The notes below the pieces were generated by a model that was given only the letters and a program-made list of their open reading frames with translations, was not told the origin of the DNA and made no database searches. From Hyphomicrobium sp. (lineage in GTDB: Bacteria; Pseudomonadota; Alphaproteobacteria; Rhizobiales; Hyphomicrobiaceae), in the NCBI GenBank assembly GCA_003987725.1, contig RXJH01000001.1, positions 372,001-436,000 on the forward strand: 64,000 nucleotides of DNA, in the 5' to 3' direction. Each line of letters opens with the position of its first letter. Position 1 is the first letter of the stretch. Shown here piece after piece: positions 1 through 64,000 of this stretch. Made by a program: the position numbers and the translations under genes.

Positions 1-269
1 CTTCCTCTAACGCTGCCGAAAGGTCGGGATGTTCACTGCCTATCGGCACTGGCGTCGCGCCGAACGTGACGAAATATGCCATGCTATATTCTCGCTCGAA
101 TAAAAAGAGCCTGCGCCCCTCCGGGCATCAGGCCAACAATGATCAGCCTGAAGCGTTCCAATGTTCTCCATTGGATTTGCAAGATCGCTGACGGTGGAAT
201 GACTAAGTCGGGCATTTTACCCGGCCAGCGGCGCTTGACCCATTTGCGGGCTTTGTATAGTTCAACGAT

Positions 270-743
270 ATGGTTGAGCGATACGGACATACACTCGACC
301 GGGTTTCTCACGCCCTCGCCGATCCGTCGCGACGAGCGATCCATGTGCCGCTCGCGCCCGGCCAACGTACGGTGAGCGACGAACTCGCCGAACCGTTGCC
401 CATGTCTCTGGCTGCGATTTCCAAGCATATCCGGGTTCTCGAACAATCCGGTCTTATTCAGCGCTCGGTGCAACGGCGCACGCACGTCAGCCGCTTGAAT
501 GCGAAGCCGCTCGCAGATGCGCAAAAGTGGCTGAGCTTTTACGGAACGTTCTGGAATGAACGTTTCGATGCTTTAGAGGACCTGTGCTTCAACAAGTTGG
601 AGCGCACGTTCGGAGCGAGAACGCAATTAATAACAAAAACGAAAATGATTGGGGGAAATGCCGAATGTCCTTTGCCCAGAAAGATCGCCCTGCCTCACTC
701 CCGCGTTGGGTCGCGGCGTGGTTCATCGTTGACGCCATCGTAG
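270..743 (+). CDS. ArsR-family transcriptional regulator, probably eroded
   Basis: A winged-helix repressor of the ArsR type. The N-terminus (HALADPSRRA) and the recognition region (SLAAISKHIRVLEQSGLI) are the usual hallmarks of the subgroup that sits next to SRPBCC or transport genes. No metal-binding Cys motif is visible, so a metal sensor role is unlikely. Oddities: the stretch between helices 1 and 2 (AIHVPLAPGQRTVSDELAEP) departs from the normal pattern and seems to carry an extra residue. The last 35 or so residues after LEDL do not look like the family and run 79 bases into the next gene. I infer a decaying gene or a shifted C-terminus. The ATG at the start is the natural start for the family. 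Confidence 0.6.
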   Translation: MVERYGHTLDRVSHALADPSRRAIHVPLAPGQRTVSDELAEPLPMSLAAISKHIRVLEQSGLIQRSVQRRTHVSRLNAKPLADAQKWLSFYGTFWNERFDALEDLCFNKLERTFGARTQLITKTKMIGGNAECPLPRKIALPHSRVGSRRGSSLTPS

Positions 744-901
744 CATTGGCGCCGCCCCTATACTGGGCATTCGACGGCGACAGAACATTATGGCTCGGCG
801 TGCCGGCGGTCGTTCTCTACTTTATCGCGGTCTCGACCTGCATCGCGGCCAGCATCGTTGCTGCCTACTTCGCCGAAGTTCGCGTCGAGGAGGCCGGCTG
901 A
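665..901 (+). CDS. Small membrane subunit of a sodium:solute symporter pair
   Basis: A 78-residue protein with two hydrophobic segments (about residues 13-32 and 43-66). Its stop overlaps the start of the next gene (TGATG), so the two are translationally coupled. Small two-helix proteins of this kind commonly precede SSS-family transporters and are thought to be accessory subunits. The ATG at 665 is chosen because the upstream extension is polar and unlike the family. The substrate is unknown. Confidence 0.7.
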   Translation: MSFAQKDRPASLPRWVAAWFIVDAIVALAPPLYWAFDGDRTLWLGVPAVVLYFIAVSTCIAASIVAAYFAEVRVEEAG

Positions 902-2415
902 TGTTCATCACATTCGGATGCATCGCGATCTTCTTCGCGCTCATTGTCGTCATTTTACAGCTCAGCGGTATTCGCGACCGCAACTTTACCGAATATGCCG
1001 TCGGCGGCCGATCATTCGGCGCCAACTATCAGGCGATGTCGTTCCTCAACACATGGTATCCCGGCGCCATGTTCACGGCATTCGGCGGCATGGCCGCAAG
1101 TGCCGGGGTCATTTCGTTCTACGTGCTGTCCTATAGCCTGCTCACCGTCGTGCTGATGTATCTGATGGCGCGGCCAGTGTGGGTGTGGGGCAAGACGTTC
1201 GACCTGCGGACGCAGCCCGATCTTCTGGCCCTTCGCTTCGACTCGCGTCACATCAAGACAATCGCGGCGGTGATCGGCATCATTTCGGGCATACCGTGGC
1301 TGGTGCTCGGGATGCAGGCGCTCGGCACGCTGTTTCAGCAGATGTCGCTCGGCGCGCTGACATTTTCAGATGCGGTGATCGTGGGTGTCGCGGTGATTGC
1401 CCTTCGCCAGATCTGGACCGTGCGCATGGGGATGCGGGGCGTCGTAATCTCGGATATGGCGCAGGGCATCGTCGCCTACATCGGCGGCGGCGCGATACTC
1501 ATCGGGCTGATCGTCTGGATGATCGTCTCGCAAGGCATTACTTTTGCCTCACTCGATGCTGGTAAGTTCGCTATTCCGAGCATCGGCTCGAAGGAAGGCC
1601 CGCTCTACGTTTTCAGCCTCATCTTGACCGGCACGATCGGCGGCTGGTGCTGGCCGTATATCTTTGTGCGATTGTTCACGGCCGACGGCGTCCGCAGCCT
1701 CAAGAAATCCGCCGCGGTTGCCGTGCCGTTATCGTTGACCTTCGGTGTCGCGCTGCTGGTCTTCGGGATGCTCGGCTCGCAAGTCGGCGGCGTTGGCGGA
1801 GAGCCCAACAACGTCTGGTTCATCGTCAGCCGGGAAGCGGGCGGTCTCTGGCTTCTCGGCCTCGCCGGTGTCGTCGTACTCGCGGCCTCGATGGGCCACA
1901 CGGACGGCAACATTCAAGCGACGGGGGCGCAAATCGCGAACGACCTCGTCGGCAACTACAAGACGCTCGATCAGGCTCAGCTCATCGTCATCGCCAAGCT
2001 CGGTATGCTGGGACTGACGCTGCTTTCCGCCTGGCTTGCGTGCCTCGAATTGCCGGCACTGTTTCAGCTGGCTGTGCTCGCATACCAAGGCATCATTCAG
2101 CTCGCAGTCCCCCAGTTCCTCGGGATCTTCTGGAGACGCGGCAACAAGTACGGAGCCATTGCCGGAATGACGGCGGGCTTCGCTGTCGCCGTCGTGCTGG
2201 AGCTGATCTATCCCGGATATTTGCCATGGGCCTACGGTCTCACGTCAGGCGCGGTGGCCCTCGTCGTCAATTTGGCCATTTATGTTGCGGCGGCCTATCT
2301 GGTACCGCAGTCACGCGAGGAAGAGGAGCGCGTCGAGAAGCTGTTTCAAATGGTCGAACGGCGCTCCTCCATTACCGGCGATGTTGTGCCCGACGCCCCG
2401 CCTCAGGTTGCATAA
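901..2415 (+). CDS. Sodium:solute symporter (SSS) family transporter
   Basis: A 504-residue integral membrane protein with about 13 hydrophobic segments, matching the SSS/LeuT-fold family that imports organic solutes with sodium. Family-like stretches include the N-terminal EYAVGGRSFG loop, the segment around MGHTDGNIQA where sodium ligands usually lie, and a late helix region FLGIFWRRGNKYGAIAGM. The start at 901 overlaps the small subunit stop. The C-terminus is a short charged tail. The transported compound cannot be read from sequence. Confidence 0.88.
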   Translation: MFITFGCIAIFFALIVVILQLSGIRDRNFTEYAVGGRSFGANYQAMSFLNTWYPGAMFTAFGGMAASAGVISFYVLSYSLLTVVLMYLMARPVWVWGKTFDLRTQPDLLALRFDSRHIKTIAAVIGIISGIPWLVLGMQALGTLFQQMSLGALTFSDAVIVGVAVIALRQIWTVRMGMRGVVISDMAQGIVAYIGGGAILIGLIVWMIVSQGITFASLDAGKFAIPSIGSKEGPLYVFSLILTGTIGGWCWPYIFVRLFTADGVRSLKKSAAVAVPLSLTFGVALLVFGMLGSQVGGVGGEPNNVWFIVSREAGGLWLLGLAGVVVLAASMGHTDGNIQATGAQIANDLVGNYKTLDQAQLIVIAKLGMLGLTLLSAWLACLELPALFQLAVLAYQGIIQLAVPQFLGIFWRRGNKYGAIAGMTAGFAVAVVLELIYPGYLPWAYGLTSGAVALVVNLAIYVAAAYLVPQSREEEERVEKLFQMVERRSSITGDVVPDAPPQVA

Positions 2416-2632
2416 ACGTCGCGTCACGGCGGTGGGGTCGGCGCCCCTTGCGCAACGGAAGCGGCTGCCGAGCGTGTATGACACCCTCTCGGCGGCCGAT
2501 CAGGCGGAGGCCGGGCGCGAGGGCGCCATCTCAATCGAAGACTACGATCGCAAAGTGCAGGCGGGAGACGGTTGATTACACGTTGGCCGCTCTGGCGGGG
2601 AACTCAAGAGTCGTTCGGCGCGCGCTACTGGG
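2416..2632. other. Intergenic region with no supported gene
   Basis: It lies between the symporter and the convergent DUF3617-like gene. Open frames cross it but none has a convincing composition or ribosome binding site. No strong terminator hairpin is visible. Confidence 0.5.
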
Positions 2633-3082
2633 TCACGGTTTGCACTCGGGCCCCAAATATTTCCCGTCGACGGTCACGCCCATATGGGAAACCCCCTGCT
2701 GCGGCGGATCGAACGTCATTTTCGACATGGCGCGATACCACGTCGAGAAATCTCCCGTGAGAACCGTGCTCGTCTTTTCCGTTCCGGCATCAGCTCGGCA
2801 TTCGACATCGACATAGAGTTCGTCGGCGAGCCGCTTGACCTTCGACAATCGGCAATTCTTGTCCCCCACGCCGGGGACGATGCCGTCCGCCGGCGTGACG
2901 CAGGTCTCGAACGTCTTCATGCCGATGCTTTCCGCGACCGTCGTCAATTGCCAGCGTCCAGGCTTTCGAACCGGCAGCTCATCGGCATGAGCGGGCATCA
3001 CCGTTGCGGCGACTGCCACGACGGAAATGCAGACAGCGGCGCGCGAACCGCCGAGCAAGCGTCCTGGAAAAATCGCGCCCAT
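2633..3082 (-). CDS. Exported DUF3617-like protein
   Basis: A 149-residue protein with an N-terminal signal peptide (hydrophobic core around residues 14-28, cleavage near AHA-DELP). The mature part opens with the KPGRWQLTT pattern and has paired cysteines (TCVTP, KNCRL, VECR), as in DUF3617 periplasmic proteins of unknown function. Its ATG overlaps the stop of the upstream gene (ATGA), so the two form an operon on the minus strand. Function unknown. Its position beside the mxaX-like regulator is suggestive only. Confidence 0.72.
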   Translation of the reverse strand: MGAIFPGRLLGGSRAAVCISVVAVAATVMPAHADELPVRKPGRWQLTTVAESIGMKTFETCVTPADGIVPGVGDKNCRLSKVKRLADELYVDVECRADAGTEKTSTVLTGDFSTWYRAMSKMTFDPPQQGVSHMGVTVDGKYLGPECKP

Positions 3083-3726
3083 CAGTTCGATGAAACTTTC
3101 GGAGGATCGATCTTGATATTGTGAACGATCATAAACGTCCCGTCGAATAGGCGCTTGTCGGGCTCGGTCACCGGTGTCACGATGTTGCGTGCCGGTAGCC
3201 CCGTATCCTTATCGATGTAGACGTTTTGCTGGTTAGGAACCGAAACGGCCGTAAGACGTGGTCCTTTTTCCTTTGAGTCGGCGGCGAGAGGCGTTGCAAG
3301 CACGCCTTGATAGAGAGCGTACGTCTTGCCCTCGAATTCCTTGTCTCCCGCACATTTGTATTCAGTCATAATCTTCGGCGCCTCAGAGACCGTCTCCTTG
3401 ATCTGATTGGCGACCGTGGCCGAGAACGCCTCGGGAAGCGCGGCCCAGCCCGCCCCTTGGTTGGACCAAGCTTGCTTGCCAATGACAATCATCTCCATCG
3501 CCGTTCCATCGCCACCGAGCGTCACTTTCTGATGCATACGGTCCGGCAGGACGTAGTCAGCGCTCATCTTGAGCGTTCCGTCGGCATTGGTGATCGTCGT
3601 TTCGAGCCGGAAAGACTTGGCCGCGCGCAACTTCGCGAATGCGGCGTCGACCTGTTCCTTACAGCTTTGTTCGGCGAAAGCGGGAGCGGATGTGAGTATC
3701 AGAAGAGCGGTTAAAAGGGCGCGCAT
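3082..3726 (-). CDS. Exported LolA-like hypothetical protein
   Basis: A 214-residue protein with a clear signal peptide (cleavage near AFA-EQSC). The mature region starts with a helix, then alternating strand-like segments (SFRLETTITNADGTLKMSAD, DRMHQKVTLGG). This pattern resembles the half-barrel of LolA/LppX-like periplasmic lipid or lipoprotein carriers. Two cysteines (mature positions near 3 and 106) could form a disulfide. It is the first gene of a two-gene minus-strand unit with the DUF3617-like protein. Assignment to the LolA-like fold is inference from the pattern. Confidence 0.65.
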   Translation of the reverse strand: MRALLTALLILTSAPAFAEQSCKEQVDAAFAKLRAAKSFRLETTITNADGTLKMSADYVLPDRMHQKVTLGGDGTAMEMIVIGKQAWSNQGAGWAALPEAFSATVANQIKETVSEAPKIMTEYKCAGDKEFEGKTYALYQGVLATPLAADSKEKGPRLTAVSVPNQQNVYIDKDTGLPARNIVTPVTEPDKRLFDGTFMIVHNIKIDPPKVSSN

Positions 3727-3804
3727 GGCATATCCAGTTTAAATTATTGAGAAGGGCGGCGAAGGAATCGCTCGAAAGCAAATGCCAAGTCATGGCAATT
3801 TATT

Positions 3805-4494
3805 CTACCAATTCTTCCCGATCTTCGGCGCAGCGACCGACCGGTCGCCTAATCTTTGGCCTGCCATCTCAGGCAGGTGGTCAATCGCGATACGCATGAG
3901 TTCAGGAAGCGATTTGACGCCGAGTTTCGCTTTGATCTGCGAGCAGGTGTTGGCGATCGTCTTGTAGCTGACGTTAAGCTCCTCGGCGATTGCCGTGTAC
4001 TGCTTGCCTTGAGCGATCAGCTCCAGCGTCTGAAGCTCGCGCAGCGTCATCACACTCAATGGATTGGTCCGGCCTTTCGTTTCCATCACGGCGATGGCTG
4101 ATGCGATCGCGTGGCTCAGAAAAGGCTTGCCCTGACGGACGGCCTGCAGCGCCTTGACGATGTCGACAGAGGACGTGTCCTTCAGAATGTAACCGTTGGC
4201 GCCGAGCCGCAGCGACTGGCTGGCGATCATCGGATCTTCGTGCATCGTCAGCACGAGGATTGGCGTGTGCTTGTCGTGGACCCGAAGCCGCCTGATGAAG
4301 GTCAGCCCGACAAGAATCCCCTTCTTGATCGCGAGATCGATGATGATCACGTCAGGAGTTTCTTGTCGATAGGCGCGGAATCCTTCGATCAGATTGGAAG
4401 CGAGCGTAATGTCGACGATGCCCGCGTCTTCCAAAACCCGGCGGCAGCCCTGGAGAACGATCGGATGGTCGTCGATAACGAGAATTTTGGTCAT
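3805..4494 (-). CDS. mxaX: NarL/FixJ-type response regulator, MxaX-like
   Basis: A 229-residue regulator. The receiver domain (about 1-120) has the acidic pair in VIDDHPIV and the phosphoacceptor Asp in VIIIDLAIKKG. The LuxR-type HTH is about 155-215 (LRELQTLELIAQGKQYTAIAEELNVS). Its start overlaps the kinase stop by four bases. In Paracoccus denitrificans the moxZYX genes lie upstream of and divergent from the methanol dehydrogenase operon and activate it; order and orientation here are the same. I infer that this protein, phosphorylated by the adjacent kinase, activates mxaF. A different NarL-type target is possible. Confidence 0.82.
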   Translation of the reverse strand: MTKILVIDDHPIVLQGCRRVLEDAGIVDITLASNLIEGFRAYRQETPDVIIIDLAIKKGILVGLTFIRRLRVHDKHTPILVLTMHEDPMIASQSLRLGANGYILKDTSSVDIVKALQAVRQGKPFLSHAIASAIAVMETKGRTNPLSVMTLRELQTLELIAQGKQYTAIAEELNVSYKTIANTCSQIKAKLGVKSLPELMRIAIDHLPEMAGQRLGDRSVAAPKIGKNW

Positions 4495-5975
4495 GCAGAT
4501 GCCCTGTTGGCTTCGCCCGCGGCGCGTCTTTTGAGATCGCCGGACGACGCCGGAATTTTTATCGATAGAGTCGTTCCATGCGGCTCATGGCCTTCGACGA
4601 CGAGGCTTCCTCCCGCGGACAGCACTCGCTCGCGCATGGCCGATAAGCCGAAGCCAGCCTCCGTCCCTGGCTTCAATCCGCTTCCGTCATCGCTCACGCG
4701 GAGGCTGATGAGGATGGGAGACTTTTTCCCGGCTGCGTTTATTGGGTCCGGCTCCTCCCTGAGTTCGACCACGATACTCGATGCTTGACCGTGGCGGATC
4801 GCATTCGTTAAAGCCTCTTGCGTTGCGCGATAGACGATGAGATCCGTTCTGTTGCCGTCGGCCGCCGCAACATCACCCACGGACGAAACAATACTCACCT
4901 CCGGATGACGGCGTTCGAAATCGCGGATCAGATCCTCGATCAAGGCGGGCAACGATACCTTGCCGATGGAAATCGGATGCAAGCGCTTAAGCAGAGCCCG
5001 GTTCATCACCTTCAACCGGTCGGTGATCGATAAGATCTCATCCGTCCGCTTGGCGATCTGACTTCCGTCTTCCTTGCTCAATCGGCTCGCGAGCCTCGCA
5101 ACCGACTCCGCATTCGCCGTGATTCCAAAGAGACACGGCCCCGCTTCGTCATGGAGTTCGCGCGCGATCTCGCGTCGTTCCTCCTCCTGCACGGACTGAA
5201 TTTGTCGATAAAGCTCGCCATTTTCAGCGCGCGCTTGATCGAGAGATGCGGCAAGAGAATTGAATTTTCGCGCTATGTCGGCGACTTCTTTGACCCTTGG
5301 AACGTCGAGACGTTGAAGTCGCTCGCCAGCTTCGAGGGCCACTAAGCCGCGAGCGAGCGCGACAAGCGGATCGAGAATCCAGCCGAGGATGAAATAGAAT
5401 GTCGCCACGAGCAAGCTAATGGAGACGATTGCGACGATGGCCAGGGCCGAGAGCTCCCGCCATTTCTCGGCAATCTCATCGTCAGGATCGCCCTTCAGAA
5501 TGAGCGTTCTCTCGCCTTTTGGTATGACGATCAGGCGGGAGTGGTCGTTGCCTCCCTTTGGCATCATCAGGTCTTCGAACCAGTCAGGCGTCTCGTCGAG
5601 AGTCAGGTCTTCGTCTTCCAAGGTCCGTTCGGGCTTCAGCAACCGCGGGGCGGCGCCTGGATCTTGTACATAGACGCGCGCGTGTCTCAGATGCTGCACC
5701 TCACGGGACACGAGGTAATCGAGATCCGCCAACCTATTCTCAGCTGCGATGCGCTGAACCAGCTCGCGAAGATAGCCTTCCGCAAAGTCCATCGATGCGT
5801 CGATTTCAATGTCGACGGCTTTGCGTCCATTGAAGACGGCAACTGTACCCGCGACGATCGATGCGATAACGAGCAACGTCGAAATTGCGAGCACCACCTG
5901 GTTGCGGATGGAGCGGCCGAGCCACATCTTGTCCGACAACCGGCCGACAAAAGCGGCGGGCGAGAACGTGGGCAT
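4491..5975 (-). CDS. mxaY: Membrane histidine kinase, MxaY-like
   Basis: A 494-residue sensor kinase. Two membrane helices (about 26-48 and 175-200) bracket a periplasmic sensor region and are followed by a HAMP-like linker and coiled coil. The HisKA_3 phosphoacceptor is His275 in RELHDEAGPCLFG. The ATPase domain has an N box (QEALTNAIRHG) and G boxes (VSDDGSGL, GFGLSAMRERV). The ATG at 5975 is preferred to an upstream GTG because it follows a GAGG and lies just after the mxaZ-like stop. It is coupled to the response regulator by a four-base overlap. The signal sensed is unknown. Confidence 0.83.
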   Translation of the reverse strand: MPTFSPAAFVGRLSDKMWLGRSIRNQVVLAISTLLVIASIVAGTVAVFNGRKAVDIEIDASMDFAEGYLRELVQRIAAENRLADLDYLVSREVQHLRHARVYVQDPGAAPRLLKPERTLEDEDLTLDETPDWFEDLMMPKGGNDHSRLIVIPKGERTLILKGDPDDEIAEKWRELSALAIVAIVSISLLVATFYFILGWILDPLVALARGLVALEAGERLQRLDVPRVKEVADIARKFNSLAASLDQARAENGELYRQIQSVQEEERREIARELHDEAGPCLFGITANAESVARLASRLSKEDGSQIAKRTDEILSITDRLKVMNRALLKRLHPISIGKVSLPALIEDLIRDFERRHPEVSIVSSVGDVAAADGNRTDLIVYRATQEALTNAIRHGQASSIVVELREEPDPINAAGKKSPILISLRVSDDGSGLKPGTEAGFGLSAMRERVLSAGGSLVVEGHEPHGTTLSIKIPASSGDLKRRAAGEANRASA

Positions 5976-5979
5976 AACC

Positions 5980-6540
5980 TCAGCCCCCCGTGCCGTAGTG
6001 CTTCGAGAGTTCGTCGAAGGCACGCTCTCGGCTCAAGCCGGCCTTTCGCATGTTGTAGTATTGCTGTCCCGCTGCGCCGAAACTCTCGATGCGTCCCGGC
6101 GCGACCGCTTTAGTCAGCCCGCCAATCAGCACGCTTGCGGTTTCATCGCTCCCTTCGTCTTTCAGCATCTGCTCGAGCTGAACGGCGCGGTTAGCGATCA
6201 TCCGCGGGGAATCCTTGAATCGGGCCGACGCTTCCGCGAGCGACTGACGAAGTTTATCAGCATCGTCCGGCAGGAGCTTCGCGCCCGATTTCATTTCACG
6301 CGCGATCAACCAATCTCCCGGGGCAGTCTCGTCCTGCATCGAGAGCCAGTCCGTTTGCTCGACTTTGGTGAGACCGGATTTCTTTTCGCTGCTTTGCTGA
6401 CGCGGCTGCTCGTCGCCACAGCCAGAAAGAAGCAATGCGAGAATAATTCCTGACAGCCGCAGAGTTGCCGGTACCGAGATCACGTTGGTGATGCTTTCAA
6501 AGCTGATTGGGCCTGACGCGGTGACATATGGCAGACGCAC
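5980..6540 (-). CDS. mxaZ: Lipoprotein at the MxaZ position of the mxaZYX unit
   Basis: A protein of up to 186 residues with a lipobox (LALLLSGC) directly after a hydrophobic stretch, so it is a likely membrane-anchored periplasmic lipoprotein. The rest is helical and charged. The full frame starts with GTG at 6540. A GTG at 6483 would give a more typical short lipoprotein signal peptide and may be the true start. It is first in the minus-strand unit ahead of the kinase and response regulator, the place held by mxaZ in Paracoccus. The name rests on position rather than on a motif. It may tune the sensor kinase from the periplasm. Confidence 0.6.
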   Translation of the reverse strand: MRLPYVTASGPISFESITNVISVPATLRLSGIILALLLSGCGDEQPRQQSSEKKSGLTKVEQTDWLSMQDETAPGDWLIAREMKSGAKLLPDDADKLRQSLAEASARFKDSPRMIANRAVQLEQMLKDEGSDETASVLIGGLTKAVAPGRIESFGAAGQQYYNMRKAGLSRERAFDELSKHYGTGG

Positions 6541-6835
6541 CCAGCAACATCCAGGTCAACATCTGCAGCGTTCTTTGCCAAATCTTCCCGCCGATATTTG
6601 CCGCTCAATCTGAAGACCACTCGTAGTTACATCGTTACGGTCCGGCCCTGTGCTGAATGCGAATGTATCGGACCACCAGCGATCCGAACGCACGGTACGC
6701 ATCGAAGGGTGGAAAAGGGGTCTCGATCGCCCGTTATCCGCTCGGGCCTCAAGGGGATCGCGCCGGTACGAACCCTCCCAGGGTTGATTGGCGCTATCCG
6801 AAAAGAAAAAGCTGGGTTTGGAAACGCGAGGTTAA
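6541..6835. promoter_or_regulatory. Divergent mxaZYX / mxaF promoter region
   Basis: A 295-base gap between divergent genes that must hold the mxaF promoter and probably the MxaX site. I cannot fix a -35/-10 pair with confidence. The mxaF ribosome binding site (CGAGG, four bases before ATG 6836) is clear. A second ATG at 6842 is also possible. Confidence 0.55.
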
Positions 6836-8731
6836 ATGGGCATGAAAAAAGTCGTTGGCACATCGATGCTGATGTCGGCGTCCTGCATGGCGATCGCAGT
6901 CGCGCTGCAGCTGGGCGTTGCATCCAGCGCTCACGCAAATGACAAGCTTATCGAGCTGTCGAAGAGCAAAGACAACTGGGTAATGCCGGGCCGGAACTAC
7001 GACTCGAACAACTACAGCGAAGACACTCAAATCAACACGGATAACGTCAAGCAGTTGAAGCACGCTTGGTCGTTCTCGACCGGCCAGCTCCACGGCCATG
7101 AGGGTGCTCCTCTCGTCGTCGACGGCATTATGTACGTTCACACCTCTTTCCCGAACAAAACGTTTGCTCTCGACCTCAATGACCCGGGTCATATCCTCTG
7201 GCAGCACAGCCCGAAGCAAGATCCTGCAGCTCGCTCGGTTGCTTGCTGCGATCTCGTGAACCGCGGTCTCGCCTATTGGCCGGGTGACGGCAAGATCCCG
7301 GCTCTGATCATCAAGACGCAGCTCGACGGCCATCTCGTTGCACTCAATGCAAAGACGGGCGAAGAGTACTGGAAGGTTGAAAACGCTGACATCAAAGTCG
7401 GCCAGACCGAAACTCAGGCTCCCTACGTCGTGAAGGACATCGCGATCGTCGGTTCGTCGGGTGCGGAACTTGGTGTTCGCGGTTACACGACCGCTTATAA
7501 TATCAAGACCGGCGAAATGCTTTGGCGGAAGTACGCCACGGGCCCGGACAACGAAGTCGGCATTGGCGACGATTTCAACAGCGCCAACCCGCACTACGGC
7601 CAGAAGGGTCTCGGAACGGCAACCTGGGAAGGCGACGCCTGGAAGATCGGCGGCGGCACCAACTGGGGCTGGTATGCTTACGATCCAGCTGTGAACCTCA
7701 TCTATTACGGGTCGGGCAACCCCGCTCCGTGGAACGAAACAATGCGTCCGGGCGACAACAAGTGGACCATGACGATCATGGCCCGCGATGCCGACACCGG
7801 TCAGCTTAAGTTCGGCTATCAGAAGACGCCCCACGACGAATGGGACTTTGCAGGCGTCAACGTCATGATGCTCTCCGAGCAGAAGGACAAGGATGGCAAG
7901 GCTCGCAAGCTTCTGACCCATCCGGATCGCAACGGCATCGTCTATACGCTTGATCGTGAAAACGGCGACCTGATCTCGGCTAACAAGCTCGACGATACGG
8001 TCAACGTGTTCAAAACGGTGGACCTCAAGACCGGTCTCCCTGTCCGCGATCCGGAATATGGCACGCGTATGGATCACAAGGCGACGGAAGTCTGCCCGTC
8101 GGCCATGGGCTACCATAACCAGGGCCACGACTCCTACGATCCGACCAAGCAGTTGTTCTTCATGGGCATCAACCACATCTGCATGGACTGGGAGCCCTTC
8201 ATGCTTCCGTACCGCGCAGGCCAGTTCTTCGTTGGCGCAACGTTGTGGATGTACCCTGGTCCGAAGGGCGACCGTCAGAACTATCTGGGTCTCGGTCAGA
8301 TCAAGGCCTACAACGCCATCACCGGCGAATATAAGTGGCAGCACATGGAGCGCTTCTCGGTCTGGGGCGGCACGCTCGCGACCGCAGGCAACCTTGTGTT
8401 CTACGGAACGCTCGATGGCTTCATCAAGGCTCGTAACTCCGACACTGGCGAACTGCTTTGGAAGCACAAGCTGCCTTCAGGCGTAATCGGCTACCCGATG
8501 ACGTATGAGCACAACGGCGTCCAATACATCGCGATCATGTCGGGTGTGGGCGGTTGGCCGGGCGTCGGTCTGGTGTTCGACCTTCAGGATCCGACGGCTG
8601 GTCTCGGTGCGGTCGGCGCCTTCAAGAACCTTCAGAACTACACGCAGATGGGCGGCAGCGTCGAAGTGTTCTCGCTGGATGGCAAGAACCCCTATGACGA
8701 CGTGAACGTCGGCGAGTACTCGAAGGGCTAA
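6836..8731 (+). CDS. mxaF: Methanol dehydrogenase large subunit (PQQ, calcium type)
   Basis: It oxidises methanol to formaldehyde in the periplasm with PQQ and passes electrons to cytochrome cL. It is 631 residues, with a signal peptide of 34 (cleavage AHA-NDKL). The vicinal disulfide over PQQ is Cys137-Cys138, positions 103/104 of the mature protein. The catalytic Asp is mature 303 in [10 protein letters not shown]. The residue two places later is Ala, not the extra Asp of lanthanide XoxF enzymes, so this is the calcium MxaF type. The W-docking propeller pattern (GKIxAL-like blades, LWKHKLPSG) runs throughout. It is first in the operon and followed by a strong hairpin, in line with very high expression. 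Confidence 0.98.
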
Positions 8732-8744
8732 ACTGAAGTTCGCG

Positions 8745-8779
8745 GTTGCGGCATCCGATTGTTCATCCGATGCCGCAAC
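8745..8779 (+). terminator. Hairpin after mxaF
   Basis: A perfect 11-bp inverted repeat (GTTGCGGCATC / GATGCCGCAAC) around a 13-base loop, with no T-run. It lies between mxaF and mxaJ and probably stabilises the mxaF message or partly attenuates read-through, so that MxaF is made in excess. Confidence 0.7.
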
Positions 8780-8951
8780 TGCCTTCTCTCGGTCTTGACA
8801 TCTGAGACGTACGCCCGGGCTAGATAGCGGTTGACGATTTCCGCTCAGCCACGGCGCAGACACTCTGCAGGAAGCACTCGCAAACCACGCGATATCGATT
8901 GTTCGATCGTTGTGTTGCGACGATTTCCGAAGTTGAAAGGTCATCGTCATC

Positions 8952-9860
8952 ATGAGTTGCCCACTCCCAAAAGATCATCGCAGCGGCCGCATATTCACGA
9001 GCGTCCAGCTCTCGGCGGCAATTGGCATAACGGCCTTCGCAATTGTTTCAGCTGGCCCCTTGCGCTCCGAGCAAGCGGCTGCACCTGCCGCCGGCGATGC
9101 GTCGACGCTTCGGATCTGCGCGGCAGCGAAAGAGCTGCCCTACTCGGCCAGCGATAAATCAGGCTTTGAAAACAAGATCGCCGAAACTCTCGCCACTGCG
9201 ATGGGACGCAAAGTGGAGTTCGTCTGGTCGGACAAAGCGGCGATCTACGCCGTGCGCGATCAATTGGACAAAAAGCTTTGCGATGTCGTTATTGGCGTAG
9301 ACACCGGCGATGAACGGGTCTTGACCTCGCGTGCATACTATCGCGCGCCTTACGTCTTTGTTCAGCGCAAGGATTCTCCGCTGAAGATCGTTGACTGGGA
9401 TAGCCCCGATCTCGCGAAGGCTCATCCGATCGGCTTCGTACAGGGAAGTCCCGCCGAAGTCATGATCACCAAACTCGATCTCTACAATGACAACATCAAC
9501 TACGTCTCGTCACTGACGAACTTCAAAGACAAGCGAAACGCATACACGCGCATCCCGCCTGAGCGCATGGTTGGCGAGGTCGCCGACAAGACTGCAGCTC
9601 TTGCCGTTGCATTCGCCCCTGAGGTCGCTCGCTATGTCAAAGCCAATGACGCCCTGAAAATGGTGGTCATTCCGGACAACAACGTTCGCTCGGATGGACT
9701 GCGTGTGCCGCATCACTTCGATCAGTCCTTTGCAGTCCGGAAAGACGACAAGGATCTCCTTGCCGCCATCGATGCGGCTTTGCCGAAGGCCCAGGCACAG
9801 ATCGAGACGATCTTGAAAGACGAAGGCGTCCCCTACGTGCCGCCGACGCCGCGTACATAA
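8952..9860 (+). CDS. mxaJ: MxaJ, periplasmic methanol dehydrogenase accessory protein
   Basis: A 302-residue protein with an N-terminal signal region (about 18-38) and a periplasmic solute-binding fold of family 3 (LRICAAAKELPYS, then RDQLDKKLCDVVIGVDTGDE, and a second lobe with HPIGFVQGSP). MxaJ is the third component co-made with MxaF and MxaI and is needed for active methanol dehydrogenase. A GAAAGG lies 11 bases upstream of the ATG. It sits between mxaF and mxaG as in all known mxa operons. Confidence 0.95.
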   Translation: MSCPLPKDHRSGRIFTSVQLSAAIGITAFAIVSAGPLRSEQAAAPAAGDASTLRICAAAKELPYSASDKSGFENKIAETLATAMGRKVEFVWSDKAAIYAVRDQLDKKLCDVVIGVDTGDERVLTSRAYYRAPYVFVQRKDSPLKIVDWDSPDLAKAHPIGFVQGSPAEVMITKLDLYNDNINYVSSLTNFKDKRNAYTRIPPERMVGEVADKTAALAVAFAPEVARYVKANDALKMVVIPDNNVRSDGLRVPHHFDQSFAVRKDDKDLLAAIDAALPKAQAQIETILKDEGVPYVPPTPRT

Positions 9861-9913
9861 TTCGTTTCGGCGGTGGTCGCCGGTGTTCAAGGGAAGTGGA
9901 AGAGAAATCACAT

Positions 9914-10495
9914 ATGAAATTTGCGGTTATGGCAGCGGGGATTGTTGTCTGGACATTGGTGGCGGGCGGACAAGCGGCGTTCGCACAGCAAGACTTTAGA
10001 AACACCGTTACCGGTGATGTGCTCGACGTCGATGGCGTCGCTCCAAAGGAAGGCAGAGATACGCCGGCGGTCAAGAAGTTCCTCGAGACTGGCGTGGACC
10101 CCTACGTCGAAGTTACCGGATGCCTTCCAAAGGGTGAGGAGATTTACCTCGAATCCTGCTCTGGCTGCCATGGGCACATCGGCGAAGGCAAGGTCGGACC
10201 TGGTCTCAACGATGCCTATTGGACGTATCCGAAAAACACGACGGACAAGGGCATTTTCGAGACGATCTTCGGAGGCGCGCAAGGGATGATGGGGCCGCAC
10301 GGCCAAGATCTCGAGCTCGATAACATGCTCAAGCTCATCGCCTGGATCCGGCATATCCAGAAGGATGACGTCAAGGACGCCGATTGGCTGACGCCGGAGC
10401 AGAAAAAGACATTCAAGCCATTCCACATCGAGGAATGGGAAAAGACGGGCCGCGCGGCTGCGCAAAAGGAGCAATGCAAGATTTCCGGAAACTAG
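9914..10495 (+). CDS. mxaG: Cytochrome cL, electron acceptor of methanol dehydrogenase
   Basis: A 193-residue class I c-type cytochrome with a signal peptide of about 24 residues (AAFA-QQDF). The haem site is Cys82-Ser-Gly-Cys85-His86, and a Met ligand lies in the GMMGPHGQ loop. Cytochrome cL takes electrons from PQQ in MxaF and passes them to a cytochrome cH. The ATG at 9914, ten bases after a GGAAGAG, is preferred over an in-frame start at 9896. It is followed closely by mxaI. Confidence 0.95.
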   Translation: MKFAVMAAGIVVWTLVAGGQAAFAQQDFRNTVTGDVLDVDGVAPKEGRDTPAVKKFLETGVDPYVEVTGCLPKGEEIYLESCSGCHGHIGEGKVGPGLNDAYWTYPKNTTDKGIFETIFGGAQGMMGPHGQDLELDNMLKLIAWIRHIQKDDVKDADWLTPEQKKTFKPFHIEEWEKTGRAAAQKEQCKISGN

Positions 10496-10596
10496 CACAA
10501 CAACCGACGAGGCGATGTCTCGTAGGTTGGCTGGTACGGGAACAACAAGGGTGAGTGAAGCCACCCGATCGTAAATAGAAAAATGGAGGAAAGCCT

Positions 10597-10902
10597 ATGA
10601 AGACGATTGCACTCCCATTGGTCGCCGGCACTGTCCTTGCTTTTGCAGGTCTTGCTGGAGCTATGGCGCCGGCAGCTCTTGCTTACGACGGCACGCACTG
10701 CAAGGCGTCGGGAAATTGCTGGGAACCGAAGCCTGGTTTCCCGGAAAAGATTGCGGGCTCGAAGTACGATCCGAAGCACGATCCGAAAGAACTGGCCAAG
10801 CAGGGCACCTCGATGAAGGCGGCGGAAGAGCGCAACAAGCTGCGTGCCGATAACTTCAAGAAGACCGGCAAGTGGGTCTACGACGTATCGAAGATCCAGT
10901 AG
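10597..10902 (+). CDS. mxaI: Methanol dehydrogenase small subunit
   Basis: A 101-residue precursor with a 29-residue signal peptide (AALA-YDGT), giving a mature 72-residue, Lys-rich helical protein as usual for MxaI. Mature Cys6 and Cys12 match the known disulfide. It wraps around MxaF in the alpha2-beta2 enzyme. A strong ribosome binding site (GGAGGAAAGCCT then ATG) fits high expression. Confidence 0.97.
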   Translation: MKTIALPLVAGTVLAFAGLAGAMAPAALAYDGTHCKASGNCWEPKPGFPEKIAGSKYDPKHDPKELAKQGTSMKAAEERNKLRADNFKKTGKWVYDVSKIQ

Positions 10903-10971
10903 GCAGAGCCGAAACTAATCCTCGGATCTTGCTACGCTTGCAGGACCACAACTTCCTCTCCGAGGTAACTG

Positions 10972-10993
10972 GGGTGCTGTTTCGGCAGCACCC
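10972..10993 (+). terminator. Hairpin with U-rich tail after mxaI
   Basis: An 8-bp perfect stem (GGGTGCTG / CAGCACCC) with a 6-base loop, followed by TCCTTTTTAGG. It looks like an intrinsic terminator or attenuator that separates the abundant structural messages (mxaFJGI) from the low-level maturation genes starting at mxaR. Confidence 0.75.
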
Positions 10994-11066
10994 TCCTTTT
11001 TAGGTTGTGAAATGACGTCCTGCCGTTCGGCCGGCCGGAGCTCGTCATGTTTGGGAAGCAACAACA

Positions 11067-12125
11067 ATGAATCGCCCAACCCTTGACCGGCCAGATACAG
11101 ACGACAACATCGGACCGCTCGATCTCGATGACTGGCGCAGTTGCGCTTTGGATTTCGAACGCGAGATTGCGAAGGCAGTCGTCGGCCAAGCGCGCGCCAT
11201 CCGATTGTTGACCATCGCCGTTTTTGCACGTGGCCACGTTTTGCTAGAGGGCGATGTCGGCGTCGGCAAGACGACGCTTCTCAGGGCGGTCGCTCGCGCA
11301 CTCGGCGGCGCCTATGAGCGCATCGAAGGCACGATCGATCTGATGCCTTCCGACATGATCTACTACACGTTTCTCAATGAGGACGGGAAGCCGCGCGTCG
11401 AGCCCGGTCCGGTGCTGCGCCACGGCAGCGATCTCTCCGTTTTCTTCTTCAACGAGATCAACCGCGCACGCCCGCAGGTGCATTCACTCCTCCTCAGATT
11501 GATGGCCGAACGCAGCATCACGGCTTTCAATCAGGAGCATGTGTTCCCGTATCTGCTGGTCTTCGCGGATCGCAACCGCATCGAGCGCGAAGAAACATTC
11601 GAACTCCCCGCTGCCGCGAGGGACCGCTTTTTGATGGAAGTGGCCATCGCGACGCCAACGGATGAAAAATCGCGGCGCGAGCTTGTTTTTGCGACAAAGT
11701 TCCACGACGTCGATACGCTGATCGCGTCGCTCAAGGACGGTGTGCTCGACTATCGGCGGCTCAACACACTCGCCGACGTCATCCAGAACACGATCATCGT
11801 GAGTTCCGCTCTCGAGCGCTATGTTCTCGACCTCTGGAAAGCCATTCGCGAGCCAGCGTCGGCGGGCATTCAGATCGCCAATGTCGACATAACCCGGCTG
11901 ATCGCGGGTGGGTCGAGCCCCCGCGGCATGAGCTATCTCATTCGCGCGGCGCGCGTCTCTGCTTGGCTTTCCGGCCGCGACATGGTCGTGCCCGAAGATA
12001 TTCGGGACATTTTCCACGAGTGCATGGCGCATCGCATATTCCTCACGCCCGTCTACGAGCTGAGGCGCGAGGAAATCGTACGATCCCTGATCGCTGATGT
12101 CTTTGCCAAGGTCCCGGCGCCATGA
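11067..12125 (+). CDS. mxaR: MxaR, MoxR-type AAA+ ATPase
   Basis: A 352-residue AAA+ ATPase of the MoxR family, which the methanol operon named. The Walker A motif is residues 62-69 (GDVGVGKTT) and the Walker B region is VFFFNEINRARPQ; the C-terminal lid has the MoxR pattern GSSPRGMSYLIRAAR. With the DUF58 and vWA proteins that follow, it is thought to drive metal insertion or assembly of methanol dehydrogenase. The frame overlaps mxaS by four bases. Confidence 0.94.
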   Translation: MNRPTLDRPDTDDNIGPLDLDDWRSCALDFEREIAKAVVGQARAIRLLTIAVFARGHVLLEGDVGVGKTTLLRAVARALGGAYERIEGTIDLMPSDMIYYTFLNEDGKPRVEPGPVLRHGSDLSVFFFNEINRARPQVHSLLLRLMAERSITAFNQEHVFPYLLVFADRNRIEREETFELPAAARDRFLMEVAIATPTDEKSRRELVFATKFHDVDTLIASLKDGVLDYRRLNTLADVIQNTIIVSSALERYVLDLWKAIREPASAGIQIANVDITRLIAGGSSPRGMSYLIRAARVSAWLSGRDMVVPEDIRDIFHECMAHRIFLTPVYELRREEIVRSLIADVFAKVPAP

Positions 12126-12979
12126 ACGATGAGGCGAAAGATCTCGCGTATAGCATCCCTTGGCGAACGAGCGGCATTCGCGTGGGTTCGCACAAGAGCT
12201 TCCTGTCGGGAAGCGGTGGTTTATTTCGCGATATCGTGCCGTTGTCGACCTTTCCCGATCCGCGGCGTATCGCCATTCGTGCATCGCTCAGCGATCCGTT
12301 CGAACGGCTTCTAGTCCGCCGGGCCGAGCAGCCGAGTGCTATCGACATCGCCGTCCTAGTCGACGTTTCTGCGTCGATGGCATTCGAAGGCAAGTGCGAT
12401 AAGATTGCTCTTGCGGCGGATATCGCTCAAGCCTTGGCCATCTGTACTGAGCGCGCCGGCGATACCTTTGCGCTCTATCCGTTCGACAAGGTTCTTCGGC
12501 AAGATCTTCTGCTGCGCAAGACTTTGTCACGAGCCGCGCACGCTGATGCTGTCGAACGCCTTCGTCAGTTCGCGCCCGATCAATCCGGTGTCGAGGGCTT
12601 GGCTGAAGCAGGCGCCGCAATAGCAGGATCAAAAAAGCTCGTTTTTCTAATTTCGGATTTCTTATGGCCGCAGGAAGCGGCGCGGACGGCGACAGAGGTG
12701 CTCGCTTTCCACGACATCGTTCCGATCGAGATCAGGGACAGCCTCGAACTCGACGGTCTTCCCGATTGGGGCCTTCTCAATCTCAGAGATCTTGAAACCG
12801 GACGGTATCGGCTCGTGGCCATGAGACCGACCCTCAAGGCCCGGTGGCGCGCGCAGAGAAGCGAGCAGCGCCAACGCATTACTCAGGCGTTACACGCGAC
12901 ATCACGCGAGACGTTCACCATCAGCGATAAAATCGACTGGATGCGGTTCACATCGTTTCTGCTGCATGGAGCGGCCTGA
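12122..12979 (+). CDS. mxaS: MxaS, DUF58 protein
   Basis: A 285-residue cytoplasmic DUF58 protein with a vWA-like core: VLVDVSASMAF resembles a MIDAS motif and VFLISDFLWP a second strand. DUF58 proteins pair with MoxR ATPases. Its start overlaps the mxaR stop and its stop overlaps the mxaA start (TGATG). Its role is in maturation of methanol dehydrogenase, by homology and position. Confidence 0.92.
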   Translation: MNDEAKDLAYSIPWRTSGIRVGSHKSFLSGSGGLFRDIVPLSTFPDPRRIAIRASLSDPFERLLVRRAEQPSAIDIAVLVDVSASMAFEGKCDKIALAADIAQALAICTERAGDTFALYPFDKVLRQDLLLRKTLSRAAHADAVERLRQFAPDQSGVEGLAEAGAAIAGSKKLVFLISDFLWPQEAARTATEVLAFHDIVPIEIRDSLELDGLPDWGLLNLRDLETGRYRLVAMRPTLKARWRAQRSEQRQRITQALHATSRETFTISDKIDWMRFTSFLLHGAA

Positions 12980-13959
12980 TGCGGATATGGCTCGCCATTG
13001 CATTCCTCCTTCTGAGCGTCGGAGGAAGCTCAGCTGCCATCGATGCCGTCAACGTCTATGAGCCGCGCAAGTTCGGGCACTTCCTCGGCGACACGTTGGA
13101 GCGACGGGTTGAAGTCATAACGAGCGGCAACACCGAACTTTTCACTGCAGCGCTGCCGCGGCCGGGAGCCCTCACGTATTGGCTGGATCTCATCTCCATC
13201 GATCATAGCGAGCGCGAAGAGAACGGGCGCAGGATTTACGACATCACGTTGAAGTACCAGATTTTCTATTCGGCGCTCGAGGCCAAGCAGCTCGATATTC
13301 CCTCCTTTCCACTGCGGTTCAAGCACCCGAACAGCGTCGCACCCGACGGCACAGCGCCCAGCGAACCGTCCGACGCTTCTCAGCCGGGCAATTATACCGC
13401 GACGGTTCCAGCGCTCCGGTTGGTGATTTCTCCTCTCCGCGACATCGTCCTCGATGATTTGATGCCGGAGAAGACCGGCGACATCTCCGACGTCATGCGG
13501 CCGGATGCCGTTCCCCAAGAGATAAACCTGGTTCCGAGGGAACGGCTGCTCTGGGTTTCTGCGGGCGCGCTCGCCGCTTCAGTTATCCTGTTGCTCTGGC
13601 ATTATGCGATCTGGCCCTTCGCACGCCGCGCCAAGCGCCCGTTCACGCAAGCCGATCGACAAATCCGGAGCCTTCAGTCTGCGGGAGCGGGCGACGCTCC
13701 CTATCGCGACTCTCTGCTCATTCTCCATCGTGCGTTCGACCAATCCGCCGGGCGCCGGGTCTTTGCAGCGGACGTTCCGGAATTCGTTGCACAACATCAG
13801 CGCTTCTCGAGCCTGCTGCCGAGCCTCAAGTCGTTCTTTGAAAGCTCTCAGCTTTATTTCTTCTCGGATGATCGGCGTGCAGCCGAAGACCGCTTTCCGA
13901 TAAGCGACCTGGCACGGCTCGCCGCCGACCTTGCACGCGAGGAGAGGTCGGCGGCATGA
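12979..13959 (+). CDS. mxaA: MxaA, maturation protein
   Basis: A 326-residue protein with a signal peptide (about 1-20), a periplasmic beta-rich domain, a membrane helix (about 191-209, LLWVSAGALAASVILLLW) and a cytoplasmic tail of about 110 residues. MxaA, MxaK and MxaL are required for calcium insertion into methanol dehydrogenase in Methylorubrum. It overlaps both neighbours by one to four bases. Confidence 0.9.
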   Translation: MRIWLAIAFLLLSVGGSSAAIDAVNVYEPRKFGHFLGDTLERRVEVITSGNTELFTAALPRPGALTYWLDLISIDHSEREENGRRIYDITLKYQIFYSALEAKQLDIPSFPLRFKHPNSVAPDGTAPSEPSDASQPGNYTATVPALRLVISPLRDIVLDDLMPEKTGDISDVMRPDAVPQEINLVPRERLLWVSAGALAASVILLLWHYAIWPFARRAKRPFTQADRQIRSLQSAGAGDAPYRDSLLILHRAFDQSAGRRVFAADVPEFVAQHQRFSSLLPSLKSFFESSQLYFFSDDRRAAEDRFPISDLARLAADLAREERSAA

Positions 13960-14960
13960 TCTTTACGAATCCGATTGCGCTCTATCTTTTACCACTCGCA
14001 CTCATTCCGCTCTTTCTCGGGGTGCAGCGACAGGAACCCTACCCCTCCCTCTCCGGCCTCGAGCCAGACCGGCTCTCCCTCGCGATAAGCTGGGCACTCC
14101 GCATCGCAGGCGTTGCCGCAATTGCTGGTCTTATCCTCGGCATGGCCGGTGTCGCGTTGCGCGAACGGACCATCGAGCGCTTCGGTCAAGGCGCGCATAT
14201 CGTTCTGCTGATTGATCGCTCGGCGAGTATGAACGACACCTTTGCCGGTAGACAGCCGAGCGGTGCGGAAGAATCCAAATCGTCTGCCGCTAAGCGACTG
14301 ATCAAGGAATTCGTCGTCGAGCGCGAGCACGACCGGTTCGGGGTTGCCGCGTTTTCGACGGCTCCGATGCACGTCGTGCCGATCACTGATCACAAGGATA
14401 TCGTGCTCAACGCCATCGATGCGATCGATCGGCCGGGGCTCGCCTTCACGGACGTCGGACGCGGCCTTGCGATGGCGCTCAGCATGATCGAAGAAGATGT
14501 GCTGCAAGGCTCCCGGGCGATCGTACTCGTTTCCGACGGTGTGGCGGTGGTGGGACGAAAAATCCAAGATGCGCTTAGAACCGAATTCGCGCGCAGACCG
14601 GTGCATCTCTATTTTGTTTATCTGCGGACCGAGGGCTCCAACAGCATGTTTGCGGAGCCCGCTCCCGGCGTCGAGGACACGCCGCAGGCACTGCCGGAGC
14701 GTCACCTGAATAAATTCTTCCAGAGCTTGCGCATTCCCTATCACGCCTATGAGGCCGAGAACGCGGAAGCAATCAAGAGCGCCATCACCGATATCGGCAA
14801 GCTTGAGCAGACGCCGCTCGTCTACAACGAACGCATCCCACAGTACGATTTGTCCCGCTGGGCCTATGTGCTGGCTGCGCTGGCTCTCGGTCTTCTGCTC
14901 GCGGCAAAGCTTTGCGAGCGCACTCTCAAGCATCCGGGAGCGCCAAGCCATGCGGCTTAA
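13956..14960 (+). CDS. mxaC: MxaC, von Willebrand A membrane protein
   Basis: A 334-residue BatA/BatB-like protein: two N-terminal membrane helices (about 6-20 and 46-68), a vWA domain with the MIDAS motif LLIDRSASMND, and a C-terminal helix (about 298-316). It probably forms a membrane complex with MxaL and the MxaR ATPase. It starts four bases inside mxaA, and the mxaK start lies 11 bases inside its end. Confidence 0.92.
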   Translation: MIFTNPIALYLLPLALIPLFLGVQRQEPYPSLSGLEPDRLSLAISWALRIAGVAAIAGLILGMAGVALRERTIERFGQGAHIVLLIDRSASMNDTFAGRQPSGAEESKSSAAKRLIKEFVVEREHDRFGVAAFSTAPMHVVPITDHKDIVLNAIDAIDRPGLAFTDVGRGLAMALSMIEEDVLQGSRAIVLVSDGVAVVGRKIQDALRTEFARRPVHLYFVYLRTEGSNSMFAEPAPGVEDTPQALPERHLNKFFQSLRIPYHAYEAENAEAIKSAITDIGKLEQTPLVYNERIPQYDLSRWAYVLAALALGLLLAAKLCERTLKHPGAPSHAA

Positions 14961-15531
14961 TTCGATCTGGACGTTCCTCGCTTCACAGCGCGGTTCAGCA
15001 TTTTGGCTCCTGGCTGCTGCGAGCGTGCTGTGGTTCGGATACGCGGCGGAGAATTTGATTTACGCCAAGCGCACGAACGAGAACATCCGCCTGCTCGTCA
15101 GCCGTCACGACGTTCCGGTCGACATTAAACGTGCGCATCCGCAAGAACTGCTGGCGCGCATCGATGAGTCCGTGCGCCGCGATCACATCGATGACGCGCA
15201 ATCGATCCTAAGCATCGCAGGAGATCGACTTCCTCCGCCCGTGCGCGCGGCCGCGCTTTACAATATCGCCAATACCAGGACCCGACTGGCGGCGGAGGCC
15301 GTCCGCAGAGGCGACATCGACAGCGCCACGGCTATGATCAATCTCGCAAAGTCAGAATACCGGCTCGCACTGAAGCTCGACTCCGAGAACTGGGACGCGC
15401 GGCACAATCTTGATGTTGCGATGCGCGTCGTTCGCGATTTTCCTCCGGGCGACAATCCGGATCTTTCCTCGCCCGACGCGCCGAAGAAACTATGGACGGA
15501 TCTTCCCGGCATCCCAAAGGGATTGCCATGA
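14950..15531 (+). CDS. mxaK: MxaK, membrane-anchored maturation protein
   Basis: A 193-residue protein with one N-terminal membrane helix (about 17-33) and a helical periplasmic part (PPPVRAAALYNIANTRTR, TPR-like), matching MxaK. It is needed for calcium loading of MxaF. The ATG at 14950 lies inside the mxaC end, as in other coupled pairs of this operon. Confidence 0.9.
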   Translation: MRLNSIWTFLASQRGSAFWLLAAASVLWFGYAAENLIYAKRTNENIRLLVSRHDVPVDIKRAHPQELLARIDESVRRDHIDDAQSILSIAGDRLPPPVRAAALYNIANTRTRLAAEAVRRGDIDSATAMINLAKSEYRLALKLDSENWDARHNLDVAMRVVRDFPPGDNPDLSSPDAPKKLWTDLPGIPKGLP

Positions 15532-16520
15532 ACTTCATGGGCGTCAACTTCGACCGGCGCATGCTGTTGCTGCTTGGCGCGCTGGCTGCGACGATCGTGG
15601 CAATCATCGGCATTCACATCATTCGTAATCAGCGCGTCGCTGACGTCCTCGCCGTCGTCGATATCACGGGTAGCATGAATACGCGGGACATGGGCAATCC
15701 TCGCGGATCGCAGAACCGCTTGGAAGCGGCGCGCCAGGCCCTCATTGATATGATGCAGGATCTCCCGTGCCAATCGCGGCTCGGCCTCGGCATTTTTTCC
15801 GAACGGATTTCATACCTGCTGCTCGATCCCGTTGAGATCTGCGGCAACTATGATGCACTCGAAGGCGCCGTTTCTGGACTTGACTGGCGCATGGCCTGGC
15901 AAGGCGACAGCTTCATTGCCAAAGGGCTCTATTCTGCAATCGACATTGCATCGAGTCTGAAATCCGACCTGATCTTCCTCACCGATGGTCATGAGGCGCC
16001 GCCGCTTCCATTTACCGGTGTACCGGAGTTCGACGGCAAGCCCGGCGCGGTGAAGGGACTGATCGTCGGCGTCGGCGGCAGCGATAAGACGCCGATCCCG
16101 AAGTACGACGACGAGGGCCGCCAGATCGGCGTCTACAATGAATCGGACGTTCCGCAGGACAATCGCATCGGGGCGGCGCCAAAGGATGCCGAAACCCGCG
16201 AAGGTTACAATCCGAGGAACGCTCCGTTCGGCGCGTTGCCCGCTACCGGCGATGAGCAGCTGTCATCCGTCAAGACTGCGCATTTGGAAGATCTCGCTTC
16301 CCGTACGGGTCTCACCTATGTCGAACTGCAAAACGTCAGTGCGATAGCGCCCAAGCTTTTATCGTCCACCGAACCGCGCATTGTTCCCGTCAACACAGAC
16401 ATGGCCTACGTGCCCGCGCTGTTTGCGCTTTTGTCGATGCTCGCACTTTACGCACTGCAGCTGTTCGAAGGCACACCGGCGCGTCGCAGCCGAAGCCGCA
16501 CCTCCCCTCTTGTAAATTAG
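15528..16520 (+). CDS. mxaL: MxaL, von Willebrand A membrane protein
   Basis: A 330-residue protein with an N-terminal helix (about 10-29), a vWA domain with the MIDAS motif VVDITGSMNTRD, and a C-terminal helix (about 294-312). It is the partner of MxaC in the maturation complex. The ATG at 15528 overlaps the mxaK stop (ATGA), so the earlier in-frame ATG is not used. Confidence 0.92.
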   Translation: MNFMGVNFDRRMLLLLGALAATIVAIIGIHIIRNQRVADVLAVVDITGSMNTRDMGNPRGSQNRLEAARQALIDMMQDLPCQSRLGLGIFSERISYLLLDPVEICGNYDALEGAVSGLDWRMAWQGDSFIAKGLYSAIDIASSLKSDLIFLTDGHEAPPLPFTGVPEFDGKPGAVKGLIVGVGGSDKTPIPKYDDEGRQIGVYNESDVPQDNRIGAAPKDAETREGYNPRNAPFGALPATGDEQLSSVKTAHLEDLASRTGLTYVELQNVSAIAPKLLSSTEPRIVPVNTDMAYVPALFALLSMLALYALQLFEGTPARRSRSRTSPLVN

Positions 16521-16542
16521 ACCCTCAAAGGAGCATTCGTGC

Positions 16543-17085
16543 ATGCCCATTCCGTTTCGTCTTCTTCTTGCATTTGCGGCCTTATCGGCTTGCGCGGGTA
16601 TCGCTTCGGCCCACGGACCGACGCCTCAGAAGGTTGAAGAGAAGATCGCGATCTCGGTCCCGCCGGACGCCGTCTGGAAACTGATCAAGGACTTCGGAAG
16701 CATCGGCGCGTGGCATCCATCCGTCGCGAGCGCGAAAAGCGAAGGCGGCAACGCAAGCGGCGCGACACGCACGTTTACACTGAAGAGCGGCGGCGGCGAG
16801 CTCGTCGAAAGCCTCGACGACTATCAAGAGAAAGACATGTCGTACGGCTACCGGCTTGCGACCGAAAATGACGAAGCTTTCCCGGCAAGCTTCTATTCCG
16901 ATACGATCCAAGTTGTACCGGCGTCCGGCGGCAGTGAGGTCGTATGGGGCTCGCGCTTCTATCGCGCGGACACCACAAACGAGCCGCCTGAAAACAAGAA
17001 CGACGAAGCCGCGATCAAGGCGACCGAAGATTTCATCAAGGCCGGGCTTGCCGGCATCAAGGCGAAAGCCGAGGGCAAGGGATGA
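16543..17085 (+). CDS. mxaD: MxaD, periplasmic SRPBCC protein
   Basis: A 180-residue exported protein (signal peptide to about residue 23, ASA-HGPT) with a START/SRPBCC-like domain: VPPDAVWKLIKDFGSIGAWHP is the typical first strand and helix. MxaD raises the rate of methanol dehydrogenase and cytochrome cL interaction. The gene starts 22 bases after mxaL behind an AAAGGAG and overlaps the next start by four. Confidence 0.92.
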   Translation: MPIPFRLLLAFAALSACAGIASAHGPTPQKVEEKIAISVPPDAVWKLIKDFGSIGAWHPSVASAKSEGGNASGATRTFTLKSGGGELVESLDDYQEKDMSYGYRLATENDEAFPASFYSDTIQVVPASGGSEVVWGSRFYRADTTNEPPENKNDEAAIKATEDFIKAGLAGIKAKAEGKG

Positions 17086-18047
17086 AAGCCCTCGTAGGCC
17101 TTGCCACCGCTGTCGTGTTCAGTGCTGTTGCCCTTGCGGGCGCAACAGCAGCGACCGATGCGGAGCAGAAGGTCTACGTTCTCAGCCAGGACGATGGCGT
17201 GCTTTCCGTAATCGACACCGGAGCGGATGAGATTGTCGGCAAAATCAAAATTGCCGGCAAGCCCGCGTCCTTCACAATCAGCCCCGCTTTCGGCGAAGCG
17301 TTCGCGACACTTCCCGACAGCGGAGAAATTGCCGTTGTCGATCTTCGCCTGCAGAGGCTTGCCCGGCGTCTCAAGATCGGTGGCCAGCCCTTCGGCATAG
17401 CAAGCGCCGGCGACCGGCTTTTCGTTGGAGACTGGAGCGCAAACTCCGTATCGATCGTCGACCGGCAATCGGGCGATATCATTGGAAAGATATCCGCGGG
17501 CCGTTCGCCGGCCCATCTCGTCGTTACGCGCGATGGATCCAGGTTGTACGTCGCCGATCGCGAGGCAAACAGCGTCGCGGTCATCGACACGCGGCGTCTC
17601 GAAGTGCTGAAGGAAATTCCGGTCGGGCGCGCGCCCTTTGCCCTGGCCCTAAGCCTCGATGAAAAGCAACTCGTCGTCGCCAACGTCCAAGCCGCGACGC
17701 TGTCGATCGTCGATACCTCAAATCTTCAAATCGTGTCGTCGCCGACGACACGCGCGATGCCGTACGGCGTTGCGATGACGCACGATGGTGCCGAAATCCT
17801 CGTCTCCAACCAACAGGGAGGGAGCATTTCGGTCTTCGACGCCCAGACGCATGCACCCCGCGCCGAAATCAAGGTCGGACGCTATCCCGAGGGTTTGGTG
17901 GCACTGAAGAATGGGAGCAAAGCTTATGTCGCGAACTGGTTTTCAGCGAGCGTTTCAGTTCTGGATCTCAAGACCAATACTGAAATTAAGCGCATCATTT
18001 GTCCCGAAGGTCCACGAATGGTTCTGGCCGGTGCGACGGAACGCTAA
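17082..18047 (+). CDS. mxaE: Periplasmic YVTN beta-propeller protein, MxaE-like
   Basis: A 321-residue protein with a signal peptide (about 1-24) and seven roughly 40-residue blades with the YVTN-type pattern (KVYVLSQDDGVLSVIDT, RLYVADREANSVAVIDT, KAYVANWFSASVSVLDL). Such propellers often accompany PQQ or c-type cytochrome systems. It follows mxaD with a four-base overlap, the place of mxaE in Methylorubrum. The name is by position and fold type and is less certain than for the upstream genes. Confidence 0.75.
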   Translation: MKALVGLATAVVFSAVALAGATAATDAEQKVYVLSQDDGVLSVIDTGADEIVGKIKIAGKPASFTISPAFGEAFATLPDSGEIAVVDLRLQRLARRLKIGGQPFGIASAGDRLFVGDWSANSVSIVDRQSGDIIGKISAGRSPAHLVVTRDGSRLYVADREANSVAVIDTRRLEVLKEIPVGRAPFALALSLDEKQLVVANVQAATLSIVDTSNLQIVSSPTTRAMPYGVAMTHDGAEILVSNQQGGSISVFDAQTHAPRAEIKVGRYPEGLVALKNGSKAYVANWFSASVSVLDLKTNTEIKRIICPEGPRMVLAGATER

Positions 18048-19062
18048 CCGCCTTCTCGTACGGATTGCGGCAGCGGCGGCGCTCGCGACAACGGGCCAAT
18101 CCGCGCTCCTCGCCTCCGCGAATGAGGGACTGAACGATCTCTGCTCGCCGACCAGCGTCCTCTACGAGATCGATCATAACAACCGGCCGCGCCTCGAAAA
18201 GATTCTCGACGATGCCAGTCGCGTCGCAAACGGCGAGGCCGTGCTGTGGCGGGTCGAGAAACCTGGCACGCCGGCCTCTTTCCTTTTCGGAACGCTTCAC
18301 GTCATCAACGATAGCCTGCAGGAAATCTCTGCGGCGACACGAGCTGCTATCGATCAATCGAAAATCGTCGCCGTCGAGTCCGCGGAAACATCACGGAGTG
18401 CTTACTCTGACGCGATGGCGCAAGCGGCGCCGCTCATGGTCTCCATGGACAAGGAACTTCAAAATATCCTGGCCGAGGATGAAATCACCGTCGTCGAGAA
18501 GGCCATCACGAATGCGGGATATGCGCCGCAGCTTGCTCTCGCGCTGAAGCCGTGGGTGGCCATCATGTTTCTCGCGGATTCCGCGTGTCAGAAGAAGCTT
18601 CAAGAACGCGGATCGAAATCGATGGATGCGCTTGTCGTCGATCGGGCGACCGCAAATGGCCTGCCGGTCGTCGGTCTCGAGACGATGCTGGAGCAGTACC
18701 GATCGCTCGCGATGATCTCGCAGAAAGTGCAGGTCGCGTGGCTGAAGGCAAGCATCGAGCTCTACCCGCGCGTCGACGACGTATCGTTGACCATGGCCGA
18801 GCTCTATCGCTTCCGGCGTCTCGATGCCGTTTGGCCGCTGACGCAGGAATTGGCCCCGGCCGCGGGACTGGACGATGCGACCTTGTCGTCTCTGCGGTTC
18901 GAACTTGTCGGCAAGCGCAACTTGCGAATGTTGGAAAGCGCGTTGCCATTGTTCGAGAGCGGCGGCGCTTTCGTCGCTATCGGCGCCATGCATCAAACCG
19001 GATCTGATGGTCTCGTTGCGCTGCTCCGTCAGAGAGGCTTCACAGTGACAGCAATCGAATGA
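18031..19062 (+). CDS. TraB/GumN-family exported protein
   Basis: A 343-residue protein with a signal peptide and the TraB/GumN fold marks: FLFGTLHVIND near the start, and the C-terminal FESGGAFVAIGAMHQTGSDGLVALLRQRGF with the conserved GxxH. The family is related to Tiki metalloproteases, but activity is not established in bacteria. I chose the GTG at 18031, inside the end of the propeller gene, because it gives a clean signal peptide. No ATG is suitable. It is coupled to the next gene (ATGA). It lies where mxaH-type genes occur, but I cannot confirm that identity. Confidence 0.8.
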   Translation: MRRNANRLLVRIAAAAALATTGQSALLASANEGLNDLCSPTSVLYEIDHNNRPRLEKILDDASRVANGEAVLWRVEKPGTPASFLFGTLHVINDSLQEISAATRAAIDQSKIVAVESAETSRSAYSDAMAQAAPLMVSMDKELQNILAEDEITVVEKAITNAGYAPQLALALKPWVAIMFLADSACQKKLQERGSKSMDALVVDRATANGLPVVGLETMLEQYRSLAMISQKVQVAWLKASIELYPRVDDVSLTMAELYRFRRLDAVWPLTQELAPAAGLDDATLSSLRFELVGKRNLRMLESALPLFESGGAFVAIGAMHQTGSDGLVALLRQRGFTVTAIE

Positions 19063-19427
19063 GGTTCATGGTGACATTTACGCGAAGCATAGTCGCGACA
19101 GTCGTTCTCACAGCTCTGGCGGTTAGCGTGGCGCCGATCGTTCCGGGCATGACGACTTCTGCTTTTGCCGAAAAATTCTGCGGTCCCGATACGCAAAGCG
19201 GCGAGGCATCCGGCAAGACCGAAACTGAAGCAACGGATGCCGCTACGGCATGGTGGTCGTCGCGCGCAGGTTCGCTCGGCAAGGGCTACGAATTCTGGGA
19301 CGAGGCTAAGGACAAGAACGTGAGCTGCCATCCGGGCCCGTTCGGCACGGTCAAATGCAAAGCCTCCGGCAAGCCTTGCCTGCGCGAAGGGCTACTGCCC
19401 GACGACGGAAAACGGCAAGATCTTTGA
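19059..19427 (+). CDS. Small exported cysteine-containing protein, last gene of the mxa unit
   Basis: A 122-residue protein with a signal peptide (about 1-37, SAFA-EKFC). The mature part of about 85 residues has four Cys (FCGPDT, VSCHP, VKCKASGKPC) and an Ala/Thr/Trp-rich helix (TEATDAATAWWSSRAGSL). It is coupled to the TraB/GumN gene by ATGA. Function unknown. Position suggests a role linked to methanol oxidation or calcium/metal handling. Confidence 0.72.
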   Translation: MRFMVTFTRSIVATVVLTALAVSVAPIVPGMTTSAFAEKFCGPDTQSGEASGKTETEATDAATAWWSSRAGSLGKGYEFWDEAKDKNVSCHPGPFGTVKCKASGKPCLREGLLPDDGKRQDL

Positions 19428-19436
19428 GCGACAGAT

Positions 19437-19820
19437 CTAAAGCTCGCTGTATGTTTTCGTCGATTGCATGGACCCGAAGTAGGTTCCGGTCCAGCGCTCA
19501 ACTTTTTCGGGCAGAAAAATAAAGCTCTGAACCTTATAAACCACGCCGCCACTCATGACGGTCTGATCGTTCGCGGCGATCGCATGGGCTGGCAGAAAGA
19601 AAGCGCAGGACTGCTTGCCGACGGCCTTGTTGACGGTATTGGCGGCGATTTCTTCGCTGTCACCTGCAGCTTCGCGTTGGAGGAAAGCGACCTGATCGCT
19701 CTTTGCGCCGCAGAAATAACCTGAAACCCGTACGGGATCATCGGCGCGTGCCGTGGCAAAGGCGGAAGCGATGACCGTGGCGAGAAGGCAAGAGGCGCGC
19801 CATATGTTCGTCCAATGCAT
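19437..19820 (-). CDS. Exported hypothetical protein
   Basis: A 127-residue protein with a signal peptide (ATARA-DDPV) and two Cys (YFCGAK, QSCAFF). It is convergent with the end of the mxa operon, only nine bases away. No domain recognised. Composition and signal peptide support a real gene. Confidence 0.65.
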   Translation of the reverse strand: MHWTNIWRASCLLATVIASAFATARADDPVRVSGYFCGAKSDQVAFLQREAAGDSEEIAANTVNKAVGKQSCAFFLPAHAIAANDQTVMSGGVVYKVQSFIFLPEKVERWTGTYFGSMQSTKTYSEL

Positions 19821-20035
19821 CGGACATCTCCAAAGGCAGAAGGTTCATACCCGTGTGAACCCAACCTCCAAGCGTCCCTCCGAACCCTTTCTTCTCGATT
19901 TCCGAAAGCGTGAGGGAAAACTCGGTAGACCTCAACTGCGGCGGAGCCACACATCCCCGTAAAAAGCCGGATGGTCACAAGAGAAAGGGGCCGCCTGATC
20001 TGCGACTTGCTTACAGGCCAGGCGGCCAAGGAAAC

Positions 20036-20440
20036 CTATTCGACGAGAAGCAGGAAAGATTTCCCGGCGTCGGTCGTGAGTTCCTTGTCGTCGAGCGTGC
20101 CGTCGCCATCGGGATCGGCAGCCTTGAAGCGCGCTTCGACTAGCGTCTCGTATTCCTTTTGATCGAGGGTTCCGTCGCTATCGGGATCGGCGGTCTTGAT
20201 AGCAGCTGCATCGACGCGGCCCGAAAGCTCCTTCGCATCGAGAGTGCCGTCTTTGTCAGGGTCCAGCTTCGCGAACACGGCCGCAGCCGCAGTTTTCGCT
20301 TCCTGCAAATCAACTGTCCCGTCTTTATCGGGATCGAGAGCACTCAGAGTCGTGGACGCCGCCAGAAGGGGGCTTGTATAGCTGATGCCTGCGAGTCCAG
20401 CGATGGCGAGGGCGGCAGCGCTCAGTAGTTTCGATTTCAT
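20036..20440 (-). CDS. lanM: Lanmodulin homologue, periplasmic lanthanide-binding EF-hand protein
   Basis: A 134-residue precursor with a signal peptide (about 1-28). It has four EF-hand loops at 36-47, 60-71, 85-96 and 109-120: DPDKDGTVDLQE, DPDKDGTLDAKE, DPDSDGTLDQKE and DPDGDGTLDDKE. Pro at loop position 2, Asp at position 9 and only 12-13 residues between loops are the hallmarks of lanmodulin, which binds lanthanides with picomolar affinity in Methylorubrum extorquens. All four loops start with Asp here, whereas I recall the fourth loop of the M. extorquens protein starting with Asn. A strong AGGAG precedes the ATG. It lies close to the mxa operon and downstream of a NarL-type regulator on the same strand. 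Confidence 0.93.
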   Translation of the reverse strand: MKSKLLSAAALAIAGLAGISYTSPLLAASTTLSALDPDKDGTVDLQEAKTAAAAVFAKLDPDKDGTLDAKELSGRVDAAAIKTADPDSDGTLDQKEYETLVEARFKAADPDGDGTLDDKELTTDAGKSFLLLVE

Positions 20441-20800
20441 TCGAATAAACTCCTCTTGGATTGCTCGCGCCGGTGCGGCATGAACATTCGCGTGCTAACG
20501 GAGGGATAAATTCCCGATACGCGGGACTAGTTGCATGTTAGCAGAGGATAATTTCCAGGCTTAAGGTGATATTTTGGAAGCAAAATCGGGAAAAATTCCC
20601 ATTCCCTTCTTTGTCGCGGAGGGATTCGCCGCCGGATGCGTTCAATATTTAAGAGCTTTCGCTGCTCTCATTGTCCCGCCGCGCATCGTTCAGGCATGGT
20701 CGCCGTCCGGGCTTCGCTGACGGGATTCGAGGATAATCTTTAGAAAACGAGAGTCGCCGGAGATCGTTCGCCCTGAGCGCTCGCCAAGTTGGCGTTACGC
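20441..20800. promoter_or_regulatory. lanM upstream region
   Basis: A 360-base gap between the response regulator gene and lanM, both minus strand. It must contain the lanM promoter unless lanM is read from the regulator. I see no gene and cannot assign a definite operator. Confidence 0.4.
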
Positions 20801-21418
20801 TCAAACGAGCTTTAGCTCGACGGCAATGCGGACCATTTCTGACGACGTGCGCGCGTTGAGCTTTGTGCGCAACATCGCGCAATCGGCCGCGACGGTCTTA
20901 TACGAGACGGAAATATCGTTGGCGATTTCGGCCATGCTGCGCCCCCGGGCCAGCATCCTCAGAACAACATGTTCGCGGTCGCTCAGCAATGCGGTCGTTC
21001 CGCCGGCACGAGATCTGATCAGCGCCATCTCCTGGATAAGGTCATCTGATATCCAGGAACCCCCGCGCGCAACCGCAAGAACGGCATCTCTCAAATCGAA
21101 CGGGTTGCCATTTTTGCTCACATAGCTTTTTGCCCCGCATTCTATTGCCTGAATGGCCAGCATCGGAGTGTCGCTCATCGAGAAAACGACGATCCGAGCG
21201 TTGGGATCATTCGTGACAAATTCGCGGGTGAGGTCGAGGCCAGAGCCATCGGGAAGATTGATATCGATGACGGTGACGTCGGGCGCCTCATCTTTCATCG
21301 CGATGCGTGCTGCGGACGCCGTACGCGCTTCGATCATTGTCACTCCGTCATCTCCGGAAAACAAAGCCCGGCAACCGGAAATGACGATAGGATGATCCTC
21401 GACCACGAGAAGCTTCAC
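20801..21418 (-). CDS. NarL/FixJ-type response regulator, possibly MxaB-like
   Basis: A 205-residue regulator: receiver domain (VVEDHPIVISGC, phosphoacceptor in VTVIDINLPDGSG) and LuxR-type HTH (SDREHVVLRMLARGRSMAEIANDISVSYKTV). It has the same family architecture as the MxaX-like protein at 3.8-4.5 kb but is clearly diverged. In Methylorubrum an orphan response regulator, mxaB, ends the mxa cluster; this gene sits just beyond the cluster but in the opposite direction. No intact kinase adjoins it, only the remnant at 21.5-21.8 kb. It may control lanM and/or mxa genes. MxaB identity is inference. Confidence 0.82.
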   Translation of the reverse strand: MKLLVVEDHPIVISGCRALFSGDDGVTMIEARTASAARIAMKDEAPDVTVIDINLPDGSGLDLTREFVTNDPNARIVVFSMSDTPMLAIQAIECGAKSYVSKNGNPFDLRDAVLAVARGGSWISDDLIQEMALIRSRAGGTTALLSDREHVVLRMLARGRSMAEIANDISVSYKTVAADCAMLRTKLNARTSSEMVRIAVELKLV

Positions 21419-21541
21419 GTTGGCTCGCGCTCACCTTGACTACCAGATTAACTTTGGTTCTAGCGAGCGACGATCGATTATCAATGCCCATTTTTTTGAG
21501 AACTTTTCCCGATTAAATTGCAAACTTTCCCGAGGTCCAGC

Positions 21542-21765
21542 ATGACGGTCGACGTGTCTCGGCAGCGTGACGACGTCGTCGAAGTGAGCGTGCGAGACAA
21601 GGGTCGAGGACGAGACGATTCGTCAGAAGAGGGATTTCGCATGAAGCTATGTGGAAGCGCGTCAATGCGCTCCGGGGGTCCTCCGCAGCCTCCCCAACCG
21701 CCGACAGCGCGACCTTGCTGGACATTCGCTTGCCGGTTACGGCTATGGCATCTACGGAGCCCTAG
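21542..21765 (+). pseudogene. Frameshifted 3' remnant of a histidine kinase
   Basis: One frame from ATG 21542 reads VDVSRQRDDVVEVSVRDKGRG and then GFRMKL, the G boxes of a HATPase domain. From about 21650 the next frame takes over with WKRVNALRGSSAASPTADSA, then TLLDIRLPV, ending at a TAG at 21763-21765. Joined, these are the typical C-terminal 70 residues of a HisKA_3-type kinase. The 5' part is missing. It is divergent from the response regulator at 20.8-21.4 kb and may be what is left of its partner. Confidence 0.72.
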
Positions 21766-21783
21766 ACACACGCGCTTTTGTTC

Positions 21784-22032
21784 CTATCCGAACATCCTGT
21801 AGATGATGCCCGGTGGATAGATGAATTCTCTCTTGCCCAGCACGATTGCGTAGTGGCGCCCAACACGAGGACAGATTCCAACGTAACGGTATACGCGACC
21901 CCATTCGTCTTCGATCGCGTCATAGAGAGGCCCATCCATAAATTGGCCGATCCTCGCGCCCACGGGATGCACATTCCGCAGGATGCAGAATTCCTGGCGT
22001 GCGTTGTCATCAATTCTGAGGTCACAGGGCAT
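21784..22032 (-). CDS. Hypothetical protein
   Basis: An 82-residue protein starting MPCDLRIDDN, with a coding-like composition (DEWGRVYRYVGICPRVGRHY). The ATG at 22032 is favoured over an upstream in-frame start because a GGGGCGAG precedes it. No domain recognised. Confidence 0.55.
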   Translation of the reverse strand: MPCDLRIDDNARQEFCILRNVHPVGARIGQFMDGPLYDAIEDEWGRVYRYVGICPRVGRHYAIVLGKREFIYPPGIIYRMFG

Positions 22033-22277
22033 CGCTCGCCCCGCATTTTCTCGGCGCGTTTGAGATGCAGATTTTTCTGAAACAGGACACGACGCCACCT
22101 CCATTGAGATGGGGCCGTCCCCGATGGGTCATAAGCGCCGGTCGTCCAGCGCGTCCTTATTCAATTTAAGCCAAGGTCGCGGCTACGGCAAATGGTCAAT
22201 GGCTCATGGCTGCGCGCTGAAATTCATCAGCCAGTGCGGCTCGTTAGCCCTTTGGGCCAATACTCGGGATCGAATGA

Positions 22278-22718
22278 CTAACTCCTTTCCATGCGACGAG
22301 GCGCGTGCAGGACGGAATCGTCGCCACGACTGAGGGCTATGCCGAGGCGAAGCGACTCCGCGATCCGCTCCGACCGGTCGATGAATAGCGCCGCAGCCTG
22401 GGGCGGGCAGACGTTGCCTGCGGTTTTTCTGAAAATTGCCAGCCACCGCTCGAAGTGCACGTCCGATATCTCCGCGATTGCAGCGTGCACCGGCATGGGA
22501 CGGCCTTTGTAACGGCCGGTCATCAAGACGACCGACGACCAGAACTCGCGCAGCTTTGCAAGGTGCTCAGACCAGTCGGAAACGCGTGCCGCGAAGACAG
22601 GACCGAGAAGCTCGTCTTCTCTGACAGCCGCATAGAATTCATCGACGAGCGTTCCAATCAATTCTTCATCGATACCTGCGGCCACACCGGGGGCATTGGG
22701 TCGGGGCGCAATGTTCAT
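22278..22718 (-). CDS. Group III truncated haemoglobin
   Basis: A 146-residue 2-on-2 globin of group III: the N-terminal LVDEFYAAVREDELLGPVF helix, the CD/E region WSSVVLMTGRYKGRPMPVH, and the proximal-His segment DVHFERWLAIFRKTAG. These globins bind O2 and NO. It is divergent from nsrR, with an NsrR-type operator in between, which implies a role in NO detoxification. The C-terminal tail is slightly long and charged. Confidence 0.9.
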   Translation of the reverse strand: MNIAPRPNAPGVAAGIDEELIGTLVDEFYAAVREDELLGPVFAARVSDWSEHLAKLREFWSSVVLMTGRYKGRPMPVHAAIAEISDVHFERWLAIFRKTAGNVCPPQAAALFIDRSERIAESLRLGIALSRGDDSVLHAPRRMERS

Positions 22719-22744
22719 GACGTGACCTTTGACGACGGCTGGAA

Positions 22745-22769
22745 TAAGATGTACGAACTATACATCTTA
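22745..22769. promoter_or_regulatory. NsrR-type operator
   Basis: A perfect 9-bp inverted repeat TAAGATGTA / TACATCTTA with 7 bases between. It equals the 11-1-11 NsrR layout (AAGATGTACGA, A, CTATACATCTT). It lies 26 bases upstream of the globin start and 37 upstream of nsrR, so it can control both. Confidence 0.85.
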
Positions 22770-22806
22770 TGTGCCTTGTATCAAGGCGGTACTCGCGGGA
22801 GTGGAC

Positions 22807-23244
22807 ATGCGGCTGACCGTCCTGTCGGATTATTCGCTCCGGGTGCTGATGTACCTCGGCATACATGACGATCGGCTTTGCACGATCGCGGAAATCGCGC
22901 AGTCCTACGGAATTTCTGAAAATCATCTGATGAAGGTGGTGAACCGGCTTGGGCAATGCGGGTTCATCGAGACGACGCGCGGACGGGGTGGCGGTCTGCG
23001 TCTTGGCCGAGAAGCGAAGACAATCACGATTGGCGAAGTCTTGCGGGCGACTGAAGACGATTTCCAGCTGGTGGAATGCTTCGGCGAAGACAGCATGTGC
23101 CGCATCAACGAACCTTGCCGGCTGAAGCAGGCACTGCGGCGTGCGTTGAATGCCTACTTCGCAGAACTCGATAGCTGGACGCTCGCCGACATCGCCGGCA
23201 ATCGGAAAGCGCTCAGCGCCATTCTCGATCATGCGCCAGCCTGA
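22807..23244 (+). CDS. nsrR: NsrR, NO-sensing Rrf2-family repressor
   Basis: A 145-residue Rrf2 regulator. The HTH is YGISENHLMKVVNRLGQCGF with wing RGRGGGLRL. Fe-S cluster ligands are Cys91, Cys98 and Cys104 (ECFGEDSMC, NEPC), matching NsrR rather than IscR. The start at ATG 22807 gives the family N-terminus MRLTVLSDYSLRVLMYL; the longer frame upstream runs through the operator. The binding site lies just upstream, so autoregulation is likely. NO would disrupt the cluster and relieve repression of the globin and of the downstream monooxygenase gene. Confidence 0.9.
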   Translation: MRLTVLSDYSLRVLMYLGIHDDRLCTIAEIAQSYGISENHLMKVVNRLGQCGFIETTRGRGGGLRLGREAKTITIGEVLRATEDDFQLVECFGEDSMCRINEPCRLKQALRRALNAYFAELDSWTLADIAGNRKALSAILDHAPA

Positions 23245-23269
23245 TCGCCTTAAAGGGGGGAGCCCAAAC

Positions 23270-24253
23270 TTGCTAAGGACCAGACTTACAGAAAAGCTCG
23301 ATCTGCGCCTTCCCGTCATCGGAGCGCCCATGGCGTTTGCCGCGGGAGGGCGGCTCGCGGTCGCGATCACCGACGCTGGCGGACTGGGCCTCATCGGGGG
23401 TGGCTATGGCGATGCGGACTGGCTGTCGCAGCAGTTTGCCGCTGCCGGAAACCGGCGTGTCGGCTGCGGTTTCATAACTTGGTCTCTGCGCAAAAAGCCT
23501 GAGCTTCTCGATCTCGTTCTCGATCATCATCCGAAGGCTGTGCTTTTGTCCTTCGACGACCCCTCGCCATTCGCCGCTCGCATCAAGGATCGCGGCATAA
23601 CACTGCTCTGCCAAATTCAAACGCGGCGCGATGCGGAACACGCTCTCGATTGCGGCGCCGACGTCATCGTCGCCCAAGGCTCAGAGGCTGGAGGTCACGG
23701 TGAAAAGCGGGGCACCTTCTCGCTGGTTCCTGAAATTGCGGATTTGATTTCCAAGAAGTCGCCCTCAACGCTGCTCTGCGCTGCTGGCGGCGTTGCGGAC
23801 GCTCGAGGGCTTGCGGCCGCGTTGATGCTCGGCGCCGATGGCGTTCTCATCGGTTCACGTCTTTGGGCTTCGGAAGAAGCCAACGTCAGCACGCGTATGC
23901 ATCAGGCGGCGCTTGGCGCGACGGGCGACGACACCATCCGATCACAGGTCATGGATTTGGCACGGAAGCTCGATTGGCCGAACCGGTACAGCGCCCGTGT
24001 CCTCAAGAACCGCTTCATCGAGCGGTGGCATGGACACGAAGCGGAACTGTGCGCGGTCGCCGATGAAGAAGCCGTCAAATATCGCGCGGCTTGGGCTGAC
24101 GGAGATCCTGAAAACAGCAACACATTCGTCGGCGAAGCCGCCGGTATAATCCATGAGATTGAACCCGTTGCACGGATCCTGGATCGCATGGTGCAAGATG
24201 CGGAACGCCTGCTGTCGTCCGGCGCAGCCGTGAGCCACCCCTCGCCCGCATGA
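23270..24253 (+). CDS. Nitronate monooxygenase / 2-nitropropane dioxygenase family
   Basis: A 327-residue FMN-dependent TIM barrel. Seen: LPVIGAPMAFAAGGRLAVAI at the N-terminus, the FMN phosphate segment DVIVAQGSEAGGHG, and LLCAAGGVADARGLAAALML followed by GADGVLIGSRLWAS. It oxidises alkyl nitronates to carbonyls and nitrite. The start is uncertain: TTG 23270 has a strong GGGGGGAG eight bases upstream, while ATG 23231 would overlap nsrR. It probably shares the nsrR transcript, linking it to nitrosative stress. A FabK-like enoyl reductase is a less likely alternative. Confidence 0.85.
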   Translation: MLRTRLTEKLDLRLPVIGAPMAFAAGGRLAVAITDAGGLGLIGGGYGDADWLSQQFAAAGNRRVGCGFITWSLRKKPELLDLVLDHHPKAVLLSFDDPSPFAARIKDRGITLLCQIQTRRDAEHALDCGADVIVAQGSEAGGHGEKRGTFSLVPEIADLISKKSPSTLLCAAGGVADARGLAAALMLGADGVLIGSRLWASEEANVSTRMHQAALGATGDDTIRSQVMDLARKLDWPNRYSARVLKNRFIERWHGHEAELCAVADEEAVKYRAAWADGDPENSNTFVGEAAGIIHEIEPVARILDRMVQDAERLLSSGAAVSHPSPA

Positions 24254-24376
24254 CCGGCAAGATCCATTTCGTCAACAAGTAGCAGGCAAACGAGAAGCCA
24301 TGGTTATGTTTGCCGGCGGTCCACGAAAGCGACCTGTAGAGCTAGTGTTCTGAGCATGGCGGCATTATTCCGCACA

Positions 24377-24410
24377 CTCGAAACCCGGAAGCTTCCCACC
24401 GGGTTTCGAG
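24377..24410. terminator. Perfect 12-bp hairpin between convergent genes
   Basis: CTCGAAACCCGG / CCGGGTTTCGAG with a 10-base loop, between the monooxygenase gene and the minus-strand EF-hand gene. There is no T-run, but position and stability suggest a bidirectional transcription end. Confidence 0.6.
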
Positions 24411-24437
24411 CTAACTGTCAGTGTACTCAGGACGATC

Positions 24438-24743
24438 TTAGTACTTCTTAGGGCACCAAGATTCCGACGAGGATTTGCATGCCTCGGGGAAGGCCTTCGC
24501 CATTTTCTCCGCCGCAGCCCATTCCTGCTCATCGATGCTGTTGTTCACGTCCACGTCGATCGCGGTAAACGTCGGCGCCGGATCGAGCTTCAGCTTGGCC
24601 ACGTTCGCTTCATACTCCGTGCGGCTGATCGTGCCGCTGCCATCGGTGTCGAGTATCTTGAAATTGTCAGCCCAGCTGCCGGCGACGGCGGCTGTTCCCG
24701 AAAGCAGTAGAAACGAAGCGAAAGCGACCCATTTTTTGGTCAT
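24438..24743 (-). CDS. Exported two-EF-hand protein
   Basis: A 101-residue protein with a signal peptide (about 1-21). EF loop 1 is 32-43 (DTDGSGTISRTE), canonical for calcium. Loop 2 is 63-74 (DVDVNNSIDEQE), which lacks the central Gly and may bind weakly. Two Cys lie in the tail (EACKSS, SWCPKKY). Loops lack the Pro of lanmodulin, so this is a separate family. It may buffer periplasmic calcium. Confidence 0.8.
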   Translation of the reverse strand: MTKKWVAFASFLLLSGTAAVAGSWADNFKILDTDGSGTISRTEYEANVAKLKLDPAPTFTAIDVDVNNSIDEQEWAAAEKMAKAFPEACKSSSESWCPKKY

Positions 24744-25355
24744 TGCGTCTTCTCCCTAATATATCGTTCTATCGTCGTGACGTCGTCGGCCGTTGCGGCC
24801 AACGATTCTGCCGCCGGTTTTTGGCGGCCCCCAACGGGCGCCTTCTGGCCAATCTTAATCAATGGCAAGCTTTCCAAATCCCAGCAGGACATCCTGGCAG
24901 GCGCGTCAGGACGATAGCTTTTTGCCTTCGGGCACTTGGCGGAATGGGGCGACCTCTCTTTTAACCAGCGAGCGCGCTCTCCGGCCTGTCTGGCCTAGAA
25001 CATGCGCTTTGGGAGAGAGGATCTTGAGCCAGCCGAGCCTTGGGGTTGGCGAGGCATTCTCAGCAACCGCACTCGCGCTCCGGACCGCACTCATTGCACT
25101 GAGGAACGCTAACAGCAGTTCGCGGCGCCTTCGGTCCTCTCGCTCGGAGACGTGTTGCTAACTCCCGGGCTGCGCTAAGGCTTTTCGAAGTCCGCTTCTT
25201 TGTCAGAAATCTCTCAATCGCGGCTGTCATTGTCCGCAAGGACAGGCCGCTGAGGGCCGTTGGCGCGTGCCGATGCAACATTTAACGGCGGCAACAGAGT
25301 TTTCGGTCCCGCCCCTGACAGGCGCCGGGCTTTCGTAGTACGTTGACGGCTTAAT
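24744..25355. other. Intergenic region without a supported gene
   Basis: About 610 bases between divergent genes. Open frames have junk-like composition. It must hold promoters for the EF-hand gene and the cyclase gene, which I cannot place. Confidence 0.45.
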
Positions 25356-26825
25356 TTGGCAAATGGACGGGAACCGCAGTTGAGACGCAAGATTGCTGCC
25401 ATCCTCGCGGCCGATATCGCAGGTTATAGTCGCCTGGTCGCCGAGGATGAAGAAGAGACGCTGCGCCGCCTTGCCGTTTACCGCGGCGTCTTCGAGGACT
25501 TCGTTTCCCGCGCCGGAGGCCGCGTCTTCAATACGGCTGGTGACGGATTTCTTGCCGAGTTTCCCAGTGCTGTCGACGCCGTCCGCTGCGCGATCGACGC
25601 CCAGGAAAGTTTGAGAACACGGAACCTCGCCTATCCGCCGAGCCGGCAGATGGCCTTCCGCATGGGTCTGACGATCGGCGACGTGGTCGATCGCGACGGC
25701 GACCTTCTCGGCGACGGCGTCAATATCGCCGCCCGCCTCCAGACTCTCGCGGAGCCGGGCCGCATTTGCATATCCAAATCCGTGTACGATGCGGTGGCCA
25801 ACAAGCTATCGGTGCACTTCACCGACCTCGGCGCCCAGCAGGTGAAAAACATCCCGAACCCGGTGCACGTCTTCGGCGTCGCGACCGGCGAGGTCGCTCA
25901 GCCCAAGCCCGCCAAGAAAACCCCTTTGGGCAAGTCGAACATCCGGCCGCTTACGGCCGCCGCCGCGATAGCCGGGGCGTTGCTGGTTGGCGCCGCAGCC
26001 GCGATGTTGACGAAGTCCATCGTGGAGCCCGCGAAGAAGACAACGGCGGAAGAAGCGACGAAGCCCGCGGCTGTTGTGGCGTCTCAATCGGATGACGCAA
26101 CGAATGCGCGTTCAGGCTCGCAGATCGAGTTGACGAAGGCCCCGGCTGCCGAAACAGCCGCGGCGGCTAGCGTTACTCCGGCGACGGCTTCGCCGCCGAC
26201 GACCGATATAGCCGCCAACAATCCAAAGCCCGCGACGGCCAATCAGAGCGACGACGTGGCCTCGATGGGCCGATTGCGGCCGCGCTGGTGGAGCGAGTGC
26301 AAGGGTGGGGATCGTGCGGCTGCGATAAGCGCCTGCCGCCGGCTCATCGATAACGGCGGGATCGAAGGGACGGATCTGGCGCTCGCGTACGAGAAGCTCG
26401 CATACGCGCAGCGGCAGGGCGGACAGCTTGACGATGCCATCGCCTCTTTCACGACGTCGATAAGCACGGCGGAATCAGCCAGTGCCTACAACGAGCGCGG
26501 TACGGCCTATTTCCTAAAAGGCCAAGTGAACGACGCGATGGCCGATTATGACCGCGCCATCGCTCTCGACGGCACCAATGGCAATGCGTTCAACAACCGT
26601 GCTTGGGTGAACTACAAGCTTGGCCGCATCAAGGAGGCCAAGGCCGACGCCGACAGGGCGCAAAGTCTGAGCCCCGCCAAGGCCGACGTCTACGATACCC
26701 GCGGCCACATCTTCGAAGCTCTGGGCGATCGGGCAGCAGCGATCAAGAGTTTTGAAAAGGCTCTTGCGCTCGATTCCACACTGCAATCCAGCGAAGCGGC
26801 GCTGAAGCGGTTGGGTGCTCGATAA
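25356..26825 (+). CDS. Class III adenylate/guanylate cyclase with C-terminal TPR repeats
   Basis: A 489-residue protein. The catalytic domain (about 8-175) carries metal-binding Asp in AADIAGYSRL and in NTAGDGFLAEF, and the GDGVNIAARLQTLAEPG motif. A membrane helix follows (about 206-227), then a low-complexity Ala/Thr/Pro linker and three to four TPRs (AYNERGTAYFLKGQVNDAM, AFNNRAWVNYKLGRIKEA). This cyclase-TM-TPR layout is common in rhizobia-like bacteria. The start is TTG: 25356 or 25380, both with weak sites. A strong terminator follows. Confidence 0.88.
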   Translation: MANGREPQLRRKIAAILAADIAGYSRLVAEDEEETLRRLAVYRGVFEDFVSRAGGRVFNTAGDGFLAEFPSAVDAVRCAIDAQESLRTRNLAYPPSRQMAFRMGLTIGDVVDRDGDLLGDGVNIAARLQTLAEPGRICISKSVYDAVANKLSVHFTDLGAQQVKNIPNPVHVFGVATGEVAQPKPAKKTPLGKSNIRPLTAAAAIAGALLVGAAAAMLTKSIVEPAKKTTAEEATKPAAVVASQSDDATNARSGSQIELTKAPAAETAAAASVTPATASPPTTDIAANNPKPATANQSDDVASMGRLRPRWWSECKGGDRAAAISACRRLIDNGGIEGTDLALAYEKLAYAQRQGGQLDDAIASFTTSISTAESASAYNERGTAYFLKGQVNDAMADYDRAIALDGTNGNAFNNRAWVNYKLGRIKEAKADADRAQSLSPAKADVYDTRGHIFEALGDRAAAIKSFEKALALDSTLQSSEAALKRLGAR

Positions 26826-26830
26826 AAAAA

Positions 26831-26857
26831 AGAGCCCGGCAAATAAAACCGGGCTCT
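26831..26857. terminator. Bidirectional intrinsic terminator
   Basis: A 9-bp perfect stem AGAGCCCGG / CCGGGCTCT with a 9-base A-rich loop. A run of A precedes it and ATTTAG follows it, so it can stop both the cyclase gene and the convergent OmpA-family gene. Confidence 0.88.
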
Positions 26858-26907
26858 ATTTAGTCTCTATACCGCCTACCGCGCACGGGTCGTTTGTGCC
26901 CACCTCT

Positions 26908-27522
26908 TTATTCGCCGAGATTGACGATTTGCACCCGACGATTCTCGGGCGCGTACGGGGCTTTCGGATTCTTCGGCTGTTCCGGCCCGTAGCCGACAGC
27001 GATTAACTGATCATTCGTAAGATTGAACTCTTTGACCAGCGTTTCACGAACGGACTGCGCGCGCCGTTCTGAGAGCGACTGGTTGTAAGTCGGGCTGCCT
27101 GTTGAATCGGTGTGTCCGGCGAGCAGGAAGCTTGCGCCTTTGAGCTGCGCGTTCTGGAGCGCATGGCCGAGCGCGTCGATCGCCGGCCGCGCGCTCGGCG
27201 AAATCTCCGCAGAGTTCAGCTCGAAACGGATTTCCATGTCGTAGTTCGGCATGGTCTTCGCAGCATCGGATAGCTGATTGCGTTCCTCTGCCGTGATTGC
27301 AATTCCGCGCGACGATTTCTGTTTCAGCGACTTGATTAGATCAGCGGTGGCGTTGTTGACGACGCCGCGTGTCGGACCTTTTGCCTTCAATGCGTCGACG
27401 AGGCTTGCGGCGCTCGGAACGCTGGCGGATTCGCCGAGGGCAAGTCCTGTCGTCAAAACGAATGCGGTGCAGATCGCGGCCGCGGTCACAAATGGGCGCG
27501 AACCAAAGCTAATTCCGGTCAT
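26908..27522 (-). CDS. OmpA-family peptidoglycan-binding protein
   Basis: A 204-residue exported protein with a signal peptide and a C-terminal OmpA domain (about 90-204): FELNSAEISPSARPAIDALG, LLAGHTDSTGSPTYNQSLSERRAQSV and ENRRVQIVNLGE. There is no N-terminal barrel. It likely anchors a periplasmic or outer-membrane complex to peptidoglycan. The ATG at 27522 gives a clean signal peptide. Confidence 0.88.
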   Translation of the reverse strand: MTGISFGSRPFVTAAAICTAFVLTTGLALGESASVPSAASLVDALKAKGPTRGVVNNATADLIKSLKQKSSRGIAITAEERNQLSDAAKTMPNYDMEIRFELNSAEISPSARPAIDALGHALQNAQLKGASFLLAGHTDSTGSPTYNQSLSERRAQSVRETLVKEFNLTNDQLIAVGYGPEQPKNPKAPYAPENRRVQIVNLGE

Positions 27523-28117
27523 GACGATGTAATCTCCCAAAGCTCGACGTGAAATCTAGCCAGCTCGAAGCCGGCCAGCAATGACAGTTCGCGAAAGCCG
27601 CGCCGAATTCGGCTGCCAGCCTTAAGCAGGGGCGACCACTGGCTCAACCTTACGCCGTACACCCCAGAAGTCCCATCTGGTCCAAACGCTGTGATGACGG
27701 ACGGATTTCGAAATAATGGAAACAAGCTCCCAAAAGTTCGCCATCCGGCTTTTCATTTCCATAGGGAATGCTGGCGCCATTGCCTGTTCCGTTTGGAACT
27801 CAACGCCGAATGCCTCTCCTGATGGCGAATTAATTTCGGCCCCTCCATATGGAGGGGGCTTTGGAGAAATTCCCGATTTTTGAGGAATTCCTTCAGTAAA
27901 CAACATTCAAATGACGGGCAAAAATGCAGCGCCATTGTCAGTGCGCAACACTATTGAACGAACTGTGCCTAAGTGGGCGGCAAGGGCTCTGGCGTAATAG
28001 CCGAATCATTACAAACAAGATCTAGAAAAGTCGGATCTTACTTTTGGGTAAGAGCGCGTGGCCGTGTCTTAGTTGAAGAGCGGCGCCCAGTCGAAATGGC
28101 CAGTTTGGGAGAATGCA
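27523..28117. other. Intergenic region with an 18-bp palindrome
   Basis: About 595 bases between divergent genes. A perfect 18-bp palindrome CCCCTCCATATGGAGGGG lies at 27840-27857 and could be a protein binding site. I see no convincing gene. Promoters for the OmpA-family and barrel genes must lie here. Confidence 0.45.
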
Positions 28118-29581
28118 ATGCCCGGCACACCACGCTTCTTACCGCCCTCCAATTATTCGCTGCTCGGCAATTCGGCGGTAATTTCGCGCTCGATCCGGAC
28201 TTCGCTGTTTCGCGCCACCGTTGGTGTGCTGATGGTGAGTTGCTCGGCATCCGCCGTAAACGCAGCAAACTGCGGCGCGGCCTCGCTCGGCGGCGGCGCC
28301 GGCGGCCCACCCTCCATCTCCGCGACGGAATCATCGACGACCCAGGTGCTCGAGGAAATCCGGCGCCGCACGCAGCTCGCGCAGGCGCAGGCGCAGCCGA
28401 TCCCAGCGAGCTACACCACAACCGCCGATGCGCCGCCAGCCGCCTCATCCGCCTCCGCGGAGGCTAAGGCCGCGCAGGCCGCCTCGTCCGGCGGTGCGGC
28501 AGCGAAGAAACCGACTTATACCAAGACCGCATCGGCACAGCCGGCTGGTAAAGACGGTTACGTCTACAGCGAATACGCCGGCTCGGACCGGATCGTAGGA
28601 TCCTGGGGCCAGGGCTTCCTCGATTACGAACGCCACAGCAACATCGCGCCGGGCCAGCAGGAGAATACTTCACGAACCTCGAAAACCGCTGGTGTGATGT
28701 CAGGCACTGACTGGACGTGGGTCAACTCGGGAGCGCGGCAGGCCATCCAGGCTGGCTTCTTCAGCGGCTATTCCGCGACGTTCAACACGTTCGGGAATAC
28801 GCAGTTTAATTCCTACTCGGGTCAATCGACCGAATTCGACGCGATCTCCCGGACGAATAACAAGCAGCAAATCGACGGCTCATTCCTTGGCGCCTACGTG
28901 GCTGCAATTCGAGGGAACGCTACGTTCGATCTTGCTTTCAAGGCCGACCTTTTCGATCTGAGGCAATCGAGTGTTTTGACACAGGTGGATGGTGGACCCG
29001 GTAATGAGGTGGGCTGTGTGCCTGCTCCGAAAGCGCTCGAAACCGGCTCGGCCTCCGTCAACAACTATACGATCGCGGCAGACGCTGCGTATCGTTACGA
29101 CGTAAGCCCCTCCACATGGTACGAGCCGATCTTCAGCATCCGCTACACGATCACTGACTACGGCGATGACCCGACGCATCTGACGAGCCTCAGCAGCAAC
29201 CCGCTCAATAACGTGTTCGGCCCGCCCGGAAGGCTCGGCCTCGAGGACGGCACTGTGTTACGTTTGCAGGCTGGCATACGTCGCGGTCAGCAAGGCGTTT
29301 TGCCCGACGGGGGTCTTTGGACCGTTGTCGGCGGAGCCTTCATCTACAGCGATGTCGCAATCACCGGCTTCAAATATAGTCTGCCCGCAAGCGACACTCC
29401 GGGCACCGTATTCGGCACGAACGTCTTTCCGGTCGACGAAGGGAAGGTTCGCGGGCTTGGACAGATCCTGACGACGTTCGATTATGCCAATGGCTGGTCC
29501 TACCTCCTGATGGGCGAAGTTCGCGGCGGCGAGGATCTCATCGGCGTCGGCGGCCGTGCAGGCGCACGCTACAGGTGGTGA
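28118..29581 (+). CDS. Outer-membrane beta-barrel protein
   Basis: A 487-residue protein with a signal segment near residue 35-52, a low-complexity Ala/Gln-rich region, and from about residue 155 many alternating amphipathic strands. It ends GVGGRAGARYRW, with a C-terminal aromatic residue as in outer-membrane barrels. It resembles autotransporter-like barrel domains without a clear passenger. The ATG at 28118 has a GGGAGA upstream. It converges on the TPR-CHAT gene with only 24 bases between them. Function unknown. Confidence 0.72.
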   Translation: MPGTPRFLPPSNYSLLGNSAVISRSIRTSLFRATVGVLMVSCSASAVNAANCGAASLGGGAGGPPSISATESSTTQVLEEIRRRTQLAQAQAQPIPASYTTTADAPPAASSASAEAKAAQAASSGGAAAKKPTYTKTASAQPAGKDGYVYSEYAGSDRIVGSWGQGFLDYERHSNIAPGQQENTSRTSKTAGVMSGTDWTWVNSGARQAIQAGFFSGYSATFNTFGNTQFNSYSGQSTEFDAISRTNNKQQIDGSFLGAYVAAIRGNATFDLAFKADLFDLRQSSVLTQVDGGPGNEVGCVPAPKALETGSASVNNYTIAADAAYRYDVSPSTWYEPIFSIRYTITDYGDDPTHLTSLSSNPLNNVFGPPGRLGLEDGTVLRLQAGIRRGQQGVLPDGGLWTVVGGAFIYSDVAITGFKYSLPASDTPGTVFGTNVFPVDEGKVRGLGQILTTFDYANGWSYLLMGEVRGGEDLIGVGGRAGARYRW

Positions 29582-29605
29582 GCTGAAGCGCTCGCTAAGC
29601 CGCCG

Positions 29606-32392
29606 TCACGAGCCGTCTCCGACGACCGAGAACGGCGCCCAGAAAGCGGGATACGCATCCCACAATTGCGCCGGCGTCGCCGGCGCTTTTGTTATCTGCT
29701 GCAGCATCGCCTCCCGCAGCGCCTCCGATCGCCCGAGCGCCGGATCCTTCGCCCGGATGCCGAACGTCGACGTCGTCAGCGTCGCCGCCGCCTCTGAATC
29801 AACGCGCCAGTGTGAGACCAGGATGGCGCGTGCCCCGGCATGAAAGAACGCCTTGGCGAGGCCCGAAAGCGCCCGCGCGCCGGGTTTCGATTCCGCCGCC
29901 GTGTTGCAAGCCGCCAGCACCACCCAATCCGCATTCAAGTTGAGCTGCGAGACCTCCGAAGCGGTCAGTAGCCCATCGTCGTCGTCGGTTGGATCGTCCG
30001 GCGGTGTCATCACGAGTGCCGGCTCGGATAGGCCTGGCACGTCGTCAGCGACGAGACCGTGGGTCGCGAAATAGACGACGTTGAACTTGCTGAGGTCGGC
30101 ATTCTTGACCGCGCTCTTGGTCGCCGCCGCGCCGAGATGCAAATCGGTTTCCGTCGCCCCAAGGTCCTTGGCGACTGTCCTCAATTCTTCCTCCGCGCCC
30201 GGCAAGTCCGGCAGGCGCCGCAGAATGTCCATCACCTTGTCCACCATCGAAGCGGAGAGTCCGCGTGATTTGGAACTCTTGGCGCGATCTGCGGCGCCGC
30301 GTGTTGCGGCTTCCGACTTCACGCCGCCGAGCTGCGGATTTCCGAAGCCGACCATCGGTTTCCGGTTTTCTGCGAATTTCGGCAGCGTTCGAAGGGCTTT
30401 GAGGCTTGTGACGGACGGGAGGACGGTAATGGCATGTTCGCGGATGATCCAGGCGGTGTCGCGATACATCGCCAGATCTCCCAGGACGGGCCGCAAGACC
30501 TTCGGCTGCTTGGTCACCAGCACCTGAAACGGCAGGCTGGTCAGCGGCCCGGACGGCACGATGATCAGCTTGGCTTTCGACGAAAATGTAGCTTCGAGCG
30601 GCGCCAAAAGCTGCGAATAGAGTTGATAGGAAAGTCCGAGGTCGAAGAGGCCGCTGGACGCGGTAATGTTGCGCTTTAAGTCCTCCGTATCGAGCGTCGC
30701 GCGGAGCGTCTTGATCGCGTTCTCGAGCCAGATCTTCGAGACGTTCGCTTCGTGCCACGCGAACCCCTGTTTCGTCAGCGCCCAGACGTATGTGCGGTCC
30801 GCGCCCGAGACGATGGTGATCAGGGCTTCATCGTCCTTGATGAACTTCACGGCATCTTCCGTCGTCACCGAACTCGCGTTGACGAGGTCGAAATATTCCG
30901 GAAATGCCGATTTGACCTCGTTGTTGATTTCGATGCGCTTCTTCTCGTAGTCGTCGAGCTGCTTGCGAATGTCCGTCTCGCGCTCTTCAGGTGGCTTCGC
31001 GAGGTCGTCGGTCAGATGCCGTTCCAGGACCGTCTGCGTTGCTTCGATCGTTTGCAGTTCACTGACGAGTTTTTGCAGCCGTTCGTCCTGCGTCGCAAAG
31101 CGCGCTGCCATGCCGGCGACGGCTCTTGCGGTTTCGCTCTGCTCCGCGTTCTGCCCGATCGTGAACCCTTCGTCGAAATCGGCTTTGTGATCGGCAGTTT
31201 TGATCGCGTCCGCCGCTGCCAGGATCTGCAGATGCTCGGTCAGATGCTCGACGGCCTTTTCGCGGCGCGCGGCGCGGGCGAGGATGATCGACGTGCCCTT
31301 TCGGATCGATTCCAGCGCGTCGGCGGTGCGCCCCTCATGAAGCTGCGCCCGGCCGAGATAGCGGTAGGACTCAGCAAACTGGTCTGCCGTCGGTGCAAAG
31401 ACTTCCTTTCGAATCTCAAGCGTTTCGAGCAGCAGCTTCTCGGCTTCCTCGGGCTTGCCTTGCTCGATCTGATTGAGCGACAACCCGACGAGCGTCGACG
31501 CGATATCGGGATGGTGCGGGGGCTGAGACGCGCGCCTGAGTGCCAGCGCCTCGCGGAAGCGCTTCTCAGCCTGCTTGTATTTTCCCTGGTTGAAGAGATT
31601 GGTCGCCAGCTTGCTGAGCGTGCCGGCGATTTCAGGATGGTCGGCCCGTTGCGACGAACGGCGGATTTCGAGAGCCTTTTCCAGCAGCCTCTGCGCTTCC
31701 TCGAAAGAGCCCCGGCTCGGGTCGGTTTCGAGCGCGCCCGCAAGGTTCTGGAGCGTTCCGGCAATGATCGGGTGATTTGGCGGCAAGCTTCGCGTGCGGA
31801 TTTCCAAGGCCCGGTTGAGAAGCGGAACAACCTCGTCCCAACGCTCCTCGGACTTGTATAGCTCCGCCAAATTGTTCAGCGAGTCGGCGATTGCTGGATC
31901 ATTTTTCGCGAGCACGCGCTCGCGAATATCCAAGGAGCGCCGATAAAGGATTTCCGACTGACGGAAATCGCCGATCTGGCAGTAATAAAATCCCAGATTG
32001 TTGAGACTGGTCGCGAGGTCGGGATCATCGGGTGGCAGGACCTTTGAATAAATCTCGTAAGCTTCGCGAAACAGCGCGCCCGAAGCCGCGACCTCTCCCT
32101 GCACCTGATGAAGAAATGCCAGCCAGGACACGGCTTCCGCATAGTCCTTCGATTCCCGGTTGGTGCTCTTGGCCGCGTCGGCGAGCTTCTGCGCAATGGC
32201 CATCGCCTCGGGATAACGAGCATCGCGCGCGAGGGCCGAAAGCTGGGCCTTGAGGGCCGCCGTGTCATCGGCACGCAACGGCACACCGGCGACCGCCAGC
32301 GACAGGCAAACGGCAATAAATCGGATTTGGCGTCGCAAAAGATGTTCCTGACCGCGAATGAGGGCATCTACCGCACAAAAGAGCAGCTGCAT
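29606..32392 (-). CDS. TPR-CHAT protein (caspase-like protease family)
   Basis: A 928-residue exported protein. After a signal peptide (RFIAVCLSLAVAGVPLRA) come about eight TPRs of the kinesin light chain type (about 60-370; for example NLGFYYCQIGDFRQSEILYR, LSKLATNLFNQGKYKQAEK). A coiled helical linker follows, then a C-terminal CHAT domain with catalytic His778 (YFATHGLV) and Cys829 (VVLAACNTAA), and the SGLAKAFFHAGARAILVSHW block. CHAT domains are caspase-related proteases. The ATG at 32392 is the outer bound; TTG 32338, preceded by AGGA, gives a better signal peptide. The substrate is unknown. Confidence 0.88.
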   Translation of the reverse strand: MQLLFCAVDALIRGQEHLLRRQIRFIAVCLSLAVAGVPLRADDTAALKAQLSALARDARYPEAMAIAQKLADAAKSTNRESKDYAEAVSWLAFLHQVQGEVAASGALFREAYEIYSKVLPPDDPDLATSLNNLGFYYCQIGDFRQSEILYRRSLDIRERVLAKNDPAIADSLNNLAELYKSEERWDEVVPLLNRALEIRTRSLPPNHPIIAGTLQNLAGALETDPSRGSFEEAQRLLEKALEIRRSSQRADHPEIAGTLSKLATNLFNQGKYKQAEKRFREALALRRASQPPHHPDIASTLVGLSLNQIEQGKPEEAEKLLLETLEIRKEVFAPTADQFAESYRYLGRAQLHEGRTADALESIRKGTSIILARAARREKAVEHLTEHLQILAAADAIKTADHKADFDEGFTIGQNAEQSETARAVAGMAARFATQDERLQKLVSELQTIEATQTVLERHLTDDLAKPPEERETDIRKQLDDYEKKRIEINNEVKSAFPEYFDLVNASSVTTEDAVKFIKDDEALITIVSGADRTYVWALTKQGFAWHEANVSKIWLENAIKTLRATLDTEDLKRNITASSGLFDLGLSYQLYSQLLAPLEATFSSKAKLIIVPSGPLTSLPFQVLVTKQPKVLRPVLGDLAMYRDTAWIIREHAITVLPSVTSLKALRTLPKFAENRKPMVGFGNPQLGGVKSEAATRGAADRAKSSKSRGLSASMVDKVMDILRRLPDLPGAEEELRTVAKDLGATETDLHLGAAATKSAVKNADLSKFNVVYFATHGLVADDVPGLSEPALVMTPPDDPTDDDDGLLTASEVSQLNLNADWVVLAACNTAAESKPGARALSGLAKAFFHAGARAILVSHWRVDSEAAATLTTSTFGIRAKDPALGRSEALREAMLQQITKAPATPAQLWDAYPAFWAPFSVVGDGS

Positions 32393-32920
32393 CCATAGAT
32401 CGTCAACGAGGCCGCGCAGAAAATCTGTAACCTAGGTGACCGGCCAGGGGCGTCCGTCGGCTTCGGTAGACCGCAGTCCCATAGTTGATGATGTACGAGA
32501 CGCGCTGGAGGACGTGCCGGGCCGCCTCCGGTGTGGCCGACCAGATTGACACAATAACGGCGCGGAGTCGGCCTCGCCCTCCTCATGGCTATCTTCATCG
32601 AGCTTGGCTGCGGCCTCGAGTTGCATATCGCCGCCACACCCCGCCGCCCTGGGGAAGCCGCAAGGAGCAATCGGAACCGGAACAATCGCCCTTCCCGCCC
32701 CAGGCGTTGATGGCCTCGACTCTTCTTCGTTCCACATGCCTTAGAGCGATTAGTTAGCAGGCTGAACACTTGCCCATCTTAACCGGATGCCGCAATCGAG
32801 CTTGGCCGGCGAAGGAGACCCAACCCGCAAGAGGAGCTTCGACGACGTCGGCATTTGCGTACGTTTCACTTATCGTGGATGTCAGCTTCTAAAGTCGACG
32901 ACGTGCACATCCAAATTTGT
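32393..32920. other. Intergenic region without a supported gene
   Basis: About 530 bases upstream of the TPR-CHAT gene and beyond the end of the merR-type gene. Frames here have low coding character. No repeats or terminators stand out. Confidence 0.4.
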
Positions 32921-33343
32921 TCAGTGATTATCGTGCATGCACTTTGAATGGTTAGCCAAAACCTCGATGACGCGGCATTGACTCACATGCCCGTGAGAGC
33001 AGCCATCGATCATGCGCTTTAGTTCCTTTTGCAACGCCTTGAGACTGCGCAAACGCCGCTCCACCTCACCCAATCGCTCTTTCGCAATCGCATCCGCGGC
33101 CTCGCACGGCTCTTTTGGATTGTCCTGAAGCTTGAGCAGCGCGCGGATCGCATCCAGTTCAAAACCAAGCTCGCGGCAATGACGGATGAAAGCCAATCGG
33201 CGAAGATCGCTATCGGCAAACAGCCGGCGATTTGCGTTGGTTCGCGCGGGACGCGGCAACAATCCGATCTCCTCGTAAAATCGGATGGTCGGTACTTTGA
33301 CCCCACTGATCCTGGCGGCGTTCCCGATCGACACCTCATTCAT
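32921..33343 (-). CDS. MerR-family heavy-metal regulator (CadR/PbrR/ZntR type)
   Basis: A 140-residue MerR protein: HTH SIGNAARISGVKVPTIRFYEE with wing, long dimer helix, and metal-binding Cys in KEPCEAADAI, DGCSHG and SQCRVIEV. The Cys/His-rich end (SKCMHDNH) resembles CadR/PbrR. MerR proteins bend promoters with long spacers; three such promoters with TTGCTC boxes lie in this window, one overlapping this gene's start region and one before the P-type ATPase. It probably senses Cd, Pb or Zn. The GTG at 33334 is an alternative start. Confidence 0.88.
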   Translation of the reverse strand: MNEVSIGNAARISGVKVPTIRFYEEIGLLPRPARTNANRRLFADSDLRRLAFIRHCRELGFELDAIRALLKLQDNPKEPCEAADAIAKERLGEVERRLRSLKALQKELKRMIDGCSHGHVSQCRVIEVLANHSKCMHDNH

Positions 33344-33349
33344 TTCAGT

Positions 33350-33380
33350 TTGCTCCTCTAGTTATTAGAGCATGTAACGA
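33350..33380 (+). promoter_or_regulatory. MerR-type promoter 1
   Basis: TTGCTC (33350-33355), a 19-base spacer with the dyad CTCTAGTTATTAGAG, and TAACGA (33375-33380). The long spacer with central dyad is diagnostic of MerR-activated promoters. It points away from the merR-type gene. No intact gene follows it directly. Confidence 0.75.
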
Positions 33381-33435
33381 CGGCGGAGCGTGGGTCAAGA
33401 TACGGAATCCCATGCACCCAATCGGAAAATGTTTC

Positions 33436-33466
33436 TTGCTCCTCTAGCCACTTGAGGAGCTAGCGA
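33436..33466 (+). promoter_or_regulatory. MerR-type promoter 2
   Basis: TTGCTC (33436-33441), a 19-base spacer CTCTAGCCACTTGAGGAGC, and TAGCGA (33461-33466). It has the same design and direction as promoter 1, 86 bases downstream of it. Confidence 0.75.
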
Positions 33467-33468
33467 CC

Positions 33469-33585
33469 GTGAGTGCGCCCCGCATGATCCCGCGCGCTGG
33501 TGAAGCCAATGATGTCACGCGAACGGCCGCGGTCAGATTTCTCGACGAGATGCGCGGCCCGAATCATAGGACGAGGAAATGCTGA
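33469..33585 (+). CDS. Possible 38-residue ORF behind a MerR-type promoter
   Basis: GTG at 33469 immediately after promoter 2, reading MSAPRMIPRAGEANDVTR and on to a TGA. It could be a leaderless small protein, or the remnant of a transporter gene that the promoter once served. There is no ribosome binding site. Confidence 0.25.
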   Translation: MSAPRMIPRAGEANDVTRTAAVRFLDEMRGPNHRTRKC

Positions 33586-33608
33586 GCTTGAACTGACGAG
33601 CCATTTAA

Positions 33609-33651
33609 AATTGACAGCGGCGGTCAATTAAATTGACGGCAGCTGTAAATT
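33609..33651. promoter_or_regulatory. Tandem 21-bp dyads, putative operator
   Basis: AATTGAC-N7-GTCAATT at 33609-33629 (perfect) and AATTGAC-N7-GTAAATT at 33631-33651 (one mismatch). The 22-bp repeat period puts both on the same DNA face. It resembles operators of TetR-type repressors bound as two dimers. It lies upstream of the czcBA-type genes. Confidence 0.55.
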
Positions 33652-33726
33652 CTCGCCGCACGATGCATGCGAAGAAGGGGTTGCAGAAAATAAACATACG
33701 CTGGCTCATCGAAAATACAGGCCAAT

Positions 33727-33972
33727 TTATCGCAATTGAGAGCCGGTATCCAACTTGACTTTGCCATCATCAGAAATCACCTTCGGCGCCATGAACGGTT
33801 CCACACACGCAAGCTTGCGACTCCCAAGCGCCGCGCGCAATTTGCGGGCGCGCGCGCGAGCGAATGTGTCATCCTGGGCGACCCGATCTCTGAAGGCTTT
33901 TTTGGTCGCGCTGATCTTCTTCGCGTCCGCGCCGGTCTGTATCTCCCACGCAAAGTCGCACTTCGCTTTCAA
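33727..33972 (-). CDS. Possible hypothetical protein
   Basis: An 81-residue frame with coding-like composition (TFARARARKLRAALGSRKL, VEPFMAPKVISDDGKVKL) and codons typical of the region, but starting at TTG without a good site. It lies antisense to another weak frame (33755-34246); at most one is real. Confidence 0.35.
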   Translation of the reverse strand: MKAKCDFAWEIQTGADAKKISATKKAFRDRVAQDDTFARARARKLRAALGSRKLACVEPFMAPKVISDDGKVKLDTGSQLR

Positions 33973-34246
33973 AAGCTCTGAGTCTCAGCTCCTAGCAGCG
34001 GCAGCTGATGTTGCCGCTCCTGCTGAGCAGGAAAGCAATAGCGGCGACCCGATTTTATTCGGTGGGATCGAGCATCATAATTGGTGTGGCTGCCCCTACC
34101 TCGATGCATTTCCTTCACGATCTTGCTATAAGTCTGCATACGTTGATGGGACACGCGTCCGTTATCCCACGTACCTCGATGCGCTCGCTGCGAAATTTGA
34201 ACCGGCGCCGCTCCAGAAACCCCCACGTCTGCCCAACGGCGCCTAA
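33755..34246 (+). CDS. Possible exported protein upstream of the metal pump genes
   Basis: A 163-residue frame with one hydrophobic segment (LKAFLVALIFFASAPVCI) and Cys/His-containing text (EHHNWCGCPYLDAFPSRSCY). Codon use is unlike neighbouring genes and it overlaps an antisense frame. Low confidence. Confidence 0.28.
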   Translation: MTLPSSEITFGAMNGSTHASLRLPSAARNLRARARANVSSWATRSLKAFLVALIFFASAPVCISHAKSHFAFKSSESQLLAAAADVAAPAEQESNSGDPILFGGIEHHNWCGCPYLDAFPSRSCYKSAYVDGTRVRYPTYLDALAAKFEPAPLQKPPRLPNGA

Positions 34247-34342
34247 GCGCCCGCATCCGCCCGCAATTTTGCGCGCCGATGGTTCCTCATTCTCAATGAA
34301 TTGACGCTTGGATGTGCGCCCTAAAACGGCGTTCTGTCCGGC

Positions 34343-35668
34343 ATGGATTGTCCTGTCATGAAGCGACTTGGTCTCGTCGCCGGCTGCCTCCTCGTGGGCA
34401 CGGTTATCGGCGCGCTCTTTGTTCACACCGAGGATTTTGCGCACCCCTTGAGCGAGCTTTTCGGGCTCGATTCACAAGCGGAAACGGCGCATTCCGAAAC
34501 GGAAAGCGCGACGCATAGCGCCAAGCACGAACACAAACACGGGCCGGAGGAAGCTTCGGCGAAGCCCGGTGCGGGTGTTGAAGCAGACCACGACGAGCAC
34601 AAGGAAAACGATCAGCTCGCAATGGCCGCAGAGCAAATCGAACGATCCAAAATTGCGGTTCAGTCTGCTCAGCCTGGTCTTCTAAGCAAGCGCTTGCGCG
34701 TGCCCGGAACCATCATACCAGATCGCAATCGCGTGGGCCGCGTTCCATCTAAGGTCGTCGGCACAGTCGTCGAGCTTCGAAAAGGCTTAGGTGATCCCGT
34801 GAACGCCGGGGAAGTCATCGCCGTACTCGACAGTCGCGAGGTTGCGGATGCGAAGAGCGAATTCATCGCGGCCCTTGTCAATTTCAAGCTTCAGGAAACG
34901 CTTTACCAGCGGGAAAAGACGCTTTGGGAAAGGCAGGTGACCTCTGAGCAGCGGCTTTTAAAATCGGAAGCAACCTACAGGGAGGCGCTCGTTCGCCGCG
35001 ACGTCGCGAAACAGAAGCTTTCCGCGCTTGGCGTCGGCGATGCTGCGATCTCGAAGCTCTCAGACGATGGCCAAGTCGTAACCGGCCTCGAGCGCTACGA
35101 GATAAAGGCCCCGATCGGCGGGCGCATCGTCGAGCAGCTCGTGGACATTGGCACACCCATGGGAGGAGAAGGGCAAGCGCATGAATTGTACGCGATTGCC
35201 GACCTTTCAAAAGTTTGGGCCGAATTGACGGTGTCGCCACAGGATCTTCCGCAAATCAAGGAGGGTCAGCGCCTCGCGATCGAGGGGAGCGCCAAGTCGG
35301 ACGGGGTCATTATCTTCACGAGCCCGATTCTCAATCAGGAAACTCGCTCCGCTCGCGTTATCGCATCGATCGATAACACTGATGGGGCCTGGCGCCCCGG
35401 ATCATTCGTTACCGCCGACATCGCGGTCTCTGAGGCGAAGGCCGATCTCGTCATTCCCAAATCGGCCCTCCAGACCGTTGAGGGGGCAACGCGTGTTTTC
35501 GTCCGAACGCCAGAGGGCTTCGAGGCCCGGCGCGTCACGATCGGCAATGACGATGGCGACGCAGTGGAGGTGACTTCTGGTCTCGAGACCGGCGAGCAGA
35601 TCGCCACCGCCAACACATTTTTGCTCAAGGCCGAGCTCGGCAAATCCGAAGCCGAGCACGCCCATTGA
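34343..35668 (+). CDS. czcB: CzcB-type RND periplasmic adaptor
   Basis: A 441-residue membrane fusion protein. After an N-terminal helix (about 7-28) comes a His/Glu-rich segment (HSAKHEHKHGPEEAS, DHDEHKENDQ) typical of heavy-metal adaptors. The lipoyl halves are VPSKVVGTVVELRKGLGDPV and YEIKAPIGGRIVEQLVDIG, around a coiled-coil hairpin. The C-terminus is His-containing. It links the CzcA pump to an outer membrane channel; no czcC is present here. ATG 34343 or 34358 are both possible starts. The czcA start follows 14 bases later. Confidence 0.88.
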   Translation: MDCPVMKRLGLVAGCLLVGTVIGALFVHTEDFAHPLSELFGLDSQAETAHSETESATHSAKHEHKHGPEEASAKPGAGVEADHDEHKENDQLAMAAEQIERSKIAVQSAQPGLLSKRLRVPGTIIPDRNRVGRVPSKVVGTVVELRKGLGDPVNAGEVIAVLDSREVADAKSEFIAALVNFKLQETLYQREKTLWERQVTSEQRLLKSEATYREALVRRDVAKQKLSALGVGDAAISKLSDDGQVVTGLERYEIKAPIGGRIVEQLVDIGTPMGGEGQAHELYAIADLSKVWAELTVSPQDLPQIKEGQRLAIEGSAKSDGVIIFTSPILNQETRSARVIASIDNTDGAWRPGSFVTADIAVSEAKADLVIPKSALQTVEGATRVFVRTPEGFEARRVTIGNDDGDAVEVTSGLETGEQIATANTFLLKAELGKSEAEHAH

Positions 35669-35682
35669 CCTAGGAATTTGCA

Positions 35683-38600
35683 ATGATTGCCCGCCTTCTC
35701 TCCTTTTCGGTTCATCAGCGCTGGCTCGTCGTGATGCTTACGGTGGCGGCGGCTGCCTACGGTATTTATTCGCTGAATAGGCTGCCGATAGATGCCGTTC
35801 CCGACATCACGAACAATCAAGTGCAGATCAACACTCTTGCGCCGTCGCTCTCACCTGTCGATGTTGAGAAGCAAGTCACTTTTCCGGTGGAGACCGCACT
35901 CGCCGGAATTTCCGGGCTTGAATACACGAGGTCCTTGTCGCGGAACGGGTTTTCACAGGTAACTGCGGTTTTTGCCGAGAAGACGGATATCTACTTCGCC
36001 CGCCAACAAGTCGGAGAGCGACTGCGGGAAGCCGAAAAAAATCTACCGGATGGTATTGCGCCCAAGCTTGGTCCGATCTCAACCGGGCTCGGCGAAATCT
36101 ACATGTGGACTGTGCAGTATGCGCCTTCGGCAGCCGCGCAGGTGAACGACGGCAGCCCGGGCTTGCAAAGCGACGGCAGCTATCTCACTGCCGAAGGTCA
36201 GCGGTTGACGACGGAGATTGAGCGCGCGGCGTATCTGCGGACGGTCCAGGACTGGATCATTCGCCCGCAGATGATCACGGTGCCTGGTATCGCGGGTATC
36301 GACGTCATCGGAGGCTTCGAAAAGCACTATCTTGTTCAACCAGATCCCGCGCGGCTTACGGCGCTCAACCTCTCGTTCTCCGATGTGGCGCAGGCGCTCG
36401 AGCAAAACAACGTCAACCGAGGCGCGGGGTACGTCGAGAAAAACGGCGAAGGCTTCGCTGTGATAAGCATCGGCCGTCTCACGACACCGGAACAAATTTC
36501 AAACACCGTCATCACAACACGCAATGGCGTCGCTATCCGCATCAGGGATGTTGCCGAAGTACGTATCGGAGGGGAGATCCGAACCGGCAGCGCCAGCGAA
36601 AATGGTCAAGAGGTGGTGGTCGGAACGGCCCTCATGCTGATTGGCGGCAACAGCCGCACGGTCGCCGCCGCTGTCGACGCCAGGATGCAGCAGATACGGA
36701 AGAGCCTTCCTCCCGGCATAGAAGCGCAAACCGTCCTCGATCGCACGCTCCTGGTGGATGCGACGATCGCAACCGTGAGCAAGAACCTTGCCGAAGGTGC
36801 GCTGCTGGTCATCGTCGTGCTGTTCCTGCTGCTCGGGAACTTCCGCGCTGCGCTGATTACGGCATGCGTCATTCCTCTGGCGATGCTCCTGACGATGACG
36901 GGCATGGTGCAGACCGGGATCAGTGCCAATCTGATGAGCCTCGGCGCCCTCGATTTCGGTCTCATTGTCGATGGCGCCGTCATCATTGCGGAGAACGCAC
37001 TCCGCCGAATAGCAGAGCATCAGCACGGCATTGGCCGCAAGCTGAGACTCGATGAGCGTTTGCAAACGGTCATCCAATCCGCTGAGGAAATGATCAAGCC
37101 GTCAGTCTACGGCCAGGCGATCATCATTCTTGTCTACGTTCCCTTGCTTACCTTCACGGGGATCGAAGGTAAAATGTTCGAGCCCATGGCTCTGACGGTC
37201 ATCATCGCTCTCGTCGCGGCATTTGCGCTCTCGGTGACGTTCGTTCCAGCTGCAATTGCGATCGCGCTTTCCGGTCGCGTCGAGGAAAAGGAGAACGTGC
37301 TGGTTCGCGTTCTGAAAAGAATTTACGAACCGGTGTTGCGTCGGGCCCTTGCTCGCCCGGTCGGCTTCGTTTTGAGCGCGGTAGCTTTGCTGGCCGTCGC
37401 CGGGACCCTGCTTTCGAAGATGGGGCAGGAATTCATACCGGCGCTCGACGAGAAGAACCTTGCGATGCAGGCCATCCGCATCCCAAGCACGTCCCTTTCT
37501 CAATCCCAAAAAATGCAAAGCGAGCTGGAAAAAGTTGTCAGCACGTTTCCCGAAGTCGCCTTCATCTATTCGAAGACGGGTACGGCGGAGGTTGCTTCCG
37601 ATCCGATGCCGCCCAATGCATCGGACACATTCATCATCTTGAAGCCCGCAAAGGATTGGCCCGACCCAACCTTGGGCAAGGATGCTCTCGTCGCAAAAAT
37701 CCAAACTGCCATCGAGAAGCAACCCGGCAATAATCTCGTCTTCTCGCAACCGATACAGATGAGGTTCAACGAACTTCTGGCGGGTTCGCGGGGCGACCTC
37801 GCCGTCAAAATCTTCGGCGAAGATTTCGAGCCGATGCTGCGCACGGCCAGCCAAGTCGCATCGATTTTGCGCGGAACGCCGGGCGCGACAGACATCAGTG
37901 TCGAGCAGGCCACGGGCCTTCCCTTTCTGGCGATCAAGATCAATCAAGATGAAATCGCGCGATTTGGCCTCAGCATTATGGCGGTTCAAGACGTTATTGG
38001 CGCCGCGATCGGCGGCCGGGAAGCCGGCGTGGTGTTCGAGGGCGACCGCCGATACCCGATCGTAGTCCGTCTTCCCGACGGCATGCGCGAGGATCTGGAA
38101 AGGCTCAAGCACCTACCGGTGACATTGCCGCCCGATCGCAACGGAAAGACTTCGTCTGTCCTATTGGAGCAGTTGGCGAGTTTCGAATTCACCGAAGGGC
38201 CAAACCAGATCAGCCGTGAGAACGGCAAGCGGCGTGTCGTCGTGACTGCCAATATTCGTGGACGCGACATCGCTTCCGTTGTCTCGGAGGCGCAGCAGAG
38301 AGTGGCCGAGAAGATCGTGGTCCCGTCAGGCTATTACATTTCCTGGGGCGGCCAATTCGAAAACCTCGCAGCTGCGCAGCAACGCATGTTGATCGTGGTG
38401 CCGGCGTGCTTCTTCGTGATCTTTTTATTGCTCTATTCGGCGCTTGGATCACCTCGCGATGCGCTTTTGGTATTCTCAGCCGTACCGCTTGCCTGGACCG
38501 GGGGCGTTATCGCCTTATGGCTTCGGGATATGCCGTTTTCAGTATCGGCGGCTGTCGGCTTTATCGCGCTGTCCGGCGTGGCGGTGCTCAACGGTCTCGT

Positions 38601-38925
38601 AATGATGACGAGCTTCAATCAGCTCGTCGAGCAAGGCGTGCAGCGTCGAAAGGCCATTTTCGTCGGCGCGGTTACGCGCCTCAGGCCGGTGATCATGACA
38701 GCACTCGTCGCTTCGCTCGGATTTGTTCCGATGGCAATTTCTACCGGGACGGGCGCGGAAGTTCAGAAACCACTCGCGACGGTCGTTATCGGAGGTCTTG
38801 TCAGCGCCACCATCCTCACGCTCATCGTCCTGCCGGCGCTATGCGCGAAGTTTGGGAGCAAGTCCGCCACGCGGCAGGAACGCGAGACCCAAATGCCGGC
38901 ACTTGCGTCTGAGAGGGCAGCATGA
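35683..38925 (+). CDS. czcA: CzcA-type heavy-metal RND efflux pump
   Basis: A 1080-residue HME-RND proton antiporter that exports Co/Zn/Cd-type cations. It has 12 membrane helices in two sets of six with two large periplasmic loops. Helix 4 carries the CzcA signature GALDFGLIVDGAVIIAEN with the proton-relay acidic residues. The N-terminus is MIARLLSFSVHQRWLVV. The gene is coupled to the next small gene by ATGA overlap. Confidence 0.93.
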   Translation: MIARLLSFSVHQRWLVVMLTVAAAAYGIYSLNRLPIDAVPDITNNQVQINTLAPSLSPVDVEKQVTFPVETALAGISGLEYTRSLSRNGFSQVTAVFAEKTDIYFARQQVGERLREAEKNLPDGIAPKLGPISTGLGEIYMWTVQYAPSAAAQVNDGSPGLQSDGSYLTAEGQRLTTEIERAAYLRTVQDWIIRPQMITVPGIAGIDVIGGFEKHYLVQPDPARLTALNLSFSDVAQALEQNNVNRGAGYVEKNGEGFAVISIGRLTTPEQISNTVITTRNGVAIRIRDVAEVRIGGEIRTGSASENGQEVVVGTALMLIGGNSRTVAAAVDARMQQIRKSLPPGIEAQTVLDRTLLVDATIATVSKNLAEGALLVIVVLFLLLGNFRAALITACVIPLAMLLTMTGMVQTGISANLMSLGALDFGLIVDGAVIIAENALRRIAEHQHGIGRKLRLDERLQTVIQSAEEMIKPSVYGQAIIILVYVPLLTFTGIEGKMFEPMALTVIIALVAAFALSVTFVPAAIAIALSGRVEEKENVLVRVLKRIYEPVLRRALARPVGFVLSAVALLAVAGTLLSKMGQEFIPALDEKNLAMQAIRIPSTSLSQSQKMQSELEKVVSTFPEVAFIYSKTGTAEVASDPMPPNASDTFIILKPAKDWPDPTLGKDALVAKIQTAIEKQPGNNLVFSQPIQMRFNELLAGSRGDLAVKIFGEDFEPMLRTASQVASILRGTPGATDISVEQATGLPFLAIKINQDEIARFGLSIMAVQDVIGAAIGGREAGVVFEGDRRYPIVVRLPDGMREDLERLKHLPVTLPPDRNGKTSSVLLEQLASFEFTEGPNQISRENGKRRVVVTANIRGRDIASVVSEAQQRVAEKIVVPSGYYISWGGQFENLAAAQQRMLIVVPACFFVIFLLLYSALGSPRDALLVFSAVPLAWTGGVIALWLRDMPFSVSAAVGFIALSGVAVLNGLVMMTSFNQLVEQGVQRRKAIFVGAVTRLRPVIMTALVASLGFVPMAISTGTGAEVQKPLATVVIGGLVSATILTLIVLPALCAKFGSKSATRQERETQMPALASERAA

Positions 38926-39470
38926 CCTCCAGATATCGAACGCACGGGACGCGCACGAGTGCGGTATCTCGATCAAACTCCCATCGCAGCGCCGAGGCGC
39001 GAGTGGAAGCAATGAAGGCCCAGATCAGGAACCGCAATCCGTGGAAGATCCGCCTTTTGGCATCGTTCCTCCTTGCAGTAATGTTGCCAGCCGCCGTGCT
39101 CGCCGCACCGCTGCGCTACTGCATTGGCCAGAATGGTCATCGCGGCATCGAATTCGTTCACGCCAAAGGTTCTTCGCATACCTATTCCGGCGTGAAGGCT
39201 CGTCTGCACACAGCGGATCATTCTGTCGGCACACCGCACATCATCGGCTCGCATTGCGAGGATAGGCAGCTGCTTCCTACGGCTGCCAAGCCCGCATCGT
39301 GCATCCGCGCAACTCCGGTTCCTCAGCCATTACTCGATAAGCATTATCGCCTTCACATAAAGTCTGACACGAAGGAGCGGGCCACGCGACCTGCCCTCTG
39401 GCCAAGATCAGATTTTCATCATCCCGATCCTCGCCTGGTTTCTCTCAGGACCGTCGTGTTGCTGAACTAG
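38922..39470 (+). CDS. Small exported Cys/His protein coupled to czcA
   Basis: A protein of up to 182 residues overlapping the czcA stop (ATGA). An internal signal-like helix (about 44-61) is followed by RYCIGQNGHRGIEFVH and further Cys/His (SHCEDRQ, ASCIRAT). Similar short periplasmic proteins occur in RND metal-efflux operons and may bind metal or modulate the pump, as CzcI does. An ATG at 39012 would give a more usual signal peptide. Confidence 0.7.
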   Translation: MTSRYRTHGTRTSAVSRSNSHRSAEARVEAMKAQIRNRNPWKIRLLASFLLAVMLPAAVLAAPLRYCIGQNGHRGIEFVHAKGSSHTYSGVKARLHTADHSVGTPHIIGSHCEDRQLLPTAAKPASCIRATPVPQPLLDKHYRLHIKSDTKERATRPALWPRSDFHHPDPRLVSLRTVVLLN

Positions 39471-39661
39471 ATCGACACCGAGCAGGATAAGACCAGCTTC
39501 CCACCATCAGAGGGCAATGCGCCCAGAAGCTACCGCGCCACGCGACCGGTGCGGCCGATTCCTGCTGTCTGCTTCTCAAGTTCTATTCAGCGATTGGTGC
39601 GGTCCCTCCTTTTCGCGCCTGACGCTGAAGACAGGAAACCTCATCGATAGGAACAGAAAAA

Positions 39662-39997
39662 ATGCTCGGAATTAATTGGCCTTCATCGCTTCGCTTTCTT
39701 ATGTGTTCGGCGGCCGCTGCCACGTTTATCGGCGCGAGCCTCAGTCCGGTTGCGGCGCAGAGCGCCGGGAAGGGCATCGGCTCATTCGGATCTCTGGTCG
39801 TTGCCGATGCGCATCCCTATCGGCACTGCCACAATCTTCCTCGGAAAACGTATTGCCATAAAACCGATCGGTTGCCGCGGAACTGGCCGCCGAATACGAA
39901 CACGCCGCACAACTCGGAGACGGAAGGAGACTCGCGAAGAGACTGCGCGCCGGGCTCACGCGACTGCAACCCAATCTCCCGCAACGGCAAAGGATGA
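39662..39997 (+). CDS. Exported His/Cys-rich hypothetical protein
   Basis: A 111-residue protein with a signal peptide (about 1-32, VAAQ). The mature part contains HPYRHCHNLPRKTYCHK and CAPGSRDC, a pattern suited to metal binding. It lies downstream of the metal pump and may belong to the resistance region. No named family recognised. Confidence 0.65.
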   Translation: MLGINWPSSLRFLMCSAAAATFIGASLSPVAAQSAGKGIGSFGSLVVADAHPYRHCHNLPRKTYCHKTDRLPRNWPPNTNTPHNSETEGDSRRDCAPGSRDCNPISRNGKG

Positions 39998-40137
39998 GCA
40001 GGCGAAGCTGCCGAGGTGCAGTAAGCGCCTCGGCACGCCGTGCTGCAGCCTGTTCGCCCCGCGCGGCGCCATTCGCAGGATATGCGCGAAAACAACGAAA
40101 GCATTGATCGATTACTGGTCGAAACAGGGGTTCGACG

Positions 40138-40515
40138 ATGAAACCACAAAGCGCTGCGGCCAAGCTTAGCGCCCATCCCAGGCGATCCGCATTCAAACCG
40201 GACCATTCACCATCGTCGGAAGCGGATACCTTTGAGCGATGGGCTGTGGATTTGGACCAATCGCGAAAATTAGTCGCCGCACAAATCATCGACTCCGTCC
40301 GGAGCAAATGGGGCACGGCAGTCGCGCTACAGGCCGCAACGGGAATCTCGCAAACGGAAATCTCTCGCCTTCGGCATGGAAAATTCGAACGCTTCTCTCT
40401 GGAGAGATTGGTGCGCTTGCTTCGGATTGTCGATCCCGAAGTCGAGATCAAGCTTCAGGTTACGGTCATGCGGAAATCCCAACCGCGAACGTCAAAAATT
40501 AGACAAGTTCCGTAG
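40138..40515 (+). CDS. XRE-family HTH protein, HigA-like
   Basis: A 125-residue DNA-binding protein with the HTH AVALQAATGISQTEISRLRHG and a following KFERFSLERLVRLLRIVDPE, as in HigA-type antitoxins (XRE/Cro). A long polar N-terminus (about 35 residues) is atypical. No toxin gene adjoins it, so it may be an orphan regulator or relic of a toxin-antitoxin pair. Confidence 0.72.
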   Translation: MKPQSAAAKLSAHPRRSAFKPDHSPSSEADTFERWAVDLDQSRKLVAAQIIDSVRSKWGTAVALQAATGISQTEISRLRHGKFERFSLERLVRLLRIVDPEVEIKLQVTVMRKSQPRTSKIRQVP

Positions 40516-40595
40516 GACGATATCGTCCATCCAAACCGGTTCTTTCGTGTAGGTATTGCAGCCGATTATTCAAAAAAGGGCCCACGAAATTCCGC

Positions 40596-40626
40596 TTGCT
40601 CCTACAGTCGCTAGAGAAATTAGGCT
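40596..40626 (+). promoter_or_regulatory. MerR-type promoter 3, for the P-type ATPase gene
   Basis: TTGCTC (40596-40601), a 19-base spacer containing CTACAGTCGCTAGAG, and TAGGCT (40621-40626). It matches promoters 1 and 2, 25 bases before the ATPase start. It is likely the target of the MerR-type regulator at 32.9-33.3 kb. Confidence 0.82.
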
Positions 40627-40651
40627 TGCTCCTAAATGAGAGGATCAAGCC

Positions 40652-42898
40652 ATGACGACCCATGAAATCCGCTATCGCATCGACGGGATGGATTGCGGCG
40701 CCTGCGCGGCAAAAATCGAAACGGCGGTGCGTCGCTTGGCCGAGGTCTCAGAGGTCAACGTCAGCTTTCCGTCAGAGACGATGACTGTCCGCCATCGAGG
40801 CAATGCGGATCTTCTGGAAGCTATCGAGAAGACTATCAGGGGCCTCGGATTCACACTCGAATCTGCACCCTCGCCGAAGTCATTGGACGTAAGAATGCCG
40901 GCAGCCGCAGGCTCGTGCTGTGCCGGCGGACGCGACCGGGGAGAAAATGCTCGCGAACACGCGCTCCATGGCGTGGCTGCCCACGGCCACGGACACGATG
41001 AGCGAGTAAGGCACGGCGTATGGTGGACGTCGACCAAAGGTCGGCTGACAATTGTTTCCGGTCTGGCGCTCGCCACGGCCTGGGCCGCGGGCAAATTGCT
41101 TCCAGGACTGGAATTTTGGTTCTTCAGCGCCGCCATGCTGATCGGGCTTGTTCCCATCGCACGGCGTGCCGCGATGGCTGCGCGTACGGGCACGCCTTTT
41201 TCAATCGAGATGCTGATGTCGATCGCTGCAGTCGGCGCGGTCATCATCGGTGCGAGCGAGGAAGCCGCCGCCGTCGTGTTTCTGTTCCAGATCGGCGAAT
41301 TGCTGGAGGGTGTCGCCGCCGGAAAGGCGCGCGCCAGTATTCAATCGCTTACCAAGCTGGTGCCCAAAACGGCACTGCTCGAAGAAAATGGCCAAACGCG
41401 TGAGGTGCAAGCCGAAAGCCTAATCGTCGGCTCGACGATCCTCGTGCGGCCCGGGGATCGCATTCCCGCTGACGGTATCGTTCTCTCGGGTGAAAGCACA
41501 ATTGACGAAGCACCGGTTACGGGAGAGAGCGTGCCTGTGCGCAAGGGCGCCGGCGCAGCCGCTTTCGCCGGCACCATAAATGGCGAGGCGGTCCTGCGTA
41601 TTCACGTCACTGCCGCCGCCGAGGACAATACGATCGCGCGCGTCGTGAAGCTTGTCGAGCAAGCACAGGAAGCTAAGGCACCCTCGGAGCGTTTCATCAA
41701 TCGCTTCGCAAGCTATTACACGCCGTCCGTGGTGATCGTCGCTGCCCTGGTCGCGCTCGTGCCTCCCCTCTTTTTTGACGGAAGTCTGAGCGAGTGGACC
41801 TATAAGGGTCTCGCCATCTTGTTGATCGGCTGCCCTTGCGCCCTTGTCATCTCGACGCCTGCCGCAATCGCAGCGGCGCTTTCATCCGGCGCCCGTCGCG
41901 GCTTGCTGATCAAGGGCGGCGCCGTTCTTGAGCGACTTCGAGACGTCACGGCCGTGGCGCTCGACAAAACAGGCACGCTGACGGCGGGGAAGCCGCGCGT
42001 AACGGACGTTATGGCCTTTGGACGCAGCGAAGCCGAGGTCTTGCGGCTGGCGGCGGCGCTCGAGAGGGGATCCAGCCATCCGCTCGCAAAGGCTATTCTT
42101 GATCGTGTTGCGGACCAGGAAATTGAAGTCCCGCCCGTCTCCAACGCAAAAGCCTTGGGAGGGAAAGGCGTAAGCGGACTAGTCGAAGGGGTCGACACGT
42201 TCTTCGGCTCGCCGCTGGCCGCCGCCGCAACGGCGGCGCTTACCCCCGACCAGTCGGCCACGGTAACGGCGTTTAACGAGGAGGGAAAAACCGTCTCGAT
42301 TCTCATTGCCGATGGCCGCATCGTCGGCGTGTTGGCCATGCGCGACGAGCCACGTGCTGATGCGCTCTCTGGCCTGCGGGCTCTCACCGCCAGCGGCATC
42401 AAGACCGTCATGCTCACCGGCGACAACCAGCGCACCGCCGAAGCCATCGGGCGGCAACTGGGGATCGAAGTCTATGCCGAGCTCCTGCCGGAGGACAAAC
42501 AACGCATCGTCGGCGAACTTCGCGAGAAGGGATTCGTGGTTGCAAAGATCGGCGACGGCATCAACGACGCGCCGGCACTCGCCGCAGCAGATATCGGTAT
42601 CGCCATGGGCGGCGGCACGGACGTCGCACTCGAAACGGCGGATGCAGCGATACTGCACGGCCGCGTCGGCGATATCAAAGAGATGATTACGCTGTCGAAA
42701 AATACCATGGCGAACATCCATCAAAACGTCGCCATCGCTCTAGGTCTCAAGGCGATATTTCTAGTGACGACGATAATCGGCGTTACTGGACTATGGCCCG
42801 CAATTCTCGCCGACACAGGTGCTACTGTTTTGGTCACAGGCAATGCGATGCGGCTGCTGCGCACGAAACCCCAACGCGCTTTTTCAGGTGGGGACTAG
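40652..42898 (+). CDS. zntA: Zn/Cd/Pb-exporting P1B-type ATPase (CadA/ZntA)
   Basis: A 748-residue heavy-metal ATPase. The HMA domain has Cys15/Cys18 (GMDCGACAAKIE). A Cys and His cluster follows (SCCAGG, AAHGHGHDERVRHG), then membrane helices, TGES (VTGESVPV), the metal-site Cys394-Pro-Cys396, phosphorylated Asp438 in DKTGTLT, HP motif SSHPLAKAI, and GDGINDAPAL. The CPC motif with these N-terminal Cys fits the Zn/Cd/Pb subgroup. It is controlled by a MerR-type promoter. A GAGG lies nine bases before the ATG. Confidence 0.94.
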   Translation: MTTHEIRYRIDGMDCGACAAKIETAVRRLAEVSEVNVSFPSETMTVRHRGNADLLEAIEKTIRGLGFTLESAPSPKSLDVRMPAAAGSCCAGGRDRGENAREHALHGVAAHGHGHDERVRHGVWWTSTKGRLTIVSGLALATAWAAGKLLPGLEFWFFSAAMLIGLVPIARRAAMAARTGTPFSIEMLMSIAAVGAVIIGASEEAAAVVFLFQIGELLEGVAAGKARASIQSLTKLVPKTALLEENGQTREVQAESLIVGSTILVRPGDRIPADGIVLSGESTIDEAPVTGESVPVRKGAGAAAFAGTINGEAVLRIHVTAAAEDNTIARVVKLVEQAQEAKAPSERFINRFASYYTPSVVIVAALVALVPPLFFDGSLSEWTYKGLAILLIGCPCALVISTPAAIAAALSSGARRGLLIKGGAVLERLRDVTAVALDKTGTLTAGKPRVTDVMAFGRSEAEVLRLAAALERGSSHPLAKAILDRVADQEIEVPPVSNAKALGGKGVSGLVEGVDTFFGSPLAAAATAALTPDQSATVTAFNEEGKTVSILIADGRIVGVLAMRDEPRADALSGLRALTASGIKTVMLTGDNQRTAEAIGRQLGIEVYAELLPEDKQRIVGELREKGFVVAKIGDGINDAPALAAADIGIAMGGGTDVALETADAAILHGRVGDIKEMITLSKNTMANIHQNVAIALGLKAIFLVTTIIGVTGLWPAILADTGATVLVTGNAMRLLRTKPQRAFSGGD

Positions 42899-42998
42899 GC
42901 TTTCCTGCCAGAATACATCGATGGATGGGATGCAGCATCGGCCGGCAGGGAGGCTGAAAAGCCCCCGAGTTTGATGCCGACCGATTGGAAGCCTCGTG

Positions 42999-43166
42999 TC
43001 ACGCGGCCAATCTGACGTCGGCCTTTGGGTATCCCGAACTTGCGGTCGCGCTATTTACCTTCGCGCGTGATCGTCCCCAGCTCCAGTCGTTGTAAGCCAG
43101 GGCTATTGCGAACACGGCGAACGCCGCGAGGCACAGCACAAGATAGTACATTTCGAATGTCGTCAT
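42999..43166 (-). CDS. Small one-helix membrane protein
   Basis: A 55-residue protein (MTTFEMYYLVLCLAAFAV onward, then YNDWSWG) with one membrane helix and a polar tail. A GGGAGGCG precedes the ATG. An FNR/FixK-type box is centred about 61 bases upstream of the start, so it may be made at low oxygen. Function unknown. Confidence 0.68.
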   Translation of the reverse strand: MTTFEMYYLVLCLAAFAVFAIALAYNDWSWGRSRAKVNSATASSGYPKADVRLAA

Positions 43167-43220
43167 TGTCGCCTCCCTTAGAAGAGTGAGGCGAGTTTAG
43201 AGCGGCGCCGAATTGATGAA

Positions 43221-43234
43221 TTGACCTACGTCAA
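43221..43234. promoter_or_regulatory. FNR/FixK-type box (anaerobox)
   Basis: TTGACCTACGTCAA, a perfect TTGA-N6-TCAA dyad, between the divergent small membrane protein gene and the DUF3141-pta-ackA-fabI genes. It suggests oxygen control by a Crp/Fnr-family activator. Confidence 0.78.
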
Positions 43235-43455
43235 TTGCGAGAAACATCCGTGCTCGCCCAGCTGCAGCCGGCCGGCGCGCCAGTCTGTGACGCTTCTTTG
43301 ACGATCACCAAGATCGACGGCATCAGCATTCTTGACAAGGATTTCTACCTAACGGCGGCACGCAAGGTTACCCAATCCTAATCTTGATTCCCCGCGACGT
43401 CGGCATATGTTGCCGAGACCGGTATGCGGGCTGACAGGTGCGTGGGTAGCTGCAT

Positions 43456-45720
43456 ATGTCTGATCCAGAGATTGCTCCAGAGATCGCATTCGGCCGAGAC
43501 ACTCGTGTCCTATCGCCATTTGCTTTGGCCCAGGATGCTTGGACATATTCGGTTGACGCCTGGCAGCGCAGTGTTCTTTTCCTTGATGCTCTCGAGCAAA
43601 GAAGCGCGAGGTATCATGAGCATGCCGCCAAGTCCGCACCGCATGTGCTCAAGTTTGCTTGCGAGCTTCTCGTCGACGGTCGAAAATTGCCGAAGCCCGT
43701 AAACTATGGGCTCGTGCGCATCGTCCCGTCTGAGGACGACAAACCAGACAAGTATAAGCGGCCATTCGTGATCGTGGACCCGAGGGCCGGGCATGGGCCA
43801 GGCATTGGAGGATTCAAGCCCCAGAGCGAGATCGGCGTGGCGCTTAAGGCCAGACATCCTTGCTACTTCATCGGCTTCCTTCCGGACCCGGTTCCGGGCC
43901 AGACCATAGGAGATATCGCCGAGGCGGAAGCAGTTTTCCTCGAGCACGTGATCAATCTTCACCCGGATGCCGATGGCAAGCCTGCCGTGATCGGAAATTG
44001 CCAAGCGGGTTGGGCCGTCATGATGCTCGCAGCAGAACGACCCGATCTTTTCGGTCCGCTCATCCTGGCGGGTTCACCCCTGTCGTATTGGGCGGGTGTG
44101 CCGAAGCAGAACCCGATGCGTTACACCGCCGGCGTGCTTGGTGGCAGCTGGCTCACCGCTCTTCTGGGGGACGCCGGGAACGGCAAGTTCGATGGAGCGT
44201 GGCTTGTCTCGAATTTCGAGAATCTCAACCCGGCAAATACTCTTTGGACGAAACATTACAATTTGTACTCAAAAATCGACAGCGAGGCGCCACGCTATCT
44301 GGACTTCGAGCAGTGGTGGGGCGGACATGTGCTGCTGAACTCCGGCGAAATGCAATTCATCACTGATGAGCTGTTTGTTGGAAACAAGCTCTCGTCGGCC
44401 GAACTCACGTCCTCCAACGGTACGCGCTTAGACCTTCGCAACATTCGCTCGCCAATTGTCGTGTTCTGCTCCAAAGCGGACAACATCACGCCGCCACCTC
44501 AGGCCCTGGATTGGATCCTCGATCTCTACGACAGTGTCGACGATATCCGCGCCCACGGCCAGACGATCGTCTACTCGGTGCACGAGTCCATCGGGCATCT
44601 CGGCATCTTCGTTTCGGGGTCGGTGGCCAAGAAGGAGCACGATGAATTCGCGAGCAACATCGACTTGATCGATGCCTTGCCGCCTGGGCTCTATAAAGCC
44701 GTCATGACCCCAAAGGACGGGGCTGACCCATCGGCCAATCTGATTGGCGGCGACTATCTGGTTCGATTTGAAGCCCGTTCTTTGGAAGACATCCGCGCGC
44801 TTGGTGACAACTCTGTGGAAGATGATCGCGAGTTTGCGGCAGTGGCACGTCTCTCACAAATAAATCTCGGGCTGTACCGAACGTTTCTTCAGCCGTGGGT
44901 AAAAATGTGGGCGAACGAGAGCACGGCGGAATGGATGCGCAGGCTGCATCCACTGCGAATGCAGTATGAGATTTTCTCGGATGCCAATCCGCTTCTGAAG
45001 CCTCTTTTGTCCAACGTCGAGTTTGTTCAGGAAAACCGCCAACCCGTTCCGGAAGGCAACATCCTCTGGCAGGCTCAGGAGCGATGGAGCAAGTGGCTCA
45101 TCGATGGGCTCGATGCGTACCGCGACGTTCGCGATAATGCGATGGAGGCATGGTTCCATGCCTTTTACGGTTCGCCGCTCCTGCAGGCTCTCGTTGGGCT
45201 CAGGGCTTCCAGTGACATTCCTCGCCATAGGCCGGGTGCTGACCCCGCCCATCTCGCCCTGGTTGGTGAAAAAATTGCGGATCTCAAGAACCGAATGTCC
45301 GAGGGTGGTCCACGTGAAGCCGTCATTCGCGCGCTGATCTATGTTCGCATGCCAGATGGCGTCGTGGATGAGCGTGGGTTCAATCTTCTCCGCCGCATGC
45401 GAGAAGAGGCCGGAAAAGGCGTTTCGCTGGCCACATTCAAGCAGATCCTGCGAGAGCAATTTCTGATGCTGCTGCTGGATGAGCGTCGCGCCATCGATAC
45501 CATTCCAATCATGCTCGCAAGAAATCCAGACCTCGCGTCCCGTATGAAGGGAAAGTTCGATCGAATGATCGAGCTGGTTGGGGTCCATAGCAAAGCGGCG
45601 CTGACGCGGCTGACGGAAATCGAGGAGATTTTCGAAAACGAAGACACTCGGATTTCGCCTTCAAAGCAAACAGGGGTCGGCCCGTCTGAAGCAACGTCCA
45701 GGGCTCCGAAACATCACTGA
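43456..45720 (+). CDS. DUF3141 protein (PhaC-like alpha/beta hydrolase)
   Basis: A 754-residue protein with an N-terminal poly-hydroxyalkanoate-synthase-like alpha/beta hydrolase domain. The nucleophile elbow is IGNCQAGWA with Cys182, as in PHA synthases; HGPGIGGFKPQSEIGVAL and GHLGIFVSG fit the fold, the latter holding the likely catalytic His. The C-terminal 300 residues are helical. DUF3141 proteins commonly precede pta-ackA-fabI in alphaproteobacteria. The substrate is not known; an acyl-CoA transfer role is an inference. Confidence 0.85.
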   Translation: MSDPEIAPEIAFGRDTRVLSPFALAQDAWTYSVDAWQRSVLFLDALEQRSARYHEHAAKSAPHVLKFACELLVDGRKLPKPVNYGLVRIVPSEDDKPDKYKRPFVIVDPRAGHGPGIGGFKPQSEIGVALKARHPCYFIGFLPDPVPGQTIGDIAEAEAVFLEHVINLHPDADGKPAVIGNCQAGWAVMMLAAERPDLFGPLILAGSPLSYWAGVPKQNPMRYTAGVLGGSWLTALLGDAGNGKFDGAWLVSNFENLNPANTLWTKHYNLYSKIDSEAPRYLDFEQWWGGHVLLNSGEMQFITDELFVGNKLSSAELTSSNGTRLDLRNIRSPIVVFCSKADNITPPPQALDWILDLYDSVDDIRAHGQTIVYSVHESIGHLGIFVSGSVAKKEHDEFASNIDLIDALPPGLYKAVMTPKDGADPSANLIGGDYLVRFEARSLEDIRALGDNSVEDDREFAAVARLSQINLGLYRTFLQPWVKMWANESTAEWMRRLHPLRMQYEIFSDANPLLKPLLSNVEFVQENRQPVPEGNILWQAQERWSKWLIDGLDAYRDVRDNAMEAWFHAFYGSPLLQALVGLRASSDIPRHRPGADPAHLALVGEKIADLKNRMSEGGPREAVIRALIYVRMPDGVVDERGFNLLRRMREEAGKGVSLATFKQILREQFLMLLLDERRAIDTIPIMLARNPDLASRMKGKFDRMIELVGVHSKAALTRLTEIEEIFENEDTRISPSKQTGVGPSEATSRAPKHH

Positions 45721-45765
45721 ATAGCTGCCGCCCCGAGGGAGCAATCATTTCTGAGGAGTGCCATT

Positions 45766-46725
45766 ATGGGAAAGGCAGCCGTCTCGGAATTACATCGCCA
45801 CGAGAAATACGAGCGGCTCATTGCAGCCGCCCAACGTCTTGCGGCGCTTCCGACAGCGGTTACGCATCCCTGCGACGCGAGTTCTCTTCGGGGCGCACTC
45901 GAAGCAACCGAAGCGGGATTGATTACGCCGATACTCGTCGGTCCCAAGAATAGAATTTCCGCCGTCGCCGACGAACTTGGACTGGATTTGAGCGGCATAG
46001 AGATTATCGACGTTCCTCATAGCCAGGCAGCTGCTGAGAAGGCGGTAGAGATTGTTCGCGCGGGCAAGGCGGAGTTGCTCATGAAGGGCAGCCTCCACTC
46101 GGACGAACTCTTGGGCGCCGTGACGAAGCGGGAGACTGGACTTCGTACGGGTCGTCGTATCAGTCACGTGTTCGTAATGGATGTTCCCAATCATCCGCAG
46201 ACCTTATTTATCACGGACGCGGCTGTGAACATTGCGCCTGATCTCCTGGCGAAGCGCGATATCGTGCAGAACGCAATAGATCTTTACGCCGGTTTGGGAC
46301 TCGGTCAGCCCAAGGTCGCCATTCTCTCAGCTGTCGAGACTGTTTCACCGGCCATTCCCTCAACGATCGATGCGGCCGCGCTCTGCAAGATGGCCGATCG
46401 TGGGCAGATCACTGGCGGGGAGCTTGATGGGCCTCTTGCATTTGACAATGCCATTAGCCCCGATGCGGCACGCATCAAGGGCATTAAGTCATCGGTTGCG
46501 GGCCACGCGCAGATCCTCGTCGCTCCTGATCTCGAGGCCGGCAACATGCTCGCCAAGAACCTCACTTTCATCTCGAACGCGGACGCAGCCGGAATCGTTC
46601 TCGGCGCACGGGTCCCGATCATTCTGACATCTCGTGCCGACACCGTTCGCGCACGCATGGCGTCATGTGCCGTGGCCATGCTCCTTGCCCACAGCCGCCG
46701 GGCAACCGCCCCAATCAAGGCCTAG
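45766..46725 (+). CDS. pta: Phosphate acetyltransferase (Pta, short type)
   Basis: A 319-residue phosphotransacyltransferase: the family segments LVGPKNRISAVADELGLD, LLMKGSLHSDELLGAV and ISHVFVMDVPNHPQTLFITD. It interconverts acyl-CoA and acyl phosphate. It lacks the long N-terminal DRTGG domain of E. coli Pta, so it is closer to the phosphate acetyl/butyryltransferase group. GAGGAG precedes the ATG, and ackA follows after three bases. Confidence 0.9.
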   Translation: MGKAAVSELHRHEKYERLIAAAQRLAALPTAVTHPCDASSLRGALEATEAGLITPILVGPKNRISAVADELGLDLSGIEIIDVPHSQAAAEKAVEIVRAGKAELLMKGSLHSDELLGAVTKRETGLRTGRRISHVFVMDVPNHPQTLFITDAAVNIAPDLLAKRDIVQNAIDLYAGLGLGQPKVAILSAVETVSPAIPSTIDAAALCKMADRGQITGGELDGPLAFDNAISPDAARIKGIKSSVAGHAQILVAPDLEAGNMLAKNLTFISNADAAGIVLGARVPIILTSRADTVRARMASCAVAMLLAHSRRATAPIKA

Positions 46726-46728
46726 CCA

Positions 46729-47943
46729 ATGGCCGAAACAATCTTGGTAGTAAATGCGGGCAGCTCAAGCATCAAGTTTCAGCTCTTCGCCATCGGACAA
46801 GGCGACCAGCTCGACCGGCGATTGAAGGGTCAAATCGAAGGCATCGGAACACGGCCGCGGTTGTCAGCGCGAGACGCGAATGGTGCAACTGCAGTCGATG
46901 AGTCGTGGAGCCCGGATGAAGTCAATGAACTGTCCGATGCACTCGATAGGCTTGTGGTGTTCCTCCGCACTTATGTTGGAAGGCTGCCCGTGGCGGTCGG
47001 TCATCGGGTCGTGCATGGCGGTCCGGACTTTGTCGAACCGACGGCCGTCACCGCCCGGATCATCGATCGACTTGAACGTTACATCCCGCTCGCTCCGCTG
47101 CATCAGCCGAACAACCTCGCGCCGATGAGAATCGTTCTGGAGCGCCAACCCCAACTCTTGCAGGTTGCCTGCTTCGATACCGCCTTTCACAGAGGACACC
47201 CGGAAATTGCCGATCGCTATGCGATTCCGGAAACTCTCTACAAGGAAGGCGTGCGGAGATACGGCTTTCATGGACTGTCTTACGAGTACATTGCGATGCA
47301 GCTCCGAGACGTGGCCCCGGAAATTGCCGGCGGCCGCGTCCTCGCAGCTCATCTCGGCAGCGGTGCCTCGATGTGCGCTCTGTCGGCAGGGAAAAGCATC
47401 GAAAGCAGCATGGGCTTCACCGCACTCGACGGTCTGCCGATGGGCACGCGGCCGGGCCAGATGGATGCCGGTATTGTGCTTTATCTCATGAGTGAGAAAG
47501 GCATGACAACGAAGGAGGTCGAGCATTTTCTCTATCACGACTGCGGTCTTAAAGGTCTCTCCGGCATCAGCAACGACGTCCGCGATCTGCTGGCGAGTTC
47601 CGATCCGCGAGCCAAGCTGACGCTCAACTATTTCGCGTATCGCATCGCGCTCTTTGCTGGCTCGCTTGCTACTGCGCTCGGCGGGATCGACGGTCTCGTT
47701 TTCACAGCAGGTATCGGCGAGAACGCGCCCGCAATTCGCGGAGCCGTCTGCGAGCGCTTGTCGTGGCTTGGCATTGAACTTTCCGAATCCGCCAACAAAA
47801 AAAACGAGCTGCACATTTCGAGCAAGGGGTCGCGGGTGGGCTGCTATGTCGTCCCGACCGATGAGGAACTGATGATCGCCAAACACACGCTCGGCGTATT
47901 GCGAAAATCTACGGCAGAGCAGCTCAAGGAGAAGCGGGCATGA
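46729..47943 (+). CDS. ackA: Acetate kinase
   Basis: A 404-residue acetokinase: N-terminal VVNAGSSSIKFQLFAI, GHRVVHGG, CFDTAFHRGHPEIADRYAIP, YGFHGLSYEYIA, the ATP site AHLGSGASMCA, and GLVFTAGIGENAPAIR. With Pta it makes ATP from acetyl-CoA or activates acetate. It overlaps fabI by four bases. Confidence 0.95.
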   Translation: MAETILVVNAGSSSIKFQLFAIGQGDQLDRRLKGQIEGIGTRPRLSARDANGATAVDESWSPDEVNELSDALDRLVVFLRTYVGRLPVAVGHRVVHGGPDFVEPTAVTARIIDRLERYIPLAPLHQPNNLAPMRIVLERQPQLLQVACFDTAFHRGHPEIADRYAIPETLYKEGVRRYGFHGLSYEYIAMQLRDVAPEIAGGRVLAAHLGSGASMCALSAGKSIESSMGFTALDGLPMGTRPGQMDAGIVLYLMSEKGMTTKEVEHFLYHDCGLKGLSGISNDVRDLLASSDPRAKLTLNYFAYRIALFAGSLATALGGIDGLVFTAGIGENAPAIRGAVCERLSWLGIELSESANKKNELHISSKGSRVGCYVVPTDEELMIAKHTLGVLRKSTAEQLKEKRA

Positions 47944-48722
47944 TCGATGTCTCGTCGCTGAACCTGCTCAAGGGTAAGAAAGCGCTCGTTACCGGCGTAG
48001 CCAATGATCAGTCCATCGCGTGGGGATGCGCCAAGGCCTTCCAGGCCTTCGGCGCGGATCTCGCCATCACCTATTTCAACGACAAGGCGAAGCCTCACGT
48101 CGAACCCTTGGCGCGTGAAATCGGAGCATCCATCTTCATGCCGCTCGACCTTCAACAGGAAGGCCAACTGGAGCGTGTGTTCGAAAAAATAGCGGAAAAA
48201 TGGGGTGCGCTCGATCTCTGCCTTCACTCGATCGCATTCGCGCCGAAGGAGGATTTGCAGGGGCGCGTCGTCGATTGCTCCAAGGACGGATTTCTCCGTG
48301 CAATGGAGATCTCTTGCTGGTCGTTCATCCGAATGGCCAAGCTCGCGGAGCCCCTGATGAAGTCCGGCGGAGCGTTATTCACGATGACCTATTACGGTTC
48401 GCAAATGGTGGTCGAGCACTACAATATGATGGGACCGGTGAAGGCGGCTCTTGAATCCGCGACGCGGTATATGGCCGCCGAGCTTGGACCGAAGGGGATT
48501 AGAGTTCATGCGATATCGCCCGGCCCACTGAAGACACGTGCGGCATCCGGCATTTCGGAATTCGATAAACTTCTTCAAAAAGCTCAGTCGAAGGCGCCAA
48601 GCCGTAGTTTGGTTTCCATCGACGATGTCGGAGTAGCAGTTGCGTTTCTGGGCACGGATGCCGCGAAGTTGATTACCGGTGAGACGCTGTACATCGACGG
48701 CGGCTACCACATCATTGATTAG
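47940..48722 (+). CDS. fabI: Enoyl-ACP reductase FabI
   Basis: A 260-residue short-chain dehydrogenase of the FabI type: VTGVANDQSIAWGCAKA nucleotide site, HSIAFAPKEDL, catalytic Tyr161 and Lys168 (Tyr-x6-Lys), and YIDGGYHIID end. It reduces enoyl-ACP in fatty acid synthesis. A fabI copy after ackA is a known arrangement in this group and may act in the low-oxygen or storage pathway rather than as the housekeeping enzyme. Confidence 0.93.
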   Translation: MIDVSSLNLLKGKKALVTGVANDQSIAWGCAKAFQAFGADLAITYFNDKAKPHVEPLAREIGASIFMPLDLQQEGQLERVFEKIAEKWGALDLCLHSIAFAPKEDLQGRVVDCSKDGFLRAMEISCWSFIRMAKLAEPLMKSGGALFTMTYYGSQMVVEHYNMMGPVKAALESATRYMAAELGPKGIRVHAISPGPLKTRAASGISEFDKLLQKAQSKAPSRSLVSIDDVGVAVAFLGTDAAKLITGETLYIDGGYHIID

Positions 48723-48762
48723 CCAGAGCCGCGCATTCGCCGACGCTTACAGGAATGCACTG

Positions 48763-49011
48763 ATGAGCGCATTTAAAAGAATTACTCTCGTCGTGCTTGG
48801 AGCGCTTTTCATCGCGGTGGCTGTGTTGGTTTGGAAATATGCGACGACAGCGATGACTTCTCTTGTCGAAAATGCGTGGTGCTCAACGATTGCAAAATCG
48901 GAGGTTTGCCGCTTTCGCGGTTATCAGCACACGCTGATCTGGACGACAATCGGCATCATGAACTTACTTGTCCTCGGTTTAGTCTTCGATCGTCTCCTCG
49001 ATCGCCCGTGA
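48763..49011 (+). CDS. Small two-helix membrane protein
   Basis: An 82-residue protein with helices at about 7-24 and 58-76, and two Cys in the short loop (ENAWCSTIAKSEVCRF) that could form a disulfide. It lies 40 bases after fabI and may share its transcript. Function unknown. Confidence 0.65.
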   Translation: MSAFKRITLVVLGALFIAVAVLVWKYATTAMTSLVENAWCSTIAKSEVCRFRGYQHTLIWTTIGIMNLLVLGLVFDRLLDRP

Positions 49012-49200
49012 CCGCTTTCTCGGCAATGCGGATAAGGCCGATTGCGACTTCGTAAACTTCGAAATGATAATTCTCCCCTTCCTCCTGTCTGAGCCGGTAA
49101 CACCATTGGACGGTTGCACCGTTTGCAGGGAATTCTTGACCGGACTGGATTACGATCTCCCAGTGGCTACGAAGCCCAAGGTATCCGTACTGCGCAAGCG
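48956..49200 (-). pseudogene. Start-less protein remnant
   Basis: The minus strand reads YLGLRSHWEIVIQSGQEF, ATVQWCYRLRQEEGENYHFE and VYEVAIGLIRIAEKAVTGD to a TGA at 48956-48958. The composition is strongly protein-like, but no ATG, GTG or TTG lies in frame at its 5' side. It overlaps the end of the plus-strand gene by 56 bases. Probably a 5'-truncated gene; family not recognised. Confidence 0.45.
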
Positions 49201-49232
49201 CTAAGCCGGACTTCCCTGAAAAGGAGAATTCT

Positions 49233-49520
49233 ATGATCTTCGAACCCTGGATCGGCGCCGGAGTACTGATTGCGACGGCCGCGACCGATGCGGCTTATGT
49301 GAAGTTCACGGCCTCTGTGGTCTCCAAGCGTCCTTTCTCGGCAGCAAATTGGAGCGGCATCTGGTACATGCTCTCTTCATTCGCGGTCATCAGTTATACG
49401 AATAACTGGGTCTACGTAGGATTTGCGATCGTCGGATCTTGGATCGGCGCCTATGGAACACTCAAATATTTTCACCATGAGCCGAGTCAGCCGGCCGCCC
49501 CTTTGAAGCCACCAGCGTGA
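49233..49520 (+). CDS. Small membrane protein
   Basis: A 95-residue protein with three hydrophobic segments (IGAGVLIATAATDAAYVKF, WYMLSSFAVISYTNNWVYVG, VYVGFAIVGSWIGAYGTL) and a Pro-rich tail. An AAAAGGAGAATTCT precedes the ATG. No family recognised. Confidence 0.7.
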   Translation: MIFEPWIGAGVLIATAATDAAYVKFTASVVSKRPFSAANWSGIWYMLSSFAVISYTNNWVYVGFAIVGSWIGAYGTLKYFHHEPSQPAAPLKPPA

Positions 49521-49896
49521 TCGCCCGACGAGTCAGTGCTCCAATTTTGAAAACGTTTCCGTCTGCCTGATGCTACAAAACGTGCTTCTGGAAGAACACG
49601 TCCGATGTCTCTTCAGGCCCAAACCGGACGTTCGCGCGTCGAACCTCTGCGATTGCCCCTCGAACTTTTATTTCGGCAACGGGATTAAAGATTGGACATC
49701 CCTGCACCGAGGGCCTACCGTAACATTACATGCGGCGCACGAGCTTCAGCGCCTTGAGCTTTGGCATTCCTTGCTCGGTCCTGAATTCGGACCTCTGCCA
49801 ACGCTGCCTCCGTCAGGCTGAAGACTATTGGCTTGAATCGTTTTGATCATAGGCCCGCTTCGGATTGGCTTTTCCGGAGTGCATAAGGAGCCTGCC
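49521..49896. other. Stretch without a supported gene
   Basis: Open frames here have unconvincing composition (for example the plus frame 49570-49821). No clear repeat or terminator. Confidence 0.35.
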
Positions 49897-50124
49897 ATGA
49901 AAAATGATTTTATTCGCGTCAGGCGACGCCGTGATGGCGCGTGGGCCGTGTTTCGAGGCTCTCAAGGTCTCGTGCTTCTTGCGTTCAAGTTGAAAACGCA
50001 CGCTGTGGCTTACGCACGTACTATCTCCTTTTCACGAAAGCTCACCCTTTTCGTCGACGACAAATACGGGAATGGAGTCCGACAGTCGTCCTCGAGCCTC
50101 ACCTATCCCAGAGTCCTCGATTAG
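49897..50124 (+). CDS. Small DUF2188-like protein
   Basis: A 75-residue protein: IRVRRRRDGAWAVFRGSQGL then AVAYARTISFSRKLTLFV and DDKYGNGVRQ. This layout (two strands, a helix, a strand) resembles DUF2188 proteins. A strong AAGGAG lies seven bases before the ATG. Confidence 0.58.
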   Translation: MKNDFIRVRRRRDGAWAVFRGSQGLVLLAFKLKTHAVAYARTISFSRKLTLFVDDKYGNGVRQSSSSLTYPRVLD

Positions 50125-50201
50125 CGAAATAACTTCACGACACCGTGCATTTCGCCGCCGTCGCATGCACGAAATTCAAACGCCGGCGAGAGGTATCGAA
50201 T

Positions 50202-50603
50202 ATGCTCGAGAGTCATGTCGTCGCGAGATCCGCCGTGCAAGCGAAGCGCGGAACAAAGCAAACGTGCAAAAATGAAACTTGTGGCAGTCAGTACTATGAT
50301 CTGAAGCGCGTGCCGCCAGCATGTCCCTATTGCGGAGCGTCCTGCGATACTCCTGCCATCATTAGAGTTGACTTCGAAACCCTGGAGAAACAGCGGCCAC
50401 ACAAATTCAAACGCTGGGTCGAGCCGACAAAATCGCTGGCCGAAGTTTCGAAAACCGACAGCGATGAAGTTGAGGCAGTAGAGGAGGAGGAGGCTGAGAA
50501 GGATTCAGCTATTCCGTCGGCTTCGGAAGACCTTCTGATTGAGATCGAGGACGACGATGATGAGGTGCAATCGCCAGCCGAGACCGATAGCGAAACAACG
50601 TAA
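50202..50603 (+). CDS. Zinc-ribbon protein related to TIGR02300
   Basis: A 133-residue protein: basic N-terminus, four Cys in a ribbon (TCKNETCGSQYYDL, PPACPYCG) and a strongly acidic tail (DEVEAVEEEEAEKD, EIEDDDDEV). The YYDL segment and acidic tail match TIGR02300/FYDLN_acid proteins, though the usual sequence is altered. Function of the family is unknown. GAGAGG precedes the ATG at 50202. Confidence 0.68.
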   Translation: MLESHVVARSAVQAKRGTKQTCKNETCGSQYYDLKRVPPACPYCGASCDTPAIIRVDFETLEKQRPHKFKRWVEPTKSLAEVSKTDSDEVEAVEEEEAEKDSAIPSASEDLLIEIEDDDDEVQSPAETDSETT

Positions 50604-50626
50604 CTCGAAAGATTCGGAGCGCGAAA

Positions 50627-50902
50627 ATGACGGATATTGGCAATTGCCTGTCGGCCTTTGCACGGCTCTCTAGCGAAGAGCGAGAACGCAGCCTTCGTCT
50701 CATCAGCGCATACAATGATGCGGTATCTGAAACTCATCCGCCGAGTGCCGGAGAATTTAGACCTTCCCAACACTTCAGTTGGCAGGAAATAGAGCATCTG
50801 GTCAAAGACTATCGGGCTGATCGCTTATCCGACATTGGACCCGCAATGACACGCTACTTGTCGCTTTTGGACCGTGGCTACAGGTGGCCGCGCCTGGATT
50901 AG
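50627..50902 (+). CDS. Hypothetical protein
   Basis: A 91-residue soluble protein (SAFARLSSEERERSLRLISA, HFSWQEIEHLVKDYRADRL). Helical and coding-like, 23 bases after the zinc-ribbon gene. No family recognised. Confidence 0.55.
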   Translation: MTDIGNCLSAFARLSSEERERSLRLISAYNDAVSETHPPSAGEFRPSQHFSWQEIEHLVKDYRADRLSDIGPAMTRYLSLLDRGYRWPRLD

Positions 50903-50955
50903 TTGAGCCTCACAAAATTCTCCTGAACCCCAGCGAGGAACCGAATGCCTAAAGG

Positions 50956-51213
50956 TCAGCAAAGAACCAATCGCGAAAAATGAAAGCCCAAAGCGGACAA
51001 GCCACGGCGTAGCCCACGCGGCCCGAGTTTCCAAAGCACGCTCGGCTCGACGATGAACAGCAGCGGCCAAAAGAAAACGTAAGGATTTCTCTTTCTCCAT
51101 TCACCGGGCCTGTAACCGGTGGTGGTCAAATGCGGCCGGGCTATTCGTTGGCAAGCGATCGGCGTCAAGCATGTATTGGGCCCAGGGGGATTAGCGCAAC
51201 ATGCAGCCGGCAC
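50956..51213 (-). CDS. Possible small membrane protein
   Basis: An 85-residue frame whose second half reads YRPGEWRKRNPYVFFWPLLF and IVEPSVLWKLGPRGL, which is protein-like with one membrane helix. The N-terminal 30 residues look non-coding, and no good start exists nearer, so it may be a fragment. Confidence 0.35.
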   Translation of the reverse strand: MPAACCANPPGPNTCLTPIACQRIARPHLTTTGYRPGEWRKRNPYVFFWPLLFIVEPSVLWKLGPRGLRRGLSALGFHFSRLVLC

Positions 51214-51476
51214 CGATGGTTTACGTGTTCACGAGCGGAAATTCCGGCGTGCTTGGTTTTTCCCTACGAAAGTGCGGGTCGAATCTGCCGCCAGCTGCAT
51301 CGCATCTCGAAAGTTGGAGCCGCGCATATGAAGTTCAGATGTCGGTAATCGCCTTGGACGTTTTTCGTATCGATACGACAGCTGCCCTCTCTGACTTGAA
51401 ATCCTGCGGCTATCATGTCGCGAGGACATCCAAAGATAATCTGCCGTTGCCGCAGCATCACCGTGGATCCAGTTGA
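51201..51476 (+). CDS. Possible hypothetical protein
   Basis: A 91-residue frame (MVYVFTSGNSGVLGFSLRKC, ALDVFRIDTTAALSDLKSCG) with moderate coding character and no clear ribosome binding site. The ATG at 51216 is an alternative start. Confidence 0.38.
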   Translation: MQPAPMVYVFTSGNSGVLGFSLRKCGSNLPPAASHLESWSRAYEVQMSVIALDVFRIDTTAALSDLKSCGYHVARTSKDNLPLPQHHRGSS

Positions 51477-51657
51477 GCGCGATTAGGCGCGCATCGATGC
51501 TCGAAGGGTTTTAAATATATTACTGTTTTCGCAAAGCGCATGCTGAACGCGAATTGCCGTGTTTGTCTGCAAACACGCTTGTCGTGGGGTGTTGCGAATT
51601 GTTGTTCGATCTTGGAGCTGAAGCGCTCGCCACCTCGGCGACTACATTTTTAGACTA

Positions 51658-51846
51658 CTATTTTTTCGACTTCGTCTTGGGGGGAGCAATCGCTTCTCGC
51701 GCTAACCGCTCTGCACGGAGACGTTCTGTTTTTGTGCGTATCGCAAACCGCTCCGCTTCGTAGTCCTTCATCGCCTGCGACGCCTCTTGAGCGCGGCGCA
51801 GTTTCATAGCGGCAATATTGGACGAATTTCTCGGCGTAATGGCCAT
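51658..51846 (-). CDS. Small basic hypothetical protein
   Basis: A 62-residue Lys/Arg/Ala-rich helical protein (MAITPRNSSNIAAMKLRRAQ, then RAERLAREAIAPPK). AGGAG lies seven bases before the ATG. It lies downstream of cspA beyond a terminator. Confidence 0.6.
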   Translation of the reverse strand: MAITPRNSSNIAAMKLRRAQEASQAMKDYEAERFAIRTKTERLRAERLAREAIAPPKTKSKK

Positions 51847-51880
51847 TATCCATCTCCTGGATCTGCGACGAAAAAAGAAA

Positions 51881-51910
51881 CCCGCGGCTGGCAGGCAAGC
51901 CAGGCGCGGG
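51881..51910 (-). terminator. Intrinsic terminator of cspA
   Basis: On the minus strand a 12-bp stem with one mismatch (CCCGCGCCTGGC / GCCAGCCGCGGG) and a six-base loop, followed by TTTCTTTTTT. It ends the cspA message. Confidence 0.85.
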
Positions 51911-51974
51911 CCCAATCAATCGAACTTATCGCCAGTACATCCGTGGTCGAGTTCGATCTTTTTTCAGCGTGCCA

Positions 51975-52184
51975 TTAGACGGCGCGAAGGTTGTCTGCAG
52001 AAGACTTGCCGCTGCGGCGATCGGCAACGACCTCAAAAGAAACCTTCTGCCCTTCGCTGAGGGTTCCCAAGCCCGCGCGCTCTACCGCGCTGATATGAAC
52101 AAAAACGTCGTTACCGCCGTTCTCGGGTTGAATGAAGCCAAAGCCTTTTTGGCTGTTGAACCATTTCACGGTTCCAGTTTGCAT
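51975..52184 (-). CDS. cspA: Cold-shock protein, CspA family
   Basis: A 69-residue OB-fold protein with RNP1 KGFGFIQP and RNP2 VFVHISAV, full family length. It binds single-stranded RNA/DNA as an RNA chaperone. Alphaproteobacterial copies are often not strictly cold induced. A terminator follows. Confidence 0.95.
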
Positions 52185-52440
52185 GTGAATAACTTTCCTC
52201 GTCTAGATGCGCACGTTCGATCCCACCAACGGTAGGGAGATAAGTCGAGGATTGTTGGAAGGTCGTCGGTCAAGCGCGCCTTTAACGCGAGGCCAAGTCG
52301 TTTCGGCAAAAGCTCGATCATACACATATATAAGCTGAAAGCGCCCCGTTACAAGGGCAAATAATGAGATGGGGCCGCACTGGCCAAGAGCGAGCCTCGT
52401 TGCGGCTGACCTACTGCCCTCTCTCTGATAGAAGAGACTA

Positions 52441-52511
52441 TCGGCAGTCACAGAATGGGCTCTGCCGACTGAGAGTGTTCGATTGCTCCCGCCTGTCAAG
52501 CAACGGGAGCA
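52441..52511 (+). promoter_or_regulatory. Two-hairpin 5' leader, copy A
   Basis: Hairpin 1: TCGGCAG (52441-52447) with CTGCCGA (52462-52468), 14-base loop. Hairpin 2: TGCTCCCG (52484-52491) with CGGGAGCA (52504-52511), 12-base loop. The second arm of hairpin 2 contains the GGGAG ribosome binding site, six bases before the TTG start, so folding would block translation. Copy B at 53.7 kb is nearly identical. Confidence 0.72.
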
Positions 52512-52515
52512 CCAA

Positions 52516-52767
52516 TTGACGGTTAATTTCCCAAAGCACCCAGGCCAACATCCAGATTCGGAATCCGTGCTTAAATGCGCGGTCGAAATGACGTGCAACG
52601 ACCTCGTCCAGGTCTACGAGATTGACGACGAGAAATTGGCTCTGCTGGTCGACATTATCGCCCAAGCTATTCTCGAGAAGTTCAACGGAGGGCAGCGGGA
52701 TACCTCCCTGCTTTCTGCACACGCCACCCGCCGCGCGCTCAAATCTCTCGGACTGAAGTTCAGCTGA
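52516..52767 (+). CDS. Small hypothetical protein A of a leader-linked paralogue pair
   Basis: An 83-residue protein (TTG start, chosen because the GGGAG in hairpin 2 is six bases upstream). The core SVLKCAVEMTCNDLVQVYEI, then DDEKLALLVDIIAQAILEKF and HATRRALKSLGLKF, aligns without gaps to protein B at 53432-53680 over about 65 residues at roughly one third identity. Helical, soluble. Function unknown. Confidence 0.68.
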   Translation: MTVNFPKHPGQHPDSESVLKCAVEMTCNDLVQVYEIDDEKLALLVDIIAQAILEKFNGGQRDTSLLSAHATRRALKSLGLKFS

Positions 52768-52985
52768 GCTTGTCGAAGGACGCTCAATTTTGAGTTCGAA
52801 GTGGTAGCCACCAGGAAAAGGATAGCCGTTGTGACCTCGCCGAAGTGTCAGCGGTACTCTCGGCGAAGCGCGGGCATCTCTTCTTCTTCTTTTGCTGGCC
52901 GCACTCGAGTTTCAATCACGAATGGTTTCTGACGGTCGGACCAGCGCTGACTTGATATAGCTTCGTACAAACAGGAGATGATCCC

Positions 52986-53201
52986 TTGCCAAAACCGCCC
53001 TGCCCGTATTTCAGGGTACGCGCTACAGACAACCATCAAACTCCTATCGAGAGTATTGACGCTGAGATAAATTCGCTGCCTGAGCACTTGGGTGGCAAAG
53101 ACGTCGCTCTAATCGCCGTTCTGGACGCACTTAAAAAATACTTTGAAGCCGACCCGTCGCTCCATCGATTAGAAGTCGAGGTCGTCAACGAGGCCGGATA
53201 A
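52986..53201 (+). CDS. Hypothetical protein
   Basis: A 71-residue protein from TTG 52986 behind AGGAG (SIDAEINSLPEHLGGKDVAL, then LDALKKYFEADPSLHRLEVE). Coding-like. It lies between the two paralogues. No family recognised. Confidence 0.55.
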   Translation: MPKPPCPYFRVRATDNHQTPIESIDAEINSLPEHLGGKDVALIAVLDALKKYFEADPSLHRLEVEVVNEAG

Positions 53202-53361
53202 GAGCATCAGCCATCATACCACGAAGCTGCTTCCGAAGAAGTGGGCCCTCAATCTGGACCGTCCGATACCCTTCTGAGCGCAAAACGCGCACGATCTCGT
53301 CGATCGAACTGCATCTTCCGGATTGCGCAAGTTCGAATGCTCGTTCAAGCGTCGTCGCCAT
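53185..53361 (-). CDS. Small hypothetical protein
   Basis: A 58-residue protein, MATTLERAFELAQSG, CSSIDEIVRVLRSEGYRTV, EGPLLRKQLRGMMADA. The pattern (helix, helix, strand, helix) recurs in small alphaproteobacterial proteins with an SIxEIxxxLxxEGY core. It overlaps the 3' end of the plus-strand neighbour by 17 bases. Confidence 0.62.
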   Translation of the reverse strand: MATTLERAFELAQSGRCSSIDEIVRVLRSEGYRTVQIEGPLLRKQLRGMMADALIRPR

Positions 53362-53431
53362 CGCTTACCACCATCCATTCGTGCAGCTTCGTCAGCTGGA
53401 TAAGAAAGGTCAGAGGGCATGTGCAGGCGCG

Positions 53432-53680
53432 CTAATGCGGTTTGCGACCCAGATGACCAAGCGCTTTCATTGCCGCCTGCTGCCCCAGAACGGTGGCGTC
53501 GCAATTGCCATCTCTGAAGTGCTTGAAGATTGTTTTAGCGATAACTCCGAAGAGCGCCGGGAGCTTTGCTTCGTCGACGTGGTGCACAGTAATTAGTTCC
53601 GTGCAGGCCACTCTCATGGCGCCCTTCAATAACGCAATTTCAAAATCGCTGTCTGACGCCGCCCGACGCACAACCTTCAT
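53432..53680 (-). CDS. Small hypothetical protein B of a leader-linked paralogue pair
   Basis: An 82-residue protein. The core ALLKGAMRVACTELITVHHV, DEAKLPALFGVIAKTIFKHF and QQAAMKALGHLGRK aligns with protein A. The ATG at 53680 lies five bases after the GGGAGCG arm of its leader hairpin. It faces protein A across about 0.7 kb. Confidence 0.7.
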   Translation of the reverse strand: MKVVRRAASDSDFEIALLKGAMRVACTELITVHHVDEAKLPALFGVIAKTIFKHFRDGNCDATVLGQQAAMKALGHLGRKPH

Positions 53681-53685
53681 CGGAA

Positions 53686-53760
53686 CGCTCCCGTTTCGTA
53701 ACAGGCGGGAGCGTATTGATGACCACTCTCAGTCGGCAGCGCCCGATACCGTGCTGCCGA
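53686..53760 (-). promoter_or_regulatory. Two-hairpin 5' leader, copy B
   Basis: On the minus strand, hairpin 1: TCGGCAG (53760-53754) with CTGCCGA (53739-53733), 14-base loop. Hairpin 2: CGCTCCCG (53713-53706) with CGGGAGCG (53693-53686), 12-base loop. Loop lengths equal those of copy A. The outer pair of hairpin 2 is C-G here and T-A in copy A, a compensatory change. CTGCCGACTGAGAGTG is shared exactly. Confidence 0.72.
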
Positions 53761-54083
53761 TAGCTGACTTTAGCAGGTAAGCGTCATCCTGTCAGTGAGT
53801 AAGAGCCCCGATGATCATGTCGGCACCTGAGGCTCATTTCCTCGTAGTTCGCACCGCTCTACCGACGCTTCTATGCTGAACGGCGACGGCGAAGAGGGCC
53901 GCGGGCGTTCGCGGCCCAGCCGCTGTGGCCGTCATCACAGTCACGCTCCCTTCGATCGGCGTCGGCCAGTAATACTTCGGACCACTTTCTCGAAGATGAA
54001 CTGCAGTCTACTAAACACACGCTCGAGTCCTTGAGTCCGCCAGGCCCTTCGCGACAAACTTTGCCATCTCAGGAGAAATTGCT
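53761..54083. other. Intergenic region with a GC hairpin
   Basis: No gene seen. An 8-bp stem GGGCCGCG / CGCGGCCC with a six-base loop lies at 53896-53917. It has no T-run. It may be a structured element or a weak terminator. Confidence 0.4.
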
Positions 54084-54974
54084 TTGATCGTCCGACCGAA
54101 AGCCTCGCTTTTCGATGTTCTTTTTGCGGTTCGCGGTTCGATCGCAGGCCGGGTCGCTTGGCGCTGTCTGTTCATTACGGTGTTGGCGTGTCTGATTGTC
54201 TACTTTGGCGAAGCACATTTGAAGTGGCTGTCACATCTCGGCACCGCCCCGTTCGGCCTGATTGGGATCGCGATATCCGTGTTCATGAGCTTCAGGAATA
54301 GCGCGGCTTACGATCGTTGGTGGGAGGGACGCAAGCAGTGGGGTGAGCTTCTCGTGCAAGTCCGGTCGTTGTGCCGCGAATTGTCGGATTTGGACGATGA
54401 GGCAAAGAATAGAATTTTTGTTCCGCTTATCGCTTACGTACACGCTCTTTCGGCGCGCCTTCGCGATGAAGATGAGATTGCAGCCGCGCGGCAGTCGGGC
54501 ATAACAGTCTCCACTGCTCCCAACGTCTGCGATGCCATTCTCAGGCAGATTGGAGGAGAACTCCTTGCGCTCAACAAAGCTGGGGAACTCTCGGATTGGC
54601 GTTATTCGTCTGTCGCTATCCGCATGAATGCGATTTCCAATGTGCAAGCAGCCTGTGAACGCATCAAAACGACGCCCTTGCCGTTTGCCTACACACTTCT
54701 CATTCACCGGACGGTTTATCTATTTTGCGTCCTGCTGCCGTTCGCCCTTGCGCCGCAGCTTGACTGGGGCACGCCAGTTATCGTCGCATTCATCAGCTAC
54801 ACGTTCTTCGGTCTCGATGCGATCGGCGATGATTTGGCCGAACCTTTCGGATCAGCTGACAACAGCCTTCCTATTCGAGCGCTCGTCAGGACCATGGAAC
54901 GAGAGACAATGGACTTCCTGGGCAAGGGGCCGTTGCCTGATGAATTGCTGCCCGTCGGCTATGTATTGTTATGA
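54084..54974 (+). CDS. Bestrophin-family membrane channel protein
   Basis: A 296-residue bestrophin/UPF0187 protein: four hydrophobic segments, the family marks ISVFMSFRNSAAYDRWWEGR near residue 70 and GLDAIGDDLAEPFG near 240. Bacterial members form pentameric ion channels. It starts at TTG 54084 behind CAGGAGA. Confidence 0.9.
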   Translation: MIVRPKASLFDVLFAVRGSIAGRVAWRCLFITVLACLIVYFGEAHLKWLSHLGTAPFGLIGIAISVFMSFRNSAAYDRWWEGRKQWGELLVQVRSLCRELSDLDDEAKNRIFVPLIAYVHALSARLRDEDEIAAARQSGITVSTAPNVCDAILRQIGGELLALNKAGELSDWRYSSVAIRMNAISNVQAACERIKTTPLPFAYTLLIHRTVYLFCVLLPFALAPQLDWGTPVIVAFISYTFFGLDAIGDDLAEPFGSADNSLPIRALVRTMERETMDFLGKGPLPDELLPVGYVLL

Positions 54975-55143
54975 GTTGTAAGCTCTAGACTACAGGTGCG
55001 CAGCATTCTGCCGCAAAGCGATTTCCTACACTGCACCTGAGCGAAAAAACCTGGTTTGGGCGTTCGGGTCCCACCCAAGGACGGCTTTTGACCCGTTGCG
55101 GATATTCTCATTGTTTTTTTTGGCGTCCACTATCAAAGAAATC

Positions 55144-55425
55144 TCATCGCTCTCCCTCGTTCGGCAAAAGACTTCTCAACCATTCATGCGCCGGATCGGC
55201 GTCGTGGATGCGGTGCCAAAGCATGCGCATGGTGAAACGGGGACTTTTGAACGGCAGAGGCCAGACTTTGCAAAGGTTCTGCACGTCTGCGCTCCTTGCA
55301 AATCTCGACGGAACCGCAGCAACGAAATCCGTCGATGAAATGATCTGCGGGAGCGTCACGAAGCGCGTAACGGAAAGGTTGATGCGGCGGGAGAGACCGA
55401 GCTGCTCAAGCGCCATATCTATCGG
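55144..55425 (-). pseudogene. 3' remnant of a LysR-family regulator
   Basis: The minus strand reads GPIDMALEQLGLSRRINLSV, RFVTLPQIISSTDFVAAVPS, RFTMRMLWHRIHDADPAHEW, LRSLLPNEGER and stop. This is the end of a LysR effector domain. The HTH and the first part are missing. Upstream of about 55425 the same frame runs antisense through an autotransporter barrel, so the gene is cut there. Confidence 0.78.
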
Positions 55426-55429
55426 CCCG

Positions 55430-56250
55430 ACCATTCCTGGAGCCGCGCATTCGGTGCATGGGGTCAATACGACAGCAATGGGAATGCGGCCACGACGGAT
55501 CGCAGCGTCGGCGGCTTCATCTCCGGCATCGACGCCGGAATGGGCGGCGGCTGGCGGGCAGGCGTAACTGGCGGTTACATGTACACAGGACTCGATGCCT
55601 CCGCTCGCACCAGCTCCGCCAATGTCGACAGCTATGTCATCGGCGCTTACGCTGGTGGCCCTGTCGGAGCCTTCGCTGTACGCACGGGCGCAACGTGGAT
55701 GTGGAACGACATCGATACCTCGCGCGCCGTCAGCTTCCCAGGGTTCTTCGAATCCGAGAAGGCCAGCTACGATGGCGACACGGGCCAGATCTTTGGTGAG
55801 GTCGCCTTGCCGATGGCACGAAATGGCTATGCCTTGGAGCCTTTCGCCGGTCTCGCCTATGTTCACGTCGGCACGGACGGGTTCAAGGAAAACGGCAGCG
55901 ATGCTGGTCTTACGAGCGGTGGCAATAACGGCGATCTCGGCGTCGGCACTCTCGGTGCGCGTATCGGCACGACGATGATGTGGGGAGAGACGATGATCGT
56001 CCCTCATGCCTCTCTGGCTTGGCAGTATGCCTTCGGCGACACCGCACCCTTCCATACGATGGCATTCAACGGAACGAATGTCGGCTTCGATGTCGGTGGC
56101 GTGCCGCTCGCGCAGAATAGCGCGTTGCTTGAAGTCGGCGCCGACATGTCAATCGGATTGGGGGCAACTCTTGGCCTATCCTACATCGGCCAGTGTGCCG
56201 GCCATGAGCAGGACAACGGCTTGCGCGGCCGGCTGAACTGGAAGTTCTGA
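55430..56250 (+). pseudogene. 3' remnant of an autotransporter (beta-barrel domain)
   Basis: The frame reads SWSRAFGAWGQYDSNGNAAT, GGFISGIDAGMGGGWRAGVT, then amphipathic strands to RGRLNWKF, a full autotransporter barrel of about 270 residues ending in Phe. No start or passenger precedes it: the frame opens after a stop at 55336 and overlaps the LysR remnant. It is a C-terminal piece cut at about 55430. Internal ATGs (for example 55540) would not give an exported protein. Confidence 0.78.
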
Positions 56251-57239
56251 CGCCCTGTTGCACTCGCGTTCATGCATCCACGCATTGACAGACTACTCTC
56301 CTCAGCGGCCAGCAAACCCATCGGCGACCGCTTTCTGTCGGCCTTGATGAGCGATCCTGCCAGCAAAATAGTCTTCACCATTTGCAGTTCCAGCTATCGA
56401 ACATTAGCGATCTTTTGGTGCGCGGCAGAGACCGGTCCCCGATCGACCATTCTGCAGCCATCCGCTGCGCGATCTAGCCGTGGAAGACAAAGTTCTTAGA
56501 CAATTGGATTGCACTCCCATTTCCGGAGTGGGACAAAGTGCTTCAAAATTCAAAATAATATCAGAAGCTTATGAAAAGCTTGGCGCTCCCTACGGAAATC
56601 GAATACCCCCAATAAATCAGAGAATTAGTTTCCCAATCCGCCCTCGTTCTTTTCAAAGAAATCCATAGGTTCTCTCGCGTCGATCCCAAACCTCGTTGAG
56701 AGAATGGAGCTTAATTGGATGTAGGGTTGTGTTGACTGCTTGACCGACCGTGCATGCAAAAGCGCGATCTAAACATTCACCTCTGAGTGCGCGTCGGAGC
56801 CTAGGTGGGTCTGCACTGGACGCCACTAGCGGCGCGTCCGCTCCAAGGCCGCTCAATCCCATCAGCGGACTTCCGTCATGACGAAGGTATGGCCCCTAAC
56901 GACCTCTTGGAGAAGTCTGCCTATCGATGCTGAGCGGACACCGCTGAGCGACCGCAGAGCACTGAAGATAGGATCACAATAAGCGTGCCTAGCCGGCTGA
57001 CATGACGGGCCAAGAGGCGTCAGACGCATCCAAGCTCCTTCTTCCAGGACGGCACACCCTCATGGGTTTTGTTTACCTATCGATGGTACCAGATGTCCGC
57101 GAGTTAAACGACGCGATCAGCGGCGAAGCGAACTCGGATCAGTACCGGAACTGGGCGACGCGTCGATCATAGCTTGGGAGTGTGCTGGCCTGATTAAAAC
57201 GGCGGCCGCTTGTGCGGCGCAATGATACGGGGAGGGTCA
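56251..57239. other. Gene-poor stretch of about 990 bases
   Basis: Short open frames here have no coding character. It must hold the promoter of the multicopper oxidase gene near its right end. I see no repeats or mobile element ends. Confidence 0.45.
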
Positions 57240-60200
57240 ATGAACACGGACCGCTTTTTGCGCGCGCTCGCCGTGAGCGGATTCGCAGTCGCGTTGGTTC
57301 TGGTGGCGGGATGGCACGGATCGCACGCTTCGGCGCAAGACGCGGATGCAAAATTCGATCCGGCGGTTCGGCCTGAGTACCGCGAGCCTGTCACGTTATC
57401 CAGCAAGGAGGGCGTTCTCGAGGTGACGCTCACCGCGCATCAAGGCCATGCCCGGCTCGATACCGTCGCGGCGCCAGTCCAAAACATGCTCGTCTTCGGC
57501 TACAAGCTCGTTCGCGGCACCGCCTCCAACGGCGAGATGTCCGGTGACAATCTTTATCCCTCGCCGACATTGCAGGTCTTTCCCGGAGAGACGCTGATCG
57601 TTCATTTCGAGAATGCGCTCACCGATCTTACGATCCGCGACTTCTTCGATCCGAAGTATTCCGCGAAGGGTGAGGAGGTGCCGCTCTACCCGGAGATGAT
57701 GACCTCGTCGCCGATCAACCTGCATATTCATGGCGTGCACATCAGCCCCAAGGGCAACGCCGATAACGTGATGCTGCACATCCCGTCCGGGATGTCGAAC
57801 ACCTATACGTACAACATTCCCAAAAATATGCCGCAGGGCGCGTACTGGTATCATAGTCATCTGCACGGGCTGACGACACCGCACGTCTATTACGGATTGG
57901 CTGGTGTGCTCGCGATCGGCCGGCTCGACGGCAATCTTCCACTGGTGACGAAGAACCGGATCCCGATCCGGAACATGATCCTTCAATACAACGCCGTGTT
58001 CGACCGCGCGGGGGGACTGGCGCAAATCAACAATGTGAATTGGCCGCAATGGGTCAGCACGATCAAGCCGCCGGAAGGGGATGAGCTCGCCAAGGGCACG
58101 TATCGTCCGCTGCTCTCGCCGGTGAATTTCGATCAATCAAAAAAGGGAACGCAGTATTCGACAGTTTGGTATTCAGGCCCGTTGTCGATCCGCAATATGC
58201 GTGGACGTTTCCAATTCATCCCGAGCAATCTGCAAAACTTTACCGCAGACGCCAAAGCGCCTGGGAAGGACGTGCCGGACGATCCCGCGCTTCCGGACTA
58301 CAAGCGTGATGTGCAGTTCACGGTCAACGGCCTCTTCCAGCCGACAATCAAGAGCGAGGCGGGCCAGACTGAGATCTGGGTGCTCTCTAATGTGAGTGAC
58401 ATCGCTTATCTGAGCGTCCGTCTCACAGAGACCGCGACCGGCAAACATCCGAAGATCGCCATCGTTGGGCAAGACGGAAATCCGAGCCCGTCCGTACACT
58501 ACCCCGTTTTCGAGGATGGCACGCGGCTCGTCATTCCGCCGGCTTCTCGCTACGCAATTGCGGTAACGATGCCAGCTGAGGGCGATCTGATCCTGGAAAT
58601 GCCGCCACGAGGCGGCGACGCCGAGACATTAAGCTCTCCCGGCATTCTTTATACCAACGACGGTACGGGAAATCCGCCAGCAGTAATCGGTACCCTGAGC
58701 GTACCGCCGTCTGCCGTCAGCTACTTCGACGGATTTTTCGTCTTCCCGACGCAGGTTCTGGCGCGCGCTGTACCGGCCGGCGGCCAGGGAGAGACGACGG
58801 CATTCGAAGCGGGACAGCCACTCGGTGCCTACAGCGCCTTCGAGGACATTTCCAATGTCACGCCCGATTTCAAGCGGACGCTCACGATCTCGGGTGGATT
58901 TCTCAACGACCTGGCAAACCCGTCAGATCCCAAGTCCTTCGTCTATGCGTTCGAAGGCGGCGCATTTCCGAATGTTCCACTGCTTCAGCCACGGCTCGGT
59001 TCAGTCGAGGAGTGGACCTTCATCAACAGGAACAACGACGAGCATCCGATCCACGTCCACGTCAATGATTTTCAGGTGACGCACTACTACGACCCAACCA
59101 CCGGTCTCAAAACGGGGCCGGACAAATGGGGCGTCGATAATGCCAATGTGCCGGCTCCATCCATGGGGCCCGACGAAGAGGTCATCCAGACCGGCGAGCT
59201 TTCGATGCGGACCAGGTTTCAGGATTATATCGGTCTGTTCGTGCAGCATTGTCATCGGCTCAACCATGAAGACAACGGCTTGATGACGCTGGTCAACGTG
59301 ATCCCGGCCGTATCATCCTACGCGGTGGCGGTACCCGGGTCGAAGGGCCATGCCGCAGAGGTAAAGGTCTACGACGGCAAGGGCGACACGCCACTCGCCA
59401 CGCTCACACCGTTTCCCGGTCATGAGGGAAGCGTGAGCGTCGCGATGGGCGATGTCGATGGCGATAACGTCCTCGATCTCGTTGTCGGTGCCGGAAAGGG
59501 CCACGCCCCGGATGTCGTCGTCTATTCCGGCAAGGGCGAGGACGGCGAGCCTCCCTTCGGGAAGGAGCTCGCTCGCTTCGCCGCTTTTGATCGAGAGGCG
59601 CAGGGGGGCATAAGCGTGACATCCTCCCAGATCGATGGCTCGACCGCCGACAACATCATCGTCGGATCTGGGCCCGGTATTCCGAGCGAGGTCAAAGTCT
59701 TCAGCACAAAACTCCCGTCGACGCCGGGCACTGCACCCGAGCTGTTCTCGGCATTCAATCCCTATATACACGACCAATCCGGTGTGAGCGTTGCATCAGG
59801 CTTCGTTGACTTCACGACAGGCCGTTACAGCATTGTCACAGCCCCGGGGCCAGGCACGACAGCACATGTCAAGATCTTCAGTTATTCGCTGATGAAGCCG
59901 ATCGGCAGTCCCGCCAAAGCAAGCAATTCAAAAGATAGGTGCGATGGTGACGGTCCCGCATTGACCGGCGCGTTCCTGCCCTTCGGCCTCGACTACCGGG
60001 GCGGCTTGTCGCTCGCCTCTGGCTGGCTCACCGGATCTTTGGGAGGGGCCGAAGCCATCGTCGTCGGTCAACTGACCAGCCCCGGGGTGGTGAAGGTTTA
60101 TTCGAGCGGCTCGATGCTGGACGGCGGCCCGAAGACGTACTTGAGAAGCGCGCGCGAGCACAGTCGCGCGGTCGATTTCACCGAAGTCCTCAAATTCAAG

Positions 60201-60416
60201 CCGTTCGGTGAGGCAACAGGCGTGAGCGTGGCCACGACGAGCACGGAGATAGGCGCGGATCTCCTGGTGAGTGGTGCCGCCAAGAACACGTCAGTGCAGG
60301 TCCTTAAATACAGGCTCGCCAAGCCAACCAAGGACGCGTCCACGTTGATAGCCGAACAGATCGGCCGAGTAGCCTCGGAAGGAGGATCATTGCCCCACGT
60401 ACTAGGCGGCGATTGA
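57240..60416 (+). CDS. Multicopper oxidase with C-terminal FG-GAP-like repeats
   Basis: A 1058-residue exported protein (signal peptide about 1-32, ASAQ). The oxidase part (about 35-690) has all copper motifs: HIHGVH (His162/164), YWYHSHLHG (205-209), HPIHVHV (602-607) and HCHRLNHEDNGLM (670-682) with type 1 Cys671 and His676. From about 690 come five to six repeats such as VSVAMGDVDGDNVLDLVVGA, typical of FG-GAP/VCBS propellers with calcium-like sites. The ATG at 57240 follows GGGGAGGG. The fused form is about twice normal laccase length. The substrate (metal or phenolic) is unknown. Confidence 0.87.
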   Translation: MNTDRFLRALAVSGFAVALVLVAGWHGSHASAQDADAKFDPAVRPEYREPVTLSSKEGVLEVTLTAHQGHARLDTVAAPVQNMLVFGYKLVRGTASNGEMSGDNLYPSPTLQVFPGETLIVHFENALTDLTIRDFFDPKYSAKGEEVPLYPEMMTSSPINLHIHGVHISPKGNADNVMLHIPSGMSNTYTYNIPKNMPQGAYWYHSHLHGLTTPHVYYGLAGVLAIGRLDGNLPLVTKNRIPIRNMILQYNAVFDRAGGLAQINNVNWPQWVSTIKPPEGDELAKGTYRPLLSPVNFDQSKKGTQYSTVWYSGPLSIRNMRGRFQFIPSNLQNFTADAKAPGKDVPDDPALPDYKRDVQFTVNGLFQPTIKSEAGQTEIWVLSNVSDIAYLSVRLTETATGKHPKIAIVGQDGNPSPSVHYPVFEDGTRLVIPPASRYAIAVTMPAEGDLILEMPPRGGDAETLSSPGILYTNDGTGNPPAVIGTLSVPPSAVSYFDGFFVFPTQVLARAVPAGGQGETTAFEAGQPLGAYSAFEDISNVTPDFKRTLTISGGFLNDLANPSDPKSFVYAFEGGAFPNVPLLQPRLGSVEEWTFINRNNDEHPIHVHVNDFQVTHYYDPTTGLKTGPDKWGVDNANVPAPSMGPDEEVIQTGELSMRTRFQDYIGLFVQHCHRLNHEDNGLMTLVNVIPAVSSYAVAVPGSKGHAAEVKVYDGKGDTPLATLTPFPGHEGSVSVAMGDVDGDNVLDLVVGAGKGHAPDVVVYSGKGEDGEPPFGKELARFAAFDREAQGGISVTSSQIDGSTADNIIVGSGPGIPSEVKVFSTKLPSTPGTAPELFSAFNPYIHDQSGVSVASGFVDFTTGRYSIVTAPGPGTTAHVKIFSYSLMKPIGSPAKASNSKDRCDGDGPALTGAFLPFGLDYRGGLSLASGWLTGSLGGAEAIVVGQLTSPGVVKVYSSGSMLDGGPKTYLRSAREHSRAVDFTEVLKFKPFGEATGVSVATTSTEIGADLLVSGAAKNTSVQVLKYRLAKPTKDASTLIAEQIGRVASEGGSLPHVLGGD

Positions 60417-60483
60417 GCGCCCGGCCCAATTCGGTTGCCAATTCGGTTGATTGTCTCGCGCTGCATGTTGAAGGGGGCATTGC

Positions 60484-61308
60484 TTGAACTTGAACACGAT
60501 CACCGCAATCAAGCGTCCCACGTCGGCCGACGAGATCGGAGAGTGGCGCGACGGATACGCTTGGATTGCCGGCGGGACTTGGCTGTTCTCGACGCCGCAG
60601 GTCCGGACTGACACGCTGATCGATCTTCAGTCGCTCGGCTGGCCGGCTTTGCAGGCCTCCGACGACGGCCTGGAAATCGCGGCGACATGCACGTTGGCGG
60701 AGCTCACCCGGTTCAACGCGCCTCAAGAGTGGAAGGCAGCTCCGTTGTTCAAGATGTGCTGCGAGTCGCTTCTGGCATCGTTTAAGGTTTGGAATGCGGC
60801 GACGGTCGGCGGCAACATTTGCATGTCGTTGCCTGCGGGTTCGCTGATTTCGCTGACGGCCTCGCTCGAGGGTGTCTACACGCTGTGGCCTCGCGGTGCC
60901 GAGCCGCGCAAAGTGCCGGCAGTTGCCTTCGTGACCGGCAACAACAAGAATGTGCTTCGGCCCGGTGAGCTGCTTCGCAGCATCCATCTGCCGGCGAAGG
61001 CGCTGTCCAAGCGCTTCGCATTCCGCCGCGCCTCGCTCACGCACTTGGGGCGCTCGGCGATCATCGTCATAGGCACCGTGGGAGCAGGCGACCTCGTGCT
61101 GACCGTCACGGCCGCGACGGAGCGGCCCTTTCAGATTCACTTCGAGCGGCTTCCGGACGAGTATACGTTGCGCAAAGCGCTCAATGCCGTCATCCCCGAT
61201 GCCGCCTATTTCAACGACGTACACGGGTCCGCCTCCTACAAACGCCACCTCACCTATTATTTTGCCGAGCAGGTTCGTGCGGAGCTCCTTCAGGGAGCGC
61301 AGCAATGA
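60484..61308 (+). CDS. FAD subunit of a molybdenum hydroxylase (YgfM/CoxM-like)
   Basis: A 274-residue FAD-binding protein of the xanthine dehydrogenase family: WIAGGTWLFSTPQV (FAD loop) and WNAATVGGNICMSLPAGSLI (second flavin motif), then a C-terminal CO-dehydrogenase flavoprotein-like domain. It transfers electrons from the Fe-S/Moco subunit that follows, with which it overlaps by ATGA. It starts at TTG 60484. Its arrangement resembles E. coli ygfM-xdhD. Confidence 0.85.
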   Translation: MNLNTITAIKRPTSADEIGEWRDGYAWIAGGTWLFSTPQVRTDTLIDLQSLGWPALQASDDGLEIAATCTLAELTRFNAPQEWKAAPLFKMCCESLLASFKVWNAATVGGNICMSLPAGSLISLTASLEGVYTLWPRGAEPRKVPAVAFVTGNNKNVLRPGELLRSIHLPAKALSKRFAFRRASLTHLGRSAIIVIGTVGAGDLVLTVTAATERPFQIHFERLPDEYTLRKALNAVIPDAAYFNDVHGSASYKRHLTYYFAEQVRAELLQGAQQ

Positions 61309-64000
61309 AGTTTTCTATCAATGGACGTTTCATCCAGGAGGAGCCTGCGCCCGGGCAATGCCTACGCACCTTCCTGCGCGAGCAAGGATGCCAGGGCGTC
61401 AAGAAGGGCTGCGATACCGGCGATTGCGGCGCATGCACAGTTTGGATCGACGGCACTCCCTTCCATAGTTGCCTTATGCCGGCGTTCCGGGCCGCCGGTC
61501 GCGAGATCACGACGATCGAGGGGCTGCAGCAGAACGGCGAGCTGCATCCCATGCAACAGGCATTTCTCGATGCGCAAGCTTTTCAGTGCGGCTTCTGCGC
61601 CGCCGGCATGATCATGACGGCCGCCACCTTCGATGAGAAGGCTCGCGAGGACCTGCCGCACATGCTCAAGGGCAATCTCTGTCGTTGCACCGGCTACGGA
61701 AGCATCCACGACGCCCTTCATGGCATCAAGGCCGCCGAAGACGACGTCGCGGGGCACGCGTGTGGTGCGAGCCTTAAGAGCCCGTTCGCCGAAGCAATCG
61801 TAACGGGCAAGGCGCGCTACACCCTTGATGCTGTCCCGCAGAAACCTCTGCATCTGAAGGTGTTGCGCTCGCCCCATGCGCACGCCCGCATCCGCACCAT
61901 TCACCGCGGTGAAGCGATCGCGGTTCCGGGCGTTGTTGCCATCTTCACTTGGGAGGACGTTCCGCGCCGGCTCTACAGCACGGCAACGCACGAGGATCAC
62001 CTCGTCGATCCTGACGATACGTACATGCTGGACAACGTGGTGCGCTTCGTCGGGCAGCGCGTCGCCGCCGTCGTCGCCGACAGCGAAGGCGCTGCCGAGG
62101 CCGCAGCACGGCTGATCGACGTCGATTACGAGATCCTGCCCGCTGTCTTCGATCCGGTAGAGGCCATGAAGCCGGACGCGCCGATCCTTCACCAGACCGG
62201 CTTGGAATCCCGGGGAAACATCTACGTCGATATTCATGGCGAGATCGGGAATGTCGCGGCGGGCTTCGAGGAAGCCGATGTCATTCACGAGAAAACCTAT
62301 TCGACATCGCGGGTACAGCACGCCCATCTTGAAACCCATGGCTCCATAGCCTGGAAGGGCGAAGACGGGCGGGTGCACGTCCGCACCAGCTCGCAAGCGC
62401 CTTTCATCGCCAAGCAGAAGCTCTGTCACCTGTTCGGCCTGCTCGACCGCGACGTCCACGTTTTCACCGAGCGCATCGGCGGCGGCTTCGGCGGCAAGCA
62501 GGAGATGATCTCCGAAGATCTCTGCGTGCTGGCCGCGCTTAAAACGGAACGCCCGGTCATGTGGGAGTTCACACGCGAAGAGCAATTCATCGGCGCCACG
62601 ACGCGTCATCCCATGACGACGCGAGTCAAGCTCGGTGCCAGGCGCGATGGAACGCTCACCGCCATCGAGGTCCACGTTGTTTCCAATACGGGCGCATACG
62701 GCGGGCACGGCAGCGAAACCCTCGCGGCTGCGCTGAGCTCCCCGCTTGCCGCCTATCGGTGTCCGAACAAGAAAGCCGATGGGTACGCGGTCTACACGAA
62801 CATGGTCCCCGCCGGAGGCTTTCGCGGCTATGGGGCCTCGCAAACCACGTTCGCCATTGAATGCGCGATAGACGATCTCGCAAAGAAGCTTGGCGTGGGA
62901 CCGTTCGAGATCAGGCGCAAGAACATGATCCGGTCGGATGACTGGATCGAGTCCGTCTGGAAGGATGCTACGGACGTTACGTTCGGCAGCTACGGTCTCG
63001 ACCAATGCCTCGACCTCGTCGAGGCCTCGCTCGCGAGTGGAAGGGGCTTGGCAAAGCCTGATGGAGATGACTGGGTCGAGGGATCGGGCATCGCGCTCGC
63101 CATGCTGGAAAGCGGCCCGCCGACGGAGCACCGTTCGGGCGCAGTGATGGCGCTGCTTCCGGACGGGACGTATCACCTTGCCGTCGGCTCCACGGAAATG
63201 GGCAACGGCTCGGCAACCGCCCATCGCCAGATCGCCGCCGAGATCCTCGCTACGCGCGCCGATCGCATCGCGCTCATCAACGGCGATACGGACCTCACGC
63301 CTTACGATACCGGCACCTTTGCCAGTACGGGGACTGTCGTCGCCGGCCAGGCGGTGGCGCTGACGGCAACGGCGCTGCGCGACAACATCTTCTCGTATGC
63401 CGCCCGCTATTTCGGCTGCAATGCAGCCGATCTCAGCTTGCACGACGATGCAATCATCTGCGCCAATCAGACTGTGCCGCTCCGCGAGCTGGTCGCTCGC
63501 GGCGCCGCCACGGGACATAGGTTCGAAGCCAAGCGCAAAGCCTATCTCTCGCCGCGTTCCGTCGGCTTCAATGTCCAAGGCATCCGCGCAGCCGTACATC
63601 GCGTCACCGGCCAGATCGCCATTCTGCAAAGCGTGCACGCGGCCGATATCGGCAAGCTCATCAATCCCATGCAGTGCCGCGGCCAGATCGACGGCGCCAT
63701 CGGCATGGGTCTCGGATGGGCGCTATACGAAAAGATGGTCTACAACGATAAGGGCGCCATGGTGAACGCGTCGTTGCGCGACTACCGCATTCCGACCTTT
63801 GCCGACCTTCCGCGCAGCGAGATTTATTTCGCCGACACTTACGACAGCGTGGGGCCGTTGGGTGCCAAGGCCCAGGGCGAATGCGCAATCAACGCCGTCG
63901 CCCCTGCAGTTGCCAACGCGGTCGCCAACGCGACCGGCGTTCGGTTTCCCGACCTTCCACTGACACCGGATCGCATCTTCGAGAAGCTCGGCCGCTGTCA
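61305..64000 (+). CDS. Fused FeS-molybdopterin hydroxylase subunit (XdhD-like), cut by window end
   Basis: 898 codons are visible and the stop lies beyond the window. N-terminal 2Fe-2S domain: GCDTGDCGACTVWIDG with a later Cys (FHSC), then the second cluster CGFCAAGMIMTA and NLCRCTGYGSI. The molybdenum-binding part follows from about 165: ERIGGGFGGKQE, GGFRGYGASQTTFA, VGSTEMGNGSATAH, and GAKAQGECAINAVAPAVANA, which probably holds the catalytic Glu. Fused FeS-Moco with a separate FAD subunit is the XdhD (YgfN) layout. It hydroxylates a purine, aldehyde or other heterocycle; the substrate cannot be read. Confidence 0.9.
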   Translation, partial: MKFSINGRFIQEEPAPGQCLRTFLREQGCQGVKKGCDTGDCGACTVWIDGTPFHSCLMPAFRAAGREITTIEGLQQNGELHPMQQAFLDAQAFQCGFCAAGMIMTAATFDEKAREDLPHMLKGNLCRCTGYGSIHDALHGIKAAEDDVAGHACGASLKSPFAEAIVTGKARYTLDAVPQKPLHLKVLRSPHAHARIRTIHRGEAIAVPGVVAIFTWEDVPRRLYSTATHEDHLVDPDDTYMLDNVVRFVGQRVAAVVADSEGAAEAAARLIDVDYEILPAVFDPVEAMKPDAPILHQTGLESRGNIYVDIHGEIGNVAAGFEEADVIHEKTYSTSRVQHAHLETHGSIAWKGEDGRVHVRTSSQAPFIAKQKLCHLFGLLDRDVHVFTERIGGGFGGKQEMISEDLCVLAALKTERPVMWEFTREEQFIGATTRHPMTTRVKLGARRDGTLTAIEVHVVSNTGAYGGHGSETLAAALSSPLAAYRCPNKKADGYAVYTNMVPAGGFRGYGASQTTFAIECAIDDLAKKLGVGPFEIRRKNMIRSDDWIESVWKDATDVTFGSYGLDQCLDLVEASLASGRGLAKPDGDDWVEGSGIALAMLESGPPTEHRSGAVMALLPDGTYHLAVGSTEMGNGSATAHRQIAAEILATRADRIALINGDTDLTPYDTGTFASTGTVVAGQAVALTATALRDNIFSYAARYFGCNAADLSLHDDAIICANQTVPLRELVARGAATGHRFEAKRKAYLSPRSVGFNVQGIRAAVHRVTGQIAILQSVHAADIGKLINPMQCRGQIDGAIGMGLGWALYEKMVYNDKGAMVNASLRDYRIPTFADLPRSEIYFADTYDSVGPLGAKAQGECAINAVAPAVANAVANATGVRFPDLPLTPDRIFEKLGRC

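Follow-up and report, generated by a model that had tools for sequence, protein, structure and literature searches.

A Mex-type lanmodulin gene beside the mxa cluster of Hyphomicrobium sp. and candidate palindromic operators in its promoter and that of an adjacent response regulator gene

Among proteins of solved structure, the nearest by sequence to the protein considered here is the lanmodulin (LanM) of Methylorubrum extorquens AM1 (Mex-LanM; 6mi5, 8fns), in which four EF-hand loops, each having Pro as its second residue and Asp as its ninth, are spaced 12, 13 and 12 residues apart. In PMC10232371, a spacing of 12-13 residues is given as a hallmark of LanM. Loop 4 of Mex-LanM opens with Asn and binds weakly, as the first-pass annotation of the present DNA had correctly stated. 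Replacement of this residue (N108D, yielding LanND) raised the Gd stoichiometry from ~2.2 to ~3.8 and made binding tighter (PMC11561317). By contrast, Hans-LanM of Hansschlegelia quercus (8dq2, 8fnr) shares the LanM fold and only 31-35% identity, over the aligned part, with the protein described below; its loops 1-3 are reported, in contrast to those of that protein, to open with Asn and to carry Glu at position 9. In AM1, lanM lies in the lut cluster (PMC9260416 and PMC9291206), an arrangement in which it adjoins lutH and the ABC transporter. As for expression, it has been reported that, on methanol, La raised LanM of M. silvestris 39-fold and Mxa proteins fell (PMC9291206), that lanM of M. 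aquaticum 22A rose 4.25-fold with La (PMC9260416), that lanM of AM1 is not lanthanide-responsive (cited in PMC9291206), that LanM went undetected in M. trichosporium OB3b (PMC12482762), and that lanM knock-outs in other species grew without defect (PMC9260416). The lanthanide switch itself is described as involving MxaB and MxaY, a response regulator and a kinase tied to methanol dehydrogenase genes.

The window, namely, the entire stretch of 64,000 nucleotides that was analysed, belongs to a Hyphomicrobium genome of 4.25 Mb and contains, at 20036..20440 (-), an ORF with an ATG start encoding a 134-residue lanmodulin precursor. The product scored 156.8 bits against the LanM model NCBIfam NF053806 (cut-off 135) and matched 6mi5 and 8fns in a PDB sequence search with E values of about 5e-36 (6mi5, 4.9e-36); Mex-LanM ranked above the calmodulins in a profile search as well. 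Given these family scores and E values, a chance origin of the four-loop pattern is excluded. An AlphaFold model built from 24 sequences (mean pLDDT 85.2) yielded the same fold as that of Mex-LanM, with an rmsd of 0.7 Å and a target-normalised TM of 0.96 relative to the Nd-bound structure 8fns. Four structure matches had an E value below 0.001, every one of them a LanM, the NMR structure 6mi5 fitting more loosely (3.9 Å). At the N-terminus, pLDDT was below 50 at residues 1-4 and 6-24; residues 1 to about 28 (20357..20440 (-)) form a probable signal peptide, the boundary of which was placed by eye.

The features by which LanM proteins are recognised were all found, that is, a curated family score and the LanM fold, a length of less than 200 residues with four EF-hand loops, 12-13 residues between adjacent loops, and at least one loop with Pro as its second residue. 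Loop 1 (DPDKDGTVDLQE, 20300..20335 (-)), loop 2 (DPDKDGTLDAKE, 20228..20263 (-)), loop 3 (DPDSDGTLDQKE, 20153..20188 (-)) and loop 4 (DPDGDGTLDDKE, 20081..20116 (-)) each carry Asp at positions 1 and 9 with Pro at position 2, and are separated by 12, 13 and 12 residues. The generic EF-hand Pfam models also match the ORF, as would be expected of an ordinary calcium-binding EF-hand protein, yet such an identity is hardly credible for a sequence that passes the LanM cut-off with this spacing and with Pro at position 2 in every loop, and whose predicted fold matches LanM while calmodulins match poorly. Score, profile search and fold thus place the protein with the known lanmodulins and not with the calmodulins, in keeping with the first-pass annotation, which had named it a lanmodulin with four Asp-start loops at short spacings. 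Judged by sequence and model, it is a Mex-type lanmodulin and an ordinary member of the family. The protein would be exported to the periplasm as a three-helix bundle, with the four EF loops predicted to bind lanthanide(III) ions; lanmodulins are characterised by picomolar affinity for lanthanides and selectivity over Ca. A small protein with two EF-hands is encoded elsewhere in the window (24438-24743 (-)) and scores 22.5 bits against the LanM cut-off of 135; a 63% identical homologue adjoins the lanM-linked regulator of genome G045 (L130, 12527-12832).

Loop 4 of the window protein begins with Asp where Mex-LanM has Asn108, and it had been proposed that four Asp-start loops might alter stoichiometry or selectivity. 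The state of position 1 was accordingly surveyed in 110 LanM proteins, comprising that of the window, 80 loci from a scan of named genomes (the best 80 of 205 relatives) and 29 loci from a family search, with family matches lacking loci left out; removal of 3 rows without four recognisable loops and of 11 duplicates left 96 distinct proteins. All four loops begin with Asp in 51 of the 96, the commonest state in a sample that leans to Mex-like proteins, since sequences of this kind had served to derive the patterns for the scan. As a special trait of this protein, four Asp loops are thus ruled out. Loop 4 opens with Asp in 62 proteins and with Asn in 34, and a tree that rests on few columns requires 10 changes between the two (9-11 over bootstraps). 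Near kin of M. extorquens differ, with Asp in M. zatmanii, M. populi and M. rhodesianum and Asn in Methylobacterium sp. Leaf123. The close kin of the window LanM, with either Asp or Asn at loop 4, offer a ready series for probing this residue. Because loop 4 begins with Asp, four rather than three ions would probably be bound tightly, and because N108D raised Gd binding by Mex-LanM, four strong sites are likely here by analogy. An altered stoichiometry therefore stays plausible, while the supposed distinctiveness of the all-Asp loops does not hold. LanND likewise has Asp at position 1 of all loops; it is an engineered protein, whereas the window LanM is a natural sequence whose four-site binding is predicted, and would be the natural counterpart, from another lineage, of the engineered four-site Mex-LanM. 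Mature LanM sequences identical to those of named records link genome G043 to H. facile and genome G056 to a Hyphomicrobium MAG, and LanM records bearing the name Hyphomicrobium also appear in a second genus group of the family search (G034, G037).

Unlike the lanM of AM1, that of the window lies beside mxa genes and an orphan regulator. mxaF, encoding the large subunit of the Ca-type methanol dehydrogenase, occupies 6836..8731 (+) and is followed by the presumed mxaJ to mxaD part of the cluster (8952..17085 (+)), in the order of the annotated M. nodulans cluster; the mxaD product (16543-17085 (+)) matches Polyketide_cyc2. A YVTN beta-propeller protein is encoded between mxaD and lanM (17082..18047 (+)), as are two small proteins without a Pfam match at 19059-19427 (+) and 19437-19820 (-). 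The latter seems to belong to mxa and not to lanM, as in G043 and G056, whose lanM and mxa genes are on separate contigs, it accompanies mxa. The distance to lanM itself is ~11 kb from the mxaF end and ~3 kb from mxaD, with which the classical mxa genes finish. Divergent from mxaF are genes for a histidine kinase (4491-6023 (-)) and an MxaB-like response regulator, RR3805 (3805-4494 (-)), the latter 47% identical to the regulator at the end of the M. nodulans mxa cluster. This pair (3805-6023 (-)) occupies the same place in several relatives and is a natural candidate for MxaY/MxaB.

In this enzyme family, WDxD marks lanthanide use and the residue that replaces the second Asp in WDFA marks the calcium type. 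Since MxaF of the window reads WDFA where XoxF-type enzymes read WDYD, its earlier description as a calcium-type enzyme lacking the extra Asp is right. XoxF-type enzymes with WDYD are also encoded in the genome (L033, L034, L035, L036, L037 and L040/L041), and PQQ enzymes of different types (L038, L039, L042 and L044) also have Asp at the same place, L043 having given no motif. lut-like genes were found as well, namely for LutH-like receptors (36-45% identity over matched pieces), a LutF-like permease (60-65% in two pieces) and, judged by domain and arrangement only, LutA/LutB-like proteins beside PQQ enzymes on contig C10. The LutH- and LutF-like genes are on contigs C3, C10 and C11 and lanM is on C5, so that lanM is not arranged in a lut cluster. 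One region of C10 (380000-412000; L125, L126) encodes two WDYDG PQQ enzymes, periplasmic-binding and YVTN proteins of the sort seen in lut clusters, kinase/regulator genes and a 92% identical paralogue of the lanM-linked regulator, and a LutH-like receptor gene (L148) directly precedes it. A search of the phage collection returned no match.

The gene adjoining lanM encodes an orphan NarL/LuxR-type response regulator with receiver and GerE domains, RR20801 (20801..21418 (-)). Of the 22 genomes of the genus, 12 passed the LanM cut-off, and RR20801 or its counterpart adjoins lanM in eight of these (window, G041, G043, G045, G048, G052, G053 and G056). RR20801 is 34.7% identical to the M. nodulans mxa-end regulator, inferred from its place to be MxaB, as compared to 46.6% for RR3805. 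That RR20801 is MxaB is ruled out by these identities; the MxaB-like regulator of the window is RR3805, to which the lanM-linked regulator is just 32% identical. When LanM was counted only above the cut-off and the regulator at E values up to 1e-60, 16 of 103 family genomes contained both, 7 LanM only, 4 the regulator only and 76 neither; within the genus, the numbers were 11, 1, 3 and 7 (Fisher 0.006), both sets of counts being uncorrected for relatedness. G054, alone among the LanM-positive genomes of the genus in having no close regulator, encodes the LanM nearest to that of the window (88%, tblastn). In G044, a different regulator lies beside lanM and a close RR20801 homologue is found ~16 kb away. 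A 92% identical paralogue of RR20801 on contig C10 adjoins a HAMP/HisKA_3 kinase with a one-mismatch palindrome, of the kind described below, between the two genes, for which reason this kinase is a candidate partner.

Alignment of 12 lanM upstream regions revealed a conserved block based on the palindrome GGGAA-N3-TTCCC. Three candidate operators precede lanM in the window, all on the minus strand, namely GGGAATTTTTCCC (20588..20600), centred 154 bp before the lanM start codon, TGGAAATTATCCT (20545..20557; 3 of 10 fixed positions off), centred at -111, and GGGAATTTATCCC (20503..20515; 1 of 10 off), centred at -69. The same palindrome with one mismatch, GGGAAAAGTTCTC (21498..21510 (-)), is centred 86 bp before the start codon of the regulator gene. 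In G041 and G044, where lanM sites are also present, a further site near 132 bp before lanM brings the steps to ~21 or 42 bp. With at most one mismatch, the pattern GGGAAWTTATCCY, which was picked after the lanM promoter had been seen, occurs three times in the window, always in the lanM promoter (0.18 expected; none of 100 shuffles had three). With at most two mismatches, the palindrome occurs at chance level in the window (27 vs 29.2 expected). A sigma-70 promoter scan of 20380-20820 found nothing.

Across the 12 loci (262,911 bases), 19 of the 22 palindromes with at most one mismatch fall in lanM or regulator promoters, counts that describe the motif and are no blind test, as it was defined from the same promoters. 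Twelve lie within 200 bp upstream of lanM (10 of 12 loci), seven precede the regulator gene (7 of 8) and three lie elsewhere, including one that precedes xoxF by 76 bp in G041, in which an XoxF-type enzyme (WDYDG) is encoded on the other side of the regulator. The distal site, with at most two mismatches, is present in 10 of the 12 lanM promoters, those of G054 and G049 being the others; G049 has an exact site at -86, and G054 has only sites with at least three mismatches. In G045, the regulator gene is beside lanM, yet the lanM sites are only of the two-mismatch kind, and L133 has no site before the regulator gene.

A scan of terminators flags 20601-20587, and the distal palindrome could accordingly be no more than the stem in an intrinsic terminator that ends transcription of the regulator gene. 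This is very improbable, given that such a scan yields 0.9 hits per shuffled region by chance, that this palindrome also precedes the regulator gene and, in G041, xoxF, and that related sites recur at -111 and -69.

The named loci (the best 80 of 205) provided a partly independent test of the pairing of site and regulator. A site upstream of lanM was found in all seven loci with an RR20801-like regulator, defined as at least 42% identical to RR20801 and closer to it than to RR3805, and in 2 of the 73 others (Fisher 1e-8); five of these seven are genomes of the discovery set, the only new ones being Bradyrhizobium L083 and L115, and related genomes are not independent. L083 and L115 (regulator 42%) repeat the pairing of lanM site and regulator, and in both an exact site also precedes the gene of a PQQ enzyme without the second Asp (WDYT). 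No site was found upstream of lanM in L104, L121 and L123, three of the 73, where the regulator beside lanM is MxaB-like (39-40% identical to RR20801, 53-57% to RR3805).

Beyond these promoters, the exact palindrome is in mild excess in the 22 genus genomes (100 occurrences vs 62 for a reversed control), and for this reason no full regulon is claimed. None of the XoxF promoters tested in the window's own genome (C5, C9, C12 and C10 near 101 kb) holds a site with at most one mismatch, such that the link to xoxF rests on G041; the last of these promoters does contain a near-palindrome, its spacer 4 bases long, and a one-mismatch site lies 309 bp upstream of a PQQ enzyme located farther away on C10. 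Several sites in this genome (e.g., L154, L159, L163, L167, L168 and L169) are without a convincing target gene. Exact palindromes are also found before a TonB-dependent receptor gene (L195, 5936-5948) and before a gene ahead of an RND pump (L196, 6835-6847); these are possible further members of the regulon.

The placement of exact sites directly before such genes as those at L195 and L196 is also what would be seen were the palindromes bound by another factor, such as an iron or stress regulator, with RR20801 a bystander to what would still be a lanmodulin gene. The same could be said of L053 and L054, in which the exact palindrome lies upstream of lanM with no regulator homologue within the stretch examined, although the respective genomes, G037 and G049, hold a homologue elsewhere (54% and 67%). 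Set against this reading are also the site that precedes the regulator gene itself at 7 of 8 loci, the co-occurrence of regulator and LanM in the family genomes (16/7/4/76) and the repeated pairing in Bradyrhizobium L083 and L115. As such, we consider the involvement of another factor rather unlikely and favour RR20801 as the binding protein.

A different explanation would make lanM an accessory of the calcium-enzyme operon, co-regulated with mxa and keeping lanthanide from maturing MxaF. In 8 of the 12 LanM-positive genus genomes, no more than 20 kb indeed separates lanM from the mxa cluster, lanM being on the mxaD side in seven (window, G041, G044, G045, G048, G052 and G053) and on the opposite side in G060, and it adjoins mxa on plasmid pMNOD02 of Methylobacterium nodulans, there with a TonB-dependent receptor and a different regulator (27% identical). 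However, lanM is on the strand opposite to mxa, and its palindrome with at most one mismatch was found in none of eight mxaF promoters tested, a set that left out G041, G045 and G049. Moreover, G043 and G056 have lanM and the regulator with mxa on another contig (in both, as in G049, mxaL and lanM are on different contigs), and G054 has lanM and no mxaL match. An accessory role of this sort is unlikely, then, and control of lanM and mxa through a common operator is ruled out for the eight promoters tested. The palindrome with at most one mismatch is likewise absent from the mxa regions of M. nodulans (L170) and M. aquaticum 22A (L171). Proximity to mxaF had earlier been read as hinting at a role of lanM in the metal switch; such a role has partial support, which comes from the adjacent regulator and the shared candidate operator more than from mxaF.

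RR20801 would instead bind the GGGAA-N3-TTCCC palindromes before lanM and before its own gene, and thereby control both. Lanthanide probably acts as an inducer here, in line with reports on some other species. LanM may buffer or shuttle periplasmic lanthanide in a cell with both Ca-type MxaF and lanthanide-type XoxF. That a Mex-type, four-site LanM is encoded here by a gene controlled by the adjacent orphan response regulator via palindromes is, taken as a whole, the explanation we think probable. We lean, with less assurance, to the broader proposal that in Hyphomicrobium and some Bradyrhizobium a dedicated, autoregulated regulator outside the MxaB clade senses lanthanide status and controls lanM, together with xoxF in at least one species (G041), via an operator ladder with ~21/42-bp steps. 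A palindrome ladder before lanM, found also before the adjacent regulator gene and before xoxF in one relative, is apparently new; no such operator was found in the titles and abstract openings of open-licence papers, of which one, PMC9260416, contains the phrase 'lanM promoter'. If the proposal is true, the ladder is a candidate DNA target of a lanthanide-switch regulator. Should it be confirmed, the regulator/operator pair would provide a defined DNA target for the lanthanide switch, making the regulon searchable by sequence.
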